NCBI RefSeq assembly: GCF_000058485.1
Contig: NC_008278.1
Coordinates: forward strand, 1,482,962-1,546,961
Reading direction: 5' to 3'
DNA length: 64,000 bases
Source of the DNA: Frankia alni ACN14a
GTDB lineage: Bacteria > Actinomycetota > Actinomycetes > Frankiales > Frankiaceae
The translations under genes were made by a program, and so were the position numbers. Under the pieces are notes generated by a model. That model was not told where the DNA came from, searched no databases, and worked only from the letters and a program-made list of their open reading frames with translations. Positions 1 through 64,000 of the stretch are shown one piece after another; the first letter of the stretch is position 1; every line of letters begins with the position of its first letter.

Positions 1-145
1 CCTTCCCGTGTCGTGCTGGGCATCGGTCGTCAAAACCTGACCACGCTCCCGTCTGGCGGGCGCGCGGCTCGATACCCTCACTGCCCGTAACGCGACAGGC
101 TGTCTCGCAGTCGCCAAGTGCCGTCGCCGACCGAAAGATTCCGTC

Positions 146-790
146 TCATCTGGCCCACCAAGGGGTTCGCGCATCCAGATGGGCACGCACCGCTTTCATG
201 AATGACATTTCAAACGGCGTTAGAGATCTGAGATCTATTATGGCTGTCGGGATAATCATGTCCGCGTCTGATGTTGTTGCCGGCCCCCTCCAAGCATCTT
301 TCATCGCGGTCCCCGCGATCTCGCGGGCCTGCTGAACGAGGTCGGCGTACGCGGCTCCGACGGTTTCGGATTCCGCCGCCGTCCAGGCAACGTGGTAGGC
401 GAGCCTGGCTTGAATATCCCGAAGCGCCTCGGAAAGCCGAACCCTCTCGTCCGGCGCTGCATCGGTCCGCCTGCGGCGGATGGCGTAAGGGAACTCCTTG
501 TAGGCCGCGTACGTCGCGAATGCTTCAGCGAACGCTGTGCGCAGGCGGTTGCACTGCTCTTCCCGGCTGCGTCGATGGGCAAGCCAGATGTTGATCGCCG
601 CCGCGATTATGCCAGCGAGAAATGCGCCGGAGAGCACTGCGGTCGCCAGGAGATCCGGTCCGCCGGTTGTCCCTCCTTGTGCGCCCGGGGTGGGTGCGGG
701 CGTCCGTGTCACCGTAGCGGTAGTCGTGGCGCTGGTTTGAATCGACGGCAATGGTGCAACGGCGGATCCAGACGTAGTGGCGGTTGGCAT
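146..790 (-). CDS. Single-span membrane protein, candidate CBASS effector
   Basis: This 214-residue protein has a Thr/Pro/Ala-rich N-terminus (about 1-45), one clear hydrophobic segment (about 46-70) followed by a basic HRRSRE stop-transfer stretch, and a mostly helical soluble part of about 140 residues. The topology suggests an outside N-terminus and a cytoplasmic C-terminal domain. I recognise no catalytic motif. It starts with ATG 47 bp after the E2-like gene, on the same strand, behind a weak AGAGAAAG site, so it is probably the last gene of the CD-NTase/E2 operon. In CBASS loci the remaining gene is normally the cell-killing effector, and membrane proteins are a common effector class; that role is inferred from position. 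Known transmembrane effectors usually have two or more spans, so a single span would be unusual. It could also be an unrelated accessory protein. Confidence 0.7.
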   Translation of the reverse strand: MPTATTSGSAVAPLPSIQTSATTTATVTRTPAPTPGAQGGTTGGPDLLATAVLSGAFLAGIIAAAINIWLAHRRSREEQCNRLRTAFAEAFATYAAYKEFPYAIRRRRTDAAPDERVRLSEALRDIQARLAYHVAWTAAESETVGAAYADLVQQAREIAGTAMKDAWRGPATTSDADMIIPTAIIDLRSLTPFEMSFMKAVRAHLDARTPWWAR

Positions 791-837
791 TGGCGCTTTC
801 TCTGTTCATTGTTGATATTGGCTGACAGTCGTCGATG

Positions 838-1272
838 TCAGGCATGGATGACCTCGCACCCCGGCCATTCTCCTGTAAGGCGCCACCATTCTTCGCGAAG
901 CAAGTGAGCGACGATGTAGCCGAGAAGGGCAGGCGGGCCGTCGGAACGGCTCCAGCGTCGTTCTATAGGATCGGCGGGGTACCACATGCACAGCGCGCCG
1001 CCAGAATAGCGATGTGGCGAGTCGGATGGTCCGTCCGTGTAGACGTGCGGGGACTCGGGAGACGCCAGGCTGAAGACGATCGTGATTGTCTGGACAGGCA
1101 GGTCCGCGACGTCGAGCCTGATCTCGACGGCGAAGCCACCTCTGTATCGCCGGAAGGGAAACCGCACCTCCCGGATCTGAAGGCCACAGTCGGCGAGCCG
1201 GCGCAGGAACAGGATGCGGGGCGCCGGCCTGGCGAACCAGGCCGGCTCCCGCCATGGTGCTCGGCGGGTCAC
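838..1272 (-). CDS. E2-like ubiquitin-conjugating-fold protein (CBASS type II-short Cap2-like)
   Basis: This 144-residue protein has the pattern of prokaryotic E2-family proteins: an SPHRYSGGALCMWYP segment with the presumed catalytic cysteine at residue 95, then a tryptophan-rich helical end (REEWWRLTGEW). No E1 (ThiF/UBA) domain and no JAB peptidase gene lies beside it, which matches type II-short CBASS, where a lone E2 replaces the E1-E2 fusion Cap2. By analogy it would form a thioester with, or prime, the neighbouring CD-NTase. The GTG start overlaps the TGA stop of the CD-NTase gene by four bases (GTGA), so the two are translationally coupled. Family assignment comes from motif recall, not a database search. 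Confidence 0.78.
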   Translation of the reverse strand: MTRRAPWREPAWFARPAPRILFLRRLADCGLQIREVRFPFRRYRGGFAVEIRLDVADLPVQTITIVFSLASPESPHVYTDGPSDSPHRYSGGALCMWYPADPIERRWSRSDGPPALLGYIVAHLLREEWWRLTGEWPGCEVIHA

Positions 1273-2294
1273 GCGCTGTGGAGCGGGGTACCGTAGGCGC
1301 GGGTAGGCCGGACGAGTGCCGGCCTACCCGAGAGGCCCAATGCGGCGGTCGAGACTGGGTTTGGTCGCCTCAACATCGCTGCCTTGCCCGCCAGCCCGGA
1401 CGGTGTCGGGTCTTCCAGATACTTCCAGTAGACCCGCGAGAGCACCGAGAGCACCGCTTCGCGGTCGTCGTCGTGTTCGAGGGCCTCGCTGACGGCATCG
1501 GCCGCTGTGCGCAGTCGCCGGGCGGCGATCGAGCGGTCGATCAGGGGCTTCACATTGGGCGATACCCCTGCCGGATCCTTCGTCGCGTATCCCGCCTCCA
1601 GCCGGGTCGATGCCTTGTCCAGCACGGAGAAGAGGGCGGTCGGGAGCCCCATCCCTTCCGTGATGAATTCCCATGCCCAGACGGACAAGTTGTGGGATGA
1701 GAACCCGACGGTGGTGTACTGCCGGTTCCATGCCTTGAGCAGACGGATGGTGCGGCGACGGGTCTGGGCGCGCGACTTGCCGCCAGACGTGAACAGCGTA
1801 GCGTGCTGCTCGGGGTCCGAGGCTTCCCACTTGCTCTTCTTGAGGTCGGGGATCCAAAGCCCATTGCCGTCGCGGCGGGTGAGCGCCATGACGAGGTCGA
1901 TGGTCGGGTCCTGACCGTCCACCGGACGGACGAAGTAGATCTTCGGTCCTCGCCTCGACGTGCAGCAACGGGCCTTCGGGTAGACGTTTCGGATACTCGG
2001 CCCGAGCAGGGAGCACAGCGCCTCGATAGTCTCTTCAGGAGACTCGTCAGCGCCATCCGGACCGAGCGCCGGGTAGACACGGCGGTCCAGGACGACACCG
2101 CCGTCCCCGTCCGCCACTGGATGAATGAAGGTGTGCTGCGCCAGCGAACCGCTGGGGTACGTGCGCAACGCGCCCCGGAAACCGATCGCGACGTCCCGGC
2201 TGAGTCTTAGCCGGCCACGTGCCTCCGCGAGCGGTTCAGCGTGCGCGTCGATCCGACCGCGGACGTCGTTGAGGATGTCGTTTGTCTGTCCCAT
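1269..2294 (-). CDS. CD-NTase (cGAS/DncV-like nucleotidyltransferase)
   Basis: This 341-residue protein is a likely cyclic-oligonucleotide synthase, the sensor enzyme of CBASS anti-phage immunity. It shows the polymerase-beta-fold signature: a Gly-Ser pair in YPSGSLAQHT (residues 49-50), a DGDGGVVLD metal-binding strand (Asp62 and Asp64) and a third acidic residue in PTIDLVMAL (Asp133). The DGDGGVVLDRR layout resembles a CD-NTase clade found with E2 genes. On infection such enzymes make a cyclic di- or trinucleotide that activates an effector; the product cannot be predicted here. It starts with ATG and is coupled by GTGA to the E2-like gene. A 141-bp gap separates it from the upstream metallopeptidase gene and could hold its own promoter. 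Confidence 0.8.
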   Translation of the reverse strand: MGQTNDILNDVRGRIDAHAEPLAEARGRLRLSRDVAIGFRGALRTYPSGSLAQHTFIHPVADGDGGVVLDRRVYPALGPDGADESPEETIEALCSLLGPSIRNVYPKARCCTSRRGPKIYFVRPVDGQDPTIDLVMALTRRDGNGLWIPDLKKSKWEASDPEQHATLFTSGGKSRAQTRRRTIRLLKAWNRQYTTVGFSSHNLSVWAWEFITEGMGLPTALFSVLDKASTRLEAGYATKDPAGVSPNVKPLIDRSIAARRLRTAADAVSEALEHDDDREAVLSVLSRVYWKYLEDPTPSGLAGKAAMLRRPNPVSTAALGLSGRPALVRPTRAYGTPLHSA

Positions 2295-2435
2295 TCGAGT
2301 GCTTCGTTCGGTAGGGGTGCGGGCTGCACCTGGGCGCCCGGCCTGGGCGGAGCTGCTTGATGGCCGCTCACCCTTACTGACGTCGGACCGTGAGGCAGCT
2401 CCCGCCCGAGGCGGTCGACGCCCCCCAGCTCTTGT

Positions 2436-3485
2436 TCATTCGGCGCAGCTGCGGCAGATCGAGCGGCCTGGATCGAACTGCGTAGCCGCCAGCACGAGGA
2501 AGCAGCGATCACACCGCTGCTCTGCTCTGGCTCCCGCGGGGGCGCAGCCGCAGTGGCCGTTGCCGCATTTCGGCTGCCCGCAGCGCTGGCACGGCGGGCC
2601 GAAGACCTCGAACGGGTCGGCATCCGGGCAGATCTCGCAGATCCACCATCGCTCCGCAGGATAGGCCGCGCTGGCGGATCGGGGCGGCGCGAAGCGGCGC
2701 CACGCAACGTTGTCCGGCGCGAGTACCGCAATCATGTACTGCTTGTCGCACCAAGCCGCCTGCCCGTACAGCGGGTCGCTCCGGCCCCCATTGCGGTAGG
2801 CCACGAAGGTGTTGTCGTGCTCGACCGTGGCATCTCCACGAAGCGCGGCCCGGATCAGTGGCGTGTCGGATTGGTCAGAGCCCCGCGCCGGTGGGACGAC
2901 CCCCCGTGGTGACGCGAACACCACCCGGCCTGCCGCGTCGAGGAGAACGACGACGCCTCCGCCGCTCAGCAGTTCGGAGGCCCGTACGCAGCACGCTTCG
3001 CGAGATGCCTGGGAGTTCTGGAACATGTCGACGATCTCTGTGGCGGTCGGACCTCGTAGGTCGACGCGATCGCGGACCCACCCATCCGGCAGGAGCACCC
3101 GGGCGGCGAAGGCATCGCACGCCGCCTCCTCGAAGTTCTCGGAGTCCACGCGGGTGAAGACGCGCTGTCCAAGCTCTGGATCCGTCTGCTGGAGGTGATG
3201 ACCCAGTTCGTGGAGCACGGTGAACCCGCGGCGCCGGCGCGATCGCGATGCGGCGATGCGGAGGGTCGGAGGCTGGGTATGGTCCAAGTAGCTGCCAGAC
3301 ACCGAGCATCCGTCACCATCACCTGATTCGGGTACGACGGACACTTGGACGTCGGGCCACGACGAGATCGTGGCCAAAGGGTCGGCGCAGAGAGCCGCGA
3401 GCGATCCCGGATGACGCTCCTCGACAACGCGCAAGATCGCCTCGGCCTGGCGAGGAGCGTCAGCGAAGAGCGGTCTCGCCCGCAC
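2436..3485 (-). CDS. ImmA/IrrE-type zinc metallopeptidase with C-terminal zinc ribbons (CapP-like)
   Basis: This 349-residue protein has the gluzincin motif HELGHH (residues 92-97) with a downstream EEAACDAFAARVLLP segment typical of ImmA/IrrE peptidases, which cleave XRE-type repressors. A middle region of about 130 residues is unassigned. The last 70 residues are very cysteine-rich (CEIC, CQRC, CGNGHC, CDRC, CRSC), suggesting two or more zinc ribbons. It starts with GTG and overlaps the TAG stop of the upstream XRE gene by one base, so the pair is coupled. An XRE regulator plus metallopeptidase beside a CD-NTase matches the published CapH/CapP pair, in which DNA damage activates CapP to cut CapH and derepress CBASS. 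A phage-type ImmA/ImmR pair is the alternative. Confidence 0.82.
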   Translation of the reverse strand: MRARPLFADAPRQAEAILRVVEERHPGSLAALCADPLATISSWPDVQVSVVPESGDGDGCSVSGSYLDHTQPPTLRIAASRSRRRRGFTVLHELGHHLQQTDPELGQRVFTRVDSENFEEAACDAFAARVLLPDGWVRDRVDLRGPTATEIVDMFQNSQASREACCVRASELLSGGGVVVLLDAAGRVVFASPRGVVPPARGSDQSDTPLIRAALRGDATVEHDNTFVAYRNGGRSDPLYGQAAWCDKQYMIAVLAPDNVAWRRFAPPRSASAAYPAERWWICEICPDADPFEVFGPPCQRCGQPKCGNGHCGCAPAGARAEQRCDRCFLVLAATQFDPGRSICRSCAE

Positions 3486-4444
3486 TATGCATCCTCCTCG
3501 CCCGCGGCGCTACTGTTGAGGAACTGCCGAAGCCGCGAGTCCCAGTCAGGCTCGCCGCCGCCGGTTTCTCGCGCGGCAAGGCTAAAGGCGCCATAGCTGC
3601 CGTCTAGACGTGCTCGTTCCTCAGCGATACCCAACCGGCGCGCACGTCGAGTCCACGTTGATCTCCACCGTGGATGCTCCATCCGGATGACAAGCCCGGC
3701 CGGGAGTGGGCGAACCGAACTCGCGATCTCCCCGGAGGTGACGCCAGTCACCTTCGCCACGAGGTCGATCTGCTCCATCGTCATCGGGACCTTGCCACGG
3801 AGAAGGCGCATGGCCTCGGCTTGGCTCACGTTCAGCGAAGCGCAGAATGCGCCAAGATCAAGACCCGATCCCAGGATCGCTGCAAGGGTGCGTGGCTCGA
3901 TTCCCGGGACGGCAACCGGCAGCCCGGGTGCCTGCCTCAACAGCTCCAAGTCGTCGGTGAGCTCTGCGCGGAGCATAGCCGAAGGGTCCATAGGGGACGT
4001 GATCTTGCGGCCCCGTCTCACGACTGCTGGCAATGGGGCTGGCTTCTGCACGCTCGCGGCAGCGATGCATCGGACCAGCGAGTCGCTCCAGACATCCACC
4101 AGTTGATCGAGGACCCGGTTCGGCACCGTCGCCGTAAGCCCCGCCCATACTGTGACGGCCACGCCGAACGCGGTCGCCGTCTCACCGACCACGATGCCAT
4201 GGTCATCCTCCCTGGACGGGTCGATGGTCACCGGCGCACCTTGCACCTCGCGGTCTCGTACAGCCAGTACCACCAGCAACATGACGGTCTCGTCCCAGCG
4301 GGCGCGCCACACTTGCCCGACGCGGACCTCGACATCCGTCGAAGCGCCGAACCGTTCCTCTAGCCCCGGCTGGGTTAGTTGGTGCATGTCTGGTACCTGT
4401 GCCGCAAGATCGAGAAGATGCTGGGCAGTCCGCTGGTCGCTCAC
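3485..4444 (-). CDS. XRE-family regulator with large N-terminal domain (CapH-like)
   Basis: This 319-residue protein is coupled to the metallopeptidase gene. A helix-turn-helix of XRE/Cro type lies in the C-terminal half, around the segment LGAFCASLNVSQAEAMRLLR and the following helices; the N-terminal 150 residues form an unassigned domain. I chose the internal GTG at 4444 because GGAGG lies five bases upstream; a longer frame begins 39 bases earlier at 4483 but lacks a ribosome site. The likely role is a repressor that the neighbouring ImmA/IrrE peptidase cleaves. Published CapH proteins are much shorter, so the extra domain is notable. The DNA target cannot be read from the sequence. Confidence 0.68.
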   Translation of the reverse strand: MSDQRTAQHLLDLAAQVPDMHQLTQPGLEERFGASTDVEVRVGQVWRARWDETVMLLVVLAVRDREVQGAPVTIDPSREDDHGIVVGETATAFGVAVTVWAGLTATVPNRVLDQLVDVWSDSLVRCIAAASVQKPAPLPAVVRRGRKITSPMDPSAMLRAELTDDLELLRQAPGLPVAVPGIEPRTLAAILGSGLDLGAFCASLNVSQAEAMRLLRGKVPMTMEQIDLVAKVTGVTSGEIASSVRPLPAGLVIRMEHPRWRSTWTRRARRLGIAEERARLDGSYGAFSLAARETGGGEPDWDSRLRQFLNSSAAGEEDA

Positions 4445-4529
4445 GGTGTCCTCCGGCGGGGGGTGGGCCGAGTATGCCGGCACCTAGATCTGACGTCAGA
4501 ACTCCCGCCGCGCTCCATCGGGCGCACGG

Positions 4530-5483
4530 TCAGCCCAGGGCGGTCGTGGTGCCACACAGCCGGATCACCTCCTTGGCCACTGCCTCTCGGTCTTCGCCTT
4601 CGCCGACAAGCTGCCTGAGCTTCTCAGCCACCCTGTCGGCATGCAGGCGCGCCTGCGCCAGGCCGCACGCCAGGAGCACCCGGATGTCGGCCGGCGATGC
4701 CAGGTACAGGACGATCCGCCGCTCCACCGGCGACAACATCCCCACGATGCCCGCAGCCGTGGCCGCAGCACTCAGTTCTTCATCGGCGGCAACGACGAGA
4801 TCCTCGGGAGTCGGCTCATCCGCGTCGGCACGGTTCTCAGCGCCCTCGGGCAGGTAGACGATGTCGGGGTCCAGCACGACCGGGAACCGAGCCGCGAACA
4901 CGTCGACAAGCTGAGCTTCCTCAAGCGACCCGCTCGCCGCCGTGAAAGCCGCCTGGGCTACGGCGATGATCGATGCCCGGTCCGCGATCGGTGGCCGGCG
5001 GGTCGTGCTCGACCACTTCGGGATCCTCACGTTCGGGACTTCACGAGCCGCCCGCGCCAGGTCATCGATGGGGCCAGCCCACGGCGGAACCGGTGTGCCC
5101 GTGAGCCTCCAACGGCCGGCGCCCGGCTCGCCAGCAGGCACCTTTTCGAAGGCGTCATCTCCCGACAGGACCTCCACGAGCCGGCGCCGCAACGCCCCCC
5201 GTGATGTCTTGCGCACGCTGTCGATCAGCCAGTTGCGGACGGACCTGCGGAGGAGACGTCCGACGGACGCGTCATCGGTCGCCTGCGCAAGGAGGCTCGT
5301 GGTTACGGGCCCGATCCGGTCCACCAGAAATTCTTCGACAAGATCGTCGAGATCCCGGGCGCTGTCACGCCGAATTTCCGGGAAACGTCGGGCTTCCTCC
5401 TCGACCAACCTGGTGACCAGGTGGAGGCAATCCTGACCGGGATGCCCAAGACGGTGCAGCTCTTCAAACGCGGAGATGACCAA
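4530..5483 (-). CDS. Uncharacterised protein with sigma-70-like organisation
   Basis: The frame is open from 4530 to 5756, but recognisable protein begins near ISAFEELHRLGHPG. I list the TTG at 5483, which directly abuts GGGAGG; GTG at 5543 and other upstream starts are possible. The central part (GRLLRRSVRNWLIDSVRKT) and the C-terminal part (LSPVERRIVLYL, then GLAQARLHADRVAEKLR) are spaced like sigma regions 2 and 4, but similarity is weak and no -10 recognition signature is clear. It lies 85 bp upstream of the XRE gene on the same strand, so it may be cotranscribed with the regulator/peptidase pair. I cannot assign a function with confidence. Confidence 0.5.
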   Translation of the reverse strand: MVISAFEELHRLGHPGQDCLHLVTRLVEEEARRFPEIRRDSARDLDDLVEEFLVDRIGPVTTSLLAQATDDASVGRLLRRSVRNWLIDSVRKTSRGALRRRLVEVLSGDDAFEKVPAGEPGAGRWRLTGTPVPPWAGPIDDLARAAREVPNVRIPKWSSTTRRPPIADRASIIAVAQAAFTAASGSLEEAQLVDVFAARFPVVLDPDIVYLPEGAENRADADEPTPEDLVVAADEELSAAATAAGIVGMLSPVERRIVLYLASPADIRVLLACGLAQARLHADRVAEKLRQLVGEGEDREAVAKEVIRLCGTTTALG

Positions 5484-5998
5484 CCTCCCTGAGGGCCGCG
5501 TCAACGGCGTCGGTGACGCGAATTTTTGATTGTCGAGAAACACGGACGCTGACGCGACCAGCGCCCACAATTTCTTCGGTCCGAGCGCCACTTGGCCTAA
5601 TGACGGTCTAGGCCACCAGACCGCCGCCGAGCCTCGTCGTCTCACGGTTGGTCGCCGGGAGGGTGCTGGCCGTCGAATATACAGGCCTCGTGCGGGCCGC
5701 GACCGAAACCGGCCTTCACCGCACCAGCGTCCCGACTGCGGGGCCAAGGACGTCACGATCGCGATCCGGGCCTCACCAGCGTGACTGGACGGATCCCCGC
5801 GGAGTACGACGCGGCGAGTTCCTCACCGGCGTAGGCGGTGTCCGCAACAGTAGCGGTCACCGTCGGGACACGGCGGCCCGCCAACTACCCACCCACCTCC
5901 ACATCGGCCGTGGCGGGGGCGTACGCGAGAGAGCCGTTCGACGGTTCGTCCATCGGGATACGCATCCTCGTGGTCAGCCTGTGGCGGCGTCGCAGGTG
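5484..5998. other. Gene-free stretch
   Basis: I see no supported gene, RNA or repeat between the sigma-like gene and the DUF2637 gene. The promoter of the left-going defence operon probably lies in the 5490-5700 part. A weak in-frame extension of the sigma-like gene covers 5484-5756. Confidence 0.4.
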
Positions 5999-6811
5999 TC
6001 AGGCTGCCCCGTTTGGGACTGGAGCTGACGCCGACCTGCCGAACGTGGCCTTGGTGTCGCTGCGTAGCTGCGCGACGAGGCTGCGTGCGGTGCCTGCGCC
6101 GATGTGAAGGCGTTTGCGGAGGTTCTCGGCGGAGATCGGGCGGTGATGGAACTGCCAGTGCAGAACGTCCTCGGCGCGTGCCCGGTGGAGCAGGTCCTGC
6201 TCCCGTGTGCCCGATCCGTCTCCCCGAGACGTCGCCTCGACCGCAGGCGCTCCCATCCCTACCGGGCCAGGAACCTGCGGCACTTCCGGTCGGTCAGCCG
6301 CGATCGGCTCGGTCGGGTCGTCCGCGGCCTGCCTGCCCAGTGCAGCCATGGACGCTGTGGTGGTCTGCATCGCCTGGAGCAGGCTGGGGCCGACCTCCGA
6401 CCAGCCGATAAGCAGGAGCGGTCCGACGGCGTCGAACGCGGCTTTGCCGTAGTGGCCGGCGATGAGGGGTTCCGCGATGTTCAGGGCCAGCGTTACCGTG
6501 CTGGAGAAGATGAGCAGACGCCGCGCCGCCCGAACCACCTCCACCGGCCCTCCGTGCAGGACGAGGTGCCGTGTGCCGACCAGAAGCGCTACGACCGACA
6601 GATCAACTGCCGGTGCGGCGAGGATCGCGACGTACGTCGGCACCCCCAGGCGGATACCGAGCGTCGCCACGTTCCCGAACGCGAACAGGAACGTCAACCC
6701 GACCACGGTCCCCACGATCGCGGTCACCAGACGGACCGCGACGTCCGGACCCGCCAGACCTGCGGAACGTACGTTCGATTCGATCGATGTTGTTGCAAGG
6801 CGGGCGCTCAC
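5999..6811 (-). CDS. SpdB-like (DUF2637) membrane protein with C-terminal HTH
   Basis: This 270-residue protein has about four hydrophobic segments in its first 150 residues (around 25-47, 55-78, 95-118 and 125-145). The pattern matches DUF2637/SpdB proteins encoded by Streptomyces and Frankia plasmids and integrative conjugative elements, where Spd proteins take part in intramycelial spread. The C-terminal 70 residues (from about DLLHRARAEDVLHW) look like a small winged-helix or HTH unit (ISAENLRKRLHIGAGTARSLV). It starts with GTG. No integrase, TraB translocase or replication gene is visible nearby, so this is either the edge or a relic of an integrative element. It marks the surrounding region as mobile DNA. 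Confidence 0.68.
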   Translation of the reverse strand: MSARLATTSIESNVRSAGLAGPDVAVRLVTAIVGTVVGLTFLFAFGNVATLGIRLGVPTYVAILAAPAVDLSVVALLVGTRHLVLHGGPVEVVRAARRLLIFSSTVTLALNIAEPLIAGHYGKAAFDAVGPLLLIGWSEVGPSLLQAMQTTTASMAALGRQAADDPTEPIAADRPEVPQVPGPVGMGAPAVEATSRGDGSGTREQDLLHRARAEDVLHWQFHHRPISAENLRKRLHIGAGTARSLVAQLRSDTKATFGRSASAPVPNGAA

Positions 6812-6920
6812 TCTGCATCGCCCCTGGTCAGGAGCCTCGCGGAGACCGGGCGGACGGTGATCTCGGGACCCTGAACCAAGATCGAACGGTTCTTATTGTG
6901 GTGCGTTAGGTCCACGAGCT

Positions 6921-6964
6921 GGCCCGCCGTGGTCGCTGACCTTTGGTCAGCTTCCCGGCGGGCC
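6921..6964. repeat. Nested inverted repeat (outer 9-bp arms, inner 7-bp hairpin)
   Basis: GGCCCGCCG at 6921-6929 pairs with CGGCGGGCC at 6956-6964. Inside it, GCTGACC at 6935-6941 pairs with GGTCAGC at 6945-6951 across a TTT loop. Both stems are perfect. It could be a terminator, an origin structure or an attachment-site feature of the adjacent mobile element. Confidence 0.6.
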
Positions 6965-6990
6965 GCGATGTTTTCGGGGGGACGACCCAC

Positions 6991-7036
6991 CGAACCCCCC
7001 GAGTGCCGAGCTTCGCTCGGCCGGGCATCGGGTTCG
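6991..7036. repeat. Second nested inverted repeat
   Basis: CGAACCC at 6991-6997 can pair with GGGTTCG at 7030-7036. GCCGAGC at 7005-7011 pairs with GCTCGGC at 7015-7021 across a TTC loop. It repeats the two-level design of the structure 27 bp to its left. Confidence 0.5.
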
Positions 7037-7401
7037 AGGAGCGATGGTGACGTCCACGGCCGGCCCGAGGCCGTCCGCCGCGGGCAGGCACAGTCGGGTT
7101 CAGCGGCACCTGGAAGTCAGTTGCGGCGCTGGTGTTCGTCGAGGCCGGTCATCTTCTGCCGGATGGAAGTTCCTCTCACGGGCCCGGCCGGGAAAATGTC
7201 GGTCTAGTACTACAGCGGTAGCGATCTTTATAGACCCGATCGCCGGGGCCGCCCCGAAGCTCGGCCAGCATCCCGGCGACGAGGGTGGCGACCGAGGTGC
7301 AGGACAGGTGAGTGCCGTCCGCCGCCGTCCTGATGATCACTGAGCATGATCGTCCTGGGGTTGAGGCCCGTCTGCGTGGCGTCCTCGGGCACGATGGCCT
7401 C

Positions 7402-7689
7402 ATGACTGCCTACTGGATCAGTGTCTACAAGGAGATCGTCGATGAGAGCAAGGTGGCGGCGTACGCCGAGCTGGCCGGCCCGGCGCTGCGTGCGGCCGGC
7501 GGCACCTTCGTAGCCCGGGGTCTTCCGGAGCAGACCTACGAGGCCGGGGAGAAGACCCGCACCGTGCTCATCGAGTTCGATTCGGTCGAGGCCGCCCGGA
7601 CCGCGCACGACAGCCCCGCCTACCAGAAGGCCCTGGCCGTCCTCGACGGCGGCGCCGTTCGTGACATGCGCATCGTGCCGGGCGTGTGA
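7402..7689 (+). CDS. DUF1330 family protein
   Basis: This 95-residue protein begins MTAYWISVYKEI at the ATG at 7402 and matches the dimeric alpha/beta-barrel DUF1330 family throughout (RTVLIEFDSVEAARTAHDSPAYQ is typical). Family members are small ferredoxin-like-fold proteins of unknown function. An upstream in-frame extension to 7312 lacks a ribosome site and family similarity. It is on the plus strand, 119 bp before the SnoaL-like gene. Confidence 0.82.
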   Translation: MTAYWISVYKEIVDESKVAAYAELAGPALRAAGGTFVARGLPEQTYEAGEKTRTVLIEFDSVEAARTAHDSPAYQKALAVLDGGAVRDMRIVPGV

Positions 7690-7808
7690 CGAGTCGGGAC
7701 GATCTGGTTCCGGGGGGCGGCGCACACGATCTCAGGAGACGCTGCACCCGGCGATGCGACGCTGATGATGGTCAGCGCTGCTCAGACGTTTCGACAGTGG
7801 AGGTGACC

Positions 7809-8276
7809 GTGGAAAGTGCCGAGGACCGTCTTCAACGGCTCGAGGACCGCGATGCGATCCATCAGTTGTTCGTCGATTATGGCCGGCATCTTGATCAGGG
7901 CAACTGGGAGCGGTTGGCGGCCCTGTTCGCCGAGGACGGTGAGGTCCTCCTGGGACCGATGGGGCGGGCCAAGGGCCCCGAGGCCATCCAGGAACTCATG
8001 GCCCGGACCCTCACGGCCGGGCTCGGCACCTCGTTCCACATCATTTCCAGCCCCGACGTGACCCTCGCCGGAGACACCGCGACGGCGGAGGTCATGTGGA
8101 CGGTGGTGGAACGACGCCCCGATGGCGGCCTGGGGATATCCCTGCTCGGGCGGCACCTGGACCGACTGTCCCGGACGCCCGAGGGCTGGCGCATCCAGCG
8201 TCGGAAGGGCGATCTCCACCTGGTCGCGAAGCCACCGGCAGCGGGGGCCGCCCAACCCTCGTCGAGCGGGCCGTGA
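7809..8276 (+). CDS. SnoaL-like / NTF2-fold protein
   Basis: This 155-residue protein belongs to the SnoaL_4/NTF2-like group: DRDAIHQLFVDYGRHLDQGNWERLAALFAEDG is the usual N-terminal helix and cone entrance. Members include hydratases, isomerases and aromatic-ring dioxygenase small-subunit relatives; the substrate cannot be told. I chose GTG at 7809 because a TGGAGG site lies about five bases upstream; an open frame from 7686 has no similarity to the family. The C-terminus ends just before the MFS remnant on the other strand. Confidence 0.75.
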   Translation: MESAEDRLQRLEDRDAIHQLFVDYGRHLDQGNWERLAALFAEDGEVLLGPMGRAKGPEAIQELMARTLTAGLGTSFHIISSPDVTLAGDTATAEVMWTVVERRPDGGLGISLLGRHLDRLSRTPEGWRIQRRKGDLHLVAKPPAAGAAQPSSSGP

Positions 8277-8299
8277 GCGGGCCGAAAGCCCGCCCGCGG

Positions 8300-8520
8300 T
8301 AAGACCAGGCTCCCGACGCTGAAGCGGCGCTCGGCGAAGAACCCGATATCGAGCATCGGGTGCGCGCAACGCCGTTCCCACCCCACGAAGGCGACAGGAC
8401 CGGCGAGGCCGACGGCAAAGGCGGCCAGGATCGAGGGAGACGTCCAGCCGTCGTCGGGCGCCTGGATGAACCCATAGAGCAGTCCGGTCACGCCGACCAC
8501 CGAAAGGAAAGGACCATCCC
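8300..8520 (-). pseudogene. Remnant of an EmrB/QacA-type MFS transporter
   Basis: Reading leftward, one frame gives FLSVVGVTGLLYGFIQAPDD, then a hydrophobic span, then WERRCAHPMLDIGFFAERRF. This is the classic sequence around transmembrane segments 7-8 of 14-span DHA2 drug exporters. Similarity starts abruptly near 8520 and stops near 8300, so only about 70 residues of a roughly 500-residue protein remain, wedged between the SnoaL-like gene and the SDR gene. Both ends are lost. It is a degraded leftover, probably from an ancestral transporter gene neighbouring the SDR. Confidence 0.7.
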
Positions 8521-8542
8521 CGCCGACCGGTGGGTCCGGTGA

Positions 8543-9364
8543 TCAGGGGCGGGCCATCGAGCCGGCGTCGACGGCGATGGTCGAACCGGTGATCATACGG
8601 GCCTCGTCGGAGACGAGGAAGGCGACGACGTCGCTGACGTCGCGGGGTTCGATCAGCTCGACGGGAAGCGCGTTCTGCATCGCGGCCGCGAGGTGCGGCA
8701 GGCTGGCGATGCTCGCGAACAGCGCGGGGTTCTCCACCACCATCGCGGTGTTCACGCCGGTCGGGGCGACGGCGTTGACGCGGACGTTGTCCGGGCCCAG
8801 CAGGGCGGCGTAGGCCTTGACCAGGGCGACCACCGCGGTCTTGGCGGCGGTGTAGGCGTCGGCGCCGGCCGTGCCGTCGGTGAACGCCTTCAGCCCCGCG
8901 ACCGAGCTCGTCACGATGATGGTGCCGGTCCGGCGTTCGCGCATGTGGGCGGCGGCGAGCTGAAGGGTGTGCCAGGCGCCGGTGAGCATCGTCCCGAGCG
9001 CGTCGTCCCACACCTGCTGCATGTCCGGGTGGTCGCTGCCGGAGATGATCACGCCGGCGTTGGCGATCGCGATGTCGACGTGCCCGAGCTGGGCGACCCC
9101 GGCGTCGAAGGCGATCTGCTGGTCGGCCCGGGAACGCACGTCACCCTTACGCAGCACCGCCGTCCGGCCGAGCTGTTCGATGAGCCGGCCGGTCTCGGCG
9201 AGATCCTCCTCCGTCGCCATCGGGTAGGGCACCGTGTCGAGCTGGGCGCACAGATCGAGACCGACGATGTCGGCCCCCTGTTCGGCCAGCCGTAACGCGT
9301 GCGAGCGGCCCTGGCCCCGCGCGACCCCGGTGATGTAGGCGACCCTGCCGTCGAACTTACCCAC
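8543..9364 (-). CDS. Mycofactocin-type SDR family oxidoreductase
   Basis: This 273-residue short-chain dehydrogenase has the cofactor loop TGVARGQGRS (residues 12-21), NAGV and the catalytic YTAAK. The N-terminal LRLAEQGADIVGLDLCAQLD and YPMATEEDLAET segments, which lengthen the region after beta-2, are typical of SDRs thought to hold NAD tightly and pass electrons to mycofactocin. The likely reaction is oxidation of an alcohol to a ketone or aldehyde. It starts with GTG. It lies 62 bp downstream of the aldehyde dehydrogenase gene on the same strand, so the two may act in sequence on one substrate. The substrate is unknown. Confidence 0.85.
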   Translation of the reverse strand: MGKFDGRVAYITGVARGQGRSHALRLAEQGADIVGLDLCAQLDTVPYPMATEEDLAETGRLIEQLGRTAVLRKGDVRSRADQQIAFDAGVAQLGHVDIAIANAGVIISGSDHPDMQQVWDDALGTMLTGAWHTLQLAAAHMRERRTGTIIVTSSVAGLKAFTDGTAGADAYTAAKTAVVALVKAYAALLGPDNVRVNAVAPTGVNTAMVVENPALFASIASLPHLAAAMQNALPVELIEPRDVSDVVAFLVSDEARMITGSTIAVDAGSMARP

Positions 9365-9426
9365 GTCGCTACCTGCGCCTTCTCATCACGAGTGAACTGG
9401 ACGTCGGCCCCGGCACGCGGCTCGCA

Positions 9427-10884
9427 TCAGGCCGGCGGGTACCCGATCGTCTTGATCTCCAGGAAGGACTCGAAGCCGGGGATGCCGTTCTCCCGGCCGA
9501 GACCGCTCTGCTTGTAGCCGCCGAACGGCGAGTCCGGGGCGAGCCAGTGGGCGTTGTTGATCGCGACCGTCCCGGTCCGCAGCCGGCGGGCCACGGCCAT
9601 GGCCCGCTCGACGCTGCCGCTGGAGACCACGCCCGACAGGCCGTAGATACTGTTGTTGGCGATCGCGACCGCGTCGTCGTCATCGTCGAACGGGAGCACC
9701 GTCACCACCGGGCCGAAGATTTCCTCCTGGGCGATGCGGGCATCGGGATCGACGTCGACGAACAGCGTCGGCTCGACGTAGAACCCGCGGTCGTGCCGCG
9801 GCGAGCGGTCGCCGCCGCAGACGAGCTTCGCCTCGGACCGGCCGACGTTGATGTAGTCGAGCACCCGGGCCCGCTGCCGATCGCTGATGAGCGGCCCCAT
9901 CATGTTCGCCGGGTCCATCGGGTCGCCGTACGGGAAGGCGCGCACGGCGGCCTCGGCCGCGTCGACCGCCTCGGTGTAGCGGGAGCGCGGGACGAGGATG
10001 CGGGTGGCCAGCGCGCAGCCCTGCCCGGCGTGGAAGCAGATGTGCGAGGCGGCGAGGCCGACGACCGCGCCGAGGTCGGCGTCGTCGAGCACGATGGAGG
10101 CCGACTTCCCGCCGAGTTCGAGGAAGGTCCGCTTCACCGTCCCGGCCGCCGAGGCCATCACCGCCCGGCCCGTCGAGGTCGAGCCGGTGAACGTGATGAG
10201 GTCGACGTCGCGGTGCGCGGTGAGCTGGGCGCCGATCCCGTGGTCGGCGGAGGTGACGACGTTGAACACGCCCGGGGGCAGGTCGGTGTCCTCCAGCGCG
10301 ATCCGGCCGAGCAGCGCGGCGGTCCACGGGGTGTCCGGGGCCGGCTTGAGCACCACCGTGTTCCCCGCGGCGAGCGCGCCGGTGACCTTGACCAGGTTCA
10401 GCATCAGCGGGAAGTTCCACGGGGTGATGGCACCGACGACGCCGACCGGCTCGCGGCGCACGATCCGGCTCGCCGGGCCCATGAGGGTCGTCGTGTCGGG
10501 CAGGGCCTGCTCGTACTCGTAGGACTCCGCGAGGTCGGCGACGTAGGCGATGTCGGCGATCACCGGCTCGACCTGCATGAGCCGGCTCAGCGAGAGCGTG
10601 CAGCCGGTCTCGGCGATGAGGACCTCCCGGACCTGTTCGATCCGGGCCTGCAGCGCGGTCTGGAGTTGACGCAGGCAGTGCGCCCGAAACGCCGGGTCGG
10701 CGCTCCACGCGCCCTCGTCGAACCGGTGCCGGGCCGCCGCGACCGCCGCGTCGAGGTCGACCGGTCCCGCGTCGGCGGCGACGCCGAGGAGCTCCTCCGT
10801 GGCGGGGTTGGCGTTGTCGAACGTCCGCCCGGAGCGGGCGGCGACGAGCTCCCCGTTGATGATCAGTTCTGACTGGTCGATCAT
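9427..10884 (-). CDS. NAD(P)-dependent aldehyde dehydrogenase
   Basis: This 485-residue protein is of standard ALDH length. Visible motifs are the cofactor segment ITPWNFPLMLNLVKV, FTGSTSTGRAVM, the general-base segment ELGGKSASIVLDD, the catalytic cysteine in HAGQGCALATR, and the EEIFGPVV segment. It oxidises an aldehyde to a carboxylate. ATG at 10884 is preceded by AGGAGGG. It is cotranscribed with the downstream SDR, suggesting an alcohol-to-acid route. A dyad at 10939-10958 lies just upstream. The substrate class cannot be set from sequence. Confidence 0.9.
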   Translation of the reverse strand: MIDQSELIINGELVAARSGRTFDNANPATEELLGVAADAGPVDLDAAVAAARHRFDEGAWSADPAFRAHCLRQLQTALQARIEQVREVLIAETGCTLSLSRLMQVEPVIADIAYVADLAESYEYEQALPDTTTLMGPASRIVRREPVGVVGAITPWNFPLMLNLVKVTGALAAGNTVVLKPAPDTPWTAALLGRIALEDTDLPPGVFNVVTSADHGIGAQLTAHRDVDLITFTGSTSTGRAVMASAAGTVKRTFLELGGKSASIVLDDADLGAVVGLAASHICFHAGQGCALATRILVPRSRYTEAVDAAEAAVRAFPYGDPMDPANMMGPLISDRQRARVLDYINVGRSEAKLVCGGDRSPRHDRGFYVEPTLFVDVDPDARIAQEEIFGPVVTVLPFDDDDDAVAIANNSIYGLSGVVSSGSVERAMAVARRLRTGTVAINNAHWLAPDSPFGGYKQSGLGRENGIPGFESFLEIKTIGYPPA

Positions 10885-10930
10885 CGACCCTCCTGTCGCC
10901 GGGAGCGGCGGTGATCCCGCGCTGCCGTGA

Positions 10931-10960
10931 CATTGGTAACAATCTCGCAGATTATTGTCA
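10931..10960. promoter_or_regulatory. Putative operator dyad upstream of the aldehyde dehydrogenase gene
   Basis: AATCT at 10941-10945 and AGATT at 10949-10953 form a dyad around CGC, and ACAAT (10939-10943) mirrors ATTGT (10954-10958). The AT-rich island stands out in its GC-rich setting and lies between the leftward aldehyde dehydrogenase gene and the end of the response-regulator gene. It looks like a TetR- or GntR-type operator; the regulator is not identified. Confidence 0.4.
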
Positions 10961-10998
10961 ACCGCGGGGTCGGTGAAATTGGAGTCGAGGATGGTCCC

Positions 10999-11700
10999 CT
11001 ACGCTCCCTGCCAGCGGTACAGGTTCCCGGGGCGGCCGCACCGGCCGTAGCGATGGGAACGGATGGCCAGCCGGTGGACGGCCAGGTGCTCCAGGTAGCG
11101 GCGGGCCGTGGCGCGGGACACCCCGATCGCGGCGGCGATGTCCTCGGCGGAGGCCGGCCGCCCGGCCCTGGCCCGTAACTGGGCCACGACGGAGTCGAGG
11201 GTCGTCGCGGACACGCCCTTGGGCTGGTCCGCGATCGGGGCGACCGCGGGCCGGAGCGCGGCCAGAGCGCGATCGACCTCCCCCTGGCTGAGGTGGTGCG
11301 GGGTAGCGGTCGCCAGCTGGCGGTGCGCCGCCGCGAACCGGTGGAGACGGTCGCGCAGCGTCGCGGCGCTGAGCGGTTTCACCAGGTACTGGGCGACCCC
11401 GTACGACAGCGCGGCCCGGACCGTCGCCAGGTCGCTGGCCGAGGTCACGGCGATGATGTCGAGCGCGGCGCCCCGGGACCGCAGCGTGCGGCAGACCTCC
11501 ACGCCCGTCGTGTCGGGCAGGAGGAGATCGAGCAGGACGAGCTGCGGATGACCACGGGAGACGAACTCCAGCGCCTCGGCGCCGCTGTGGACGATGCCGA
11601 CGACGGTGAATCCCGGAATCTGGTCGACAATGCCGCCCTCCTGCTCGGCCAGTCGCGCGTCACCGTCGACGATCAGGGTGCGGATCGGCTCGTCAGGCAT
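10999..11700 (-). CDS. CitB/DcuR-type response regulator
   Basis: This 233-residue protein has an N-terminal receiver domain (LIVDGDARL, phospho-acceptor Asp in LVLLDLLLPDTTG, conserved Lys in YLVKPL) and a C-terminal helix-turn-helix (SAEDIAAAIGVSRATARRYL). That layout matches the CitB/DcuR/DctR group, which activates C4-dicarboxylate or citrate uptake genes. I chose ATG at 11700, where the receiver domain begins; the frame continues upstream without similarity. It is divergent from a DctA-type carrier gene, its probable target. The partner sensor kinase normally encoded next to it is not visible in the window. Confidence 0.86.
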   Translation of the reverse strand: MPDEPIRTLIVDGDARLAEQEGGIVDQIPGFTVVGIVHSGAEALEFVSRGHPQLVLLDLLLPDTTGVEVCRTLRSRGAALDIIAVTSASDLATVRAALSYGVAQYLVKPLSAATLRDRLHRFAAAHRQLATATPHHLSQGEVDRALAALRPAVAPIADQPKGVSATTLDSVVAQLRARAGRPASAEDIAAAIGVSRATARRYLEHLAVHRLAIRSHRYGRCGRPGNLYRWQGA

Positions 11701-12051
11701 GCGTCGCGGCTCCGGACGGTCTGGTAGGAGAAACAGTAGGAGGCGTATCGGGTTGATGGTCTGTCTGATTTTCCCGTCTCGGGTGGTGCGTATTTTCACA
11801 GCGTACGTCCAGGAATGCATCCGCCACCTGTCGGAAATGCACCCCGGTTCGCCCGACGTTCGTGCAGAAACGGCGGTCGGTGCCCCGGCGTCGCGGCCGT
11901 GTCGGCACCGTCCGCCTGCAGATCACCGGCACTATGGTGCCGTGTCTGGAGAATATGAGCAGAACCGTGACACGGGGGCCGGTGCTGAGCAGTGTGGTCG
12001 CGAACAGCGACACCACCGGGAAAGGTTTTCCCGCCCGGCGAGGAGGCATCC
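11701..12051. other. Divergent intergenic region, response regulator / dicarboxylate carrier
   Basis: This 351-bp non-coding stretch separates the divergent response-regulator and carrier genes and should hold both promoters. It is less GC-rich than its surroundings. I see no clear inverted repeat. The only strong signal is the AGGAGG ribosome site at 12041-12046. Confidence 0.45.
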
Positions 12052-13569
12052 ATGACCGCGCCCGCTCCACCGGCCCCGCGGACCCGCCGTCCGTGGTACC
12101 GCCAGTTGTACGTGTGGGTCCTCGCCGGTATCGCCGCGGGCATTGTCGTGGGTCAGCTCGCCCCGGATTTCGCGGTCCGCCTCCAGCCGCTGGGCACGAC
12201 CTTCGTCGACGCCATCAAAATGGTCATCGCGCCCATCGTGTTCTGCACCGTCGTCGGTGGCATCGCGCAGGTCGACAACCTGCGCAAGGTGGGCCGCGTC
12301 GGCCTGAAGTCCATCGTCTACTTCGAGGCCGTCACCAGCATCGCGCTCCTGCTCGGCCTGGTCGTGATGAACGTGTTCCGGCCCGGGGACGGAGTGCATG
12401 CCAACCCCGGCGGCCTCGTCGTCAACGACACCGTCGGCGGCTACATCAAGCAGGGTAGAAGCGAGGGCTGGGGCCACTACCTGTCCGACATCGTGCCGAA
12501 CAGCGTGATCGGCGCCTTCGCCGACGGTGACATCCTGCAGGTGCTGTTCTTCGCGGTGCTGTTCGGGATCGCCCTGAACCTCATCGGGCCCGCCGGCGCC
12601 GGGCTCGCCGCCGGGGTGGAGCGGGTCGGCACCGCCATGTTCCAGGTGATGCGGATCGTCATGTACGCGGCCCCCGTCGGCGCGTTCGGGGCCATGGCCT
12701 TCACCATCGGCAAGTACGGCGTCGACACCCTGACCAGCCTCGGCAAGCTCATCGGCATCTTCTATGGCACCTCGGTGTTCTTCGTCCTCGTCGTTCTGGG
12801 CGCGATCGCCGCCGCCATCGGCGTCAACATCCTGCGGCTGCTGCGCTATATCCGCGAGGAACTGCTCATCGTCCTGGGCACCTCCTCCTCGGAACCGGTG
12901 CTGCCCCAGCTCATGCGCAAGCTCGAGGCGCTCGGCGCCCCCCGCCAGGTCGTCGGGCTGACCGTGCCGACCGGGTACTCGTTCAATCTGGACGGAACCT
13001 GTATCTACCTGACCCTCTCCGCCCTTTACCTCGCCCAGGCCGTCGACGCCGACCTGTCGATCGGCCAGCAGCTTGCCATCGTCGGTGTGCTCCTGCTGAC
13101 CTCGAAGGGCGCCGCGGGCGTCACCGGCTCCGGATTCATCGTCCTCGCCGCCACCCTCTCCACCGTCGACACCATTCCGGTGGCCGCCATCATGCTCATC
13201 TTCGGCATCGACAAGTTCATGTCCGAATGCCGGGCACTGACGAACGTCTGCGGGAACACCCTCGCCACCCTCGTCGTGGCCCGCTGGGAAGGCGTCCTCG
13301 ACACCGAACGCCTGCGCCAGGTCCTCGTCCACGGCTCCACCGAACCGCCAGTCCTCGTCGAGGCAGCGCGGGACGCGGCACCTCGAGACGCGGCACCGCG
13401 AGACGTCGCCGACCGCCAGGAGGCGGGCCGCCCCGCCATCGAGGCGAACAGCCCGGAGGACCCGGACGACCCGAACGTCCCGGCCGCCGCGGGCGGCCCA
13501 CACGACGCGGAACTGACGGGTGCGGTTGCCGTCCCCGCACCCCTGACCAGGCAGGGACCCAAACGTTGA
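12052..13569 (+). CDS. dctA: DctA-family Na+/H+:C4-dicarboxylate symporter
   Basis: This 505-residue protein matches the dicarboxylate/amino acid:cation symporter family over its first 430 residues. It has several membrane spans, the serine-rich hairpin GTSSSEPVLPQ, the PTGYSFNLDGT segment of TM7 and the LTSKGAAGVTGSGFI hairpin. It imports succinate, fumarate or malate, the usual carbon source of a symbiotic actinomycete. ATG at 12052 follows AGGAGG by five bases. The last 70 residues are a low-complexity Ala/Asp/Arg tail outside the family. The divergent response regulator probably controls it. A glutamate/aspartate carrier is a possible alternative. Confidence 0.85.
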   Translation: MTAPAPPAPRTRRPWYRQLYVWVLAGIAAGIVVGQLAPDFAVRLQPLGTTFVDAIKMVIAPIVFCTVVGGIAQVDNLRKVGRVGLKSIVYFEAVTSIALLLGLVVMNVFRPGDGVHANPGGLVVNDTVGGYIKQGRSEGWGHYLSDIVPNSVIGAFADGDILQVLFFAVLFGIALNLIGPAGAGLAAGVERVGTAMFQVMRIVMYAAPVGAFGAMAFTIGKYGVDTLTSLGKLIGIFYGTSVFFVLVVLGAIAAAIGVNILRLLRYIREELLIVLGTSSSEPVLPQLMRKLEALGAPRQVVGLTVPTGYSFNLDGTCIYLTLSALYLAQAVDADLSIGQQLAIVGVLLLTSKGAAGVTGSGFIVLAATLSTVDTIPVAAIMLIFGIDKFMSECRALTNVCGNTLATLVVARWEGVLDTERLRQVLVHGSTEPPVLVEAARDAAPRDAAPRDVADRQEAGRPAIEANSPEDPDDPNVPAAAGGPHDAELTGAVAVPAPLTRQGPKR

Positions 13570-13585
13570 GGGAGGCCCGGAGCCG

Positions 13586-14539
13586 CTACCGTTTGACGGC
13601 GACACCGCCGTAGCCGGCGACCTGGACGTCGGGCAGGTCCGTCGCGGTGCCGTCGGGACGCCAGCGGTGCACGATCTGCACGCCGGGGTCGATCAGGTCC
13701 AGGCCGGCGAACAGCCCCTCGACCTCCGCGCGGCTGCGCAGCTGCAGCGGGATGCCCTGCCGGTGGTAGGTGTCCATGAGCCTCGACGCGGCAGGAGGAT
13801 CGAAGTCGGCGGACAGATGGGTGAGGACGAGGTGGCTGCCGGGCGCCAGGGCGTCGAGGAGCCGGCGCAGGATGCCGTGCGGATCGTCGGCGTCCGGAAT
13901 GAACGGGAAGATCGAGATCAGGGACAGGGCGACCGGGCGGGACAGGTCGAGCGTGCTGCGCAGCTCCGGGGCGTCGAGGATGTGGCCGGTGTCGTGCAGG
14001 TCGGCGTCGATGTAGGCGGTCCGCCCCGCCGGGGTGCCGGTGAGCAGGGCCCGGGCGTGGGTCAGGACGATCGGATCGTTGTCGGCGTAGACGACCCGCG
14101 CGTCCGGCGCGATGCTCTGCGCGGCCTCGTGCAGGTTCGGGCTGGTGGGAATGCCCGTTCCGATGTCGAGGAACTGGCGGATCCCGACCTCACCGGCCAG
14201 GTACCGGGTTGCCCGGATCATGAACTCCCGGTTCTGGCGGGCGGCGATGCGCGCGTTCGGGAACACCGACAGGGCCTGCTCGGCGGCCTCCCGGTCAGCG
14301 GGGAAATTGTCCTTCCCGCCGAGGTAGTAGTCGTACATCCGGGCTGAGTGCGGTTGGTCGGTCTTCAGCGCCACCGGGATGCGTTCGTCCGCGAGGGACT
14401 TCCACCACTGTCGGTCCTCCGTGGCCCGGTCAGCTGTAGCCTGGTCCGCCGCGGCCCTGTCGATGGTGGCCCCGCCCTTCGGCTGCCCGCCCACCGGGTC
14501 GGGTAGATCCGCGCTCGACACCACAACCAGCCCCCTCAC
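13586..14539 (-). CDS. SAM-dependent methyltransferase, Methyltransf_19 (DUF574) family
   Basis: This 317-residue protein is a typical actinobacterial DUF574 protein. It has the conserved entry motif ARMYDYYLGGKDNFPAD, the SAM loop FLDIGTGIPTSPNLHE, VVYADNDPIVLTHA, and a C-terminal HRWRPDG motif. Streptomyces and Frankia genomes often carry many copies. The native substrate is unknown. The GTG start is followed by about 40 residues of low-complexity Ala/Asp sequence. It converges on the dicarboxylate carrier gene with a 16-bp gap. Confidence 0.88.
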   Translation of the reverse strand: MRGLVVVSSADLPDPVGGQPKGGATIDRAAADQATADRATEDRQWWKSLADERIPVALKTDQPHSARMYDYYLGGKDNFPADREAAEQALSVFPNARIAARQNREFMIRATRYLAGEVGIRQFLDIGTGIPTSPNLHEAAQSIAPDARVVYADNDPIVLTHARALLTGTPAGRTAYIDADLHDTGHILDAPELRSTLDLSRPVALSLISIFPFIPDADDPHGILRRLLDALAPGSHLVLTHLSADFDPPAASRLMDTYHRQGIPLQLRSRAEVEGLFAGLDLIDPGVQIVHRWRPDGTATDLPDVQVAGYGGVAVKR

Positions 14540-14567
14540 CTTTTGTGACGATCCCGCCTGATTGACC

Positions 14568-15662
14568 CTAATAGGTGGCTGTGCGCTGCGTGTCGGTTTG
14601 GTGTGATTGCGTGACCGTCCTCGTCGCGGCGACCCCGAGCTGGGACAGCGCGGCGCCGACGAGGATCACCACCGTGCCGGCCGGCTCGTTCCACGACAGG
14701 CTCTCGCCGAGGATCAGGACGCCGGCGAGCGTCGACACGACGGGCACGACGTAGGTGACCGTCGCCGCGACCGTCGCGCCCGCGTCCCGGACGAGCCCGT
14801 ACTGGATCAGGAACGCCCCGCCGGTGCCGAGGACGCCGAGAACCAGCACCGCGAGCAGGGGCCGGAGCGGGAAGCTGGCGGGCGGATTCGAGAAGGCGGC
14901 GGTGACGATCGCGAGTTCCACCGCCCCGGCGACGAGCTGACCGGTCGAGAGCGCCAGGCTCGAACACCCCGAACCGGTCAGAAAACGCCGCACGTACACC
15001 CAGCCGACGCCCATGCTCGCCGCCGCGGCCAGGGCCAGGAGCATGCCGGTGATGCTCTGCCCCGTCGCGCCGTCCCAGACGCCGAACACGACCAGGACGC
15101 CGAGAAAGCCGATCAGCAGGCCGGCGAGCTGGCGCCGGGCGGGCCGCTCACCCGGGAGGGCGACGAGTGTGCCGAGCGTCGTGAACAGCGGCGTGGTCGC
15201 GTTGCAGATCCCGGTGAGCGCTGAGGGGATCCGCTGCGCGGAGAAGGCGAACAGGGCGAACGAGGCCGCGTTGAGGAACATCGCCGCCACCGCGAGATGC
15301 GCCCACAGCCCGAGCCCGCGCGGCAGCCGGTCGCGCCTGAGCGCGACGACGCCGGCAAGGGCGACCGCCCCGAAGACGACCCGGCCGAACGCGACCTGCA
15401 GGGCGGGAAATCCCTGCGTGCCGACCTTGACCAGGAGAAAGCTGAGTCCCCAGATCGTCGCGAGCAGACCGAAACGCACCCGCCAGTCGACCCCGGGCAG
15501 GGCTCGGCCGGAGACGTTCGACGGCGAGGAATCATCCTCGGTCGAGCCACGACTCCCGGCGGCCGAGTTCGATTCCCGCGGGCTACGAAGGAATGAAGGT
15601 GGCATTGGGCCATCATTCGCGCTCTCCGGCGCCGAGAACAAGGTGAACCTGCTAATGAGCAC
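14568..15662 (-). CDS. EamA/DMT-superfamily exporter
   Basis: This is a ten-span drug/metabolite transporter made of two EamA repeats, the first about residues 65-205 and the second about 215-350. Such proteins often export amino acids or related metabolites. The first 55 residues are polar and not part of the family. The listed start at 15662 is not certain; ATG at 15605 would give 345 residues. It is divergent from a LysR regulator, an arrangement that often means the LysR protein controls the exporter. The substrate is unknown. Confidence 0.85.
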   Translation of the reverse strand: MLISRFTLFSAPESANDGPMPPSFLRSPRESNSAAGSRGSTEDDSSPSNVSGRALPGVDWRVRFGLLATIWGLSFLLVKVGTQGFPALQVAFGRVVFGAVALAGVVALRRDRLPRGLGLWAHLAVAAMFLNAASFALFAFSAQRIPSALTGICNATTPLFTTLGTLVALPGERPARRQLAGLLIGFLGVLVVFGVWDGATGQSITGMLLALAAAASMGVGWVYVRRFLTGSGCSSLALSTGQLVAGAVELAIVTAAFSNPPASFPLRPLLAVLVLGVLGTGGAFLIQYGLVRDAGATVAATVTYVVPVVSTLAGVLILGESLSWNEPAGTVVILVGAALSQLGVAATRTVTQSHQTDTQRTATY

Positions 15663-15666
15663 CGCG

Positions 15667-15682
15667 TAGCATTGCTTACATG
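15667..15682 (+). promoter_or_regulatory. Possible leaderless promoter of the LysR gene
   Basis: TAGCAT at 15667-15672 lies seven bases before the ATG at 15680 and no Shine-Dalgarno sequence is present. This spacing would put the transcript start on the start codon, as is common in actinomycetes. Confidence 0.4.
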
Positions 15683-16585
15683 TTGAACCTGGAACGATTG
15701 CGGGTCCTGTGTCTGGTCGCCAGGTACGGATCGGTCGGCGCAGCCGCGGACAGGCTGCATGTCACCGCGTCGTCGGTCTCCCAGCAGATTGCGAAACTGG
15801 AGCGGGAGACAGGTGCTGAGCTGCTGTTCCGGCAGGGCCGGGGGGTCCGGCTCACGGATGCGGCGACCCTGCTGGTGGACCACGCCGAGCGCATTCTGTC
15901 GATGATGGGCGAGGCGGAGGCGCACCTGCATGCGCAGCTCGGAAAGGTGGTCGGCACGCTGACGGTCGGCGCGTTCCCGACCGCTGCCCGGGGATTGTTG
16001 CCGGCCGCGTTGCGCCTGTTGGGGGAGCGGCATCCCGATCTGGCCGTCCGGGTCGAGGAGATGGACTTCGCCAGTCCTCTCGTGCGGGTCGGCCGGGGTG
16101 AGCTGGACCTGGGGCTGGTCCAGGACTGGGAGAACGCGCCCCTGACCCTGCCGACCGGGGTCCACCGCGCCACGCTGATGGCAGACGTCGCGCAGGTCGC
16201 GCTGCCGGCCGACCATCCGCTTGCCGGACCCGGCCGGGACTGGGTCGCCATCGACGAGGTACTCGGCGAGCGCTGGATCAGCCGGACCATGGGATCCACC
16301 TGCCACGACTGGCTCGTGCACACGATGCGGGCCCATGGCGCCCAGCCCCGGATCGAGCACACCGTGATCGAGTACCCGACCCAGCTCGCGATGGTCGCCG
16401 CGGGCATGGGGCTCGCCATGGTCCCGCGGCTCGGCCAGGGTCCGCTGCCCGCCGGGGTCCGCGTGCTCCCGCTGCGCCCGGTCCTGGGCCGGAGCATCCA
16501 CGCGGTCTGGCGCGCCGACAACGCCGGTCGGCCGGCCGTGCGGCACGCGGTCGCGGCGCTGCGGGCCGTGGCCCGGTCCGCGTGA
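15680..16585 (+). CDS. LysR-family transcriptional regulator
   Basis: This 301-residue protein has the normal length and layout: an N-terminal winged helix (GSVGAAADRLHVTASSVSQQIAKLE, residues about 17-41) and a periplasmic-binding-like effector domain from about residue 90. The start of the mRNA seems to coincide with the ATG, because a -10-like TAGCAT precedes it by seven bases. It is divergent from the EamA exporter, which it may regulate together with itself. The effector is unknown. Confidence 0.9.
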   Translation: MLNLERLRVLCLVARYGSVGAAADRLHVTASSVSQQIAKLERETGAELLFRQGRGVRLTDAATLLVDHAERILSMMGEAEAHLHAQLGKVVGTLTVGAFPTAARGLLPAALRLLGERHPDLAVRVEEMDFASPLVRVGRGELDLGLVQDWENAPLTLPTGVHRATLMADVAQVALPADHPLAGPGRDWVAIDEVLGERWISRTMGSTCHDWLVHTMRAHGAQPRIEHTVIEYPTQLAMVAAGMGLAMVPRLGQGPLPAGVRVLPLRPVLGRSIHAVWRADNAGRPAVRHAVAALRAVARSA

Positions 16586-16948
16586 CGATTCCCGGCGAGA
16601 CCGAGAGTCGAGGGGCCGTGCCCACGCACGGGTGGTTCTTTCTGAGTGGCGTCGTCGGCGGGGCAATACGGGCATAGCGGGTCGCGGCCGCCCGGCATCG
16701 TACTTTTGCTGCACTCGGGTGTTGTCACCAGGTTCCGGGATCGTTACGCTTCACCTGCGCCGGTTCACGATCCGCCCTTTCGGGTAGCCGGCGTAATCAC
16801 GGGGGTTCACGTTTCTGTGCCGGCGCCTGGGTTGCCGGCCATTGTGGACTGTCTCGCGGTCGGGTCCGGCCGGCCGTTTCCGTCTCTTTCCCTGGCCGGA
16901 TTCCTGCATGGCCGAGATACGGCTGTGCGGATTACGAAAGGTGGGAAC
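16586..16948 (+). other. Gene-free stretch before the lectin gene
   Basis: This 363-bp stretch has no supported gene. An open frame running into the lectin gene lacks family similarity. The promoter of the lectin gene is expected here; no clear -35/-10 pair stands out. Confidence 0.4.
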
Positions 16949-17209
16949 ATGTCCCTTTACCACACCGAAATCCAGTGGGGCGGTCCGGGTGCGGCCTGGA
17001 ACAAGGACAGCGACCTGCAGATTGTCATCAGCAACCGCAACGGGGTCGTTCCGCCGTCGGGCCGGCCCGCCACGGGCACCCAGGTGTCCTGGTCCGGCCC
17101 GCACGGCAGCGGCAGCGTGACCTTCTTCGACGACGGCGCCTCGTTCCAGGGCGCGGCCCAGTTCCCGGGCGAAGGCCCGGTGGGCTACCGCGGCACGGCC
17201 GCGTCGTAG
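16949..17209 (+). CDS. Small OAA-type (Oscillatoria agardhii agglutinin-like) lectin, single repeat
   Basis: This 86-residue protein carries the two hallmarks of the OAA lectin fold: LYHTEIQWGGPGAAWNKDSD near the start, matching the YxVENQWGG...W entry of OAA repeats, and FPGEGPVGYRGT at the end, matching the YAGEGPIGFR motif that lines the mannose pocket. Known OAA lectins are beta-barrels of two or four repeats of about 67 residues that bind high-mannose glycans. Only one repeat is present here, so it may form a barrel by dimerising. No signal peptide is seen. ATG at 16949 follows AAAGGTGG. A strong hairpin lies just after the stop. Confidence 0.75.
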   Translation: MSLYHTEIQWGGPGAAWNKDSDLQIVISNRNGVVPPSGRPATGTQVSWSGPHGSGSVTFFDDGASFQGAAQFPGEGPVGYRGTAAS

Positions 17210-17223
17210 GAGATCGCGGGGCC

Positions 17224-17256
17224 GGTACGCCGTCAACGTCGCGTTGACGGCGTGCC
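17224..17256 (+). terminator. Stem-loop terminator after the lectin gene
   Basis: CGCCGTCAAC at 17228-17237 pairs with GTTGACGGCG at 17243-17252 across a five-base loop, and the stem extends four more pairs with one wobble. It lies 15 bases after the lectin stop codon. There is no T-tract, as usual for actinomycetes. Confidence 0.65.
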
Positions 17257-17346
17257 GCCTATCATCGGGCGTGCTCAGCGGCCTCGGTGTCACCAAGGCC
17301 GCCGCGCAGGCGCACGTCACCGCCGCGCTGGTCGATTCTCCGGCGG

Positions 17347-18147
17347 TTACTCCACCGGCCGCCGGCCCGCCGGGCGCTCCCGAGGCGCCCAGACGCAGCC
17401 CTCGATGAGCTGCGGCGTGCCGGGGGCGAAGCGCGGCAGGTCGATCAGGCTCGGCAGGTCGGCCGCCATGGCCAGGGCACTGACCGCCGCGTCGAAGGCG
17501 TCCTCGCAGCCGGCCGCCCGCTCGAGCAGCACCGCATCCTGCTCCGGGAATCGGGCGTGCAGATGGTCGCGCCGGCTGCGGTGGCGGCTCTTGACCACGC
17601 CCGCGGGCGTGCACAGCCGCGGGTAGACCTCGACGACGCGGGGCCAGCCCGGTTCGTCGAACGGCCAGATGGTGAAGCCGGCCGCGGAGAGCTGGGCGAG
17701 GTGGCCCATGCCGCGCAGCGAACCCGTGCCGACCGCGCCGGCCCCGCCGATCTGGAAGGTGCTCTTCGGCCGTCGTTCGAGATCCTTCTCGGTCTGGCGG
17801 AACGGATCGCCGAGGCGCTGCGCCACGGTCCCCGGCCGGCCCCAGAACGGCGGCTCGCCGTCGGCGAGCAGCTGCTCGGCCTGCGCCCCGATCGCCGACC
17901 AGACCTCGCGGCCGCTGCGCCAGCCCTGCCGGGCGCAGAACCATGCGGGAAACGAGAAGGAGAAGTCCAGCCCGACGACGGTCCGCGGTTCCCGGCGGCC
18001 GCGGTCGACGAGGGCGGCCACGACGGCCTCCCGGTCGAGCCCGTTGTCCAGCTCGACGAGCCGCCCGGCGACCACCCGGGCCAGCCAGATCGACTCGGCC
18101 GCGCCCTTCGCCCGCCCCGACCAGTCCACCGCGATCACCTGCGTCAC
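17347..18147 (-). CDS. DUF429 family protein (RNase H-like fold)
   Basis: This 266-residue protein starts MTQVIAVDWSGRAKG, with the early Asp and the DWSG context of DUF429, and continues with VVGLDFSFSFPAWF. DUF429 proteins are predicted to have an RNase H-like fold and may be nucleases; the function is not established. The start is GTG at 18147, 12 bp after the stop of the upstream hypothetical gene on the same strand, so the two are probably cotranscribed. No clear ribosome site precedes it. Confidence 0.75.
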   Translation of the reverse strand: MTQVIAVDWSGRAKGAAESIWLARVVAGRLVELDNGLDREAVVAALVDRGRREPRTVVGLDFSFSFPAWFCARQGWRSGREVWSAIGAQAEQLLADGEPPFWGRPGTVAQRLGDPFRQTEKDLERRPKSTFQIGGAGAVGTGSLRGMGHLAQLSAAGFTIWPFDEPGWPRVVEVYPRLCTPAGVVKSRHRSRRDHLHARFPEQDAVLLERAAGCEDAFDAAVSALAMAADLPSLIDLPRFAPGTPQLIEGCVWAPRERPAGRRPVE

Positions 18148-18159
18148 GAGCTGGAGACG

Positions 18160-18822
18160 CTATGCCTGCCCCGGGTCGGCGTCGACCGCCGGATCTGCCG
18201 GCCACAGCTCGATCGCCCGTTTCACGGCGCTGCGGATGAGCGCGCCGTCGACGGTCAGCGTGGACTCGGCCAGGTCCCGGGCCGCCAGCGAGGTCGTGAA
18301 GGTGACCGGACCCGCCGGCGGCAGCGGTCGCAGCCAGTAGCGCAGCCGGGTCCGGCCCGGGACGCTCGACGAGCCGCCGAAGCTGAGCGTCGCCGCGGGT
18401 GGGGGGCCGATCGCGGCCGGGCCGAACCCCGGGGGCAGCGCGACAGGCGTGTCCGGACCGGTCGCCTCGGTCCCGTCGGCGAACCGCACCCGCAGTGGCA
18501 CCCGCACCGGGGCCCCGTGCAGCCAGCCCCGGTTGGGTGAGAGCTTGGCCGCGCCGGGATTCCCCCGCCGCAACACCACGTCGACGGATACCGCGACCCC
18601 GTCCGCGCAGGCGGCCAGCCCGGCGAGCACCACGGCGGTGTCGGCCGTCCGACCGATGACCGCCGTGACCGGAACGATGCCTGGAACCACGTTCTCCGGG
18701 GGGCCGTCCGACCAGGCCTCGGCGGCCCAGGCATGGAAGGCCGAGAACGGCTCGTCCGCAAAGGAGCTCACCCCCCGAGGATCGCCGATCATCGCGGTGG
18801 ACACGCCGATATCGGCACGCAT
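18160..18822 (-). CDS. Conserved hypothetical protein
   Basis: I do not recognise the family. From the ATG at 18822 the protein is 220 residues, with no membrane span or signal peptide, rich in beta-forming stretches (TAVVLAGLAACADGVAVSVD, VPLRVRFADG, LRYWLRPLPPAGPVTF). Its end (TVDGALIRSAVKRAIELWP) is helical. An alternative start is the ATG at 18792; the frame is also open up to 18930. It lies directly upstream of the DUF429 gene and probably shares its transcript. It is divergent from the Nudix gene. Confidence 0.55.
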   Translation of the reverse strand: MRADIGVSTAMIGDPRGVSSFADEPFSAFHAWAAEAWSDGPPENVVPGIVPVTAVIGRTADTAVVLAGLAACADGVAVSVDVVLRRGNPGAAKLSPNRGWLHGAPVRVPLRVRFADGTEATGPDTPVALPPGFGPAAIGPPPAATLSFGGSSSVPGRTRLRYWLRPLPPAGPVTFTTSLAARDLAESTLTVDGALIRSAVKRAIELWPADPAVDADPGQA

Positions 18823-18911
18823 CGCCGGAAACCTTGACACCGCGTTCCCGATGCGCCGAGATTCCCGTGGGCCGGCCTCGCCGCGGCCGCACCGGGCGAG
18901 AGGATCAGCCC

Positions 18912-19754
18912 ATGACCCAGGACGCCGCATCGCCGCACCCCGCGCCCGCGGGGCCCGTCCAGTCCGAGCCGACCGTCCAGTCCGAGCCGACCGTCCAGTC
19001 CGAGCCGACCGTCCAGTCCGAGCCGGCCGCGGAGCCCGAGCCGGCCGCGGAGCCCGAGCCGGCCGCGGAGCCCGAGCCGGCCGCGGAGCCTGAACCGCCC
19101 GTCCTCGCCGAGCCGTCGTGGCGGCAGGTGGGAGCGCGCAACCCCGAGTGGCTGCCGTGGGTGCGCGAGCTGCACTCCATCGCCCAGGCCGGGCTCGCCT
19201 ACTCCCAGGACCCGTACGACCTGGAGCGATTCGAGCAGCTCCGACGGCTCAGCTACGAGATCGCGGCGCACTGCACCGTCGTCACCGTCGAGGCGGCGGA
19301 GGGCCTTTTCGGCGGCGAGGTGGGCTACCAGACGCCGAAGGTCGACGTGCGCGGGGTGCTGTTCGACGACGATCGGATCCTGCTCGTTCGCGAGAAGGAG
19401 GACGGCGGCTGGTCGCTGCCGGGCGGCTGGGCCGACGTGGGCCTCACTCCGGCCGAGGTCGTCGTCAAGGAGATCTTCGAGGAGGCCGGCCTGCGCGCCG
19501 AGCCGGAACGCCTGCTCGCGGTCCTCGACAAGCGCCGTCACGGCCACCCGCCGTACCCGAACGACACCTACAAGATCTTCATCCGGTGCCGGGTCGTCGG
19601 CGGGATCGCCGGGGGCGGGCTGGAGACCTCCGAGGTCGGCTGGTTTCCGCGCGACGCCCTGCCGCCGCTGTCCGAGAAGCGCAACACCGCCGGCCAGCTC
19701 GCCCTGATGTTCGGCTACCTGGACGATCCCACCGCCCCGGCCGTCGTCGACTGA
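18912..19754 (+). CDS. Nudix hydrolase with repeat-coded N-terminal linker
   Basis: From ATG at 18912 (GAGAGGATC upstream) the protein is 280 residues. Residues 16-63 are four VQSEP(T/A) repeats followed by four AAEPEP-type repeats, encoded by 18-bp tandem repeats. A helical domain (about 75-115) matches the N-terminal domain of hydrolases acting on X-linked nucleoside diphosphates. The Nudix domain follows, with the box around GWADVGLTPAEVVVKEIFEE; the usual Arg of REUXEE is Lys here, a tolerated change. It probably hydrolyses an ADP-ribose-like or sugar-nucleotide substrate. Confidence 0.85.
   Translation: MTQDAASPHPAPAGPVQSEPTVQSEPTVQSEPTVQSEPAAEPEPAAEPEPAAEPEPAAEPEPPVLAEPSWRQVGARNPEWLPWVRELHSIAQAGLAYSQDPYDLERFEQLRRLSYEIAAHCTVVTVEAAEGLFGGEVGYQTPKVDVRGVLFDDDRILLVREKEDGGWSLPGGWADVGLTPAEVVVKEIFEEAGLRAEPERLLAVLDKRRHGHPPYPNDTYKIFIRCRVVGGIAGGGLETSEVGWFPRDALPPLSEKRNTAGQLALMFGYLDDPTAPAVVD
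18957..19100 (+). repeat. Two runs of 18-bp tandem repeats inside the Nudix gene
   Basis: There are four copies of GTCCAGTCCGAGCCGACC from 18957 to 19028 (the last is slightly changed), then four copies of GCGGAGCCCGAGCCGGCC from 19029 to 19100 (the last is diverged). The unit is a multiple of three, so changes in copy number keep the frame and only alter linker length. Confidence 0.9.
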
Positions 19755-19789
19755 ACCGGTCGTCCAGGCCGCTCCGGCAGCCAGGGGCG

Positions 19790-20272
19790 TCAGCGCTCGT
19801 TGTCGAGTGCCGCGGCGAGCCTGGCGGCAAGGTCGTCCATCACCCCGGGCGGCACCCATTCGGCCTCCGGACGGCGCAGGAACGTGAAGACGTCCGGGCC
19901 CTGGGCCGCCGCGGGTAGATCCCCGGCCCGCGGTACGACGTGGACGTGCAGATGCTCGAACCCGGCGGCCTCCGAGAACGCGGCCACGTAGGTCTTCACG
20001 CAGCCGGTCACCTCGACCAGTGCCCGGCTCAGTCGCCAGGTCAGCACCCCGAGCTCGGCGGCCTCGGCCTCGGTGAGCTCCGCCGGGGAGGTGAGGTGCC
20101 GCCGGCTGACCAGGACCAGCCACCCCGGCAGCGCCGTCCGGATCGCGTGCGCCGCCCGCCACCCCGTCCCGACCACCACCCGCTCTCGCGGCGGCAGCCC
20201 GGCCAGCGCCGCATTACCCGCACACGAATAGCAGCCTTCCTCTCCCTCGGCCGGTGCCACACCGATGCCCAT
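19790..20272 (-). CDS. HIT-family nucleotide-binding protein
   Basis: This 160-residue protein has the histidine-triad motif in EHLHVHVVPR near residue 115 and a CYSC pair near the N-terminus. HIT proteins hydrolyse or transfer nucleotide phosphate esters such as adenosine phosphoramidates or diadenosine polyphosphates. I chose ATG at 20272 because GGGAAGGCGGGA precedes it; the frame is open further upstream without similarity. It converges on the Nudix gene with a 35-bp gap. The substrate is not predictable. Confidence 0.82.
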   Translation of the reverse strand: MGIGVAPAEGEEGCYSCAGNAALAGLPPRERVVVGTGWRAAHAIRTALPGWLVLVSRRHLTSPAELTEAEAAELGVLTWRLSRALVEVTGCVKTYVAAFSEAAGFEHLHVHVVPRAGDLPAAAQGPDVFTFLRRPEAEWVPPGVMDDLAARLAAALDNER

Positions 20273-20752
20273 CGTCGTCCCGCCTTCCCGGTGAAGAATG
20301 CTCCACGCCTCGCCTGACGATGCGTCGCTGTCGGGCCGCAGAATGCGATCCAGGTGGCCGGGCTGACACGGACGAATCATCTGGAGGCCCTCGGTGGAAC
20401 TGATCTCCGCCTGACGTGGCCTGCCCGGCACGCGGCTGCGCTCGCGTGTGAATGGCCAGTCCTCACGGTCGACGCAGATCGCTACCGGCGGGTTCCTGTC
20501 GACGTCCTGTCACTCTGACCGCCAGCGCCCGCCATGCAACGCCAGATGCTGGGCGGGACCGACGGCTGCCGCCGCGACGGCGCTGGCATGGTCCTGACGG
20601 TTCCGCGGAACCGCGCCGGCGCCGTCGGCGGCGAGCCCGACGTCACCGACGACCCCGACGCCCATGACCAGACGGTCCCACGGCGATGCCTCGACGGTCC
20701 GGGTCAGGTGGCGCCGACACGCCGCCTGATCACAACCACCTACGGGACCCCT
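20273..20752. other. Gene-free stretch
   Basis: I see no supported gene in these 480 bp between the leftward HIT gene and the end of efeB. Short open frames here lack ribosome sites and known motifs. Confidence 0.4.
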
Positions 20753-22009
20753 CTAGGCGGTGAAAAGGCCGCTGGCCCAGAAGTCCTTGGGGTCGCGGAC
20801 GCCGGGGGGGATCGCGAAGACGGCGCTGCTGGTGTGGACGATGTACTCGTTGAGCGCGTCCGACGCGGCGAGCCGGCGCTGGATCGGGAGGAAGCCGGTG
20901 CGGGGGTCGCGCTGGAACGCGATGAAGAACAGGCCCGCATCGAGCTGCCCGGTCTCCTGGTTGACGCCGTCGGTGTAGGAGTAGCCGCGGCGCAGGATCG
21001 TCGCGCCGCCGTTGGTCGACGCGGCCGCGAGCCGGATGTGGGCGTCCGCGGGGATGACCGGCTCGCCGTCGGCCCCCCTGGTGGTCAGCGGGACCGGGTC
21101 GAACTCCTCGGCCGCGCCCAGCGGCGCGCCGCTCGTCTTCGTCCGCCCGAAGACCTGCTCCTGGTCCAGCAGGAAGTCGCGGTCCCAGGACTCCAGCAGC
21201 ATCCGGATGCGGCGGGTGACGACGTAGGTGCCGCCGCGCATCCACGCCTGGTCGCCGTCCGCGCCGACCCAGACGTGCTTGTCCAGCGACGCGGTGTCCT
21301 CGCGCTTGACGTTGTTCGTGCCATCCTTGAAGCCCATCAGGTTTCGGGGGGTGTCCTGGCTGCTGCTGGTCGTGCTGGTCCGGCCGAAGCCGAGCTGGAA
21401 CCAGCGCAGGACGGCGGTGCCCTGGGCGAGGCGGCGCAGGTTGCGCACGGCGTGGAAGGCGACCTGCGGATCGTCGGCGCAGGCCTGGACGCACAGGTCG
21501 CCGCGGCTGCGCAGCGGGTCGAGGTTGTCGCCGGGCAGCGGCGGGATGTCGGCGAGCGCCGCGGGCCTGCGCCCGGCCAGGCCGAAGCGGCCGTCGAACA
21601 GGCTCGGCCCGAGGCCGAAGGTGATGGTCAGGTTGCCGGCGGTCAGCCCGATCGCCTCGCCGGTGTCCCGCGGCGGAGAGTGCGGCGCGGCGGCGTCGTC
21701 GGCGACGGCCTGCCCGGCGGCCATCCGGGCGGCGGCCGCGGTCCAGCCGACGAGCAGCTCGCGTAGCTGGTCCCGGCTCACCCCGGCGGAGACGTCAAAG
21801 GCGGCGAAGGCGAGTCGGTCCTGGGCGTCGGTGGTGATCCCGGCCTGTTGCGCACCGTGGAACGGCACGACCCCGCGGGGCGCCGCGGCGGTCGCGGGCG
21901 ACGAGTCGTCCGAACACCCCGCGGCGGTGGCCGCCACCACGCCCGCCCCGGCGAGGCCCGCGGCGCCGAACAGCGCCCGCCGGCGCGACAACGCGACTCG
22001 CTCGGCCAT
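20753..22009 (-). CDS. efeB: EfeB, Tat-exported DyP-type heme peroxidase/deferrochelatase
   Basis: This 418-residue protein has a twin-arginine signal (SRRRALFGAAGLAGAGVVAA) and the DyP family signature GFKDGTNN, whose aspartate is the distal catalytic residue, plus the C-terminal FFIAFQRDPRTGF segment. EfeB oxidises ferrous iron or acts on heme outside the membrane and feeds iron to EfeO and EfeU. ATG at 22009 follows AAGGGG. It is the last gene of a three-gene iron operon, separated from efeO by 161 bp rich in hairpins. Confidence 0.93.
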   Translation of the reverse strand: MAERVALSRRRALFGAAGLAGAGVVAATAAGCSDDSSPATAAAPRGVVPFHGAQQAGITTDAQDRLAFAAFDVSAGVSRDQLRELLVGWTAAAARMAAGQAVADDAAAPHSPPRDTGEAIGLTAGNLTITFGLGPSLFDGRFGLAGRRPAALADIPPLPGDNLDPLRSRGDLCVQACADDPQVAFHAVRNLRRLAQGTAVLRWFQLGFGRTSTTSSSQDTPRNLMGFKDGTNNVKREDTASLDKHVWVGADGDQAWMRGGTYVVTRRIRMLLESWDRDFLLDQEQVFGRTKTSGAPLGAAEEFDPVPLTTRGADGEPVIPADAHIRLAAASTNGGATILRRGYSYTDGVNQETGQLDAGLFFIAFQRDPRTGFLPIQRRLAASDALNEYIVHTSSAVFAIPPGVRDPKDFWASGLFTA

Positions 22010-22024
22010 GTAGACACCCCTTCT

Positions 22025-22130
22025 CCCGTGGGTCAGGGGGTTCTCCCACGGGTCGAGAGGGCGGGCGATCGCCCGCCCCCTCGACTCCTCTGACCTGGTC
22101 GTTCGCGGTGCACGGCCGCCCGTGCACCGC
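22025..22130 (-). repeat. Cluster of three inverted repeats between efeO and efeB
   Basis: CCCGTGGG (22025-22032 region) mirrors CCCACGGG (22045-22052 region). A perfect 20-bp palindrome centred on GCGATCGC spans 22059-22078. An 11-bp perfect stem with a tetraloop spans 22105-22130. They lie in the efeO-efeB gap and could attenuate transcription or set mRNA ends between the two genes. Confidence 0.65.
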
Positions 22131-22170
22131 CCTGCCCTGGTGCGCCGCCCGGCTCCCGCCGGGGGCCGGA

Positions 22171-23328
22171 CTAGCTGACGACGACGCCGGCGACCTGCGA
22201 CAGCGGCTCGGCCAGGGCGTCGACCGCCTGGGACAGGCCGCGGCGCTGGTCCTGCGTCACCTTGTCGTAGCTGACGTAGCCGGTGCCCTCCTTGTACGGG
22301 GCCAGGGCCTTGTCCATCGCGGTGAAGCGGGTGCGCACCGTGCTGGCGAGCGTCGGGTCCAGCGACTTCAGCGCCGGCTCCAGCAGGGTGAAGGCCTTGT
22401 CCGCACCCTCGATGTTGCCCTGTATGTCGAGGAGGTCGAGCTTGCTGTACCGCTCCTCCTCGCCGGTGATCTTCGTCTTGCCGACCTCGTCGAGCAGCTC
22501 GGTGGCGCCGTTGGCGATCTGCGCCGGCTGGAAGGTCGCCTTGGCCACGAGCGTGTTCAGCTTGCCGACGTCGGTGTTGAGCTTGTCGGCGATCGGCGCG
22601 GTGCCCGCCAGCGAGCGGTCGGCGAAGATGGCCTTCTCCAGCCGGTGGAAGCCGGTCCAGCTCGCCTCGTCGGGTGCGTCGTCGACGCGGGCGTCGATCG
22701 CGGGGTCGAGGTCGCCGAACGACTCGGCGACCGGCTCGATCCGCTCGTAGTCCAGGCGGGGGGCGCCGTAGAGCTTCGCGGCCTGGTCGAGGTCGCCGGC
22801 CTTGACCGCGGTCACGAACGCGCCGGTGGTGGTGACCAGGTCCGCGACCTGCTGACGGACGTAGGTGGCGTAGCCGGTGGTCGCGGCGGTCAGCGCCGTG
22901 GTGACCTCGGCGCTGCGGGTTGCGGCGGCGGTCGCGCCGGTGGCCTGGGTGACGGTGAAGTCGACCTTTTCCGTGTCCGCGCCGGGGCAGTAGAGCTGGT
23001 ACTTGCCGGCCTTCACATTCAGCGAGAACGTCCCGGACAGGCCCGGGGTGAGATTCTCCTTCTCGCCGAGAATGGTGTCGCCGTCGACCAGCTCGGCTTC
23101 GGTGACGGCATCCGCGCCCTTGTTGACCACCTTGAACATGGTCGGGCCCGACGGAATCGTCGAAACGTCCGGCGTGCACGCCTTCGACGTGATTGTGACG
23201 TTCACGATCTGTTTCGCTCCGGCGGCGCCCGAGCCGCCGGAGCCGCCCGAGTCGCTTCCCCCGCAGGCGACGGCGCCCGTCGCGATCACAACGGCGATGG
23301 CGCTATACGCGACAGGTGCGCGGCGCAC
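22171..23328 (-). CDS. efeO: EfeO, lipoprotein with cupredoxin and M75 imelysin domains
   Basis: This 385-residue protein starts with a signal peptide ending in a lipobox (GAVACGG), so it is probably a membrane-anchored lipoprotein. A cupredoxin-like domain (about residues 40-130, with ENLTPGLSGTFSLNVKAG and a YCPG cysteine) is followed by an imelysin/M75 domain carrying the HxxE motif in GFHRLEKAIF. EfeO binds iron and delivers it to EfeU. The start is the GTG at 23328. It lies 119 bp downstream of efeU and 161 bp upstream of efeB on one strand. Confidence 0.92.
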   Translation of the reverse strand: MRRAPVAYSAIAVVIATGAVACGGSDSGGSGGSGAAGAKQIVNVTITSKACTPDVSTIPSGPTMFKVVNKGADAVTEAELVDGDTILGEKENLTPGLSGTFSLNVKAGKYQLYCPGADTEKVDFTVTQATGATAAATRSAEVTTALTAATTGYATYVRQQVADLVTTTGAFVTAVKAGDLDQAAKLYGAPRLDYERIEPVAESFGDLDPAIDARVDDAPDEASWTGFHRLEKAIFADRSLAGTAPIADKLNTDVGKLNTLVAKATFQPAQIANGATELLDEVGKTKITGEEERYSKLDLLDIQGNIEGADKAFTLLEPALKSLDPTLASTVRTRFTAMDKALAPYKEGTGYVSYDKVTQDQRRGLSQAVDALAEPLSQVAGVVVS

Positions 23329-23447
23329 GTGTGCCCCCAAAATCCTAGTTTCTGCTTTCGGCGAGATGGATACCTGGTGCGGCTGTCCGCGTGCGACTGT
23401 CCGCGCGCGGTCGTGCCTGACAGGTCTGCGTTGCGGGCCCGGGTTGG

Positions 23448-24356
23448 TTACTGGGTGATGGGTGCCGGGTCGGTGGCGGCGGCGCCCGCGGGGTCGCGTT
23501 GGGTGGTGTCGGTGGTGTTGGTGGTGCTGGTGGTCCGGGGGGCGCCGGGCGGACGACGGCGGGCCGGCCAGGCGACGTAGGCGGCCAGCGGGATCAGGTA
23601 CACCAGCCAGGCGACGACCTCGGCGACCACGGGCCGGGGCTGCAACCCCAGCACCCCGGTCAGCACGCTCGCCAGCGGCGTACCCGGGCGGACCAGCCAC
23701 GACAGGTCGAACGTCCGCTGCTGGCCAGCATTGAGCCAGCCCGCCTCGTGCGCCGTGTGCGCCGCCATCGCCAGCAGGCCGGCCGCGATCAGGACGAGGA
23801 CGAAGCCCGTGACGCGGAAGAAGCGCGCCAGGTTGAGGTGGACGCCGCCGCGGTAGATGCCGAAGCCGACCACCGTGGCCACCAGCACGCCGAGCAGCGC
23901 GCCGCCGCCCGCGGTGCCCGGCGAGCTGCTCGCGTTGAACGCGGCGATGAGGAACACGGCCGTCTCGAATCCCTCGCGCAGCACGGCCAGGAAGGCCATG
24001 AGCACCAGCGCCCGGGTCGAGCCGGTCTCCAGTGCCGACGCCGTGGCCGACTCCAACGACCCCCGCAGGTCGCGGGAGTGACGGCGCATCCAGACCACCA
24101 TGTAGGTCACCATGGCCACCGCGATGAGTCCGATGACCGTCTCGAGCCCCTCCTGCTTGCGCTGGGGCAGCTCGCGGTCCAGGACGTGCAGCGCGATGCC
24201 GATGCCCAGGCAGAGCAGGAGTGCGAGCGAGACGCCGAGCCACACCTGGCGCAGGGCGTCCCGGCGGTCGCGCTGCCGGAGGAAGGCCGCGACGATGCCG
24301 ACGATCAGCGACGCCTCAAGGCCCTCCCGAAGGCCGATCACAAACGTGGGAAGCAA
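23448..24356 (-). CDS. efeU: EfeU, Ftr1-type ferrous iron permease
   Basis: This 302-residue, seven-span membrane protein has the two REXXE iron-binding motifs: REGLE near residue 10 and REGFE near residue 129. It is the channel of the EfeUOB ferrous or ferric iron importer. The TTG start at 24356 is supported by GGAGG six bases upstream. The C-terminal 25 residues form a Thr/Pro-rich tail. A tandem DtxR/IdeR-type box lies 65-95 bp upstream, so the operon is probably repressed when iron is plentiful. Confidence 0.93.
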   Translation of the reverse strand: MLPTFVIGLREGLEASLIVGIVAAFLRQRDRRDALRQVWLGVSLALLLCLGIGIALHVLDRELPQRKQEGLETVIGLIAVAMVTYMVVWMRRHSRDLRGSLESATASALETGSTRALVLMAFLAVLREGFETAVFLIAAFNASSSPGTAGGGALLGVLVATVVGFGIYRGGVHLNLARFFRVTGFVLVLIAAGLLAMAAHTAHEAGWLNAGQQRTFDLSWLVRPGTPLASVLTGVLGLQPRPVVAEVVAWLVYLIPLAAYVAWPARRRPPGAPRTTSTTNTTDTTQRDPAGAAATDPAPITQ

Positions 24357-24420
24357 ACCCTGCCTCCGTCTCTGGTCACCCGCGGCTTCCGGCTCTGCAT
24401 GTGCGGCCCGTCACCTGCGG

Positions 24421-24449
24421 TTAGCCTAAGCTAAGTTAGGGCAACCTAA
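24421..24449 (-). promoter_or_regulatory. Overlapping DtxR/IdeR-type iron boxes upstream of efeUOB
   Basis: On the minus strand 24431-24449 reads TTAGGTTGCCCTAACTTAG, close to the 19-bp IdeR/DmdR consensus (TTAGGTTAGGCTAACCTAA). A second, weaker box overlaps it at 24421-24439 with about 13 of 19 matches. Overlapping boxes fit binding of two repressor dimers on opposite faces of the DNA, as known for this family. Confidence 0.82.
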
Positions 24450-24456
24450 TGGCGTT

Positions 24457-25443
24457 GGCAAGAGAACCGTGACGGAAGGTGCGGGCCGGGGCATCGCGGC
24501 CGCCGGCTCCGCTCGACATGCCCGCGACCTGCCCGCGACCTGCCCGAACGATGGTCATGCTCCGCCGCGGCGCCGCCGGTCCGCCGCCATCCGTCCGCTC
24601 CGTGCCGCGACGTGCAGCCATCCGCCCACCCTTCGCGTCGGGTAGTCACCGGTGGTGCGCAGATGAATCGCCGTGGTGGCATTCTGGAGTGTTTTCCGAT
24701 CCCTCGGCTGCTCGGGCGGACGTGACCTGCGCGTATACCGGAGCAGTGAGGTGCTCCCGGGCAACCTTCATCAGCTCGACCGAAAAGTGAGGGAATGGCC
24801 GCCGATCGGCGGAGATGACAGGAATCACACCGCCGCCGCCGTCGGCGCCGAACGGCGGGGCAGGCTGTTACTCACGGTAGTTGGCCCCGAGGTGTGCGCG
24901 GTGTCTGCGGTGGTGGGGCGGTCGTGCCTGCATCGGCCTGCGACCGGGGGGGATGCGGACGGGCGGGCGAGGCGGTCCCGGGCACTCGGGTGGTCCAGTC
25001 GCATGTTCGTATCCGCAGATACGGTCGATATCGGCTTGGGTGGACGTATGTGCGCAGATTTGGAGGGATTCACTCCGCGTTCGCGGTTCTGTAATCAACA
25101 ATTCCCGGCGGTGCGCGAGGATCCCGGCTGGACTGCTCCGTTCACCTCGGTCCGGTCGGAAGGAGGGATCCTTCCGTATCGTCGACACTGCCCGCCTTAG
25201 TTGGCAGAACAGCTCGTCCCGGATGCTCGGGGCGCCGCAGATGTCAACGAAATGAACGCGCGATCTCGTGGATTATGCTCGCCTGGAAGTTCATGCTTCC
25301 GGCGCGTGGTCTTCCTCGTGGTCGCCGCGAATCGCTGGCGAGGCCGGCCATTTCGTGGTCGGGTATCGGTGATGCGGCTGCGCAGGCGGTCCGCTTCGTG
25401 GCTGCCGGCCTGATCGTCAGTCCTGCGCCAGATGGGGACGGAC
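24457..25443. other. Gene-free stretch of about 1 kb
   Basis: Short open frames exist on both strands but none has a convincing ribosome site, family motif or hydrophobic segment, and codon usage is not gene-like. The left end contains the efeUOB promoter. I see no repeat array or tRNA. It may hold a decayed gene. Confidence 0.45.
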
Positions 25444-26208
25444 ATGAATGAAGATCGTGAGAGTTCCAGTATGACGGACGGAAGCGGATCTCATAACGGA
25501 GCGCATTTCACCGGACGCGAACAGCGCTCGCCGGAGGGGGCGGCGGACTACGTGGTGGACGGTGGAGTGCCCACCGTGACCCGATCGGCGGCCAGCGGCG
25601 AGATCCCGCCGATGGCGCAGCCCTATGTAGCCGCCGGCGCGCTGTTCTTCGACGACGACGGCCGGGTCATGCTCGTCGAGCCCTCCTACAAGCCCGGGTG
25701 GGACATTCCGGGCGGGTTTGTCGAACCAGGGGAATCTCCGTACTCCGCCTGCGTGCGCGAGGTGGAGGAGGAACTCGGCATCACTCCGCCGATCGGAGAG
25801 CTCCTCGCGGTCGACTGGGCCCCGCGTCCCAAGGACGGCTGGCTGGAGGGGGAGATGCTGCTGTTCGTCTTCGACGGCGGCCTGCTGCCCGCCGCCTGGC
25901 GCGAGCGCATCCGGCTCGACATGGATGAGCTCGTCAACTTCGCCTTCGTGGCGGTGGACGAGGTCGACCGGTTGCTCCCGCCGTTGCACGCCCGCCGGGT
26001 CGCCGCGGCCGCCCGGCTGCGGCGCACCCCGCACCGGGCCGGCTATCTGGAGCACGGCGAGCAGATTCCCGTCCAGTCCGTGGGGCGTGCGACGGTCGGG
26101 CGAGGCGCGGTGCGTCGTCCTCCCGGCCCCGCGCCCGGCCCCGATCTCGCCGACTGGCCAGCCGATCTCGGCGCGCTGTCCGCCAACGCCCAGGAGAGCC
26201 ACGGCTGA
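25444..26208 (+). CDS. Nudix hydrolase
   Basis: This 254-residue protein has a canonical Nudix box, GFVEPGESPYSACVREVEEE, near residue 97. About 60 polar residues precede the domain and about 60 Pro/Arg-rich residues follow it. It hydrolyses a nucleoside diphosphate linked to another group; the substrate is unknown. I chose ATG at 25444, preceded by GGGGACGGAC; an ATG four codons upstream (25432) is possible. It converges on mtnC. Confidence 0.85.
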   Translation: MNEDRESSSMTDGSGSHNGAHFTGREQRSPEGAADYVVDGGVPTVTRSAASGEIPPMAQPYVAAGALFFDDDGRVMLVEPSYKPGWDIPGGFVEPGESPYSACVREVEEELGITPPIGELLAVDWAPRPKDGWLEGEMLLFVFDGGLLPAAWRERIRLDMDELVNFAFVAVDEVDRLLPPLHARRVAAAARLRRTPHRAGYLEHGEQIPVQSVGRATVGRGAVRRPPGPAPGPDLADWPADLGALSANAQESHG

Positions 26209-26250
26209 CCGCGTCGTGAGCTCAGCCTGGGCCTGCAGCCGCCTGGAGCA

Positions 26251-26284
26251 GTGGCCGGTGCCGAGCCGTGGCCGGTGCCGAGCC
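26251..26284. repeat. Perfect 17-bp tandem duplication
   Basis: GTGGCCGGTGCCGAGCC occurs twice head to tail in the short gap between the converging Nudix and mtnC genes. Its role, if any, is unknown. Confidence 0.85.
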
Positions 26285-26327
26285 GGCGACGAGCCGGTGG
26301 CGAGTCGGAGTCGGGGTCGGCGGCACG

Positions 26328-27038
26328 TCAGGCTGCGTCGACGGCCATCTCGGCGAAGGACGCGACGCAGGGATGATTGCCGGCGAGGTGGTGGGGCTCG
26401 CCCGGGCGAAGGACGGCGACGGTGGCGAAACCGGCGGCCGACGCGGCGTCGAGTTCGGCGGACACGTCGGACAGGAACACCGCGCGCCGCGGTGTTACGG
26501 CGAGCTCGGTGGCGATCCGGCGGTAGGCGGCCGGATCGCGTTTGGGCCCGGCGCTGTCGATGTCGAAGTACCCGTCGAACAGACCGGTCAGATCGCCTGC
26601 CGGGGTCGCGGCGAACCAGGCTCGCTGGGCCAGGACCGAACCCGACGAGAACACCGCCAGCCGGACCCCCGCCGCGTGCCAGCGCCGCAACGCGGGGGCG
26701 ACGTCGTCGAACAGCTCGCCGGTGAGCTCCCCGGCCGCGAAACCCGCCGCCCAGATCAGCCCCTGCAGCGCCTTCAGCGGCGCCACCTTGCGGTCGTCGT
26801 CGCTCCACCGGGTGAGCGCGGCGACAACCCGCTGCACCGGCGCATCGGCCTCACCGAGCAGTGACCGCGCCTCGGCGACGATCCGGCGCACCTCGGGATC
26901 GTCACCGTGGTCGCGAACCCATGGCCCCAGCCGCGCCCGGGCATACGGAAACAGGCTGCTCAGCACGGCGGCGGTGGGGCTGGTCGTCCCCTCGATGTCG
27001 AGCAGGGCGAGCTCGGCGCTCGGGCGTGGCGAGCTCAC
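26328..27038 (-). CDS. mtnC: MtnC, enolase-phosphatase E1
   Basis: This 236-residue HAD-family enzyme carries motif I as LLDIEGTTSP near the N-terminus, VFSSGSVLAQ (motif II) and VFLSDVSAELDAA (motif IV). It enolises and dephosphorylates 2,3-diketo-5-methylthiopentyl-1-phosphate to acireductone in the methionine salvage pathway. The GTG start overlaps the mtnD stop by four bases (GTGA), so the two are coupled and their products act one after the other. Confidence 0.92.
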   Translation of the reverse strand: MSSPRPSAELALLDIEGTTSPTAAVLSSLFPYARARLGPWVRDHGDDPEVRRIVAEARSLLGEADAPVQRVVAALTRWSDDDRKVAPLKALQGLIWAAGFAAGELTGELFDDVAPALRRWHAAGVRLAVFSSGSVLAQRAWFAATPAGDLTGLFDGYFDIDSAGPKRDPAAYRRIATELAVTPRRAVFLSDVSAELDAASAAGFATVAVLRPGEPHHLAGNHPCVASFAEMAVDAA

Positions 27039-27655
27039 GAGGCCGCGGCCGGCGCTTCCGCCTGCGGCTGGGCGGCGCTCGAGGACCGCCGGGCGAGGGC
27101 GTCGAAATCCGGGATCCGGGTGGCGATGTCGCTGCCGGTGAACGCGCCGACCCAGCCGTCCTCGGCACGGAAGAAGCGGACGGCGGCGAAATCGGGTTCG
27201 ACACCCATGTCGAACCAGTGGGTCGTGCCCTTCGGCACGCTGATCAGATCGCCGGCCTCGCAGCGCACCGCCTGCACTCGCTCGTCGACGTGCAGGTAGA
27301 ACACGCCGCTGCCGGCCGCGAAGAACCGGATTTCGTCGTCGTCATGGGTGTGCTCGGCCAGGAAGCGCGCTCGGGCGGCGGCCGCCACCTCGCGCCAGTC
27401 CGCCGCCGCGCTCGGGTGCAGCGCCGCGACGTCGACGAGCACGAATCCCTCCGCGGCGCTCAGCGCGTCAATCCGTGAGCGGTAGGCGGCGAGAATGTCC
27501 TCGGCTTCGGCCCCGGCCGGCAGCCCGGGGGCCAGCGGCCAACGCTCGAAACGCACGGCTATTGCGGCCAGTACCGCCGCGATCCGCGCGGGATCGGTGG
27601 TTTCCTCGAGAAGGCGCGGCCGGGCATCGGCCGTCCACGTCGTGAGATAGGTCAT
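27035..27655 (-). CDS. mtnD: MtnD, acireductone dioxygenase
   Basis: This 206-residue cupin enzyme has the metal-binding motif EHTHDDDEIRFF, with histidines and a glutamate as ligands, and a later TTHWFDMG histidine. With iron it turns acireductone into the 2-oxo-acid precursor of methionine plus formate. I chose ATG at 27655, preceded by GAAGGGCG. It is coupled to mtnC downstream and divergent from mtnA, with 124 bp between starts that should hold both promoters. Confidence 0.92.
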   Translation of the reverse strand: MTYLTTWTADARPRLLEETTDPARIAAVLAAIAVRFERWPLAPGLPAGAEAEDILAAYRSRIDALSAAEGFVLVDVAALHPSAAADWREVAAAARARFLAEHTHDDDEIRFFAAGSGVFYLHVDERVQAVRCEAGDLISVPKGTTHWFDMGVEPDFAAVRFFRAEDGWVGAFTGSDIATRIPDFDALARRSSSAAQPQAEAPAAAS

Positions 27656-27779
27656 CGCCCTTCGATGGTCCGTCGGTCCGGGATGCGGGTCAAGGCCGGA
27701 GTCCGGCGCCTGCCGCCGGTTGCGCGCATCCCGGTCGTTTCGCCGGGCGCAATCCACGGTCATCGGTTACGGTCCGATC

Positions 27780-28784
27780 ATGGCGGAGACCGGCGACCCC
27801 GAGCCGCGGCCGCTCGTCTGGACGGGCACCTCGCTGCGCCTGCTCGACCAGACTGCGCTGCCCGCGGCGCTGGTCCACCTGGAGGTGGACGACCCGGACG
27901 AGCTGGTCGCCGCGATCCGCCGGCTGGCCGTGCGCGGAGCACCCGCGCTCGGCGTCGCCGGGGCGTTCGGCGTCGCGCTCGCGCTGCGCAGGGCCGAGCG
28001 CGACGGCTGGGAGCCCGGGCGGCTCGACGCGGCGCTGGGCCGCCTGCGGGGCGCCCGGCCGACCGCGCTGGCGCTGGCCGCCGGCGTCGACGCGGCTGCC
28101 GCGTGCATCCCCGACGGCCTGGCGGCGGTGCTGGCGGTGGCCGAGCGGCTGGCCGCCGAGGACGAGGCCGCCAACCGGGCGATCGGCCGCCACGGCGCCG
28201 ACGGCGTGCTCGCCCGCACGACCCGGCGCCCCCTGCGCGTGCTGACCCACTGCAACACCGGCTCGCTGGCCACCGCCGGGTGGGGGACCGCGCTCGGCGT
28301 CATCCGCGAGCTGCACGCCCGCGGCGCGGTCGAGGTCGTCCACGTCGACGAGACGCGCCCGCTGCTGCAGGGCAGCCGGTTGACCGCCTGGGAGCTGGCC
28401 CGGGCCGGCATCGACTGTCGGATCCAGGCCGACGGCGCCGCCGCGGGCGCCATCCTGCGCGGCCTCGTCGACGTCGCGCTGGTCGGCGCGGACCGGATCG
28501 CCGCCAACGGGGACGTCGCGAACAAGGTCGGCACGGTCGGGATCGCGCTGGCCTGCGCCTACGCGGACATCCCGTTCGTCGTCGCCGCCTCGCGCTCGAC
28601 GATCGACCCGGACACCCCGGCCGGGGCGGACATCCCGATCGAGGAGCGCGACGGCGCGGAGGTGCTCGCGCTGGCCGGCCACCCGATCGCGCCGCCGGGT
28701 GTGCGCGGCTTCAATCCCGCGTTCGATGTCACCCCCGCCCACCTGGTCACCCTCCTCGTCACCGAAGACGGCATCGTCACCTGA
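27780..28784 (+). CDS. mtnA: MtnA, methylthioribose-1-phosphate isomerase
   Basis: This 334-residue enzyme has RRLAVRGAPALGVAGAFGV, the catalytic cysteine in LTHCNTGSLAT, VHVDETRPLLQG and the catalytic aspartate in VGADRIAANGDVANKVGT. These set it apart from eIF2B relatives. It converts methylthioribose-1-phosphate to methylthioribulose-1-phosphate, the first ring-opening step of methionine salvage. The start is ATG at 27780. The stop codon lies inside a degenerate 19-bp repeat. A kinase or phosphorylase supplying its substrate is not seen in the window. Confidence 0.93.
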   Translation: MAETGDPEPRPLVWTGTSLRLLDQTALPAALVHLEVDDPDELVAAIRRLAVRGAPALGVAGAFGVALALRRAERDGWEPGRLDAALGRLRGARPTALALAAGVDAAAACIPDGLAAVLAVAERLAAEDEAANRAIGRHGADGVLARTTRRPLRVLTHCNTGSLATAGWGTALGVIRELHARGAVEVVHVDETRPLLQGSRLTAWELARAGIDCRIQADGAAAGAILRGLVDVALVGADRIAANGDVANKVGTVGIALACAYADIPFVVAASRSTIDPDTPAGADIPIEERDGAEVLALAGHPIAPPGVRGFNPAFDVTPAHLVTLLVTEDGIVT

Positions 28785-28856
28785 CGACGGCATCGTCACC
28801 TGAAGTCGTCGTCACCTGAGGACGGCATCGTCCCTGACAACGACATCGTCACCTGG
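28768..28856 (+). repeat. Degenerate 19-bp tandem repeat across the mtnA stop codon
   Basis: About four and a half copies of GACGGCATCGTCACCTGAN run from 28768. The first copy encodes the mtnA C-terminus and stop; later copies contain the same codons, including further TGA triplets. It probably arose by slippage duplication of the gene's 3' end. Confidence 0.8.
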
Positions 28857-28929
28857 CTCCCGCTTGTCCGGAGGCCTCGGTGTCCGAAATATCCCTCTGG
28901 ACAAGCAGGGTGCCGGGCGGTCTCGGGGG

Positions 28930-29742
28930 CTAGCCGATCGTCCGCTCGGCGGTGCGCACCGCCCACTCGCACAGCCACTCCACCGCCTCGGCCCGGTGCC
29001 GGGCGGCGAGCAGGTCGGCGCCCCAGACGTACATCCCGTGCCGGGCGACGAGGACCGCGGGCGTCAACGGTTCCCACGCCGCGGCCACCCGGCCGGCGAG
29101 CACGGCCATGTCCTGGCTGTTCGCGACGACCGGCAGCCGAACCAGATCCCCGTCGGCCGCGCGGCCGAGCGCCTTGAGCATCTCGTGGTCGCGCAGGACC
29201 AGCCCGGTCGGGAACCGGTCGGCGGCCAGCACGGAGGCGACCGTGTGCAGGTGGACGACCGCGCCGGCCCCGGTCAGACCGATCAGCCGGGCGTGCAGGA
29301 CGGCCTCCGCCGACGGTCGCCGCGGTGCCCCGCCCGTCGCCCGCGTCCCGCCCGCGTCCGTCGGCGTCCCGCCCGCGTCCGTCGGCGATCCGCCCGCGTC
29401 AGTCGGTGCGCCGCCCACATGTGTCGGCGCGCCGGCATCGTCCACCTCGACGGCGTCGGCGGCGGTGAGGGCGCCCTTGTCCAGGCCGCTCGCGGTGACG
29501 AGGATCCGCAGGGGATCCCTTCCCACGACCACCGAGAGGTTGCCGGAGGTCGCCCGCATCCAGCCGAGCCGCGCGAAGCGCGCCGCCTCCCCGGCAAGCG
29601 CGGCGCCCGGTCCGAACCCACCGCCGTCACCGCGGCTGGTGCCGTCCCTGCCGCCGTCGCTGCTGCCGCTGTCACTGCTGGCACCGCTGCCGCCGGGGTC
29701 GGTGCGGCTGTCGTCGCCGGGCGCCGCCGGTGCCGTGGACAT
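28930..29742 (-). CDS. mtnB: MtnB, methylthioribulose-1-phosphate dehydratase
   Basis: This 270-residue class II aldolase-type enzyme has ARLGWMRATSGNLSV, zinc-ligand histidines in VVHLHTVAS and ARHGMYVWG, and a C-terminal EAVEWLCEWAVRT. It dehydrates methylthioribulose-1-phosphate in methionine salvage. The first 45 residues are Gly/Ser/Asp-rich. A Gly/Pro/Thr repeat (APTDAGG-like units) is inserted around residues 105-137, encoded by 21-bp tandem repeats, at a surface-loop position relative to the usual family length. It faces mtnA head-on. Confidence 0.88.
   Translation of the reverse strand: MSTAPAAPGDDSRTDPGGSGASSDSGSSDGGRDGTSRGDGGGFGPGAALAGEAARFARLGWMRATSGNLSVVVGRDPLRILVTASGLDKGALTAADAVEVDDAGAPTHVGGAPTDAGGSPTDAGGTPTDAGGTRATGGAPRRPSAEAVLHARLIGLTGAGAVVHLHTVASVLAADRFPTGLVLRDHEMLKALGRAADGDLVRLPVVANSQDMAVLAGRVAAAWEPLTPAVLVARHGMYVWGADLLAARHRAEAVEWLCEWAVRTAERTIG
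29340..29433 (-). repeat. 21-bp tandem repeat inside mtnB
   Basis: About four copies of GTCGGCGTCCCGCCCGCGTC(C/A) occupy this interval on the plus strand and encode heptads of the type PTDAGG(S/T/A). The unit length keeps the frame. Confidence 0.8.
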
Positions 29743-29923
29743 GGCGCGAGTATGGCCGCGCCGACGGGACTTCGCGGCACATCCGGCCCGTTCCGCGATG
29801 GCGGGTGAGTGATCATCTGGCGGGGTCGAAAACCCTGTGGAACGATTCAGGCGCTTGGAGTAACTAGGTGGACGTGCCGCCCGGCTGCTGCCGGGGCGGT
29901 CCCGGCGGCGGAGGGGGTGCCGA

Positions 29924-30700
29924 GTGCGCAGGTACCTGGTCGAAGGTCTCGGAACATTCGTGCTGGTCCTCGGCGGAGTGGGGACGGCGGTGCTGGCCCG
30001 CGACGCCGTGGGCGTGCTCGGGGTCGCGCTGGCGTTCGGGCTTGCGCTGCTGGTGTTGGTGTACGTGATCGGGCCGATCTCCGGCTGTCACGTGAACCCG
30101 GCGGTGACCCTCGGGCTGTTGCTGTGTCGGAAGATCGAACCGAGGCATGCGTTCGGCTACGTCGCGGCACAGTGCGTGGGTGCGATCGTCGCCGCGGGCA
30201 CGGTCTGGCTGCTCGCCGACGCGGGGCCGTTCGGATACTCGCCCGGCCTGGAGGGACTCGGTGCCAATGGCTACGGCGTGCACTCACCGGGCGGTTTCGG
30301 CCTCGGCGGCGTCTTCCTCGTCGAGGTCCTGCTCACCGCGCTGCTGGTGGGCACGGTGCTCGGCGCGACCGACGTCCGGGCGCCGTTCGGCTTCGCGGGC
30401 CTCGCGATCGGGCTGGTCCTCGTCCTGTGCAACCTGATCAGCATACCGCTCGACGGCACCTCGGTGAACCCGGCCCGCTCGCTGGGACCGGCCGTCTTCG
30501 TCGGGAGCTGGGCACTGGGGCAGCTCTGGCTGTTCATCCTGGCGCCGGCGATCGGCGCCGGGCTCGCCGCGGCCGTCTATCTCGGCCTGCAACCGGGGTC
30601 GCAGGTCAGCGCGTCGACCGCCGAGGCCGAGCTGCCGCAGGAGTCGCTGACCCGGATCGCCCGGGAGACCGCCCGGCTCATCCGCGGCGGCGTCGAGTAG
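29924..30700 (+). CDS. aqpZ: Aquaporin / MIP-family water channel
   Basis: This 258-residue, six-span protein has both NPA boxes: CHVNPAVT near residue 51 and SVNPARSLGPA near residue 184. The second box is followed by ARSLGPA as in AqpZ-type water channels rather than the NPARD of glycerol facilitators. The GTG start at 29924 is supported by GGAGGGGG. The C-terminal 25 residues form a charged cytoplasmic tail. It stands alone between mtnB and the MocR gene. Glycerol or ammonia permeability cannot be excluded. Confidence 0.9.
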   Translation: MRRYLVEGLGTFVLVLGGVGTAVLARDAVGVLGVALAFGLALLVLVYVIGPISGCHVNPAVTLGLLLCRKIEPRHAFGYVAAQCVGAIVAAGTVWLLADAGPFGYSPGLEGLGANGYGVHSPGGFGLGGVFLVEVLLTALLVGTVLGATDVRAPFGFAGLAIGLVLVLCNLISIPLDGTSVNPARSLGPAVFVGSWALGQLWLFILAPAIGAGLAAAVYLGLQPGSQVSASTAEAELPQESLTRIARETARLIRGGVE

Positions 30701-30790
30701 GCCGGCCGTCGAGTCAGCCAGGCGCGGTGCGGCATGCCGTGCCGTGGCGGGGCGGGGCGTGGCGTGGTGCGGTTCGGCGGCTGGGGGGCG

Positions 30791-32119
30791 TCAGACCTGG
30801 GCGGCGTCGGCGAGCGCGTCGGCGGTCGCCTCGATGAGCTCGTCGGCGACGAGCCCGACGGTGACGCGCAGGTGGTCGCCGTCGAGCGGGGCCGCCTCGA
30901 AGGGCGTGCCGGGCGCGGCCCCGATGCCGCGGGCGGCGAGCGCGACCAGGGCGACCTGTTCGTCGGCGACGTCGATCCACAGGTTGATGCCGTCCGCGCC
31001 GACCGCCCGCACCCCGCGCGCGTCGAGCGCGTCGAGCATCCGTTCCCGGCGCGCGCAGTAGCGGGCGCGGGCGTCGGCGAGGGTGCGTTCGGTGGCCGGG
31101 TCCTCCAGCAGCTCGGCGAGGACGGCCTGCAGCAGCCGGCTCGACCAGCCCGGGCCGAGCAGCCGGCGGGTGGCCACCGCCTCGACGGTGGCGGCGACTC
31201 CGCCGACGGCGGCCAGGCGCAGGTCCGGCCCGTGACTCTTGGAGAAGCTGCGGATGTGCACGCAGGACGCCGGCAGGTGGCGGCCGAGGCTCACCGGTGC
31301 CGCGAGGGCCACGTCGCCGGCGTGGTCGTCCTCGATCACGGTCACCCCGGTGCCGGCGAGCAGCTCGGCGAGTTCGCGGGCGCGGTGCTCGGTCATGCTC
31401 ACCCCGGTCGGGTTCTGCGCCCGCGGCTGCAGGTACAGCGCGACCGGGTGGGTGGCCAGGGCCTCGCGCACCGCGTCGGGACGCACCCCGGCGGCGTCCG
31501 AGGGCAGCGCGACGACCTCCGCGCCGACCAGTTCCAGCAGGTCGAGCAGCGGCGGGAAGCAGGGGTTCTCCACCATCACCCGGCTGCCGTAGCCGACCAG
31601 CGCACCGGTCACCCGGTCGAGGGCGTCCATGGCCCCGTCGACCACCGTGATCGCCTCGGGAGAGAACGGCCAGCGGGCCCGAAGCGCTGATTCCAGCCCG
31701 GGCAGCACGGGGTCGTCGAGGTAGCTGGTGGTCAGGTTGCCGCGGGCGATCCGGGCCAGCACGGGGGCCAGGTCGGGCAGCAGCGCCGGGTCGGGGGTGC
31801 CGGTGGAGTAGTCCCGCCCGATCCGGCCGGGGCTGCGGGTGACCCGCCGGTAGCGCCGCGCCCCGCCGACGGTGGGCGCGGCGCCCTCCAGCACGAAGGT
31901 CCCCGCCCGCCCGCGCGGCACGATGACCCCGGCGCGGGCCAGCGTGCGCCAGGCCTGGCTCACCGTGGTCGGGCTCGTGCCGAGGATCGCGGCCAGTTCC
32001 CGCACGGTGGGCAGCCGGGTCCCGCCGGGCAGGCTCCCCGCGGAGACCAGCCGGCTCACCGCCCCGGCGATGCCTCGCGCGGAGCGGTCGTCCACCGCGG
32101 CGGCGATCAGTTCGAGCAT
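30791..32119 (-). CDS. MocR-type regulator (GntR HTH fused to aminotransferase-like domain)
   Basis: This 442-residue protein has an N-terminal GntR winged helix (LPTVRELAAILGTSPTTVSQ, about residues 35-55) and a fold-I aminotransferase domain with the PLP lysine in SFSKSHGPDLRLA. MocR proteins use PLP or an amine to sense metabolites and often control a divergent operon. It is divergent from the pyrimidine catabolism operon, whose intermediates are beta-alanine-like amines, making that operon the probable target. ATG at 32119. Two direct repeats 10 bp apart lie 19 bp upstream. Confidence 0.9.
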   Translation of the reverse strand: MLELIAAAVDDRSARGIAGAVSRLVSAGSLPGGTRLPTVRELAAILGTSPTTVSQAWRTLARAGVIVPRGRAGTFVLEGAAPTVGGARRYRRVTRSPGRIGRDYSTGTPDPALLPDLAPVLARIARGNLTTSYLDDPVLPGLESALRARWPFSPEAITVVDGAMDALDRVTGALVGYGSRVMVENPCFPPLLDLLELVGAEVVALPSDAAGVRPDAVREALATHPVALYLQPRAQNPTGVSMTEHRARELAELLAGTGVTVIEDDHAGDVALAAPVSLGRHLPASCVHIRSFSKSHGPDLRLAAVGGVAATVEAVATRRLLGPGWSSRLLQAVLAELLEDPATERTLADARARYCARRERMLDALDARGVRAVGADGINLWIDVADEQVALVALAARGIGAAPGTPFEAAPLDGDHLRVTVGLVADELIEATADALADAAQV

Positions 32120-32137
32120 GGCGTTCGTCCCCCGCCT

Positions 32138-32154
32138 GTAACAAATGGTAACAA
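32138..32154. promoter_or_regulatory. Direct-repeat operator, probable MocR-regulator site
   Basis: GTAACAA at 32138-32144 is repeated exactly at 32148-32154, one helical turn apart. MocR/GabR/PdxR regulators bind direct repeats, and these sit between the MocR gene and the divergent catabolic operon. Confidence 0.6.
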
Positions 32155-32402
32155 CAGGACGATTGTCCGGGTTGAAGTGTGACAGTAGTCTGCGGTCACG
32201 CAAAACCGATCCTCCGGCGTGTGCGGACCGGCGTGCGTGGACCGGCGACGGGGTACGGCGAACAGCGCCGGACCGGTCCGCGGCGGTGCGCGGCGGTGCG
32301 TGGAAGCGGTACACGGCGAATCTGACACAACAGATTTCTACGGCAGACCGTCGGGGCGAACGCGCGGTGGCCCGGCGGGCCGGCGACAGGGGTGGTGCAG
32401 GC

Positions 32403-33242
32403 ATGTCCAGGGTGATTCGAGCCGCTCTCGTCCAGGCCCGCTGGACCGGCGACAAGGAAACCATGACCAAGGCGCACGAGGAGTACGCCCGATCCGCCGC
32501 CGCCGCCGGGGCGAAGGCGATCTGCTTCCAGGAGCTGTTCTACGGCCCGTACTTCTGCCAGGTGCAGGATCCGGCCTACTACGCCTACGCCGAGTCGGTC
32601 CCCGGGCCCACGACCGAGCGTTTCCAGACGTTGGCCGCCGAACTCGGCATGGTGATGGTGCTGCCGATGTACGAGCAGGAGCAGCCCGGCGTGCTGTACA
32701 ACACCGCGGCCGTCGTCGACGCCGACGGCCGCTATCTCGGCAAGTATCGGAAGACCCACATCCCGCACGTGACCGGGTTCTGGGAAAAGTTCTACTTCCG
32801 GCCGGGAAACCTGGGATTCCCGGTCTTCGACACCGCGATCGGGCGGGTCGGCGTCTACATCTGCTACGACCGGCACTTCCCCGAGGGCTGGCGGGCCCTC
32901 GGCCTGAACGGCGCCGAAATCGTGTTCAACCCGTCGGCGACGTCCCGCGGCCTGTCCAACTATCTGTGGAAACTTGAGCAGCCGGCCGCGGCGGTCGCCA
33001 ACGAGTACTTCATCGGCGCGATCAACCGGGTCGGGATCGAGGATCTCGGCGACGACGACTTCTACGGCACGTCCTATTTCGTCGACCCCGAGGGCACCTT
33101 CGTCGACGGCACCGGCGACGCGCACGAGCCCGAGCTGCTGGTCCGCGACCTCGACCTCGACCTGCTGGCCGAGGTGCGCAACCGCTGGGCCTTCTACCGG
33201 GACCGCCGCCCGGACGCCTACGGCGACCTCACCGCCCCCTGA
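32403..33242 (+). CDS. Beta-ureidopropionase / N-carbamoyl-beta-amino-acid amidohydrolase (nitrilase family)
   Basis: This 279-residue nitrilase-superfamily enzyme has the full catalytic triad: Glu in CFQELFYGPYF, Lys in YRKTHIPH and Cys in VGVYICYDRHFPEG. The last motif is typical of N-carbamoyl amidohydrolases of pyrimidine breakdown. It releases CO2 and ammonia from N-carbamoyl-beta-alanine or -beta-aminoisobutyrate. I chose ATG at 32403; the frame is open upstream without similarity. It is the first gene of the catabolic operon, 27 bp before the dihydropyrimidinase gene. Confidence 0.9.
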   Translation: MSRVIRAALVQARWTGDKETMTKAHEEYARSAAAAGAKAICFQELFYGPYFCQVQDPAYYAYAESVPGPTTERFQTLAAELGMVMVLPMYEQEQPGVLYNTAAVVDADGRYLGKYRKTHIPHVTGFWEKFYFRPGNLGFPVFDTAIGRVGVYICYDRHFPEGWRALGLNGAEIVFNPSATSRGLSNYLWKLEQPAAAVANEYFIGAINRVGIEDLGDDDFYGTSYFVDPEGTFVDGTGDAHEPELLVRDLDLDLLAEVRNRWAFYRDRRPDAYGDLTAP

Positions 33243-33269
33243 CCGCCCACCGCAAGGAGGAGCTGACCG

Positions 33270-34739
33270 ATGAGGACGCTCATCACGGGTGGGACGCTGG
33301 TCGGACCGCTCGGCGCGACCCCGACCGACGTGCTCGTCGACGGCGAGACGGTGGCCGCCCTGCTCGCCCCGCCGGTCCCGATCGACCCGTCCGCCCGGGG
33401 CGCGGCCGGCGCCGCGACGGCGGCAGCGAGCGGCACCGGCCGGCCGGTGGTCGACGCCGATCGGGTCATCGACGCCACCGGCAAGTACGTCATCCCGGGC
33501 GGGGTCGACGTGCACACCCACATGGAGCTGCCGTTCGGCGGCACAGCGGCCTCCGACACGTTCGCCACCGGCTCGGCCGCCGCGGCCTGGGGCGGCACGA
33601 CCACGATCGTCGACTTCGCCGTGCAGCGCACCGGCGAGGTCGTCGAGGAGGGCCTGACCGCCTGGCACGCCAAGGCCGCCGGGCAGTGCGCGATCGACTA
33701 CGGCTTCCACATGATCATGGGTGGGGTCGACGAGGCCGCGCTCAAGGCGATGGACTCCCTCGTCGCCCACGAGGGCGTCACCAGCTTCAAGCTGTTCATG
33801 GCCTACCCGGGCGTGTTCTTCAGCGACGACGGCCAGATCCTGCGGGCGATGCAGCGCGCCGCCGAGTCCGGCGCCACGATCATGATGCACGCGGAGAACG
33901 GCCTGGCCATCGACGTCCTCGTCGCCCAGGCGCTGGCCCGCGGCGACACCGATCCGATCCACCACGGCCTGACCAGACCGCCGGCGCTGGAGGGCGAGGC
34001 CACCCACCGGGCGTCCGTGCTCGCCCAGGTCGCCGGCAACCCCCCGCTGTACTTCGTGCACCTGTCCGCCTCCGAGGCCCTCGGAGTGATCAGCGCCGCC
34101 CGCACCGCCGGGCGCAACGTGTTCGCCGAGACCTGCCCGCAGTACCTGTACCTCAGCCTGGAGGAGCATCTCGGCGCCCCCGGCTTCGAGGGCGCCAGGT
34201 ACGTCGCCTCCCCGCCGCTGCGGACGAACACCGCCCCGCACGCCGACGACCTGTGGCGCGGCCTGCGCACCGACGACCTCGCCGTCGTCTCCACCGACCA
34301 CTGCCCGTTCTGCCTCAAGGAGCAGAAGGAGCTCGGCCGCGGCGACTTCTCGAAGATCCCCAACGGGATCGGGACCGTCGAGCACCGCATCGACCTGATC
34401 TACCAGGGAGTCGTCACCGGGAAGATCTCGCTGCAGCGGTGGGTCGAGACCTGCGCGACCACCCCGGCGCGGATGTTCGGCCTCTACCCGCGCAAGGGTG
34501 TCGTCGCCCCCGGCTCGGACGCGGACATCGTCGTCTACGACCCGAACGCGACGACGACGATCAGCGCCGCCACCCACCACATGAACCTCGACCACTCGGC
34601 CTGGGAGGGCTTCGAGATCGCCGGGAAGGTCGACACGGTGCTCTCCCGCGGATCCGTCGTGGTCTCCGACGGCCAGTTCCACGGCCGCGCCGGCCACGGC
34701 CGCTACGTTCCCCGCGGCCTGTCCCAGTACCTGCGGTGA
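33270..34739 (+). CDS. Dihydropyrimidinase (D-hydantoinase)
   Basis: This 489-residue amidohydrolase has the metal pair in GVDVHTHMELPF, the carboxylated lysine in SFKLFMAYPG, histidines in MMHAENG and YFVHLSA, and Asp in VSTDHCPF. It opens dihydrouracil or dihydrothymine to the N-carbamoyl-beta-amino acid used by the preceding enzyme. The start codon follows AAGGAGG. Residues 30-60 contain a short Ala-rich insertion. The operon context supports a pyrimidine rather than hydantoin role. Confidence 0.93.
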   Translation: MRTLITGGTLVGPLGATPTDVLVDGETVAALLAPPVPIDPSARGAAGAATAAASGTGRPVVDADRVIDATGKYVIPGGVDVHTHMELPFGGTAASDTFATGSAAAAWGGTTTIVDFAVQRTGEVVEEGLTAWHAKAAGQCAIDYGFHMIMGGVDEAALKAMDSLVAHEGVTSFKLFMAYPGVFFSDDGQILRAMQRAAESGATIMMHAENGLAIDVLVAQALARGDTDPIHHGLTRPPALEGEATHRASVLAQVAGNPPLYFVHLSASEALGVISAARTAGRNVFAETCPQYLYLSLEEHLGAPGFEGARYVASPPLRTNTAPHADDLWRGLRTDDLAVVSTDHCPFCLKEQKELGRGDFSKIPNGIGTVEHRIDLIYQGVVTGKISLQRWVETCATTPARMFGLYPRKGVVAPGSDADIVVYDPNATTTISAATHHMNLDHSAWEGFEIAGKVDTVLSRGSVVVSDGQFHGRAGHGRYVPRGLSQYLR

Positions 34740-34795
34740 CCTGCTCTGACCTGCACTGCTCTGACCTGCCCTGACCTGCACTGACCTGCGTTGAC
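34735..34795 (+). repeat. CTGACCTGC repeats in the dihydropyrimidinase-mmsA gap
   Basis: The word TGACCTGC occurs five times between 34735 and 34790, separated by 1-7 bases. It fills most of the 77-bp intergenic gap ahead of the mmsA ribosome site. Confidence 0.8.
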
Positions 34796-34816
34796 ACGGA
34801 AGAGGGAGGTGCGGCG

Positions 34817-36307
34817 ATGCGGACGATCGGCCATCTCATCGGTGGGGCCGAGGTGGCGGACGCCGCCGGTCGCTACGCGCCGGTGTGGAATCCGGCGACC
34901 GGCGAGCAACAGGCCCGCGTCGCGCTCGCCTCGGCGCAGGAGGTGCGCGCCGCGGTCGCCGCCGCCCGCACGGCGGCCCCGGGCTGGCGGGCGACGCCGC
35001 TCGGCCGCCGCGCCGAGGTGATGTTCCGCTTCCGCGACCTGCTCGACGCCGGCCGCAAGGAGGTCGCCCGGCTGCTGACCGCCGAGCACGGCAAGACCCT
35101 CGACGACGCGCTCGGCGAGATCGCCCGCGGCCTGGAGAACGTCGAGTTCGCCTGCGGCGCCCCGCACCTGCTGCGCGGCGGCTACTCGGAGCAGGTCTCC
35201 GCCGGCGTCGACGTCCACGAGGTGCGTCAACCGCTCGGCGTCGTCGCCGGCATCACCCCGTTCAACTTCCCGGCGATGGTGCCGCTGTGGATGCTCGCGA
35301 ACGCGCTGGTCTGCGGCAACGCGTTCGTGCTCAAGCCCAGTGAGCGCGACCCGTCCCCGGCGCTGTTCCTCGCCGAGCTGCTCGGGCGTGCCGGGCTGCC
35401 GGCGGGCGTGCTCAACGTGGTGCAGGGCGACAAGGTCGCCGTCGACGCGCTGCTCGACCATCCCGACGTCGCCGCGGTGAGCTTCGTCGGCTCCACCCCG
35501 ATCGCCCGCTACGTCTACGAACGCGCCACCGCCGCCGGCAAGCGGGTGCAGGCCCTCGGCGGGGCGAAGAACCACCTGGTCGTCCTGCCCGACGCCGAGA
35601 TCGCCGCGGCCGCGGACGCCGCGGTGTCGGCCGCCTACGGCTCGGCCGGTGAACGCTGCATGGCGGTGTCGGTGGTCGTGGCGGTCGGGGAGGTCGCCGA
35701 CCCGCTGGTCGAGGCGATCGCCGCGCGGGTCCGCGGCATCCGGGTGGGACCCGGCTACGACGAGGCCAGCGAGATGGGACCGCTGATCACCGCGGCGCAC
35801 CGGGACCGGGTCGCCGGCTACCTCGACGTCGCCACCGCCCAGGGGGCGAGCGTCGTCGTCGACGGCCGTACCGACCCCGCGACCAGCGGCCCCGGCTTCT
35901 TCCTCGGCGCGAGCCTCGTCGACCACGTGCGGCCGACCAGCGCCGTCTACACCGACGAGATCTTCGGCCCGGTGCTCGCCGTCGTCCGGGTCGCCGGCTA
36001 CGACGAGGCGCTGCGGTTGATCGAGGACAACCCCTACGGCAACGGCGCGGCGATCTTCACTCGCGACGGCGGGGCCGCCCGGCGGTTCACCGCCGACGTC
36101 GAGGCCGGGATGGTCGGCGTCAACGTGCCGATCCCGGTGCCGGTCGCCTACTACAGCTTCGGTGGCTGGAAGGGTTCGCTGTTCGGCGACCTGCACATGT
36201 ACGGCCCGGACGGGATCCGCTTCTACACCCGGACCAAGGTCGTCACCTCCCGCTGGCCCGACCCGGCGACGAGCGCGGTCGACCTCGGCTTCCCCCGGAC
36301 GAGGTGA
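34817..36307 (+). CDS. mmsA: CoA-acylating methylmalonate/malonate-semialdehyde dehydrogenase
   Basis: This 496-residue aldehyde dehydrogenase matches the MmsA subfamily: GITPFNFPAMVPLWMLANAL, LGGAKNHLVVLPDA (where the usual general-base Glu region differs, as in MmsA), the catalytic cysteine in GSAGERCMAVSV and WKGSLFGDLHMYGPDGIRFY. It turns malonate or methylmalonate semialdehyde into acetyl-CoA or propionyl-CoA, the final step of reductive pyrimidine breakdown. ATG at 34817 follows GGAGG. Its stop overlaps the ribosome site of the next gene. Confidence 0.94.
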   Translation: MRTIGHLIGGAEVADAAGRYAPVWNPATGEQQARVALASAQEVRAAVAAARTAAPGWRATPLGRRAEVMFRFRDLLDAGRKEVARLLTAEHGKTLDDALGEIARGLENVEFACGAPHLLRGGYSEQVSAGVDVHEVRQPLGVVAGITPFNFPAMVPLWMLANALVCGNAFVLKPSERDPSPALFLAELLGRAGLPAGVLNVVQGDKVAVDALLDHPDVAAVSFVGSTPIARYVYERATAAGKRVQALGGAKNHLVVLPDAEIAAAADAAVSAAYGSAGERCMAVSVVVAVGEVADPLVEAIAARVRGIRVGPGYDEASEMGPLITAAHRDRVAGYLDVATAQGASVVVDGRTDPATSGPGFFLGASLVDHVRPTSAVYTDEIFGPVLAVVRVAGYDEALRLIEDNPYGNGAAIFTRDGGAARRFTADVEAGMVGVNVPIPVPVAYYSFGGWKGSLFGDLHMYGPDGIRFYTRTKVVTSRWPDPATSAVDLGFPRTR

Positions 36308-36311
36308 CCCG

Positions 36312-37457
36312 GTGGACGTCGGAGTGGTGCTGCAGACGAACCCGCCCGCCTCCCGGGTGGTCGACCTCGCCCGGCAGGCGGAGAACCTGGGCTTCAGCCA
36401 CATCTGGACCTTCGACTCCCACCTGCTGTGGGAGGAGCCGTTCGTCATCTACAGCCAGATCCTCGCCGCGACCCGCAAGGTGCTCGTCGGGCCGATGGTG
36501 ACGAACCCGGCGACGCGGGACTGGACGGTCACGGCGTCGCTGTTCGCCACCCTCAACGAGATGTTCGGCAACCGGACGATCTGCGGGATCGGCCGGGGCG
36601 ACTCGGCCGTGCGGGTCCTCAACGGCAAACCCGTGTCGCTGGCGACGCTGCGCGAGTGCGTCGGCGTCGTGCGGGAGCTCGCGAACGGGCGTAGCGCGCA
36701 GGTCGGCGGCAGCACCGTGCGTTTCCCGTGGGGCGCGGCGAGCCGGCTCGACATCTGGATCGCCGCCTACGGGCCGAAGGCGCTGGCGCTGACCGGGGAG
36801 ATCGGCGACGGGTTCATCCTCCAGCTCGCCGACCCCGACATCGCCGCCTGGACCATCCGGGCGGTGCGCCGGGCCGCCGAACAGGCCGGGCGAGACCCGG
36901 CGGCGGTGAGGTTCTGCGTCGCCGCCCCCGCCTACGTCGGCGCCGCGGACCCGCTGTCGCTGGCCCACCAGCGCGACCAGTGCCGCTGGTTCGGCGGGAT
37001 GGTCGGCAACCACGTCGCCGACCTCGTCGCCCGCTACGGCGCGAACGGCTCCGTGCCGACCGCGCTGACCAGCTACATCGCCGGGCGCACGGGCTACGAC
37101 TACAACGAGCACGGCCGGGCCGGCAACGCCCACACCACGTTCGTCCCCGACGAGATCGTCGACCGGTTCTGCCTGCTCGGCCCGCCCGAGGCCCACATCG
37201 AGCGGCTGGCGCAGCTCGCCGAGCTCGGTGTCGACCAGTTCGCCGTCTACCTGCAGCACGACGCCAAGGTCGCGACCCTGGAGGCCTACGGCGAGACGGT
37301 GATCCCCGCCGTCGCCGGGACGGTCCGCGCGACCAGCGCCGGCACCCAGCCTCCCGCCCCGATCGCCCCGGCGACCTCGGCGCCGTCGGCGACGCCGCCC
37401 GCGGTGCCGCCCGCCGTAGTGTCGACAGACGACCCGACTGAGGCGGCGGGCGGATGA
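36312..37457 (+). CDS. LLM-class (luciferase-like) oxidoreductase, probably F420-dependent
   Basis: This 381-residue protein has the bacterial-luciferase TIM-barrel pattern (LARQAENLGFSHIWTFDSHLLWEEPF, PMVTNPATRDWTVTASLFATLNEM, GIGRGDSAVRVLNG). It resembles the TIGR03842-type F420-dependent family. The GTG start at 36312 sits five bases after GAGGTGA, which includes the mmsA stop. The last 55 residues are a Pro/Ala/Thr tail. It is inside the pyrimidine catabolism operon, so it may oxidise or reduce a ring intermediate; its reaction is not established. Confidence 0.83.
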   Translation: MDVGVVLQTNPPASRVVDLARQAENLGFSHIWTFDSHLLWEEPFVIYSQILAATRKVLVGPMVTNPATRDWTVTASLFATLNEMFGNRTICGIGRGDSAVRVLNGKPVSLATLRECVGVVRELANGRSAQVGGSTVRFPWGAASRLDIWIAAYGPKALALTGEIGDGFILQLADPDIAAWTIRAVRRAAEQAGRDPAAVRFCVAAPAYVGAADPLSLAHQRDQCRWFGGMVGNHVADLVARYGANGSVPTALTSYIAGRTGYDYNEHGRAGNAHTTFVPDEIVDRFCLLGPPEAHIERLAQLAELGVDQFAVYLQHDAKVATLEAYGETVIPAVAGTVRATSAGTQPPAPIAPATSAPSATPPAVPPAVVSTDDPTEAAGG

Positions 37458-38458
37458 CCGACGCCGCCCTGTCGACGGCCGCGGCGGCGACCGCGGCCGG
37501 TCCCGCCACCGGGTCCCCGCCCGCCGGCGACCTCGCGGGCCCCGACCCGTTCGGCCTGCCGCCGCGACGGCAGGCCTCGGCCGCGGCCGCGGTGCGGGAC
37601 CGACTGCGCCGGGGTGTCCTCGCGCTCGTCGCGATCGTGCTGCTGTGCGCCGTGTGGGAGGGCTACAAGGCGATCGGGTCGCCGCAGGGCACCCGGCTGT
37701 TCGGCGCTCCGGTGCTGCCGCGGACCACGGACACGGCCATGCCGCACGTCTGGTCGGTGCTGGCCGAGCTGGGCCGGCCCGAGCTCAGCCTGCGCGACGA
37801 CCGCACCGTCGGGGAGTCGGTGCTGCGCGGCATGTGGTTCTCGTTGCGGGTGGCGCTCGCCGGCTTCGGGGTCGGGGTCGCCGTCGGCGTGCTGCTCGCC
37901 GTCGCGATGGCCCGCCTGCGGGTGCTGGAACGCGGGCTGCTGCCGTACGTGATCGCCAGCCAGACCGTCCCGCTGGTCGCGCTCGCCCCGCTGGTGGCCG
38001 GCTGGGGCGGCCGGCTGCACCTGGGCGGCCTGGAATGGCAGCGCTGGATGTCGGTGGCGCTGATCGCCGCCTACCTGGCGTTCTTCCCCGTCGCCGTCGG
38101 GATGCTGCGCGGGTTGCAGGCGCCGGCGGCGGAGTCGGTGGAGCTGATGCGCAGCTACGCGGCGTCGTGGTGGCAGACGCTGATCCGGCTGCGGCTGCCG
38201 GCCTCGGTGCCGTACCTGATGCCGGCGCTGCGGCTCGCGGCCGCCTCGGCGGTGATCGGCACGGTCGTCGCCGAGATCTCCACCGGCACCCGCGGCGGCG
38301 TCGGGCGACTGATCATCGACTACTCCATGTCGGCGAGCAGCGACGCGACCCGGCTGTACGACGCGGTGCTCGGCGCCGCGGTCACCGGGCTGGTCATGGC
38401 CGCCGCGGTGGCGTTGCTGGAAGCGGCGGTCGGCCGCCGGTGGGGTCGTCATGCCTGA
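37454..38458 (+). CDS. ABC importer permease (first subunit)
   Basis: This 334-residue inner-membrane permease of the nitrate/sulfonate/taurine-type (BPD_transp_1) family has about six spans and the cytoplasmic coupling loop near AAESVELMRSYAASWWQTLIRLRLP. The first 55 residues are polar and Ala/Pro-rich. It overlaps the previous gene by four bases (ATGA). With the ATPase, second permease and binding protein downstream it forms an importer, probably for a pyrimidine or its breakdown product. Confidence 0.9.
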   Translation: MTDAALSTAAAATAAGPATGSPPAGDLAGPDPFGLPPRRQASAAAAVRDRLRRGVLALVAIVLLCAVWEGYKAIGSPQGTRLFGAPVLPRTTDTAMPHVWSVLAELGRPELSLRDDRTVGESVLRGMWFSLRVALAGFGVGVAVGVLLAVAMARLRVLERGLLPYVIASQTVPLVALAPLVAGWGGRLHLGGLEWQRWMSVALIAAYLAFFPVAVGMLRGLQAPAAESVELMRSYAASWWQTLIRLRLPASVPYLMPALRLAAASAVIGTVVAEISTGTRGGVGRLIIDYSMSASSDATRLYDAVLGAAVTGLVMAAAVALLEAAVGRRWGRHA

Positions 38459-38498
38459 CGGCCCGCGCGGGCGGCGCACGGAAGCGAGGACGAGCGGC

Positions 38499-39500
38499 AT
38501 GACGGCGCAGCCCATCCCGGCGGCGGGCACGGCCGAGGCGGCGGGCACGGCCGAGGCGGCGGACGCGGCGCCGGCCACCCCGGCCACCCCGGCCACCCCG
38601 GCCACCCCGGCCACCCCGGCCACCCCGGCCACCCCGGCCACCCCGGCCACCCCGGCCACCCCGGCCACCCCGGCCGCAACAGCCACCCCGGACGCGGCGG
38701 TGGTGGTGCGCGGGGTGACGAAGGCGTTCGACGTCGCCGGGGCGGCGCCCACCGTGGCGCTGACGGACATCGACCTGACGGTCACCCGCGGCGAGTTCGT
38801 CTCGCTGATCGGACCGTCCGGCTGCGGGAAGTCGACGCTGCTGCGGCTGGTCGCCGACCTGATCCCGCCGACCCGCGGGGAGATCCTCGTCGGCGGCCGG
38901 CCGGCGCGTCAGGCCCGCCTCGACCAGGACTACGGCATCGCCTTCCAACAGGCCGGCCTGTTCGGCTGGCGCACCGTGCTCGGCAACGTCGAACTGCCGC
39001 TGCAGGTCCACGGGATGCGCAAGGCCGAGCGCCGCGCCCGCGCCCGGGAGCTGCTCGACCTGGTCGGGCTCGCGGACTTCGCCGGCCACTGGCCCGACCA
39101 GCTCTCCGGCGGCATGCAGCAACGGGTGGCCATCGCCCGCGCGCTGGCCGAGCGGCCCCGGCTGCTGCTGCTCGACGAGCCGTTCGGCGCCCTCGACGAG
39201 ATGACCCGCGAGCGCATGCAGGCCGAACTCGCCCGCATCCGGCGGGAGACCGGGACCACCGTCATCCTCGTCACCCACTCGATCCCCGAGGCGGTGTTCC
39301 TCTCCGACCGGGTGGCGGTGATGTCGGCGCGGCCGGGGCGGATCACGGCCATGGTTGCGGTGGAGCTGGCGGCGCGGACCGGCGCGGGCCGCGGCGTCGA
39401 CAGCACCGACCTGCGGGAGCAGCCCGAGTTCTTCGCCGCGGTCACCGCCGTGCGCGAGGCGCTGCGCGCCGGCGACTCCAGCGGGGTCGGGGTCTCGTGA
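38499..39500 (+). CDS. ABC importer ATPase with (Ala-Thr-Pro)n N-terminus
   Basis: From ATG at 38499 (GGAAGCGAGGA upstream) the protein is 333 residues; an earlier ATG at 38451 overlaps the permease stop and is also possible. The nucleotide-binding domain has Walker A GPSGCGKST, Q-loop FQQAGLFGW, signature LSGGMQQR, Walker B LLLLDEPFGALDE and switch His in VTHSIPEA, as in SsuB/TauB ATPases. The N-terminus is an Ala-Thr-Pro run of about eleven units coded by a 9-bp tandem repeat. It energises the two flanking permeases. Confidence 0.92.
   Translation: MTAQPIPAAGTAEAAGTAEAADAAPATPATPATPATPATPATPATPATPATPATPATPAATATPDAAVVVRGVTKAFDVAGAAPTVALTDIDLTVTRGEFVSLIGPSGCGKSTLLRLVADLIPPTRGEILVGGRPARQARLDQDYGIAFQQAGLFGWRTVLGNVELPLQVHGMRKAERRARARELLDLVGLADFAGHWPDQLSGGMQQRVAIARALAERPRLLLLDEPFGALDEMTRERMQAELARIRRETGTTVILVTHSIPEAVFLSDRVAVMSARPGRITAMVAVELAARTGAGRGVDSTDLREQPEFFAAVTAVREALRAGDSSGVGVS
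38571..38669 (+). repeat. 9-bp tandem repeat, 11 copies, inside the ABC ATPase gene
   Basis: CCGGCCACC is repeated head to tail eleven times by my count, followed by one diverged unit. It encodes Pro-Ala-Thr units ahead of the ATPase domain. Copies are identical, so it is probably unstable in length but always in frame. Confidence 0.93.
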
Positions 39501-40291
39501 GCGGGGTTCGGCTGCCCGCCCGGGTGCTGGCCCGCGGCCGGGTGTTCCTGCCACCGCTCGTCGTCGCGGTCGTCGTCCTCGGCGCCTGGCAGGCGTTCGT
39601 CGACCTGGGCGACGTGCAGCCCTACCTGCTGCCGAGCCCGTCGGCGATCGCCCACCAGTTCCGCGAGCACACCGGTCCGATCCGGTCGGCGGCGTGGGTC
39701 AGCGGGGTCAACGCGGCGGTGGGGTTGGCCCTTGGCGCGATCGCGGGGCTGGTCGCGGCGGTCGTGGCGGCGCGCTCCCGGTTGATCGACGGAATGCTCG
39801 CCCCGGTCGCCGCCGCGATGAACGCCATTCCGATCATCGTGCTGGCCCCGCTGTTCAACGCGATGTTCTCGACGACGTCGTCGGTGCCGCGGCGTGCGGT
39901 GGTCGCGGTCGTCGTGTTCTTCCCGGTGTTCGTCAACACCGCCCGCGGGCTGCGTGAGGTCGCCCCGGTGCACCGCGAGCTCATGCGCAGCCTCGCGGTC
40001 GGGCCCTGGCGGTTCGCCCGGACCGTGTCGCTGCCCGGGGCGCTGCCGTTCTTCTTCACCGGGCTGCGGCTGGCCTCGTCGCTCGCGGTCATCGCCGCGG
40101 TCGTCGCCGAGTACTTCGGCGGCCGGCAGAACGGCCTCGGATCGCGGATCACCTCGGCGGCGGCGAACAGCGCCTACCCCCGGGCCTGGGCGTTCGTCGT
40201 CGCGGCCTGCCTGCTCGGCCTGCTGTTCTACCTGGTCGTCCTGGCGGTGGAGCGGGCGGCGACGCCCTGGCGCCGGCATGGCGGCCGATAA
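39497..40291 (+). CDS. ABC importer permease (second subunit)
   Basis: This 264-residue permease of the same family as the first has about six spans and a coupling loop near VHRELMRSLAVGPWRFARTVSLPGALP. The GTG start overlaps the ATPase stop by four bases (GTGA). Two different permeases in one operon suggest a heterodimeric channel. Confidence 0.9.
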   Translation: MSGVRLPARVLARGRVFLPPLVVAVVVLGAWQAFVDLGDVQPYLLPSPSAIAHQFREHTGPIRSAAWVSGVNAAVGLALGAIAGLVAAVVAARSRLIDGMLAPVAAAMNAIPIIVLAPLFNAMFSTTSSVPRRAVVAVVVFFPVFVNTARGLREVAPVHRELMRSLAVGPWRFARTVSLPGALPFFFTGLRLASSLAVIAAVVAEYFGGRQNGLGSRITSAAANSAYPRAWAFVVAACLLGLLFYLVVLAVERAATPWRRHGGR

Positions 40292-40336
40292 CTCCACCTA
40301 CCACGAACCGGGAATCCGGCGTACCTACCCGACCCG

Positions 40337-40416
40337 GCATTCACGCACGAGGGCCGGCACTCATCGACGAGGGCCTGCATTTGTTCACGGGCGCCTGCAC
40401 TTATTCACGAGGGACA
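40337..40416 (+). repeat. Four degenerate 20-bp tandem repeats before the binding-protein gene
   Basis: Units begin at 40337, 40357, 40377 and 40397, each of the form GCAYTNNNNNACGAGGGCCN. They fill most of the 136-bp gap and end 12 bases before the start codon. They could affect transcript stability or the level of the highly expressed binding protein. Confidence 0.72.
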
Positions 40417-40427
40417 GTGGGAGCGAC

Positions 40428-41585
40428 ATGAGAAGGAAAAGGATGCTGGGCGGGCTCGCGGCCGGGTTGGCCGCGGTGCTGGCCCTGGCCGCCTGCGGCT
40501 CGGACGGGGGCAGCAGCGGCTCGGCCGCGTCGACGACCGGCACCGGGGCGAAGCTCACCCCGGTGAAGCTGCAGTTGCAGTGGTTCACCCAGGCGCAGTT
40601 CGCCGGCTACATCGCGGCGAAGGAGAAGGGCTTCTACCGCGACGCCGGTCTTGACGTCAGCCTGCTGGAGGGCGGCACGGACATCGTGCCGCAGACGGTG
40701 CTGGCGCAGGGGCAGGCCGACTTCGCCGTCGCCTGGGTGCCGAAGGCGCTGGCCTCCCGTGAGCAGGGCGCGCAGATCACCGACATCGCGCAGATCTTTC
40801 AGCGCTCCGGCACCCGGCAGGTCAGCTTCGCCGACGCCGGCATCGGCGGGCCGGCCGACCTCAAGGGCAAGAAGGTCGGCAACTGGGGCTTCGGCAACGA
40901 GTACGAGCTGTTCGCCGGCATGACGAAGGCCGGGCTCGACCCCGGCGGGGACGTCACCCTCGTCCAGCAGCAGTTCGACATGAACGCGCTGCTCTCCGGC
41001 GACATCGACGCCGCCCAGGCGATGAGCTACAACGAGTACGCCCAGGTGCTGGAGGCGAAGAACCCGAAGACCGGCGAGCTGTACAAGCCGTCGGACTTCA
41101 CCGTCGTCGACTGGAACGACGTCGGCACCGCCATGCTCCAGGACGCGGTGTGGGCGTCCACCGACAAGCTCCAGAAGGACCCGGCGTACCAGCAGACCGC
41201 GACGAAGTTCCTGACCGGTTCGCTGCGCGGCTGGATCTACTGCCGCGACCACGCCCAGGAATGCCGCGACCTGGTCGTCGCCGCCGGCTCCAAGCTCGGC
41301 GCCAGCCACCAGCTCTGGCAGACCAACGAGGTCAACAAGCTGGTCTGGCCGTCACCGGGCGGCATCGGGATGGTCGACAAGGCGGCCTGGGACCGGACCG
41401 TCCAGATCGCCAGGGCGACGAAGAACGCCGACGGCCAGACCGTCCTCACCAAGGCCCCCGAGGGCCTCGCCTACACCAACCAGTACGTCCAGCAGGCGCT
41501 GGCGTCGCTCAGGGCGGACGGCGTCGACGTCACCGGGTCGAGTTTCAAGCCGCTGACCGTCACCCTGAACCCGGGCGGCGGCTGA
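40428..41585 (+). CDS. ABC importer substrate-binding lipoprotein, NMT1/THI5-like
   Basis: This 385-residue lipoprotein has a signal peptide with lipobox LALAACGS (residues about 17-24). The mature part begins VKLQLQWFTQAQFAGYIAAKEKGFYRDAGL, the hallmark of NMT1/THI5-like binding proteins, some of which bind pyrimidine precursors. It delivers the substrate to the ABC permeases. ATG at 40428 follows GGGAGCGAC. In this operon a pyrimidine, dihydropyrimidine or carbamoyl-amino acid is the likely ligand; that is inference. Confidence 0.9.
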   Translation: MRRKRMLGGLAAGLAAVLALAACGSDGGSSGSAASTTGTGAKLTPVKLQLQWFTQAQFAGYIAAKEKGFYRDAGLDVSLLEGGTDIVPQTVLAQGQADFAVAWVPKALASREQGAQITDIAQIFQRSGTRQVSFADAGIGGPADLKGKKVGNWGFGNEYELFAGMTKAGLDPGGDVTLVQQQFDMNALLSGDIDAAQAMSYNEYAQVLEAKNPKTGELYKPSDFTVVDWNDVGTAMLQDAVWASTDKLQKDPAYQQTATKFLTGSLRGWIYCRDHAQECRDLVVAAGSKLGASHQLWQTNEVNKLVWPSPGGIGMVDKAAWDRTVQIARATKNADGQTVLTKAPEGLAYTNQYVQQALASLRADGVDVTGSSFKPLTVTLNPGGG

Positions 41586-41704
41586 CCCGTCCCACCGCCG
41601 CGCGCCCGCCGGCCCGAACCCGGGTCGGCGGGCGCGCGGCGCGTCCGCCCGGACCGGGCGGTCCCACCCGCGGGACGCCGACGACGAGGAGAGGACCCGA
41701 TCCC

Positions 41705-43099
41705 TTGACGACCACCCCGGCCACCCCCGCCACCCCCGCCACCCCCGCCAGCCCCGACGTCGCCGGCCGCAGCGAGGCGTACGCCGACGATCGTCGGCAC
41801 GTGTTCCACTCCTGGTCGGCCCAGGCCAGCCTCGACCCGGTGGTCGTCGCCGGCGCCGAGGGAAGCTGGTTCTGGGACGAGTCCGGCCGCCGCTACCTGG
41901 ACTTCTCCTCGCAGCTGGTCAACGCCAACATCGGCCACCAGCACCCGGCGGTGGTCGAGGCGATCGCCGCGCAGGCCCGTTCGCTGACGACCGTCGCGCC
42001 GTTCCACGCCCACGAGGTGCGTTCCCGCGCCGCGCGCCTCATCGCCGAACGCGCGCCGGGCGACCTCGACCGCGTCTTCTTCACCAATGGCGGGGCCGAG
42101 GCCACCGAGAACGCGGTGCGCATCGCCCGGCTCGCCACCGGCCGCCACAAGATCCTCGCCGCCTACCGCTCGTACCACGGCGCGACCGGCGGCTCGATCA
42201 CCCTGACCGGGGAGCCGCGACGCTGGCCCAGCGAACCGGGGATCCCCGGCGTGGTGCACTTCTTCGGGCCCTACCCGTACCGCTCGCCGTTCCACGCCGT
42301 CGACGCCGCCGAGGAGTCCGACCGCGCGCTCGCCCACCTCGCGGAGGTGATCGCGCTGGAGGGCCCCGCGACGATCGCGGCGATCATCGTCGAGCCGGTC
42401 GTCGGCACGAACGGGATCCTGGTGCCGCCGCCGGGGTACCTCGCCGGGGTGCGTGAGCTGTGCGACACCCACGGCATCGTGTTCATCGCCGACGAGGTGA
42501 TGTCCGGCTTCGGCCGGTGCGGCGAGTGGTTCGCCGTCGACCACTGGGGGGTCGTCCCGGATCTGATCTGCTTCGCCAAGGGCGTGAACTCCGGCTACGT
42601 CCCGCTTGGCGGGGTGATCCTCGCCCCGCATCTCGCCGACGCCTTCGCCGAGCGCCCCTACCCGGGCGGGCTGACCTACTCGGGGCACCTGCTGGGCTGC
42701 GCCGCGGCGGTCGCCTCGATCGAGGCGTTCGAGGCGGAGGGGATCCTCGACCACGTGCGGATGCTCGGCACCGAGGTCATCGGGCCGGGGCTGGCGAAGC
42801 TGGCGGCGAACCATCCGTCGGTCGGCGAGGTCCGCGGGCTCGGGGTGTTCTGGGCGCTGGAGCTGGTCCGCGACGGCGCCACCCGCGAGCCGCTCGTGCC
42901 GTTCAACGCCGCGGGCCCGGCCGCGGCCCCGATGGGTGCGGTCGCCGCGGCCTGCCGCGAGCGCGGCCTGTGGCCGTTCACCCACTTCAACCGGGTGCAC
43001 GTGGTCCCGCCGTGCACCATCTCCGTGGCGGACGCGCGGACCGGTCTGGCCATCCTCGACGAGGCGCTGACAATCGCCGACGGCTTCACCACGGCCTGA
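41705..43099 (+). CDS. Class III omega-aminotransferase (beta-alanine/beta-aminoisobutyrate:pyruvate type)
   Basis: This 464-residue PLP enzyme has FFTNGGAEATENAVRIAR, SYHGATGGSITLTGEPRRWP, IADEVMSGFGRCGEW and the PLP lysine in CFAKGVNSGYVPLG. It transfers the amino group of a beta-amino acid to a keto acid, linking beta-ureidopropionase to MmsA. The TTG start at 41705 is supported by GAGGAGAGGA nine bases upstream. Like the ABC ATPase, it begins with an Ala-Thr-Pro run from imperfect 9-bp repeats. It is the last gene before a strong hairpin. Confidence 0.93.
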   Translation: MTTTPATPATPATPASPDVAGRSEAYADDRRHVFHSWSAQASLDPVVVAGAEGSWFWDESGRRYLDFSSQLVNANIGHQHPAVVEAIAAQARSLTTVAPFHAHEVRSRAARLIAERAPGDLDRVFFTNGGAEATENAVRIARLATGRHKILAAYRSYHGATGGSITLTGEPRRWPSEPGIPGVVHFFGPYPYRSPFHAVDAAEESDRALAHLAEVIALEGPATIAAIIVEPVVGTNGILVPPPGYLAGVRELCDTHGIVFIADEVMSGFGRCGEWFAVDHWGVVPDLICFAKGVNSGYVPLGGVILAPHLADAFAERPYPGGLTYSGHLLGCAAAVASIEAFEAEGILDHVRMLGTEVIGPGLAKLAANHPSVGEVRGLGVFWALELVRDGATREPLVPFNAAGPAAAPMGAVAAACRERGLWPFTHFNRVHVVPPCTISVADARTGLAILDEALTIADGFTTA

Positions 43100-43110
43100 C
43101 CCCGCACATG

Positions 43111-43148
43111 CCGGAGCCCCGGCGGGGACCTACCCGCCGGGGCTCCGG
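43111..43148 (+). terminator. Strong 16-bp stem terminator after the pyrimidine operon
   Basis: CCGGAGCCCCGGCGGG at 43111-43126 pairs perfectly with 43133-43148 across a six-base loop. It lies 11 bases after the aminotransferase stop and between converging genes, so it can serve both directions. Confidence 0.85.
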
Positions 43149-43189
43149 GTGGTGCAGGTGGTGCGAGTGGTGCGAGTCGGAAAGTCCGC

Positions 43190-45478
43190 TCAGTGGGTGG
43201 GTTCCCCCGTCCGGGGACTGTCCTGCTCCCGCGCCGGCTGGCCGGGGACCTGTCGGACGTGACCGCCGGTGCCGACCGGCTGGCCGGCGGAGGTCAGCGC
43301 GTCCGCGGGCAGCGGGGTGTGCGCCAACTCCTCGATGTCATCGGCGGACTCGACGGAGATCCGCGGCAGGATCCGGTCGAGCCAGGCCGGCACCCACCAG
43401 TTCGCCTTGCCGAAGATGTGCATGAGCGAGGGCACGAGGATGGTTCGGATGATGAACGCGTCGATCACGATCGCGCTCGCGAGCCCGAGCCCCATCAACT
43501 TGATGACGCGTTCGTCGCCGAGGATGAACGAGGCGAACACCAGGGTCATGATGGCGCCGGCGGCGGAGATGACCCGGCCGGTCTCGGCCTGCCCGAGCGA
43601 GACGGCGAGCCGGTTGTCCCGGCGCGCGGTCCACTCCTCGTGCATCCGGCTGACCAGGAACACCTCGTAGTCCATGGACAGGCCGAACAGGATCGCGAAC
43701 AGGATGACCGGGATGAACGCCTCGACCGGGCCGCCGCTGATGCTGAACACCGACGATCCCCAGCCCCACTGGAACACCGCGACGACGACGCCGAAGGCCG
43801 CGCCGACGGCGAGCAGGTTCATCACGGACGCCGTCAAGGGGACCAGCAGGCTGCGGAAGACCGCGACCAGCAGCAGGAAGGCGAGCACGACCACGATGCC
43901 GATGAACAGCGGCAGCTTGCTCGACAGCGTGCTGGAGAAGTCCTCGAAGATCGCCGTGATACCGCCGACGTAGATCCCGGTGCCGGACCGGTTGGCCTGC
44001 GGGACGACGTCGTCGCGCAGCTTCTTCAGCAGCTTCGAGGTGTCCTCGGCCTGCGGGCTCGTCGTCGGGTACAGGGAGACGATCGCCGCCTGGCCGTTCG
44101 GGCTCGGCCGTGGCTCCGACACCGACGCGACGCCCGGGGTGGCGCGGGCCGCCTTCACCACGGCGTTGAGGTTGGCGGTGTCCTGCGGGGACTTGATCTC
44201 CGCGACGATCGTGAACGGGCCGTTGAAGCCGGGGCCGAACCCGTCGGCGAGCAGGTCGTACCCGCGCTTGGTGGTCTTCGAGGTGTCGCCGTTGCCGAGG
44301 TCGGAGGAGCCGAGCCGCAGCGAGAAGAACGGGATCGCGATGACGAGGATCACCACGGCGCTGATGACGGCGAACAACTGGGGCCGGCGCTCGATGCCCT
44401 TGGCCCAGCGCCACCAGAAGCCCCCGGTGTTCTCGTACTCCGGGCCGCTGTCGGCGAGCTTGCGTCGGTCGCGCTTGTTCAGCACCCGCATGCCGTAGAA
44501 GCCCAGCAGGGCGGGCAGCAGCGTGACGGCCGCCGCCATGGTCATCGCGACGGCCACCGCCGCCGAGATCGCCACGCCGTACAGGAAGCTCACCCCGAGG
44601 GCGAACATGCCGAGCAGCGCGATGCAGACCGTGATGCCGGCGAACAGCACGGCGCGGCCCGAGGTGTTCACCGCGGTGACCGCGGCCTCCTCGGGCGACT
44701 TGCCGGCCCGCAGGCCGATGCGGTGCCGGTTGACGATGAACAGCGCGTAGTCGATCCCCACGCCGAGGCCGATCAGGGTCGCCAGGATCGGGCTGAACTC
44801 GGCGATGGTGAGCACGTGCGAGAGCAGGATGATCAGCAGGCTGCCGACCCCGAGCGCGACGATGGCGGTGATCAGCGGCAGCGTCATGGCCAGCAGCGAG
44901 CCGAAGGCGATGAACAGGATGATCGCCGCGGCGACGATGCCGATGAGCTCGCTGTAGCTCTGCTGCTGCTGCTCGGTGATCGACACGACCTGACCGGTGG
45001 CCTCGACCTGCAGGGTGCTGGAGCCGTAGCCGCGGGCGGTGTCGACGAGCTGCTGGATGTCGTCCTTGGGCAGGTCGATGCCCTGCTCGTCGAAGTCGAT
45101 CGTGGCGAAGGCGGTGAGCCCGTCCTTGCTGACCTGCGAGGCCCCGCGCGGGCCGTAGGGGCTGCCGACGTCCGAGACGTGCGGGACCTTGGCCAGCTTG
45201 TCGAGCATCTCCGCCACCGGCGCCTTCAGGGCCGGGTCGGTGATGGGGGCGCCGTTCTTGCTGTGCAGCACGATGGTGGCGCTGTCTCCCGAAGCGGCCG
45301 GGAAGTCGCGCTGCAGCAGGTCGATCGCCTTCTGCGAGTCGGTGCCGGGCAGGGAGAAGGCGTCCTTGTAGTCGCTTCCGGCCGCCTGGCTGATCCCCCC
45401 GAGGCCGATGATTGCGACGATCCACAGGAGTAGTACGAGCCAGCGGTGCCTGAAGCACCATCGGGCGAGCGAAGCCAC
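43190..45478 (-). CDS. MmpL-type RND exporter
   Basis: This 762-residue protein has two repeats of the MMPL layout: an N-terminal span, a large extracytoplasmic loop (about residues 40-170), a block of spans with LIGLGVGIDYALFIVNRHR, a second loop and a second span block with FGLSMDYEVFLVSRMHEEW. The paired Asp-Tyr residues in GIDYAL and SMDYEV are the proton-relay motif. Such exporters move lipids or drugs, and hopanoid transporters also belong to this superfamily. The GTG start follows GAGGGGAAACC. It is divergent from a TetR gene. Confidence 0.92.
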   Translation of the reverse strand: MASLARWCFRHRWLVLLLWIVAIIGLGGISQAAGSDYKDAFSLPGTDSQKAIDLLQRDFPAASGDSATIVLHSKNGAPITDPALKAPVAEMLDKLAKVPHVSDVGSPYGPRGASQVSKDGLTAFATIDFDEQGIDLPKDDIQQLVDTARGYGSSTLQVEATGQVVSITEQQQQSYSELIGIVAAAIILFIAFGSLLAMTLPLITAIVALGVGSLLIILLSHVLTIAEFSPILATLIGLGVGIDYALFIVNRHRIGLRAGKSPEEAAVTAVNTSGRAVLFAGITVCIALLGMFALGVSFLYGVAISAAVAVAMTMAAAVTLLPALLGFYGMRVLNKRDRRKLADSGPEYENTGGFWWRWAKGIERRPQLFAVISAVVILVIAIPFFSLRLGSSDLGNGDTSKTTKRGYDLLADGFGPGFNGPFTIVAEIKSPQDTANLNAVVKAARATPGVASVSEPRPSPNGQAAIVSLYPTTSPQAEDTSKLLKKLRDDVVPQANRSGTGIYVGGITAIFEDFSSTLSSKLPLFIGIVVVLAFLLLVAVFRSLLVPLTASVMNLLAVGAAFGVVVAVFQWGWGSSVFSISGGPVEAFIPVILFAILFGLSMDYEVFLVSRMHEEWTARRDNRLAVSLGQAETGRVISAAGAIMTLVFASFILGDERVIKLMGLGLASAIVIDAFIIRTILVPSLMHIFGKANWWVPAWLDRILPRISVESADDIEELAHTPLPADALTSAGQPVGTGGHVRQVPGQPAREQDSPRTGEPTH

Positions 45479-45563
45479 GGTTTCCCCTCGAGCGTTGATG
45501 ATCGGTCGGTGTCGTCACCTGCGACGTCTTGATCGGCAGCGATTGTTGCCTGCTACCTGGGAA

Positions 45564-45587
45564 CTTACCGGTCGTTTAGTAGGTAAG
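45564..45587. promoter_or_regulatory. Inverted-repeat operator between the exporter and TetR genes
   Basis: CTTACC at 45564-45569 and GGTAAG at 45582-45587 form a 24-bp dyad in the 159-bp divergent gap, with an AT-rich centre. Its placement and size suit autoregulation by the adjacent TetR protein. Confidence 0.6.
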
Positions 45588-45637
45588 GTTGAGGGTAACA
45601 TTCGTCGCGGACTCGATCGGAGGGGTGCAGGGCTGCC

Positions 45638-46603
45638 ATGGTCGAGTCGACGTCACCCGGGTCAGCGAGCGATACCAGGTCGCGGATCCTCGCCGCGGCG
45701 GTGAGCCTCTTCGGAGAGCAAGGGTATGCCGGCACGTCTGTGAGGGACATCTCCGAGCGACTCGGCGTGACGAAGGCGGCACTCTATTACCACTTCCCGT
45801 CGAAGGAGACCATCCTCGACGCGCTGCTGGAGCCCTTCGTCTCCGAGCTGGGCCGGCTGGTCGAGCTGGTCCACCAGTCGCCGGCGCCGAGCGCCCGGGT
45901 CCTGCTGGAGCGGATGGTCGACATCATGGCCGGCCCCGGCGGCGTCCTGCTCGCCTTCGTCAACGATCCCTCGGTGATTCACCGCAAGATCGGCAAGAGT
46001 GACATGCTCTCCCTGCAGCAGGCCCTGGTCGGGGCGCTCGCCGGTCCGGCGCCGTCGGACCTGCGGCTGCTGCGGGCGCACTGCGCGGTCGGCGCGCTGC
46101 GCGCGGGGATCCTCGGGATGGCGCTCGAGCGCGCCCACGCCCAGGCCCGCGCCGAGGACGCCGACGGCGCCGGGGCTGTCAGGGGCGGGGGTGTCGCCGG
46201 GGTGGGTCCCGGCGACGCGCTGGCCGCCTTCGGTGGGTCCGGCCCGATCGGGGCGGCCGGCCGCGGGGAGCCGCTCTGCTCGGCGGCGCTGCGCAGCGTG
46301 GCGGCCCGGCTGCCGCAGAGCATGCGGCCGCTGGTCTCTGCCGCCGAGCGTCGCGAGATCGTGGCCGCCGCGCTCGCCGCCCTCGGCGCCGAGGAACCGG
46401 TGCCCTGGCCGCCGGGAACCGCCTGCCGACCGGGCGGGGGCGAGGGCGCCCGGTCCACCGGGACCACCGGATCGTGCGTGGAATCCGCGACATCCGGGGC
46501 GCTGTCCGCGTCGGTTTCTTCCGCATCCTCGCTTCCCGGTGTGCGGGGAGTCGGGGTCACCCGGATCGGTGGGCCGAATCCGTCGGGCATCCACCCGGGG
46601 TAG
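45638..46603 (+). CDS. TetR-family regulator
   Basis: This 321-residue protein has an N-terminal TetR helix-turn-helix (AAVSLFGEQGYAGTSVRDISERLGVTKAALYYHFPSKE region, residues about 20-57). It is long for the family because the C-terminal 110 residues are low-complexity Gly/Ser/Pro sequence. It is divergent from the MmpL-type exporter, which it probably represses until a ligand binds. ATG at 45638 follows an AGGG site. The ligand is unknown. Confidence 0.88.
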   Translation: MVESTSPGSASDTRSRILAAAVSLFGEQGYAGTSVRDISERLGVTKAALYYHFPSKETILDALLEPFVSELGRLVELVHQSPAPSARVLLERMVDIMAGPGGVLLAFVNDPSVIHRKIGKSDMLSLQQALVGALAGPAPSDLRLLRAHCAVGALRAGILGMALERAHAQARAEDADGAGAVRGGGVAGVGPGDALAAFGGSGPIGAAGRGEPLCSAALRSVAARLPQSMRPLVSAAERREIVAAALAALGAEEPVPWPPGTACRPGGGEGARSTGTTGSCVESATSGALSASVSSASSLPGVRGVGVTRIGGPNPSGIHPG

Positions 46604-47655
46604 TCCATCCGCTGGATGGATGAGTGGATTGAACCGGCATTCGTGCGGGTGATCGACTGGTGCGGTTGAGTGTCCGATTGGGGTAGTCAGCACCCCCGGC
46701 GGCCACCGAACGTGCCTCCGTCGTCGTGCCGGCGACCACTGTCGGACCTCCCGTGATGCAACTTCGGGGCACATGTGTCGGATGTCACCGTGGCGGGTGA
46801 TATCCACGCCCGGCGGTCCGTCCATTAGGTTCGGAGAAATGCCGCTTTCGATCACGTTTGTCGAAGGCGGTAGGGTGGTCGTCGTGTGGAGGATGGATCA
46901 GTGCTCGGACGATGCCCCACCAGCCTGTCCGGCGTACGTCGCGGACCGGCCCGACCCGGCGCGGGAACGATCCACGGATGAACCTGGGCGCCGACGTGGC
47001 TGCTCCGGTGGCGACCCGATCGGACTGCCGGCAGGGTACTGACGGCAGAGGTGACGGGCCTGCGCCCGCCGGTTGTGATGTCGTGGTGACAGCCCTGCCG
47101 CGGATCGTCGCCGGGTAATTCCGGCGTAGGCAATGCGGTGGGAAATCGCCCCAATACCCGGGCCGGCCGTGGGAAGCGGTTCGCGCGTCCCAGCAGAAGA
47201 TCCCGAATCCATCGTACGACCGTCAAATCGGACCGCACCCGCGGCCGGCGATAGCGGGCGGCCCTGATAGCGGGGACCGTGGCGATAGAGGGAGTGTGAT
47301 AGGGAGTCCGGAGCCGCGCATGTGATCCGCCCGCCCCGATGTCGCCCATCTGACCATGGACGATCCGACGGCGGGACGGTGAAATGGTGGGAGTCGTGGA
47401 CCCGGTGGCGCTCGCGCGCCCGGGGTCCTGAAGTCCGACGCTTGAGAAGCAGTAGCTGTCCGGATCGGCACGGCCATCGAGTGTGGTCGAAGCGGTGGTC
47501 CGACGGGAGAGCTCGTGCCATCGGACCATGCCGATCACGCTGGGTCGGGCCACCTCGCGACGCGGGGCGAGATGAGTGGGGAAAGTAGCAGGTGACGTGC
47601 AACCAGTGCCCGCGGGGGAGAACTGCGTGAAAGGAACGACCGGAAGTGGTGTGTC
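46604..47655. other. Gene-free stretch of about 1 kb
   Basis: Frames are open on both strands, but none shows a ribosome site, known motif or membrane segment. It separates the TetR gene from the hopanoid-linked SDR gene and should contain the promoter of the latter. I see no tRNA or long repeat. It may be a decayed gene. Confidence 0.45.
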
Positions 47656-48492
47656 ATGAGCACACGGTCCCGGCCTGCTTTCCGTGAGGGAGGGTTGACC
47701 GTCCTCACCAACCGGACCGCGCGAACGGGCACAGCCCCCGCCACCTGGCCGCCTCGAACGGCCGTCGTGACCGGCGCATCCAGTGGCATCGGGCGAGAAG
47801 CAGCCCTGCTGCTGGCCGCCGGCGGCTGTCGCTCGCTGCTGGTCGGCCGCAACGGTGCGGCGCTGGACGAGGTCGCTGCCGCCACGGAGGGTCACCGCAT
47901 CTCCGTCGACCTGTCGGCCGCCGGTTCGGAGGTGGCGGTCGCCTCCCGGGCCAGTGAGCTGCTCGGCGATGTCGACCTGCTGGTGTGCTCGGCGGGGCTC
48001 GGCGCCGCCGGCCCGTTCGACATGATGTCGCCGGAGGCGATCGCGGAACTCGTCGCGGTCAACGTCCTGTCGCCGATGGCGCTCGTCCGGGCCATGCTGC
48101 CGGCCATGCTGGATCGTGGGCAGGGGCGCATCCTGATCGTCGGCAGCATCGCCGGTGCGCTCGGCGTGCGCGGCGAGGTGGCCTACTCCGCGACGAAGGC
48201 GGCGATGGTCGGCTTCGCTGACGCACTGCGGGCCGAAGTCGCCGGACGCGGCATCACGGTGACGTTGTGTTTACCTGGCGTCGTCGACACCCCGTTCTTC
48301 CACCGCCGCGGTGCGCCGTACGTGCGGCGATGGCCGCGGCCGATCCCGGCCGCGCTGGTCGCCGAGCGCATGCTGGCGGCGGCGGGACGGGGTAGCGCGG
48401 AGGTCTGGGTCCCAGGGTGGCTGCTCGGCGCGGTGCGGGTCCACGGCGCGGTGCCGTCGCTGTACCGCAGGTTGGCGGGTGTCTTCGGATGA
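47656..48492 (+). CDS. SDR-family oxidoreductase next to hopanoid genes
   Basis: This 278-residue classical SDR has the cofactor loop VVTGASSGIGREAA, NVLSPMALVRAMLP and the catalytic YSATK, ending with a basic hydrophobic tail (WLLGAVRVHGAVPSLYRRL) that may touch the membrane. It is likely an NADP-dependent alcohol/ketone oxidoreductase. It precedes hpnC by 454 bp on the same strand and may belong to the hopanoid region, though its substrate is not known. The ATG at 47656 has a weak GGAAG site. Confidence 0.85.
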   Translation: MSTRSRPAFREGGLTVLTNRTARTGTAPATWPPRTAVVTGASSGIGREAALLLAAGGCRSLLVGRNGAALDEVAAATEGHRISVDLSAAGSEVAVASRASELLGDVDLLVCSAGLGAAGPFDMMSPEAIAELVAVNVLSPMALVRAMLPAMLDRGQGRILIVGSIAGALGVRGEVAYSATKAAMVGFADALRAEVAGRGITVTLCLPGVVDTPFFHRRGAPYVRRWPRPIPAALVAERMLAAAGRGSAEVWVPGWLLGAVRVHGAVPSLYRRLAGVFG

Positions 48493-48946
48493 TCCGGTAC
48501 CGGGGGCGTGCTGCCGGCTGGCCCGTGTCGCCCATTGGGGGTGAGTGACACCGACCACAGCTGCGGCGGCCTTCGGGCCGCCGGCGGCAGACGCGCAGGG
48601 TGGGGCCGAGGGCGCAGGGCGCCGTCGGCCCCGCGCCGCCGGAACCCGGGCGGCACCACGGCGCGCCTGCCAGGACCGGTCACCTGTGTCGGTCCGTCCG
48701 GACCTGCGCAGCAGGTCCCGCGTGAGGCGCGCCCATGACCTCCGGTGCGATCGGGCGCCCTGGTCCGTCGGCGGACCGGGTCGTCGCCAGCGCAGAACCC
48801 GCCGAACCTCGGCGCTGCCCAAGGCCGCGGCGCCGGCCAGGATCCGGCTCCGGCCAGGATCCCGGGCGCCGGCCGCGGCCTGGCGCAGGGACCCCCATCC
48901 CGGCACACCGCGCCCGGAGTGCAGACCGTCATCGAAGGAGAGGCGT
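48493..48946 (+). other. Upstream region of the hopanoid operon
   Basis: This 454-bp stretch has no supported gene. The hpnC frame stays open upstream, but the translated sequence is Arg/Pro-rich and unlike the family. CCGGCCAGGATCC occurs at 48833-48845 and again at 48850-48862. The operon promoter should lie here. Confidence 0.45.
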
Positions 48947-49945
48947 ATGACCGCCATCGACGCCCCAACCGGCCCACCACGCACGCCTGCGCTGTCGGGC
49001 GCGACGGGCCTGTCCACTCCCGCCGAACAGCTCCTGCGCGCCGCGCCGGCGGAGAACTTCCCGGTCTCGCCGATCGTGCTGCCCGCGGCCGTGCGCGCCC
49101 ACTTCAACGCCCTGTACGCCTTCAGCCGGTTCGTCGACAACCTCGGCGACGAGGCCGCGGGCGATCGGCTCGCCCTGCTCGACCGCGTCTCCGCGGATCT
49201 GTCGGTGATCTGGGCCGGCGGTGAGCCGGAACTCGGCGTCCTGCGCCTGCTCGCGCCCACCGTGCGCGCCTGCGACCTGCCCGCCGAGCCCTTCGAGCGG
49301 CTCGTCGAGGCCAACCGTCAGGACCAGCGGGTCACCCGCTACGACACGTTCGACGACCTGGTCCGCTACTGCACCCTGTCGGCCGATCCGATCGGACGGA
49401 TGGTGCTCGGCGTGTTCGGGCTCGCCACCCCCGACCGGGTCGTGCTCTCCGACAAGGTGTGCACCGCGCTGCAGCTCGCCGAGCACTGGCAGGACGTCGC
49501 CGAGGACCTCGCCGCCGGGCGCATCTACCTGCCGCGGGAGGACCTCGACACCTTCGGGGTCACCGAGGACGACCTGCGGGCGAAGGCGGCGAGCCCCGCG
49601 GTGCGCCACCTGATGGCCTTCGAGGTCAGCCGCGCCCGCACCGTGATGGACCAGGGCGCGCCGCTGGTCGCGACCGTGCCGGGCCGGCTGCGGCTGGCCC
49701 TGGCCGGCTTCGTCGGCGGCGGCCGGGCGGCGCTCGACGCGATCCGCCGCGCCGACTACGACGTGCTCGGCGGTCCACCCAAGGCACCCAAGCCGCGGAT
49801 GGCGCGCTTCGCACTGGTGGCGCTCGCGCAGTCGGCGGCCCCGGGAGCGCCGGCGGCGGCCCGCACCGCCGCGGCGGTGGCGACCGCGACCGGCACGGCC
49901 GGCGTCGCGGCCAAGCGCGAGCGCGCTGCGGGGGAGGGCCGATGA
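48947..49945 (+). CDS. hpnC: HpnC, hydroxysqualene synthase
   Basis: This 332-residue squalene/phytoene-synthase-fold protein begins its family region with PAENFPVSPIVLPAAVRAHF and has the two acidic motifs around RFVDNLGDE and HWQDVAEDL. HpnC turns presqualene diphosphate into hydroxysqualene. ATG at 48947 follows GAAGGAGAGG. The last 50 residues are an Ala/Thr-rich tail. It is the first gene of a tightly packed operon and overlaps hpnD by ATGA. Confidence 0.93.
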   Translation: MTAIDAPTGPPRTPALSGATGLSTPAEQLLRAAPAENFPVSPIVLPAAVRAHFNALYAFSRFVDNLGDEAAGDRLALLDRVSADLSVIWAGGEPELGVLRLLAPTVRACDLPAEPFERLVEANRQDQRVTRYDTFDDLVRYCTLSADPIGRMVLGVFGLATPDRVVLSDKVCTALQLAEHWQDVAEDLAAGRIYLPREDLDTFGVTEDDLRAKAASPAVRHLMAFEVSRARTVMDQGAPLVATVPGRLRLALAGFVGGGRAALDAIRRADYDVLGGPPKAPKPRMARFALVALAQSAAPGAPAAARTAAAVATATGTAGVAAKRERAAGEGR

Positions 49946-50853
49946 CCAGCCCGGTGCCGAACCCGACGAGCCGGCCCACCGTGGCCGAGGCCTACGCCGC
50001 CTGCGAGGCCCTCACGAAGGAGGCGGCGCGGAACTTCTCCTACGGCATCCGGCTGCTGCCCCCGGAGAAACGGGGGGCGCTCAGCGCCGTCTACGCGCTG
50101 GCCCGCCACCTGGACGACATCGGTGACGGGGATCTGCCGCCCGAGGAGAAGCTTGCCGGGCTCGCCCAGGTCCGAGCCGAGGTCAACAACCTGGGCGCGG
50201 GCAGCTCCGACCCGATGTACGTCGCCCTCGACGACGCCGCCCGGCGCTTCCCGATCCCGCTGGAGGCGTTCATCGAACTCGCCGACGGCGTCGAGAGTGA
50301 CGTGCACGGCACCACGTACGACACGTTCGACGACATGGTCGGCTACTGCCGGCTCGTCGCCGGCACGATCGGCCGGCTCTCGCTGGGCATCTTCGGCACC
50401 GAGCAGGCGGCCTCCGACCGCTCGGCGCCGGCCATCGCCGACGCCCTCGGCGTGGCCCTGCAGCAGACGAACATCCTTCGTGACGTCCGCGAGGACCTGC
50501 TCGGCGGGCGCATCTACCTGCCGGCGCAGGAGCTCAAGGCCGCCGGGATCGAGCTCGCCGTGGACGCCAGCGGTCGACTCGGCGGACCGCCGACGGCACT
50601 GCTGGGCTACCTGCGGTCCTCGGCGCAGCGGGCCGAGGAGTGGTACGACCGCGGCATGGTGCTGCTCGACCTGCTCGACCGGCGCAGCGCGGCCTGTTGC
50701 GGCGCGATGGCCGGCATCTACCTGCGGCTCAATCGGCGGATCAAGAACGAACCGGCCGCCGTGCTGGACCGTCGGCTGGCGCTGCCCGGGTGGCAGAAGG
50801 CGGTCGTCGCCGCCCGCAGCCTCGCCGGGCGACCGGAGACGAGCGCCGCATGA
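49942..50853 (+). CDS. hpnD: HpnD, presqualene diphosphate synthase
   Basis: This 303-residue enzyme joins two farnesyl diphosphates into presqualene diphosphate. It shows FSYGIRLLPPEKRGALSAVY, the first acidic motif ARHLDDIGD and the second QQTNILRDVREDLLGGRIYLP. The four-base ATGA overlaps at both ends (with hpnC and hpnE) indicate coupled translation of consecutive pathway enzymes. Confidence 0.94.
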   Translation: MTSPVPNPTSRPTVAEAYAACEALTKEAARNFSYGIRLLPPEKRGALSAVYALARHLDDIGDGDLPPEEKLAGLAQVRAEVNNLGAGSSDPMYVALDDAARRFPIPLEAFIELADGVESDVHGTTYDTFDDMVGYCRLVAGTIGRLSLGIFGTEQAASDRSAPAIADALGVALQQTNILRDVREDLLGGRIYLPAQELKAAGIELAVDASGRLGGPPTALLGYLRSSAQRAEEWYDRGMVLLDLLDRRSAACCGAMAGIYLRLNRRIKNEPAAVLDRRLALPGWQKAVVAARSLAGRPETSAA

Positions 50854-52628
50854 CCGCCGGGGTGAGTGAGGCCACCGAGGCCGCCGGCGCGACCGTGGCA
50901 GGTCGGGACGGGTCCCGACCGCACCTGGTCGTCGTCGGCGGAGGTCTCGCCGGGATGGCCGCGGCGCTGCTCGCCGTGGACAGCGGCGCGCGGGTGACGC
51001 TGCTGGAGGCCCGGCCGCGCCTGGGCGGCCAGACGACGTCGTTCCGACGGGGAGACCTGTGGATCGACACCGGTCAGCACGTGTTCATGCGCTGCTGCAC
51101 CGCCTACCGCGGACTGCTGGCGCGCCTCGGGGTGGAGCACCTGACCACCCTGCAGCCCCGCCTGGACGTCCCGGTGCTCCTCGGGGACTCGCTCACCCGG
51201 ACCCGACTGCGGCGCACCAGCGTGCGCCTGCCCGCGCCGCTGCACCTGGCCCCGGCGCTGCTGGGCTACCGGGCGCTGCCGCTCGCCGAGCGGCTGCGCG
51301 CCGGGCTCGCGGCCTTCCAGCTCGGTCGCCTCGACCAGCGGTCCGCGGCGGTGGACGAACGGTCGTTCGGCGCGTGGCTGGCCAGCCACGGCCAGGGCCC
51401 GGCGGCGACGAAGGCGCTGTGGGAGCTGCTGACCGTGGCGACGCTGAACGCGCCGGCCGCCGAGGCCTCGCTGGGCCTGGCGGCCAAGGTCGTGCGTACG
51501 GGCCTGCTGGACGGCGCCGACGCCGGCGACCTCGGCTGGGCGGAGGTCCCGCTGTCCCGGCTGCACGGCGACGCGGCGATGGCCGCCCTGACCGCGGCCG
51601 GCGCCGACGTCCACCTGGGGGCCAAGGTCCGCGCCATCACCGCCGCGGGCGGCGGCTGGGAGCTCGCGGTCACCGCGGGCGGGACCAGCCGCGGCGAGGC
51701 GGTGCCCGGCACCGACGCCGCGGGCCGGCTGCACGCCGACGCCGTGGTCCTCGCGGTGCCGCCACCGGCGGCGGCGGACCTGCTGCCGGCCGGGGCCGGC
51801 CCGCGACCCGAGCGGCTGCGTGAGCTGGGCGACTCGCCGATCATCAACGTGCACATGATCTATCCACGGCAGGTGATCGAGGGGCCGTTCCTGGCCGTCG
51901 TCGACTCGCCGATCCAGTGGATCTTCGACCGGACGATCTCCTCCGGCCTGGCCGCCTCGGGTCCGCCGGGAGCCCAGTACCTGGCGCTGTCCCAGTCGGC
52001 CGCCGAGCCGTGGATCGACCGGTCGGCGAACGAGCTGCGCACGTTGTTCGTCGACGAGATGGCCCGGCTGTTCCCGGCCGCCCGCGCGGCCGCGCCGATC
52101 GAGGTCTTCGTGACCCGGGAGCGCACGGCCACCTTCCGGCAGGCGCCCGGTTCGCTCGCGTTGCGCCCGGGTACCTCGACCGGACTGCCCGGCTTTGCCC
52201 TGGCCGGCACCTGGACCGACACCGGATGGCCCGCGACCATGGAATCTGCTGTGCGTAGCGGACTCGCTGCAACCCGTGAGAGCCTGGCCGGTATGGGGGT
52301 CGTCGTCAACGGGTTGGCCGGGTCCGCCGGGGGAGTCCGGGGGGCCGCCGGTCGACCACCGGCGCCGGCTCGGAGACTCCCACGGCAGGGCGCCGACGGG
52401 GCGCCCGCCACGAGCACCACACCTGCGTCAGACCCGTCAGAACCTACGTCAGTCCCATCAGACCCATCGCTTGTGCTGGATACAGCGGTTGCACCGAATG
52501 CATCGGATTCGTCGGATTCTCCGGATCCACGGGGGGAGAACGCGGTGACCGCCGCAACGAAGGCGGTCACCGGGCCGGTGCCCACCGGCCAGCCAGGGCA
52601 CTCATCCACAGGGGGATTCCCGGTATGA
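50850..52628 (+). CDS. hpnE: HpnE, hydroxysqualene dehydroxylase / FAD-dependent squalene oxidoreductase
   Basis: This 592-residue amine-oxidase-type flavoprotein has the dinucleotide motif VVVGGGLAGMAAALLAVDSG (about residues 29-48), the family LLEARPRLGGQTTSF and a C-terminal GFALAGTWTDTGWPATMESAVRSG FAD motif. It reduces hydroxysqualene to squalene. The family region ends near residue 485; about 105 further residues are low-complexity, with DPSEPTSVPSDPS-like repeats. It overlaps hpnD and the prenyl synthase gene by four bases each. Confidence 0.93.
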   Translation: MTAGVSEATEAAGATVAGRDGSRPHLVVVGGGLAGMAAALLAVDSGARVTLLEARPRLGGQTTSFRRGDLWIDTGQHVFMRCCTAYRGLLARLGVEHLTTLQPRLDVPVLLGDSLTRTRLRRTSVRLPAPLHLAPALLGYRALPLAERLRAGLAAFQLGRLDQRSAAVDERSFGAWLASHGQGPAATKALWELLTVATLNAPAAEASLGLAAKVVRTGLLDGADAGDLGWAEVPLSRLHGDAAMAALTAAGADVHLGAKVRAITAAGGGWELAVTAGGTSRGEAVPGTDAAGRLHADAVVLAVPPPAAADLLPAGAGPRPERLRELGDSPIINVHMIYPRQVIEGPFLAVVDSPIQWIFDRTISSGLAASGPPGAQYLALSQSAAEPWIDRSANELRTLFVDEMARLFPAARAAAPIEVFVTRERTATFRQAPGSLALRPGTSTGLPGFALAGTWTDTGWPATMESAVRSGLAATRESLAGMGVVVNGLAGSAGGVRGAAGRPPAPARRLPRQGADGAPATSTTPASDPSEPTSVPSDPSLVLDTAVAPNASDSSDSPDPRGENAVTAATKAVTGPVPTGQPGHSSTGGFPV

Positions 52629-53641
52629 CCATGACGGTTCCGGATGCGATCGAGCGGGGGCGGACCCTCACCGTGCCGGCGCTGCGCGCCGTGGTGGACC
52701 GCCTGCACCCGCGCCTTCGCCACGTCGTCGCCTACCACCGCGGCTGGGTGGACGCCGCCGGCGAACCGCTGCCCGGTGGCGGTGGCAAGCTCGTCCGCCC
52801 GGCGTTGGCGCTGCTGTCCGCCGAGGCGGCCGGCGCGCCGGCGGAGGTCGGCCTGCCGGCCGCGGTCGCCGTCGAGCTCGTGCACGACTTCTCGCTGCTG
52901 CACGACGACCTGATGGACGGCGACACCGAGCGCCGCCACCGGCCGACGGCCTGGACGGTCTTCGGCGCCGACGGCGCGATCCTGGCCGGCGACGCCCTGC
53001 TGGGGCTCGCCACCCAGGTCCTGCTGGAGGTCGAGGGCGACGCCGCGCGGCGCGCGGCGCTGATCCTCGGCGCCGGCGTCCAGGATCTGGTCCGCGGCCA
53101 GGCCGAGGACCTGATGTTCGAAAGCCGTTCCGACGTCACCGTGGCCGACACGCTGCGGATGGAGGACGGCAAGACCGGCGCGCTGCTGGCCTGTTCGGCG
53201 TCGCTGGGCGCCGTGCTCGCCGGTGCCGGCGACGAGATGGTCGACGCGCTCGCCGAGTACGGCTCCCGCCTCGGCACGGCCTTCCAGCTCATCGACGACC
53301 TGCTCGGCATCTGGGGCGACCCGGCGGTCACCGGCAAGCCGGTGCTGTCGGACCTGCGTTCCCGCAAGAAGTCCGTGCCGGTGGTGGTCGCGCTGGAGGC
53401 CGGCGGCGCCGCCGCCGAGGAGCTGCGTGCCTTCCTCGTCGGCACCGGCGAGTCGAGCGAGGCGGAACTCGCGCACATCGCCGAACTGGTCGAACAGGCG
53501 GGCGGGCGGGACTGGACCACCGCCGAGGCCGACCGGCAGCTCAAGGCGTGCGAGAACGTGCTGCGCTCGCTGTCGATGCCGGCCGCGGTCGAGGCGGAGC
53601 TGCTCGCCCTCGCCCGCTTCGTGACCGAGCGCGATCGCTGA
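52625..53641 (+). CDS. Polyprenyl (farnesyl-type) diphosphate synthase
   Basis: This 338-residue trans-isoprenyl diphosphate synthase has the first aspartate-rich motif in LLHDDLMDGD, the second in LIDDLLGIWGD, and GGGGKLVRPALALL. It makes the prenyl diphosphate, presumably farnesyl diphosphate, that HpnD joins. The residues just before the first motif set chain length, but length cannot be fixed from this reading. It is coupled to hpnE by an ATGA overlap. AGGAGG directly after its stop serves a small downstream ORF. Confidence 0.92.
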   Translation: MTMTVPDAIERGRTLTVPALRAVVDRLHPRLRHVVAYHRGWVDAAGEPLPGGGGKLVRPALALLSAEAAGAPAEVGLPAAVAVELVHDFSLLHDDLMDGDTERRHRPTAWTVFGADGAILAGDALLGLATQVLLEVEGDAARRAALILGAGVQDLVRGQAEDLMFESRSDVTVADTLRMEDGKTGALLACSASLGAVLAGAGDEMVDALAEYGSRLGTAFQLIDDLLGIWGDPAVTGKPVLSDLRSRKKSVPVVVALEAGGAAAEELRAFLVGTGESSEAELAHIAELVEQAGGRDWTTAEADRQLKACENVLRSLSMPAAVEAELLALARFVTERDR

Positions 53642-53652
53642 GGAGGCCGCAG

Positions 53653-53853
53653 GTGAGCACAGGCGCCCATGCCGCCTGGTCCACCCGCCGCCCCGAACCA
53701 GGCCGGGGTGATGCCGGGAGGCCGGGCGGCGCCCCGCCACGGCTCGACCGGCGGGCGGCCCCACCGGGCCGCCGCGACACCGGACAGACCGGCGATCAGC
53801 CTGGCGATCGCACGCTTGACCATCGCACGTACGACGAGGGGAGTCGTCGATGA
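53653..53853 (+). CDS. Small Arg/Pro/Gly-rich ORF coupled to shc
   Basis: This 66-residue frame begins at GTG 53653, six bases after a perfect AGGAGG (53641-53646), and ends with a TGA that overlaps the shc ATG by four bases. The product is very basic and rich in Arg, Pro, Gly and Asp, with no hydrophobic segment. The same ATGA coupling joins all other genes of this operon, so it may be a genuine small protein or a leader that carries ribosomes into shc. It could also be a chance frame in GC-rich DNA. Confidence 0.5.
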   Translation: MSTGAHAAWSTRRPEPGRGDAGRPGGAPPRLDRRAAPPGRRDTGQTGDQPGDRTLDHRTYDEGSRR

Positions 53854-55964
53854 GCCTGACCTCGGACCCGTCCCCGGCTGCTCCGACTGCCGAGAAGAGC
53901 CCGAAGCGGCCCACCATCCCGGTGCCCGCCACGGCCGACGCCTACGGGATCTCCCGGTCCTCACCGCCGCTGCCCGCCGCCACCGGCCGGCCGCAGGCGG
54001 CCGGCCCGGCCAGCGCGGGCGTCGCCACGGCGCGCGCCCGGGACCATCTCCTCGCGCTGCAGTCGGAGGAGGGCTGGTGGAAGGGCGACCTCGAGACGAA
54101 CGTCACGATGGACGCCGAGGACCTGTTCATGAAGCAGTTCCTCGGCATCCGCGGTGACGACGAGACCGAGCAGACCGCCCGCTGGATCCGTTCCCAGCAG
54201 CTCGCGGACGGCGGCTGGCCCACTTTCTACGGCGGCCCGGCCGACCTGTCCACCACCATCGAGGCCTACATCGCGCTGCGCCTCGCCGGCGACGCGGTCG
54301 ACGCCCCGCACATGGCCCGGGCCGCGGAGCTCGTGCGCGCCCAGGGCGGGGTGGCCGCCTCGCGGGTGTTCACCCGAATCTGGCTGGCGGCGCTCGGCCA
54401 GTGGTCCTGGGACGACGTGCCGGTCATCCCGCCGGAGTTGATCTTCCTGCCGTCGTGGATCCCGCTGAACGTCTACGACTTCGCCTGCTGGGCGCGCCAG
54501 ACGATCGTCGCGTTGACGATCGTCGGGTCACTGCGGCCGTCGCACGACCTCGGCTTCTCCATCGACGAGCTCAAGGTGCCGGCAGCGGCGCGCAAGCCGG
54601 CCGCGCTGCGCAGCTGGGAGGGCGCCTTCGAGCGGCTCGACAAGCTGCTGCACCGCTACGAGAAGCGGCCGATCAAGCTCCTGCGCACCCTGGCGCTGCG
54701 GCGGGCCACCGAGTGGGTCGTCGCCCGGCAGGAGGCCGACGGGTGCTGGGGCGGCATCCAGCCGCCCTGGGTCTACTCCGTCATGGCGCTGCACCTGATG
54801 GGGTACCCGCTGAACCACCCGGTGATCGCCACGGCGTTCCGCGGGATGGAGCGGTACGTGATCCGCCGGGACACCCCGCAGGGCCCGATCCGCCAGATCG
54901 AGGCCTGCCAGTCGCCGGTCTGGGACACCGCGCTCGCGGTCGTCGCGCTCGCCGACGCCGGCGTCCCCGGCGACCATCCGGCGATGGTGAAGGCCGGCCG
55001 CTGGCTGGTCGACGAGGAGGTCCGGGTCGCCGGGGACTGGGCGGTGCGCCGCCCCGAGCTCGCCCCCGGCGGCTGGGCGTTCGAGTTCGACAACGACTTC
55101 TACCCGGACGTCGACGACACCGCCGAGGTGGTGCTGGCGCTGCGGCGGTTGCTCGGCGCGGGGCACGTCGCCCCGCCGGCCTCCCGGCAGGGCCGCGCGG
55201 AGGCCCCCCCGGTGAACACCGTCGAGGACGCGGACCCGCGGCTGGCCGCGGCGATGCGCGCGGCGGCGGCCCGCGGGGTCGACTGGAGCGTCGGGATGCG
55301 CTCGTCGAACGGCGCCTGGGGCGCCTTCGACGCCGACAACGTCCGGACGCTCACCACGAAGATCCCGTTCTGCGACTTCGGCGAGGTGGTCGACCCGCCG
55401 TCGGCGGACGTCACCGCGCACATCGTCGAGATGCTGGCCGACCTCGGCCGCTCCGACCACCCGATCACCCAGCGGGCGGTGCAGTGGCTGCTGGACAACC
55501 AGGAGCCGGGCGGGTCCTGGTTCGGCCGGTGGGGCGTCAACCACCTCTACGGCACCGGGGCGGTCGTGCCGGCGCTGATCGGCGCCGGGGTGCCCACCGA
55601 CCACCCGGCGATCACCGCCGCGGTCCGGTGGCTGCTCGAGCACCAGTCGCCCGAGGGCGGCTGGGGCGAGGACCTGCGCTCCTACACCGACCCCGCCTGG
55701 ATCGGCCGAGGCGAGCTCACCGCGTCGCAGACGGCGTGGGCGCTGCTCGCGCTGCTGGCGGTGGACCCGCACAGCCTGGCCGTGAAGCGTGGGGTGCGCT
55801 GGTTGTGCGAGACCCAGCGGCCGGACGGCACCTGGGACGAGCCCTACTTCACCGGCACCGGTTTCCCCGGCGACTTCTCTCTGAACTACCATCTGTACCG
55901 GCTGGTCTTCCCGCTGACCGCGCTCGGCCGGTACGTGAGCCTCACCGGGGTGGCCACACCATGA
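53850..55964 (+). CDS. shc: Shc, squalene-hopene cyclase
   Basis: This 704-residue triterpene cyclase has the catalytic DVDDTAE motif at residues 420-426, several QW repeats (for example GGWPTFYGGPADLS, GCWGGIQPPWVYS, GGSWFGRWGVNHLYGT, GGWGEDLRSY, DGTWDEPYFTGTGFP) and the FYLNYH-like SLNYHLYRLVFPL end. It cyclises squalene to hopene at the membrane. The first 55 residues are polar and not part of the family. ATG at 53850 has a GAGGGGAG site. It is coupled to the small ORF and to the HpnG-IspH fusion. Confidence 0.96.
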   Translation: MSLTSDPSPAAPTAEKSPKRPTIPVPATADAYGISRSSPPLPAATGRPQAAGPASAGVATARARDHLLALQSEEGWWKGDLETNVTMDAEDLFMKQFLGIRGDDETEQTARWIRSQQLADGGWPTFYGGPADLSTTIEAYIALRLAGDAVDAPHMARAAELVRAQGGVAASRVFTRIWLAALGQWSWDDVPVIPPELIFLPSWIPLNVYDFACWARQTIVALTIVGSLRPSHDLGFSIDELKVPAAARKPAALRSWEGAFERLDKLLHRYEKRPIKLLRTLALRRATEWVVARQEADGCWGGIQPPWVYSVMALHLMGYPLNHPVIATAFRGMERYVIRRDTPQGPIRQIEACQSPVWDTALAVVALADAGVPGDHPAMVKAGRWLVDEEVRVAGDWAVRRPELAPGGWAFEFDNDFYPDVDDTAEVVLALRRLLGAGHVAPPASRQGRAEAPPVNTVEDADPRLAAAMRAAAARGVDWSVGMRSSNGAWGAFDADNVRTLTTKIPFCDFGEVVDPPSADVTAHIVEMLADLGRSDHPITQRAVQWLLDNQEPGGSWFGRWGVNHLYGTGAVVPALIGAGVPTDHPAITAAVRWLLEHQSPEGGWGEDLRSYTDPAWIGRGELTASQTAWALLALLAVDPHSLAVKRGVRWLCETQRPDGTWDEPYFTGTGFPGDFSLNYHLYRLVFPLTALGRYVSLTGVATP

Positions 55965-57943
55965 GCACCTCCCCATCCCCGGGCGGCGACGGGACCGCTC
56001 CCGACGCTGTCGTGACCCCCGCCGACCGCACGGCCCCGGCGGCCGCGGCGGGGGGACCCGCCGTGATCCCCTCCCAGGACCCGGCGTCGCCGTCCGTTCC
56101 CTCGTCCGCCGCGGCACGCCGGCTCAGCGCGGTGGGTTCGCCTGTCGCGGTGGGTTCGTCCAGCGCGGTCGGTTCGCCTGTCGAGGCGGGTTCGCCTGTC
56201 GACGCGGGTTCGCCCGCCGAGGCGGGTTCGCCGGTCGAGCCGGGCTCGTCCACCGAGGCGGGCTCGGCCGCGGAGGCGTCGGTCGGTGGCGGGCAGGCGC
56301 AGGCGCCACCGCGGCCCGCGGAGCCGGCTGCGACCGTGGCCCGGCCCCGCCGACGCGCGCGGCTCGTGGTCGCGACAGCGCTGCGCTTCGAGGCGATGGC
56401 GGCCGGCCGCTCCGGCCTGCCGTCGGACACCGTCATGGTGCGCACCGGTATGGGCCCCGACAAGGCGGGCCGAGCCGCTCGGGTGGTCCGTCAGGCGCGC
56501 CCCGACGCCGTCGCCATCGTGGGCCTGTCCGGCGGCCTCGCCCCCGGGATCAGGCCCGGGGACATCGTCGTCGCCAGCGAGGTCCGCGGCGTCGACGGTT
56601 CCGTCGCCGCCCGCTGTGCGTCCGCCCCGCTGCTGGCCGGTGACCTGCGCAGGCTCGGCCTGACCGTCCACGTCGGCCCGATCGTCACCGCGGCCAAGGT
56701 CGCCACCGGCGACGAGCGCACGCGGCTGGCCGCCACCGGCGCCATCGCGGTGGACATGGAGAGCGCCCCGATCGCCGCGGGGGTCGGGGATGTCCCGTTC
56801 GCCGCGGTGCGGGTCATCGTCGACACCGCCGACGAGCCGCTCGGCCGCCTCGACCTGGTCCGCCGCGGCGTGCTGGGCCTGCGCACGATGCGCCGGCTCG
56901 GCCTGCCCATCGGCGCCTGGGCGGCGGCGGTGGGCCGGCGCACCGTGCTGCTCGCCGAACCGCGGGCGTTCTGCGCCGGGGTCGAGCGCGCCATCGAGGT
57001 CGTCGAACGCGCCCTGGAGCTCCACGGCGCGCCGGTCTACGTCCGCAAGCAGATCGTGCACAACTCCCACGTGGTGGCCGACCTCGCCGCCCGAGGGGCG
57101 GTCTTCGTCGAGGAACTCGACGAGGTGCCCGCCGGCGCGACCGTGGTCTTCTCCGCGCACGGGGTGGCCCCGGCGGTGTGGAACCAGGCCGACGGGCGCC
57201 AGCTCTCCGTCATCGACGCGACCTGCCCGCTGGTCGAGAAGGTGCACGCCGAGGCCCGCCGGTTCACCTCCCGCGGCGACACCGTGCTGCTCATCGGCCA
57301 CTCCGGTCACGAGGAGGTCGACGGCACGCTGGGCGAGGCGCCTGGGCGCATCCGGCTGGTGCAGTCGCCCGAGGAGGTCGACGCCCTCGACGTCCCCGAC
57401 CCCGAGCGGGTCACCTACCTCATGCAGACCACGCTGGCGATGGACGAGGCCGAGGAGGTCGTCGACGCGCTCAAGGAGCGCTTCCCGGCGATCGTCGGCC
57501 CCGGGTCCGCCGACATCTGCTACGCCACCTCGAACCGGCAGAACGCGGTGCGCAAGGTCGCCCAGGAGGCGCAGCTCGTCCTCGTCGTCGGGTCGGCCAA
57601 CAGCGCGAACTCGGTGCGGCTGGTGGAGGTCAGCCGCCGCGACGGGGTGGCCTCCCACCTCGTCGAGAACGTCGGCGACGTGGAACTGTCCTGGCTGGAC
57701 GGGGTGGAGACGGTCGGCATCTCCGCCGGCGCCTCGGCTCCGCCGTCACTGGTGGAGGAGCTCACCGCCGCGCTGTCCGGCCTCGGGGCGACGGACGTGA
57801 CCACCCGATCCGTCGGTACCGAGACGGTCGCCTTCCACCTGCCCAAGGAGCTGCGCCGCGCGGGCGCCATCGCGGCCGGTGCCGCCGCGGCTGGTACCTC
57901 CGCGGCTGGTGCCGCGCCGGCGCACGTGTCCGGCCCGTCGTAG
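55961..57943 (+). CDS. ispH: HpnG-IspH fusion: hopanoid nucleosidase plus HMBPP reductase
   Basis: This 660-residue protein joins two enzymes. Residues about 1-130 are a repeat-rich linker (GSPVEAG-type). Residues about 130-320 match HpnG, the purine-nucleosidase/phosphorylase-fold enzyme that removes adenine from adenosylhopane (VGLSGGLAPGIRPGDIVVAS, DMESAPIAAG). Residues about 325-640 are IspH/LytB, which makes IPP and DMAPP, with iron-sulfur cysteines in FCAGVERA, DATCPLVEKVH and DICYATSNRQ. I see no frameshift or stop between them. ATG at 55961 overlaps shc by four bases. Confidence 0.93.
   Translation: MSTSPSPGGDGTAPDAVVTPADRTAPAAAAGGPAVIPSQDPASPSVPSSAAARRLSAVGSPVAVGSSSAVGSPVEAGSPVDAGSPAEAGSPVEPGSSTEAGSAAEASVGGGQAQAPPRPAEPAATVARPRRRARLVVATALRFEAMAAGRSGLPSDTVMVRTGMGPDKAGRAARVVRQARPDAVAIVGLSGGLAPGIRPGDIVVASEVRGVDGSVAARCASAPLLAGDLRRLGLTVHVGPIVTAAKVATGDERTRLAATGAIAVDMESAPIAAGVGDVPFAAVRVIVDTADEPLGRLDLVRRGVLGLRTMRRLGLPIGAWAAAVGRRTVLLAEPRAFCAGVERAIEVVERALELHGAPVYVRKQIVHNSHVVADLAARGAVFVEELDEVPAGATVVFSAHGVAPAVWNQADGRQLSVIDATCPLVEKVHAEARRFTSRGDTVLLIGHSGHEEVDGTLGEAPGRIRLVQSPEEVDALDVPDPERVTYLMQTTLAMDEAEEVVDALKERFPAIVGPGSADICYATSNRQNAVRKVAQEAQLVLVVGSANSANSVRLVEVSRRDGVASHLVENVGDVELSWLDGVETVGISAGASAPPSLVEELTAALSGLGATDVTTRSVGTETVAFHLPKELRRAGAIAAGAAAAGTSAAGAAPAHVSGPS
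56130..56275 (+). repeat. Imperfect 18-bp repeats in the N-terminus of the fusion gene
   Basis: GGTTCGCCTGTCGAGGCG-type units recur about eight times and encode GSPVEA-like hexapeptides ahead of the HpnG domain. The copies are diverged but in frame. Confidence 0.75.
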
Positions 57944-57982
57944 CCCGACTCGCGGTCCCGACCGCCGGTCGCCCGACCGTTC

Positions 57983-58011
57983 GGCGGGGATCGCCGTGCG
58001 CGATCCCCGCC
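57983..58011 (+). terminator. 12-bp stem terminator after the hopanoid operon
   Basis: GGCGGGGATCGC at 57983-57994 pairs perfectly with GCGATCCCCGCC at 58000-58011 across a five-base loop. It lies 40 bases after the fusion-gene stop and 26 bases before the thioesterase ATG, so it probably separates the two transcripts. Confidence 0.72.
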
Positions 58012-58037
58012 ACGGCCTCGTCTCTAGGCTGCTGACC

Positions 58038-58586
58038 ATGACCGCGATGGAATCCGCACCCGGCGTTCCCGAGCTCGACCCCGCGCTCTGGGGCGAGCCC
58101 CGCAGCAAGTCCGTCACCTGGCACGACCCGATCCCGGTCGCGTCGGCCGCGGCCACCCTGAGCGGCCTGGAGTTCCTGACCGCGATGCGCGACGGCCGGA
58201 TCCCGCCGCCGCCCATCTCCCGGCTGTTCGACTTCCGGCCGGTCGAGGTCTCGCGCGGCGACGTGGTGTTCACCTGTCAGCCCGACGAGTCGGCGTACAA
58301 CCCGATCGGGATGGTCCACGGCGGCCTGCTCTGCACGATCCTCGACACCGCGGCCGCCTGTGCGGTGCAGACCACCCTCGACGCCGGCGTCGCCTACACC
58401 TCGATCGAGATCAAGGTGAACTACCTGCGGCCGGTGCGCATCGCGGCGGGCCGGCCCCAGCGGCTGACGGCGCACGGCTGGACCACCAGGCCGGGGCGCC
58501 GGGTGGCCTTCGCCGAGGCGGACGTCCGCGACGACGACGGCAAGGTCGTCGCCACGGCCAGCAGCAGCTGCCTGATCCTCGACTGA
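58038..58586 (+). CDS. PaaI-type hotdog-fold thioesterase
   Basis: This 182-residue protein has the family segment NPIGMVHGGLLCTILDTAAA followed by a long beta region (YTSIEIKVNYLRPVRIAAG). Such enzymes hydrolyse acyl-CoA or aryl-CoA thioesters. The start is ATG at 58038; there is no strong ribosome site. It lies between the hopanoid operon and hpnH on the same strand. A link to hopanoid metabolism is not shown. Confidence 0.85.
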   Translation: MTAMESAPGVPELDPALWGEPRSKSVTWHDPIPVASAAATLSGLEFLTAMRDGRIPPPPISRLFDFRPVEVSRGDVVFTCQPDESAYNPIGMVHGGLLCTILDTAAACAVQTTLDAGVAYTSIEIKVNYLRPVRIAAGRPQRLTAHGWTTRPGRRVAFAEADVRDDDGKVVATASSSCLILD

Positions 58587-58969
58587 GACCGGCTCCGGTC
58601 GCCGGGAACCCCAGGACGTGTAACTCTGAGTAATGAGTCGGCGTCGTTGCCGGCATCGGCGTCGCCCGGCCAGCGGAACCCGCGGGCCGGCGCGCCGGAG
58701 GTCGTCCCCACACCTCCGACGCCTCGTCGAAGGTTGACGATGCGAGGCCGGCGGAGGCCGCAATCGGCGTCCTTTGGCCGTCGCGCGAGGCCCTGACCTG
58801 GCCGGATACCCTCCGCGACCGGTTGCTCGGACGAGCGGGTCGGCCACCGGACACAGCTGTGCGACAGTTCATCGCTCGATCCACATGCAGCCTGTACGTA
58901 CAGGCTGTATGGTCAGTGCAGAGATCATCGGTCATCCCACCGGCGACCTGAGGAGAGGGGAGCTACGCC
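58587..58969 (+). other. Intergenic region upstream of hpnH
   Basis: This 383-bp region has no supported gene. Its right part holds a perfect 20-bp palindrome and a TATGGT -10-like sequence at 58908-58913, followed by the GGAGAGGGGAG ribosome site of hpnH. Confidence 0.5.
58888..58907 (+). promoter_or_regulatory. Perfect 20-bp palindrome in the hpnH promoter
   Basis: CAGCCTGTACGTACAGGCTG is a perfect palindrome. It sits directly before a TATGGT -10-like element, so a bound protein would cover the -35/spacer region of hpnH. Size and symmetry suit a TetR-type repressor; the TetR gene at 60180-60854 is one candidate. Confidence 0.7.
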
Positions 58970-59974
58970 GTGGCGGTCGAGTGGCGGTACCAGCTCCGTA
59001 TCGGTACCTACCTGGCGAAGCAGAAACTGCGGCGCCGCAAGCACTTCCCGCTCGTGCTGGAGCTGGAGCCACTGTTTGCCTGCAACCTGTCGTGCACGGG
59101 CTGTGGGAAGATCCAGCATCCGGCGTCCGTCCTGAAGCAGCGGATGAGCCCCGAGGACGCGCTCGCCGCGGTCAAGGAGTGTGGCGCTCCGGTCGTGGCG
59201 ATCGCGGGCGGTGAGCCGCTCATGCACCCGCAGATCCACGAGATCGTGAACGAGCTGGTCAAGCGCAAGAAGTTCGTGATCCTGTGCACGAACGGCCTGC
59301 TGCTGCAGAAGAAGCTCAAGAACTTCACGCCGTCGCCCTACTTCACCTTCGTGCTGCACATCGACGGGCTGCGCGAGCGGCACGACTCGGTGGTGGAGAA
59401 GGAGGGCACGTTCGACGAGTGCGTGCGGGCCTTCCACGCGGCGAAGGCGGCCGGCTTCCGGGTCGGCACCAACTCCACGTTCTTCAACAACGACAGCCCG
59501 CAGGACGTCATCGACATCCTGACCTTCCTCAACGACGACCTCAAGGTCGACCAGATCCAGCTCTCGCCGGGTTACGCGTACGAGAAGGCTCCGGACCAGG
59601 AGCACTTCCTCGCCGTCCAGGAGACCCGCGAGATGTTCGGGAAGGTCTTCGCGGAGGGTCGCCGCAAGAAGTTCCGGCTCAACCACTCGCCCATCTTCCT
59701 GGACTTCCTCGAGGGGAAGAAGGAGCTCGACTGCACCGCCTGGGGCATCCCGAGCTACTCGCTGTTCGGCTGGCAGAAGCCCTGCTACCTGATGAGCGAC
59801 GGGTACGTCTCCTCGTACAAGGAGCTCGTCGAGACCACCGACTGGGACTCCTACGGTCGCGGCAAGGACCCTCGGTGCGCGAACTGCATGGCGCACTGCG
59901 GCTACGAGACCTCGGCCGTGCTGGCGACGATGGGTTCCCTGAAGGAGTCCATTCGCGCCGTCCGCCAGGTCTGA
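58970..59974 (+). CDS. hpnH: HpnH, radical SAM adenosylhopane synthase
   Basis: This 334-residue radical SAM enzyme has the iron-sulfur motif ACNLSCTGC (Cys38, Cys42, Cys45), the GGEP motif in AIAGGEPLMHP and a C-terminal CANCMAHCGYE cysteine cluster. It adds the adenosyl group to hopene to start the extended C35 side chain. The GTG start at 58970 follows GGAGAGGGGAG. Its base composition is a little lower in GC than the shc operon. It has its own palindrome-bearing promoter, so extended hopanoids may be controlled separately. Confidence 0.95.
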   Translation: MAVEWRYQLRIGTYLAKQKLRRRKHFPLVLELEPLFACNLSCTGCGKIQHPASVLKQRMSPEDALAAVKECGAPVVAIAGGEPLMHPQIHEIVNELVKRKKFVILCTNGLLLQKKLKNFTPSPYFTFVLHIDGLRERHDSVVEKEGTFDECVRAFHAAKAAGFRVGTNSTFFNNDSPQDVIDILTFLNDDLKVDQIQLSPGYAYEKAPDQEHFLAVQETREMFGKVFAEGRRKKFRLNHSPIFLDFLEGKKELDCTAWGIPSYSLFGWQKPCYLMSDGYVSSYKELVETTDWDSYGRGKDPRCANCMAHCGYETSAVLATMGSLKESIRAVRQV

Positions 59975-60000
59975 CAGTCTGACGATCTGACGGTCCGACC

Positions 60001-60083
60001 CGGCGGCGGCCCTCCCGCCGCCGTTCGGCCGGCTTCACCCCGAACGCCGTCCCGACCGCTCGCCGCGGCCGGGGCGGCGTTCG
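60001..60083. terminator. Terminator hairpins between converging hpnH and tetR
   Basis: CGGCGGCGG at 60001-60009 pairs with CCGCCGCCG at 60015-60023. A second, longer element joins CGAACGCCG at 60041-60049 to CGGCGTTCG at 60075-60083. Together they can stop transcription from both sides. Confidence 0.65.
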
Positions 60084-60179
60084 TCGTTCTCGGGCCCGAT
60101 GCCTACCTCGCCCTTCCAGAGGGTTCCCCGTCCGTTTGGTCCCTCCGGAAAGGCAGGCCTGGCGAGCAGATCGGTGTGG

Positions 60180-60854
60180 CTAGTGGGCGTGGCGGGGTCC
60201 GGCGGCGCTGTCGACGCTGACCGGCGGCTGCTCGGCGAGGTCGCCGCCCCGGCCCAGCCCACGCAGCAGCCGGTCGAGCACGATGCCGATCTCGATGCGG
60301 GCGGTGTCCGGATCGGCCGCGCCCGCCGTGTAGATGCTCGCCTCCGACAGCAGGGCGGCGACCAGCCTGGTCAGCGGGCCGACGGGGAGCGGATCGATGC
60401 GCTCCTCGGCCATCGCCCGTTCCAGCCATTCGGACAGCAGCCGGTAGCCGTGCCGCTCGACGAGGGCGTCCCACGCCTGGTTGCCGAGGACGGCGGGACC
60501 GTCGATCAGCACGATGCGCTGGAAGTCGCTGTCCGCGGTGGAGATGTCGAGCAGGGACTGGAACCCCTGGCGCAGCTGCGTCCAGGCGTCGCTGGGCAGC
60601 TCGGCGTCGCGCGCGAGCTCGCCCGCGACGAGCTGCTCGGCCACCTCGGTGGCGACCTGCTCCATCACGGTGCGGAACAGTTCGGCCTTGTCGCGGAAGT
60701 GGTGGTACAACGCGCCGCGGGTGACCTGGGCGTCGGCGACGATCTCCTCGGTTCCCGTGGCGGCGAAGCCCTGCTCGGCGAACCGGCGGCGGGCTGCCGA
60801 GATCAGGGCCTGACGGGTGTCAGCCGTCTGCTCGGTACGACGGCTTCTGGTCAC
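60180..60854 (-). CDS. TetR-family regulator in the hopanoid region
   Basis: This 224-residue protein has the TetR helix-turn-helix (FAEQGFAATGTEEIVADAQVTRGALYHHFRDK, residues about 21-52) and a ligand domain of usual size. I chose GTG at 60854, which lies six bases after a -10-like CATAAT with no separate Shine-Dalgarno site, so the transcript may be leaderless. It converges on hpnH and is divergent from hpnB. It may regulate hpnB, hpnH or itself; there is no direct evidence. Confidence 0.88.
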   Translation of the reverse strand: MTRSRRTEQTADTRQALISAARRRFAEQGFAATGTEEIVADAQVTRGALYHHFRDKAELFRTVMEQVATEVAEQLVAGELARDAELPSDAWTQLRQGFQSLLDISTADSDFQRIVLIDGPAVLGNQAWDALVERHGYRLLSEWLERAMAEERIDPLPVGPLTRLVAALLSEASIYTAGAADPDTARIEIGIVLDRLLRGLGRGGDLAEQPPVSVDSAAGPRHAH

Positions 60855-61242
60855 CCCCTGATTATGGTGCAGTCGGCGCCTTCGGAGGTGGCTCTGCCGA
60901 GCCAGGATCGTCCGGAGCGCCCGAGGCCCCGTTCGGCGGGGGTACACACAGGACGATGTGATGGCACCGCGGAATTAACCCCGGTCGTCCCGGGCGGCGC
61001 GGGGTGGGAGCACCCGGATGGTCGACGGGCCGGGCCCGACTGCGTCCGCAGGGCACCGGGTGCTCCATGGCGGATGGGCATCGTTCCTGCTCAGCGGCTC
61101 TTTTCCGGGGTGCGTCCGGGGGCCGGCACCGGCGGCGGGGCCGTCGCGATCGCGGCGGACCTGCCGGGGGCGGAAAGTTCTTAACACACAATTACCGCGC
61201 TCGTCCGACGTCCGTACGACGCACGTGGCAGCATCACTCTCT
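60855..61242. other. Divergent intergenic region tetR/hpnB
   Basis: This 388-bp region holds the tetR promoter at its left end (CATAAT on the minus strand at 60861-60866). The hpnB frame is open through it, but the translation is unlike the family. I see no perfect palindrome matching that of hpnH. Confidence 0.45.
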
Positions 61243-62799
61243 GTGACTGTGCTGCAGTGGATAGCCCTCGCCTCCTTGCTCGCCTGGTTGTATCTGGCCG
61301 TCGGTCATGGTTTCTTCTGGCGCACCGACCAACGGCTCCCCGCGCGGCAGGCGCCGCCGTCGTGGCCCAGCGTAGCGATCATCATCCCGGCGCGGGACGA
61401 GGCCGACGTGCTGCCCGTGACCCTCCCGACCCTGCTCGCCCAGGACTATCCCGGTCCGGTCCGCCTGATCCTCGTCGACGACGGCTCCACCGACGGGACC
61501 ACGGAGGTCGCCCGAGCCCTCGCGGAGCAGGCCGCGCGTAACGGGCACACGGGCGTCACCGCCGCGGTCACCGCCTCCACGGAGCCCCCACCCGGGTGGA
61601 CCGGCAAGCTGTGGGCCCTGCGCCGCGGCGTCGACTGCGCCGGCGACGCCGAGTTCCTGCTGCTCACCGACGCCGACATCGCCCACGACCCGGGCTCGCT
61701 GACCAGCCTGGTGGCCTCCGCGCGCACGCATGGGCTGGACATGGTTTCGCAGATGGCCGTGCTGCGGGCCGAGACCGTCTGGGAACGGGTCATCGTGCCG
61801 GCGTTCGTCTACTTCTTCGCGATGCTGTATCCGTTCCGCTGGTCGAACCGCCCGCGTTCGCGGGTGGCGGCCGCCGCCGGGGGTTGTTCGCTGGTCCGCC
61901 GGGAGGCCCTCCTGGCGGCCGGTGGGCTCGCCGAGGTCCGCGGGGCGGTCATCGACGACGTCGCGATCGCCCGGATCATCAAGCGCTCCGGCGGACGGAC
62001 CTGGCTGGGGCTCGCCGAGCAGGTCCACAGTCGGCGCCCGTACCCGCGGCTGGCGGACCTGTGGAAGATGGTGTCCCGCAGCGCCTACGCCCAGCTTCGG
62101 CACTCGCCGCTGCTGCTGCTCGGCACCGTGCTCGGGATGTCGCTCGTCTTCGTCGTCCCCGTGGTCGCCACCATCGCGGGCCTCGCGGCCGGCGACGGCA
62201 CGACCGCGATCCTCGGCGCCGTCGCCTGGGTGATCATGACCTTGTCGTACGTGCCGATGATCCGGTACTACCGCCAGCCGGTTCCCGCCGCCCTGCTGCT
62301 GCCCGGCGTCGCCGTGCTCTACCTCGGGATGACGCTGGACTCGGCGCGGCTCAAGTGGGCCGGCCGCGGCGCCGCCTGGAAGGGCCGCACCTACGACGAT
62401 CACGGGACACCGTCGGCCGAGCGGCACTCGTCGGCCGCGACGACGCCGGCCACGGCGCCTTCCGTCCCGGCGCCTTCCGAGTCGGTGCCGTCCGAGTCGG
62501 TGCCTTCCGCCGTCGCCCAGCCCACCGCTACGGTGGCCCCGTCCGAGGCGAGTCCGGCCGGGGCCGGTCCGGTGGCCGCCGCGGCATCCGCCGGCCCAGG
62601 GGTGGTGACGATCCCGGCGGCTGCCGGCCCGGTCGAGCCGCCGCATGACCCGTGGAACGACGGCTTCTCCCGCCCCAGCCCCAGGCCCGGGCGGACCGAC
62701 GCGCCGCGCCGCGAGGACGCCGCACGCGCAGTGCCCGCGTCCGGCCGGGCTCAGTCCCAAGCCCGGGCGGACGACCGTCAGCCCGGCGCCGGACGCTGA
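61243..62799 (+). CDS. hpnB: HpnB, hopanoid-associated glycosyltransferase (GT2)
   Basis: This 518-residue protein has an N-terminal membrane span, a GT2 domain (SVAIIIPARDEADVLPVTLP, LILVDDGSTDGT, LLTDADIAHDPGS, VIDDVAIARIIKRSGGRTWLG) and three C-terminal spans around residues 280-365. It matches the hopene-associated HpnB family, proposed to add a sugar to the hopanoid side chain. The family region ends near residue 385; about 130 residues of Pro/Ser/Ala-rich tail follow. GTG 61243 or GTG 61249 could be the start; neither has a ribosome site. Confidence 0.88.
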   Translation: MTVLQWIALASLLAWLYLAVGHGFFWRTDQRLPARQAPPSWPSVAIIIPARDEADVLPVTLPTLLAQDYPGPVRLILVDDGSTDGTTEVARALAEQAARNGHTGVTAAVTASTEPPPGWTGKLWALRRGVDCAGDAEFLLLTDADIAHDPGSLTSLVASARTHGLDMVSQMAVLRAETVWERVIVPAFVYFFAMLYPFRWSNRPRSRVAAAAGGCSLVRREALLAAGGLAEVRGAVIDDVAIARIIKRSGGRTWLGLAEQVHSRRPYPRLADLWKMVSRSAYAQLRHSPLLLLGTVLGMSLVFVVPVVATIAGLAAGDGTTAILGAVAWVIMTLSYVPMIRYYRQPVPAALLLPGVAVLYLGMTLDSARLKWAGRGAAWKGRTYDDHGTPSAERHSSAATTPATAPSVPAPSESVPSESVPSAVAQPTATVAPSEASPAGAGPVAAAASAGPGVVTIPAAAGPVEPPHDPWNDGFSRPSPRPGRTDAPRREDAARAVPASGRAQSQARADDRQPGAGR

Positions 62800-62808
62800 C
62801 CCAGCCCT

Positions 62809-62828
62809 GCGCCGGAGGCCGACGGCGC
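62809..62828. terminator. Small hairpin between converging hpnB and ureD
   Basis: GCGCCG at 62809-62814 pairs with CGGCGC at 62823-62828 in the 30-bp gap between the two converging genes. It is short but well placed. Confidence 0.4.
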
Positions 62829-62829
62829 C

Positions 62830-63726
62830 TCATCCCGTGGGGTCGGCCAGTGCTGTCAGCCGGCGGCGCAGGGTGACGGCATCGTCGGCCAACGCCGACA
62901 CCAGGTAGCCCGGACCGGTCAGGGGCAGCCGGGCCACCCCCTCGGCAACGGCGGCGTCGGGTCCGGCCCCGGCCCATGCGGGGGCCACGACGAGCAGCGA
63001 GCCGACCGCGCGGGCACCGCCCAACTGGGCCGGACCCCGCAGCCCGGGCACCTGTGGCCCGAGCAGCAGCTCCTGGCGCAGCAGGGGCACCCATCCGAAC
63101 GGCCCACCCGCCAGGTCGGCACCTGGACCCTCGGCACCGCCCGCCACATCGACGCGCAGCGTGCTGAGGATGGACCCGCCGGGCTCGCCGAACCGTCCGA
63201 GCAGGATCTCCTCACGCAGCCGCAGCCGAGCCGTCGCGGCCAACCGGACATCCGTGCTGATCTGGTGATCGGCCCCGTCGGCAACCACGGTCGGTTCCGG
63301 ACCGAGGTCGAGTTCACCGCCGTCCGCGACCTCCGCAGTGACGGTCAGCCGGGACGGTCCGGGGCCGCGACCTGGCAGCGCGACGGTCGCGGCCACCGAG
63401 CGCAGGACCAGGCGCACCCCGCCCCCGACGGAGATGTCCAGCCGCAGGTCGTCGCCGGCCAGCGGACCAGCGGCCCCGTTGACCAGGTGGACCGTCATCG
63501 TCGGCAGCGGCCCCGGGTCCGCGCGTGCCCCGGCGCCCGCGCGCGCCCCGGTCCGAACGGGTGACACGCCGGTCATGCGCAGGACGATCGGCACGTCCGA
63601 GCGCAGCTCGGCGAGTCGGGGAGCGCCCTGCGGTCCCCGCTCCACCCGCACCGAGGCGTGCGCCCGGACAGCCGTACGGCCCGTCCGGGGCCTGGCTGGC
63701 GACGCGGCGTCGGTGGTCGTGGGCAT
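62830..63726 (-). CDS. ureD: UreD, urease accessory protein
   Basis: This 298-residue protein matches UreD/UreH: GAAGPLAGDDLRLDISVGGG, LRLREEILLGRFGEPGGS and VPLLRQELLLGPQ. UreD forms a complex with UreF and UreG that inserts nickel into urease. ATG at 63726 follows GAGGAG; the frame stays open upstream without similarity. It is read right to left, so the other urease genes are expected outside the right edge of the window. Confidence 0.9.
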   Translation of the reverse strand: MPTTTDAASPARPRTGRTAVRAHASVRVERGPQGAPRLAELRSDVPIVLRMTGVSPVRTGARAGAGARADPGPLPTMTVHLVNGAAGPLAGDDLRLDISVGGGVRLVLRSVAATVALPGRGPGPSRLTVTAEVADGGELDLGPEPTVVADGADHQISTDVRLAATARLRLREEILLGRFGEPGGSILSTLRVDVAGGAEGPGADLAGGPFGWVPLLRQELLLGPQVPGLRGPAQLGGARAVGSLLVVAPAWAGAGPDAAVAEGVARLPLTGPGYLVSALADDAVTLRRRLTALADPTG

Positions 63727-63878
63727 CGGGTGCAGCTCCTCGCGGCCAGGTGCCGGCCGGGCGACGGGTGTCCCGGCCAGGCGGGGCCGCGGGGCCGGGT
63801 CAGTGTGATCGGTCTGTGTGATCGGGTTTGTGGGAGCGGGGTAGCGGAGCGGGGGCGGGGGCGGGGGAGTGCCCGCGA

Positions 63879-64000
63879 TTATCCGGAGACGGCGCGCAGA
63901 GCGCCGGGGCGGCGGCCGGTGAGTCGGTCGAGTGCGGCCGCGGTCGCCTCGTCTGCTGGCAGGAGGACGAGAAGACACTGTTCGTCGTCGGCCGGTAGAT
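63879..64000 (-). CDS. 3' end of an unidentified gene (partial)
   Basis: About 40 codons are present, ending LLPADEATAAALDRLTGRRP and then a short tail before TAA at 63879-63881. The gene-like composition and same direction as ureD, 152 bp away, suggest a real gene. The visible part is too short to identify and does not resemble the end of UreG or UreF that I know. The start lies beyond the window. Confidence 0.5.
   Translation of the reverse strand, partial: LPADDEQCLLVLLPADEATAAALDRLTGRRPGALRAVSG

Follow-up and report, generated by a model that had tools for sequence, protein, structure and literature searches.

In Frankia alni ACN14a, a single gene of the hopanoid cluster encodes, in one frame, a complete HpnG-type nucleosidase domain followed by a complete IspH domain, each with its catalytic residues. 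The architecture is widely conserved, and the genome carries another IspH. We propose that the product is probably a bifunctional fusion that serves as the cell's HpnG and as a second IspH, belonging to the hopanoid cluster, that raises precursor supply. That both domains are active, that they form one polypeptide in vivo and that it has a role in supply is what we infer from these features. Positions are those of the window, the whole stretch of 64,000 nucleotides that was analysed.

Table 1. Features of the fusion gene and of its hopanoid-cluster neighbours (window positions)
Feature	Position	Strand	Basis or remark
hpnC, hpnD, hpnE and polyprenyl (farnesyl) diphosphate synthase	48545..53641	+	profile matches
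shc, squalene-hopene cyclase	53850..55964	+	profile matches
hpnG-ispH fusion gene	55961..57943	+	660 aa; ORF and domain matches
N-terminal low-complexity extension, about 130 aa	55961..56350	+	
18-bp tandem repeat (7.4 copies) within the N-terminal extension	56134..56266	+	
HpnG-type nucleosidase domain, aa 131-323 (about)	56351..56929	+	profile, alignment, structure superposition
IspH domain, aa 324-633	56930..57859	+	profile, alignment, structure superposition
C-terminal low-complexity tail	57860..57940	+	model confidence low
4HBT thioesterase, between fusion and hpnH	58038..58586	+	Pfam; start codon picked by eye
hpnH, adenosyl-hopene transferase	58970..59974	+	
hpnB, hopene-associated glycosyltransferase	61018..62799	+	

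Two complete domains in one frame

The ORF list and translation show a frame free of internal stops that closes with a TAG (57941-57943). Its ATG at 55961 overlaps the shc stop (ATGA), the two genes sharing 4 bp. The window DNA is GC-rich and holds many such frames, and long ORFs by themselves are weak evidence. The uninterrupted frame joining the two enzymes, claimed by the sequence-only reading, was borne out by domain matches and by recurrence in other genomes. A chance ORF or a hidden frameshift was rejected because of those domain matches and because the identical one-frame layout is found in at least 46 genomes of the class and in 54 named loci. Both domains abut almost without a linker. 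The AlphaFold model of the fusion has a mean pLDDT of 91 and a pTM of 0.87, and is confident across the domain junction. A short motif in the N-terminal extension, IPxQ(D/E)xxSPSxP, is kept across the genus. Gene order and product name suggest that the gene is FRAAL1433, since the available text of PMC8951365 gives FRAAL1429 as hpnD and FRAAL1431 as fppS, and that of PMC10252897 gives the product name of FRAAL1433.

The nucleosidase half is HpnG-like

The nucleosidase half matched PNP_UDP_1 (PF01048, Pfam) over aa 158-294 with 53.1 bits (cut-off 25.1), placing it in this superfamily. Its match to the HpnG model TIGR03468 (NCBIfam) over aa 134-295 reached 84.5 bits, below the curated cut-off of 187.1. 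On this score we leave it outside TIGR03468 and describe it as HpnG-like, by context and fold. All five unfused actinobacterial and myxococcal HpnG proteins tested also fell under that cut-off, at 73 to 102 bits. Within the F. alni genome, the fusion gives the top HpnG match (87.9 bits versus 40.2 for the runner-up), and by profile score it is the best HpnG candidate.

In the AlphaFold model, aa 131-323 superposed on the MTA/SAH nucleosidase (MTAN) 1z5n over 191 residues at 2.2 A (Z 23.7), covering the whole fold. Residues E144, M266, E267 and D288 of the fusion match MTAN positions E12, M173, E174 and D197, among which we take E12, E174 and D197 to be catalytic. All 14 aligned HpnG domains retain these four positions; across 35 aligned fusions, the D197 counterpart (D288) is nearly invariant and the M173 counterpart is kept in fewer than 90%. 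The gene is also part of a hopanoid cluster, which includes shc and hpnH. Thus the Frankia protein shares with HpnG (TIGR03468) and the MTAN fold a complete nucleosidase fold, the catalytic positions and a hopanoid-cluster site near hpnH. It differs from HpnG in its C-terminal IspH and its 130-aa N-terminal extension as well as in its score.

The IspH half retains the substrate-binding and catalytic residues

Matches to LYTB (PF02401, Pfam; 301 bits, cut-off 24.5) and to IspH (TIGR00216, NCBIfam; 299.8 bits, cut-off 187.85), both over aa 329-605, identify the second half as IspH/LytB. Residues C338, H367, H400, C422, H450, E452, T490, C520, S548, N550 and S592 of the fusion correspond to E. 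coli IspH positions C12, H41, H74, C96, H124, E126, T167, C197, S225, N227 and S269. All 11 are invariant in sets of 13 and of 35 aligned fusions. The three cysteines announced by the sequence-only reading are therefore in place: C338, C422 and C520, the iron-sulfur-cluster cysteines, accompanied by E452, the counterpart of E126. Positions H41, H74, H124, T167, S225, N227 and S269, presumably the ligands of HMBPP in the E. coli enzyme, are all retained; the adjoining S226 (E. coli numbering) is replaced by Ala. The modelled aa 324-633 superposed on E. coli IspH over 310 residues at 1.8 A (Z 39.9), with 51% identity between the domain and the E. coli enzyme. The Frankia copy therefore resembles E. 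coli IspH/LytB (3urk, 9ql0) in its whole fold, three cluster cysteines and HMBPP-binding residues, and departs from it in its place behind HpnG, the Ala at S226 and a tree position apart from standalone IspH rows.

A genome search answered the question of whether the fusion is the cell's only IspH in the negative, as a standalone ispH lies elsewhere in the F. alni genome (C1:6674031). Another IspH sequence was likewise present in 50 of 50 fusion-bearing genomes checked. Fused and standalone Frankia IspH are 58% identical; for this reason and because of the separate tree position, an origin of the fused copy by recent duplication of Frankia's own ispH was rejected.

The fusion lies inside the hopanoid cluster

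The fusion had been taken for the last gene of its operon. This is not supported because same-strand genes for a thioesterase, hpnH and hpnB follow it, no terminator-like site was found on the + strand in 57600-59200, and the published cluster bounds, FRAAL1427-1435 in the available text of PMC8951365, extend past FRAAL1433. No Rfam match was found in 46000-64000. According to the text available for PMC10252897, proteomics found FRAAL1433 5.12-fold higher in propionate-fed than in fumarate-fed N-fixing cells, a figure that does not distinguish between the two parts of the protein. Cluster proteins are described as overabundant in nodules in the accessible part of PMC8951365.

Distribution and origin of the fusion

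A survey of the fusion's spread revealed it in many actinobacteria. Among the matches listed, a draw of 393 genomes from the class has it in one frame in at least 46, and a phylum-level draw of 396 in at least 5; from these sequence searches, the fusion appears confined to a minority of actinobacterial genomes. Of 80 named HpnG loci, 54 also contain it, and these come from several actinobacterial classes; the fraction is not a prevalence, the 80 being those ranked highest among 424 relatives of a fused query. Downstream of the fusion, hpnH is found in 54 of 54 of these loci; dxs, another MEP gene, is present in 7 of 54. The remaining 26 of the 80 loci have HpnG without an IspH part, and the HpnG-IspH link is therefore not essential. 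None of these 26 unfused loci has an IspH gene near HpnG within the stretch covered, and separate adjacent hpnG and ispH genes were rejected on this count as an intermediate state. Among loci whose sequence continues for 2.5 kb or more beyond hpnH, HpnO was seen in 12 of 21 unfused ones versus 2 of 42 fused ones, an association owed mostly to Streptomyces. In five f17 loci, an unfused, high-scoring IspH neighbours a prenyl synthase, and no hopanoid gene was recognised in the 9 to 14 kb covered there; the IspH tree is compatible both with this IspH having left a fusion and with its having come before one.

Of the 104 HpnG rows collected, 64 entered the HpnG tree, which requires 7 changes from one state (fused or unfused) to the other; the remaining 40 were left out by hand as near-copies or repeated genomes, and 2 weak or short matches were skipped at collection. 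A quick IspH tree of 59 rows, picked by hand from 125, leaves 23 of its 56 inner branches open and places the fused IspH apart from standalone IspH rows. The change counts do not separate gain from loss, and the trees fit, without proving, one old fusion followed by several losses of the IspH part.

Alternative readings of the gene

In one rival reading of the one-frame gene, IspH is made separately as well, by cleavage or from an internal start (GTG at 56945) at the junction, the fusion then having no role of its own. The domain of unfused HpnG proteins ends near this junction. Of the 99 fused genes, 49 have GTG as the junction codon, and the valine codons at this place (49 GTG, 25 GTC) are skewed relative to those across the IspH parts (1804 GTG, 2288 GTC). 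This excess is not independent evidence because the fused genes share ancestry, and in the other 50 of 99 genes the junction codon is none of ATG, GTG and TTG. With a Trp nine codons upstream of it kept in 98 of 99 and a model confident through the junction, we regard separate production as unlikely. It is very unlikely that one domain is inactive and serves only stability or regulation. In favour of this reading are the redundancy of IspH in each of the 50 fusion-bearing genomes checked and the trees, with which repeated loss of the IspH part is consistent. Against it, catalytic residues should not persist in a dead domain, yet the IspH ones do not vary across 35 fusions, and the HpnG ones are the same in 14 aligned domains and largely conserved in the 35 fusions.

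Since a reductase domain is attached to HpnG, another reading is that this domain no longer acts on HMBPP and instead reduces an intermediate of hopanoid synthesis, such as ribosylhopane, which would become bacteriohopanetetrol (BHT) in the step after HpnG. The other IspH in the cell would leave the fused copy free to change, and the available text of PMC12583986 states that the enzyme converting ribosylhopane to BHT is not established. If true, this reading would make the iron-sulfur domain the missing reductase in the synthesis of the hopanoid side chain and would account for the joining of a second IspH to HpnG and its retention across many actinobacteria. Against it stand the retained HMBPP-binding and catalytic positions and the persistence of HpnG without an IspH domain in the unfused loci. 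Moreover, IspH removes an allylic hydroxyl, a chemistry that differs from carbonyl reduction. We consider such a change of substrate exceedingly unlikely.

Proposed function and implications

In the favoured bifunctional fusion, the N-terminal domain would take adenine off the adenosylhopane made by HpnH to yield ribosylhopane, and the C-terminal domain would reduce HMBPP to IPP and DMAPP as the hopanoid cluster's own second IspH. Precursor supply would thereby rise whenever the cluster is switched on. Joining the enzymes most likely locks their co-expression and equal dose, and may position IspH close to the hopanoid machinery. No substrate channel is proposed because the HpnG and IspH steps are not consecutive. 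The earlier suggestion that precursor supply is tied to hopanoid tailoring thus gains support from complete domains with catalytic residues and from an architecture recurring in actinobacterial hopanoid clusters.

Enzymes of non-consecutive steps are also fused in IspDF of the MEP pathway (available text of PMC13001223). Both IspDF partners are MEP enzymes, whereas one half of the Frankia protein belongs to a late stage of hopanoid tailoring. Another natural IspH fusion, with its own NCBIfam model (NF000907), has ribosomal protein S1 as the partner. None of the NCBIfam families matched here is an HpnG-IspH family, and a search limited to the available text of open-licence PMC articles found no description of the fusion. 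Annotation as plain IspH conceals the genome's best HpnG candidate. In the parts available, PMC13001223 presents IspH as a bottleneck that is sensitive to oxygen, and PMC12501873 states that Frankia hopanoids form the vesicle envelope that shields nitrogenase from oxygen. A hopanoid-tied IspH therefore offers a testable mechanism for raising precursor supply together with envelope building. Our results suggest that, in several actinobacterial classes, a step of isoprenoid supply has been built into hopanoid synthesis through an old fusion.

Both enzymes are encoded in full by one frame

A single uninterrupted frame joins HpnG, the nucleosidase acting on adenosylhopane, to IspH, the last MEP enzyme, as the sequence-only reading had proposed. 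In family searches its middle part matched the nucleosidase superfamily and HpnG, and its C-terminal half matched IspH strongly. An AlphaFold model of residues 129-660, built with 34 relatives, reached a mean pLDDT of 91.1 and a pTM of 0.87. Structure alignment placed residues 324-633 of the protein over 310 of the 318 residues of E. coli IspH (1.8 A, Z 39.9) and residues 131-323 over 191 residues of the MTA/SAH nucleosidase (MTAN) fold (2.2 A, Z 23.7). Since both domains superpose on solved structures, the partners are whole rather than fragments. The HpnG part closes with a helix (model residues 186-195), after which IspH opens with a strand (199-205), and the join is predicted to be almost linkerless.

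Aligned to E. coli IspH, to which it is 51% identical, the fused domain keeps the three cluster cysteines and E126, together with H41, H74, H124, T167, S225, N227 and S269, which contact HMBPP; S226 is Ala in the Frankia fusion. Across alignments of 13 and of 35 fusions, the kept positions do not vary. Counterparts of MTAN E12, M173, E174 and D197 are kept in all 14 aligned HpnG domains; among the 35 aligned fusions those of E12 and E174 are invariant and that of D197 nearly so, with M173 below 90%.

A short motif in the N-terminal extension, IPxQDxxSPSxP, recurs with minor variation in the 10 genus loci displayed and was not seen in four loci from other genera of the family; the remainder of the extension is of low complexity. 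An 18-bp tandem repeat within it encodes a Gly-Ser-Pro-Val-Glu-Ala-like repeat. This repeat looks strain-specific, because sister Frankia have a different low-complexity sequence in its place.

The genome is a single contig of 7,497,934 bases, and a coordinate match assigns it to Frankia alni ACN14a: a frame whose NifH-type sequence was recognised by eye has its low end at C1:7420646, the position given for FRAAL6813 nifH of that strain in Table 1 of PMC10252897. Gene order and product name identify the fusion as FRAAL1433; PMC8951365 gives FRAAL1429 as hpnD and FRAAL1431 as fppS. In PMC10252897, FRAAL1433 appears in the list of the 40 most overabundant proteins in propionate- versus fumarate-fed nitrogen-fixing cells (5.12-fold). 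A product is thus made, with peptides that may come from either part or from both.

Coordinates of the fusion and associated features (window positions unless C1, the genome's own contig, or a locus is named)
Feature	Position	Strand	Description
hpnG-ispH fusion, FRAAL1433	55961-57943	+	open frame, 660 aa; ATG start overlapping the shc stop codon; TAG stop
N-terminal extension	55961-56350		
18-bp tandem repeat	56134-56266		
Frame between hpnH and hpnB	60099-61184		361 aa; no Pfam or NCBIfam match
Standalone ispH	C1:6674031-6674864		in a 352-codon open frame, same genome
Second HpnH-like radical SAM gene	L248 (G000:C1:3634000-3648000), 6329-7735		518.6 bits to TIGR03470
Separate IspH, Thermoleophilia MAG	L155, 9605-10552		about 1 kb past hpnH, besides a fusion

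The fusion is scattered across actinobacteria

When a profile of the Frankia fusion was run against 393 genomes drawn from the class, the fusion was found in 46 among the matches listed, each confirmed as one frame (45 plus genome G324). Fifteen of these belong to seven families other than that of the window, in which 31 of 35 genomes carry the fusion. It was absent from G189, G255 and G362 of this family (completeness 94, 87 and 63%). The remaining family member, G308, has the fusion at locus L243 divided between two frames; hpnE and the prenyl synthase there are divided likewise, which suggests sequence of poor quality. A phylum-wide draw gave 5 of 396 genomes, our own included, among the matches listed; our own, G664 and G446 were confirmed as single-frame, and G637 and G559 by match only.

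Among 80 named HpnG loci (the best 80 of 424 relatives), 54 were fused and 26 unfused, a ratio that is not a prevalence because the loci were chosen by similarity to a fused query. Fused forms occur, among others, in Amycolatopsis, Pseudonocardia, Nocardia, Micromonospora, Actinomadura and Actinopolymorpha, in MAGs labelled Thermoleophilia and Acidimicrobiaceae, and on one contig labelled Melainabacteria. No IspH was found in the stretch examined of any of the 26 unfused loci.

The fusion lies within a hopanoid cluster

Upstream lie hpnC, hpnD, hpnE, a prenyl diphosphate synthase gene and shc. The fusion had been read as the last gene of its operon; this is unsupported, since a thioesterase gene, hpnH and hpnB follow and a search of the gene's strand at 57600-59200 showed no terminator-like site. 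A counterpart of the 361-aa frame also lies between hpnH and hpnB in Frankia loci L135, L136 and L150. The hpnH gene is downstream in all 54 named fused loci (at most 60 bases away in 45) and in 15 fused loci outside the family. The nearest recognised upstream gene in the 54 is shc in 46 and hpnE in four, with none in the stretch examined in four. Seven of the 54 fused and five of the 26 unfused loci contain dxs, many loci being incomplete. Elsewhere in the genome, the 14 kb around the second HpnH-like gene held no further hopanoid gene among those searched for.

The cell has a second IspH

Whether the fusion is the cell's only IspH had been asked; a genome search found a standalone copy, 58% identical to the fused domain. 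All 13 genus genomes examined have one fused and one standalone IspH, three of the fused genes extending to a contig end. Another IspH sequence accompanies the fusion in 50 of 50 genomes from the class and phylum scans (13 of the genus, 33 and 4, examined separately; among the four, one second IspH is split and another partial). The best HpnG match in the genome is the fusion itself (87.9 bits versus 40.2 for the next). By inference, the cell could dispense with the fused IspH more readily than with the fused HpnG.

Origin and possible role

A quick tree built from 59 IspH domains places the standalone copies together on one side of a branch (support 91) and requires two changes for the fused copies; a careful tree built from 64 HpnG domains requires seven changes between fused and unfused states. 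Such counts alone do not separate gain from loss. Most simply read, the trees point to a single old fusion that was inherited or transferred across actinobacteria and then lost its IspH part several times, as in Streptomyces and some Streptosporangiaceae. In the 26 unfused proteins, the recognised HpnG domain stops near the would-be IspH start. The unfused HpnG of Saccharopolyspora elongata (L163) closes with a short stretch similar to the C-terminal end of fused IspH, perhaps left over from a deletion. In five genomes of group f17 (L084-L088), a second IspH falls outside the standalone rows of the IspH tree and adjoins a prenyl diphosphate synthase without HpnG.

A bolder reading is that the IspH part reduces ribosylhopane. 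The HMBPP site is kept in fused IspH and HpnG persists without an IspH domain, both of which argue against it. IspH yields IPP and DMAPP, and HpnG would trim the side chain after cyclisation, so that the two would act at opposite ends of one pathway. As these steps are not neighbours, co-expression and dose are proposed rather than channelling. The presence of dxs fits recruitment of supply genes into hopanoid clusters.

The fusion is a real and complete gene with ordinary partners, widely scattered, probably old and most likely bifunctional. The open-licence PMC literature searched yielded no description of it. It is not a new kind of system, and its interest is to hopanoid and MEP specialists. 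The fusion would secure co-expression and a fixed dose of the two enzymes, and perhaps their co-location.
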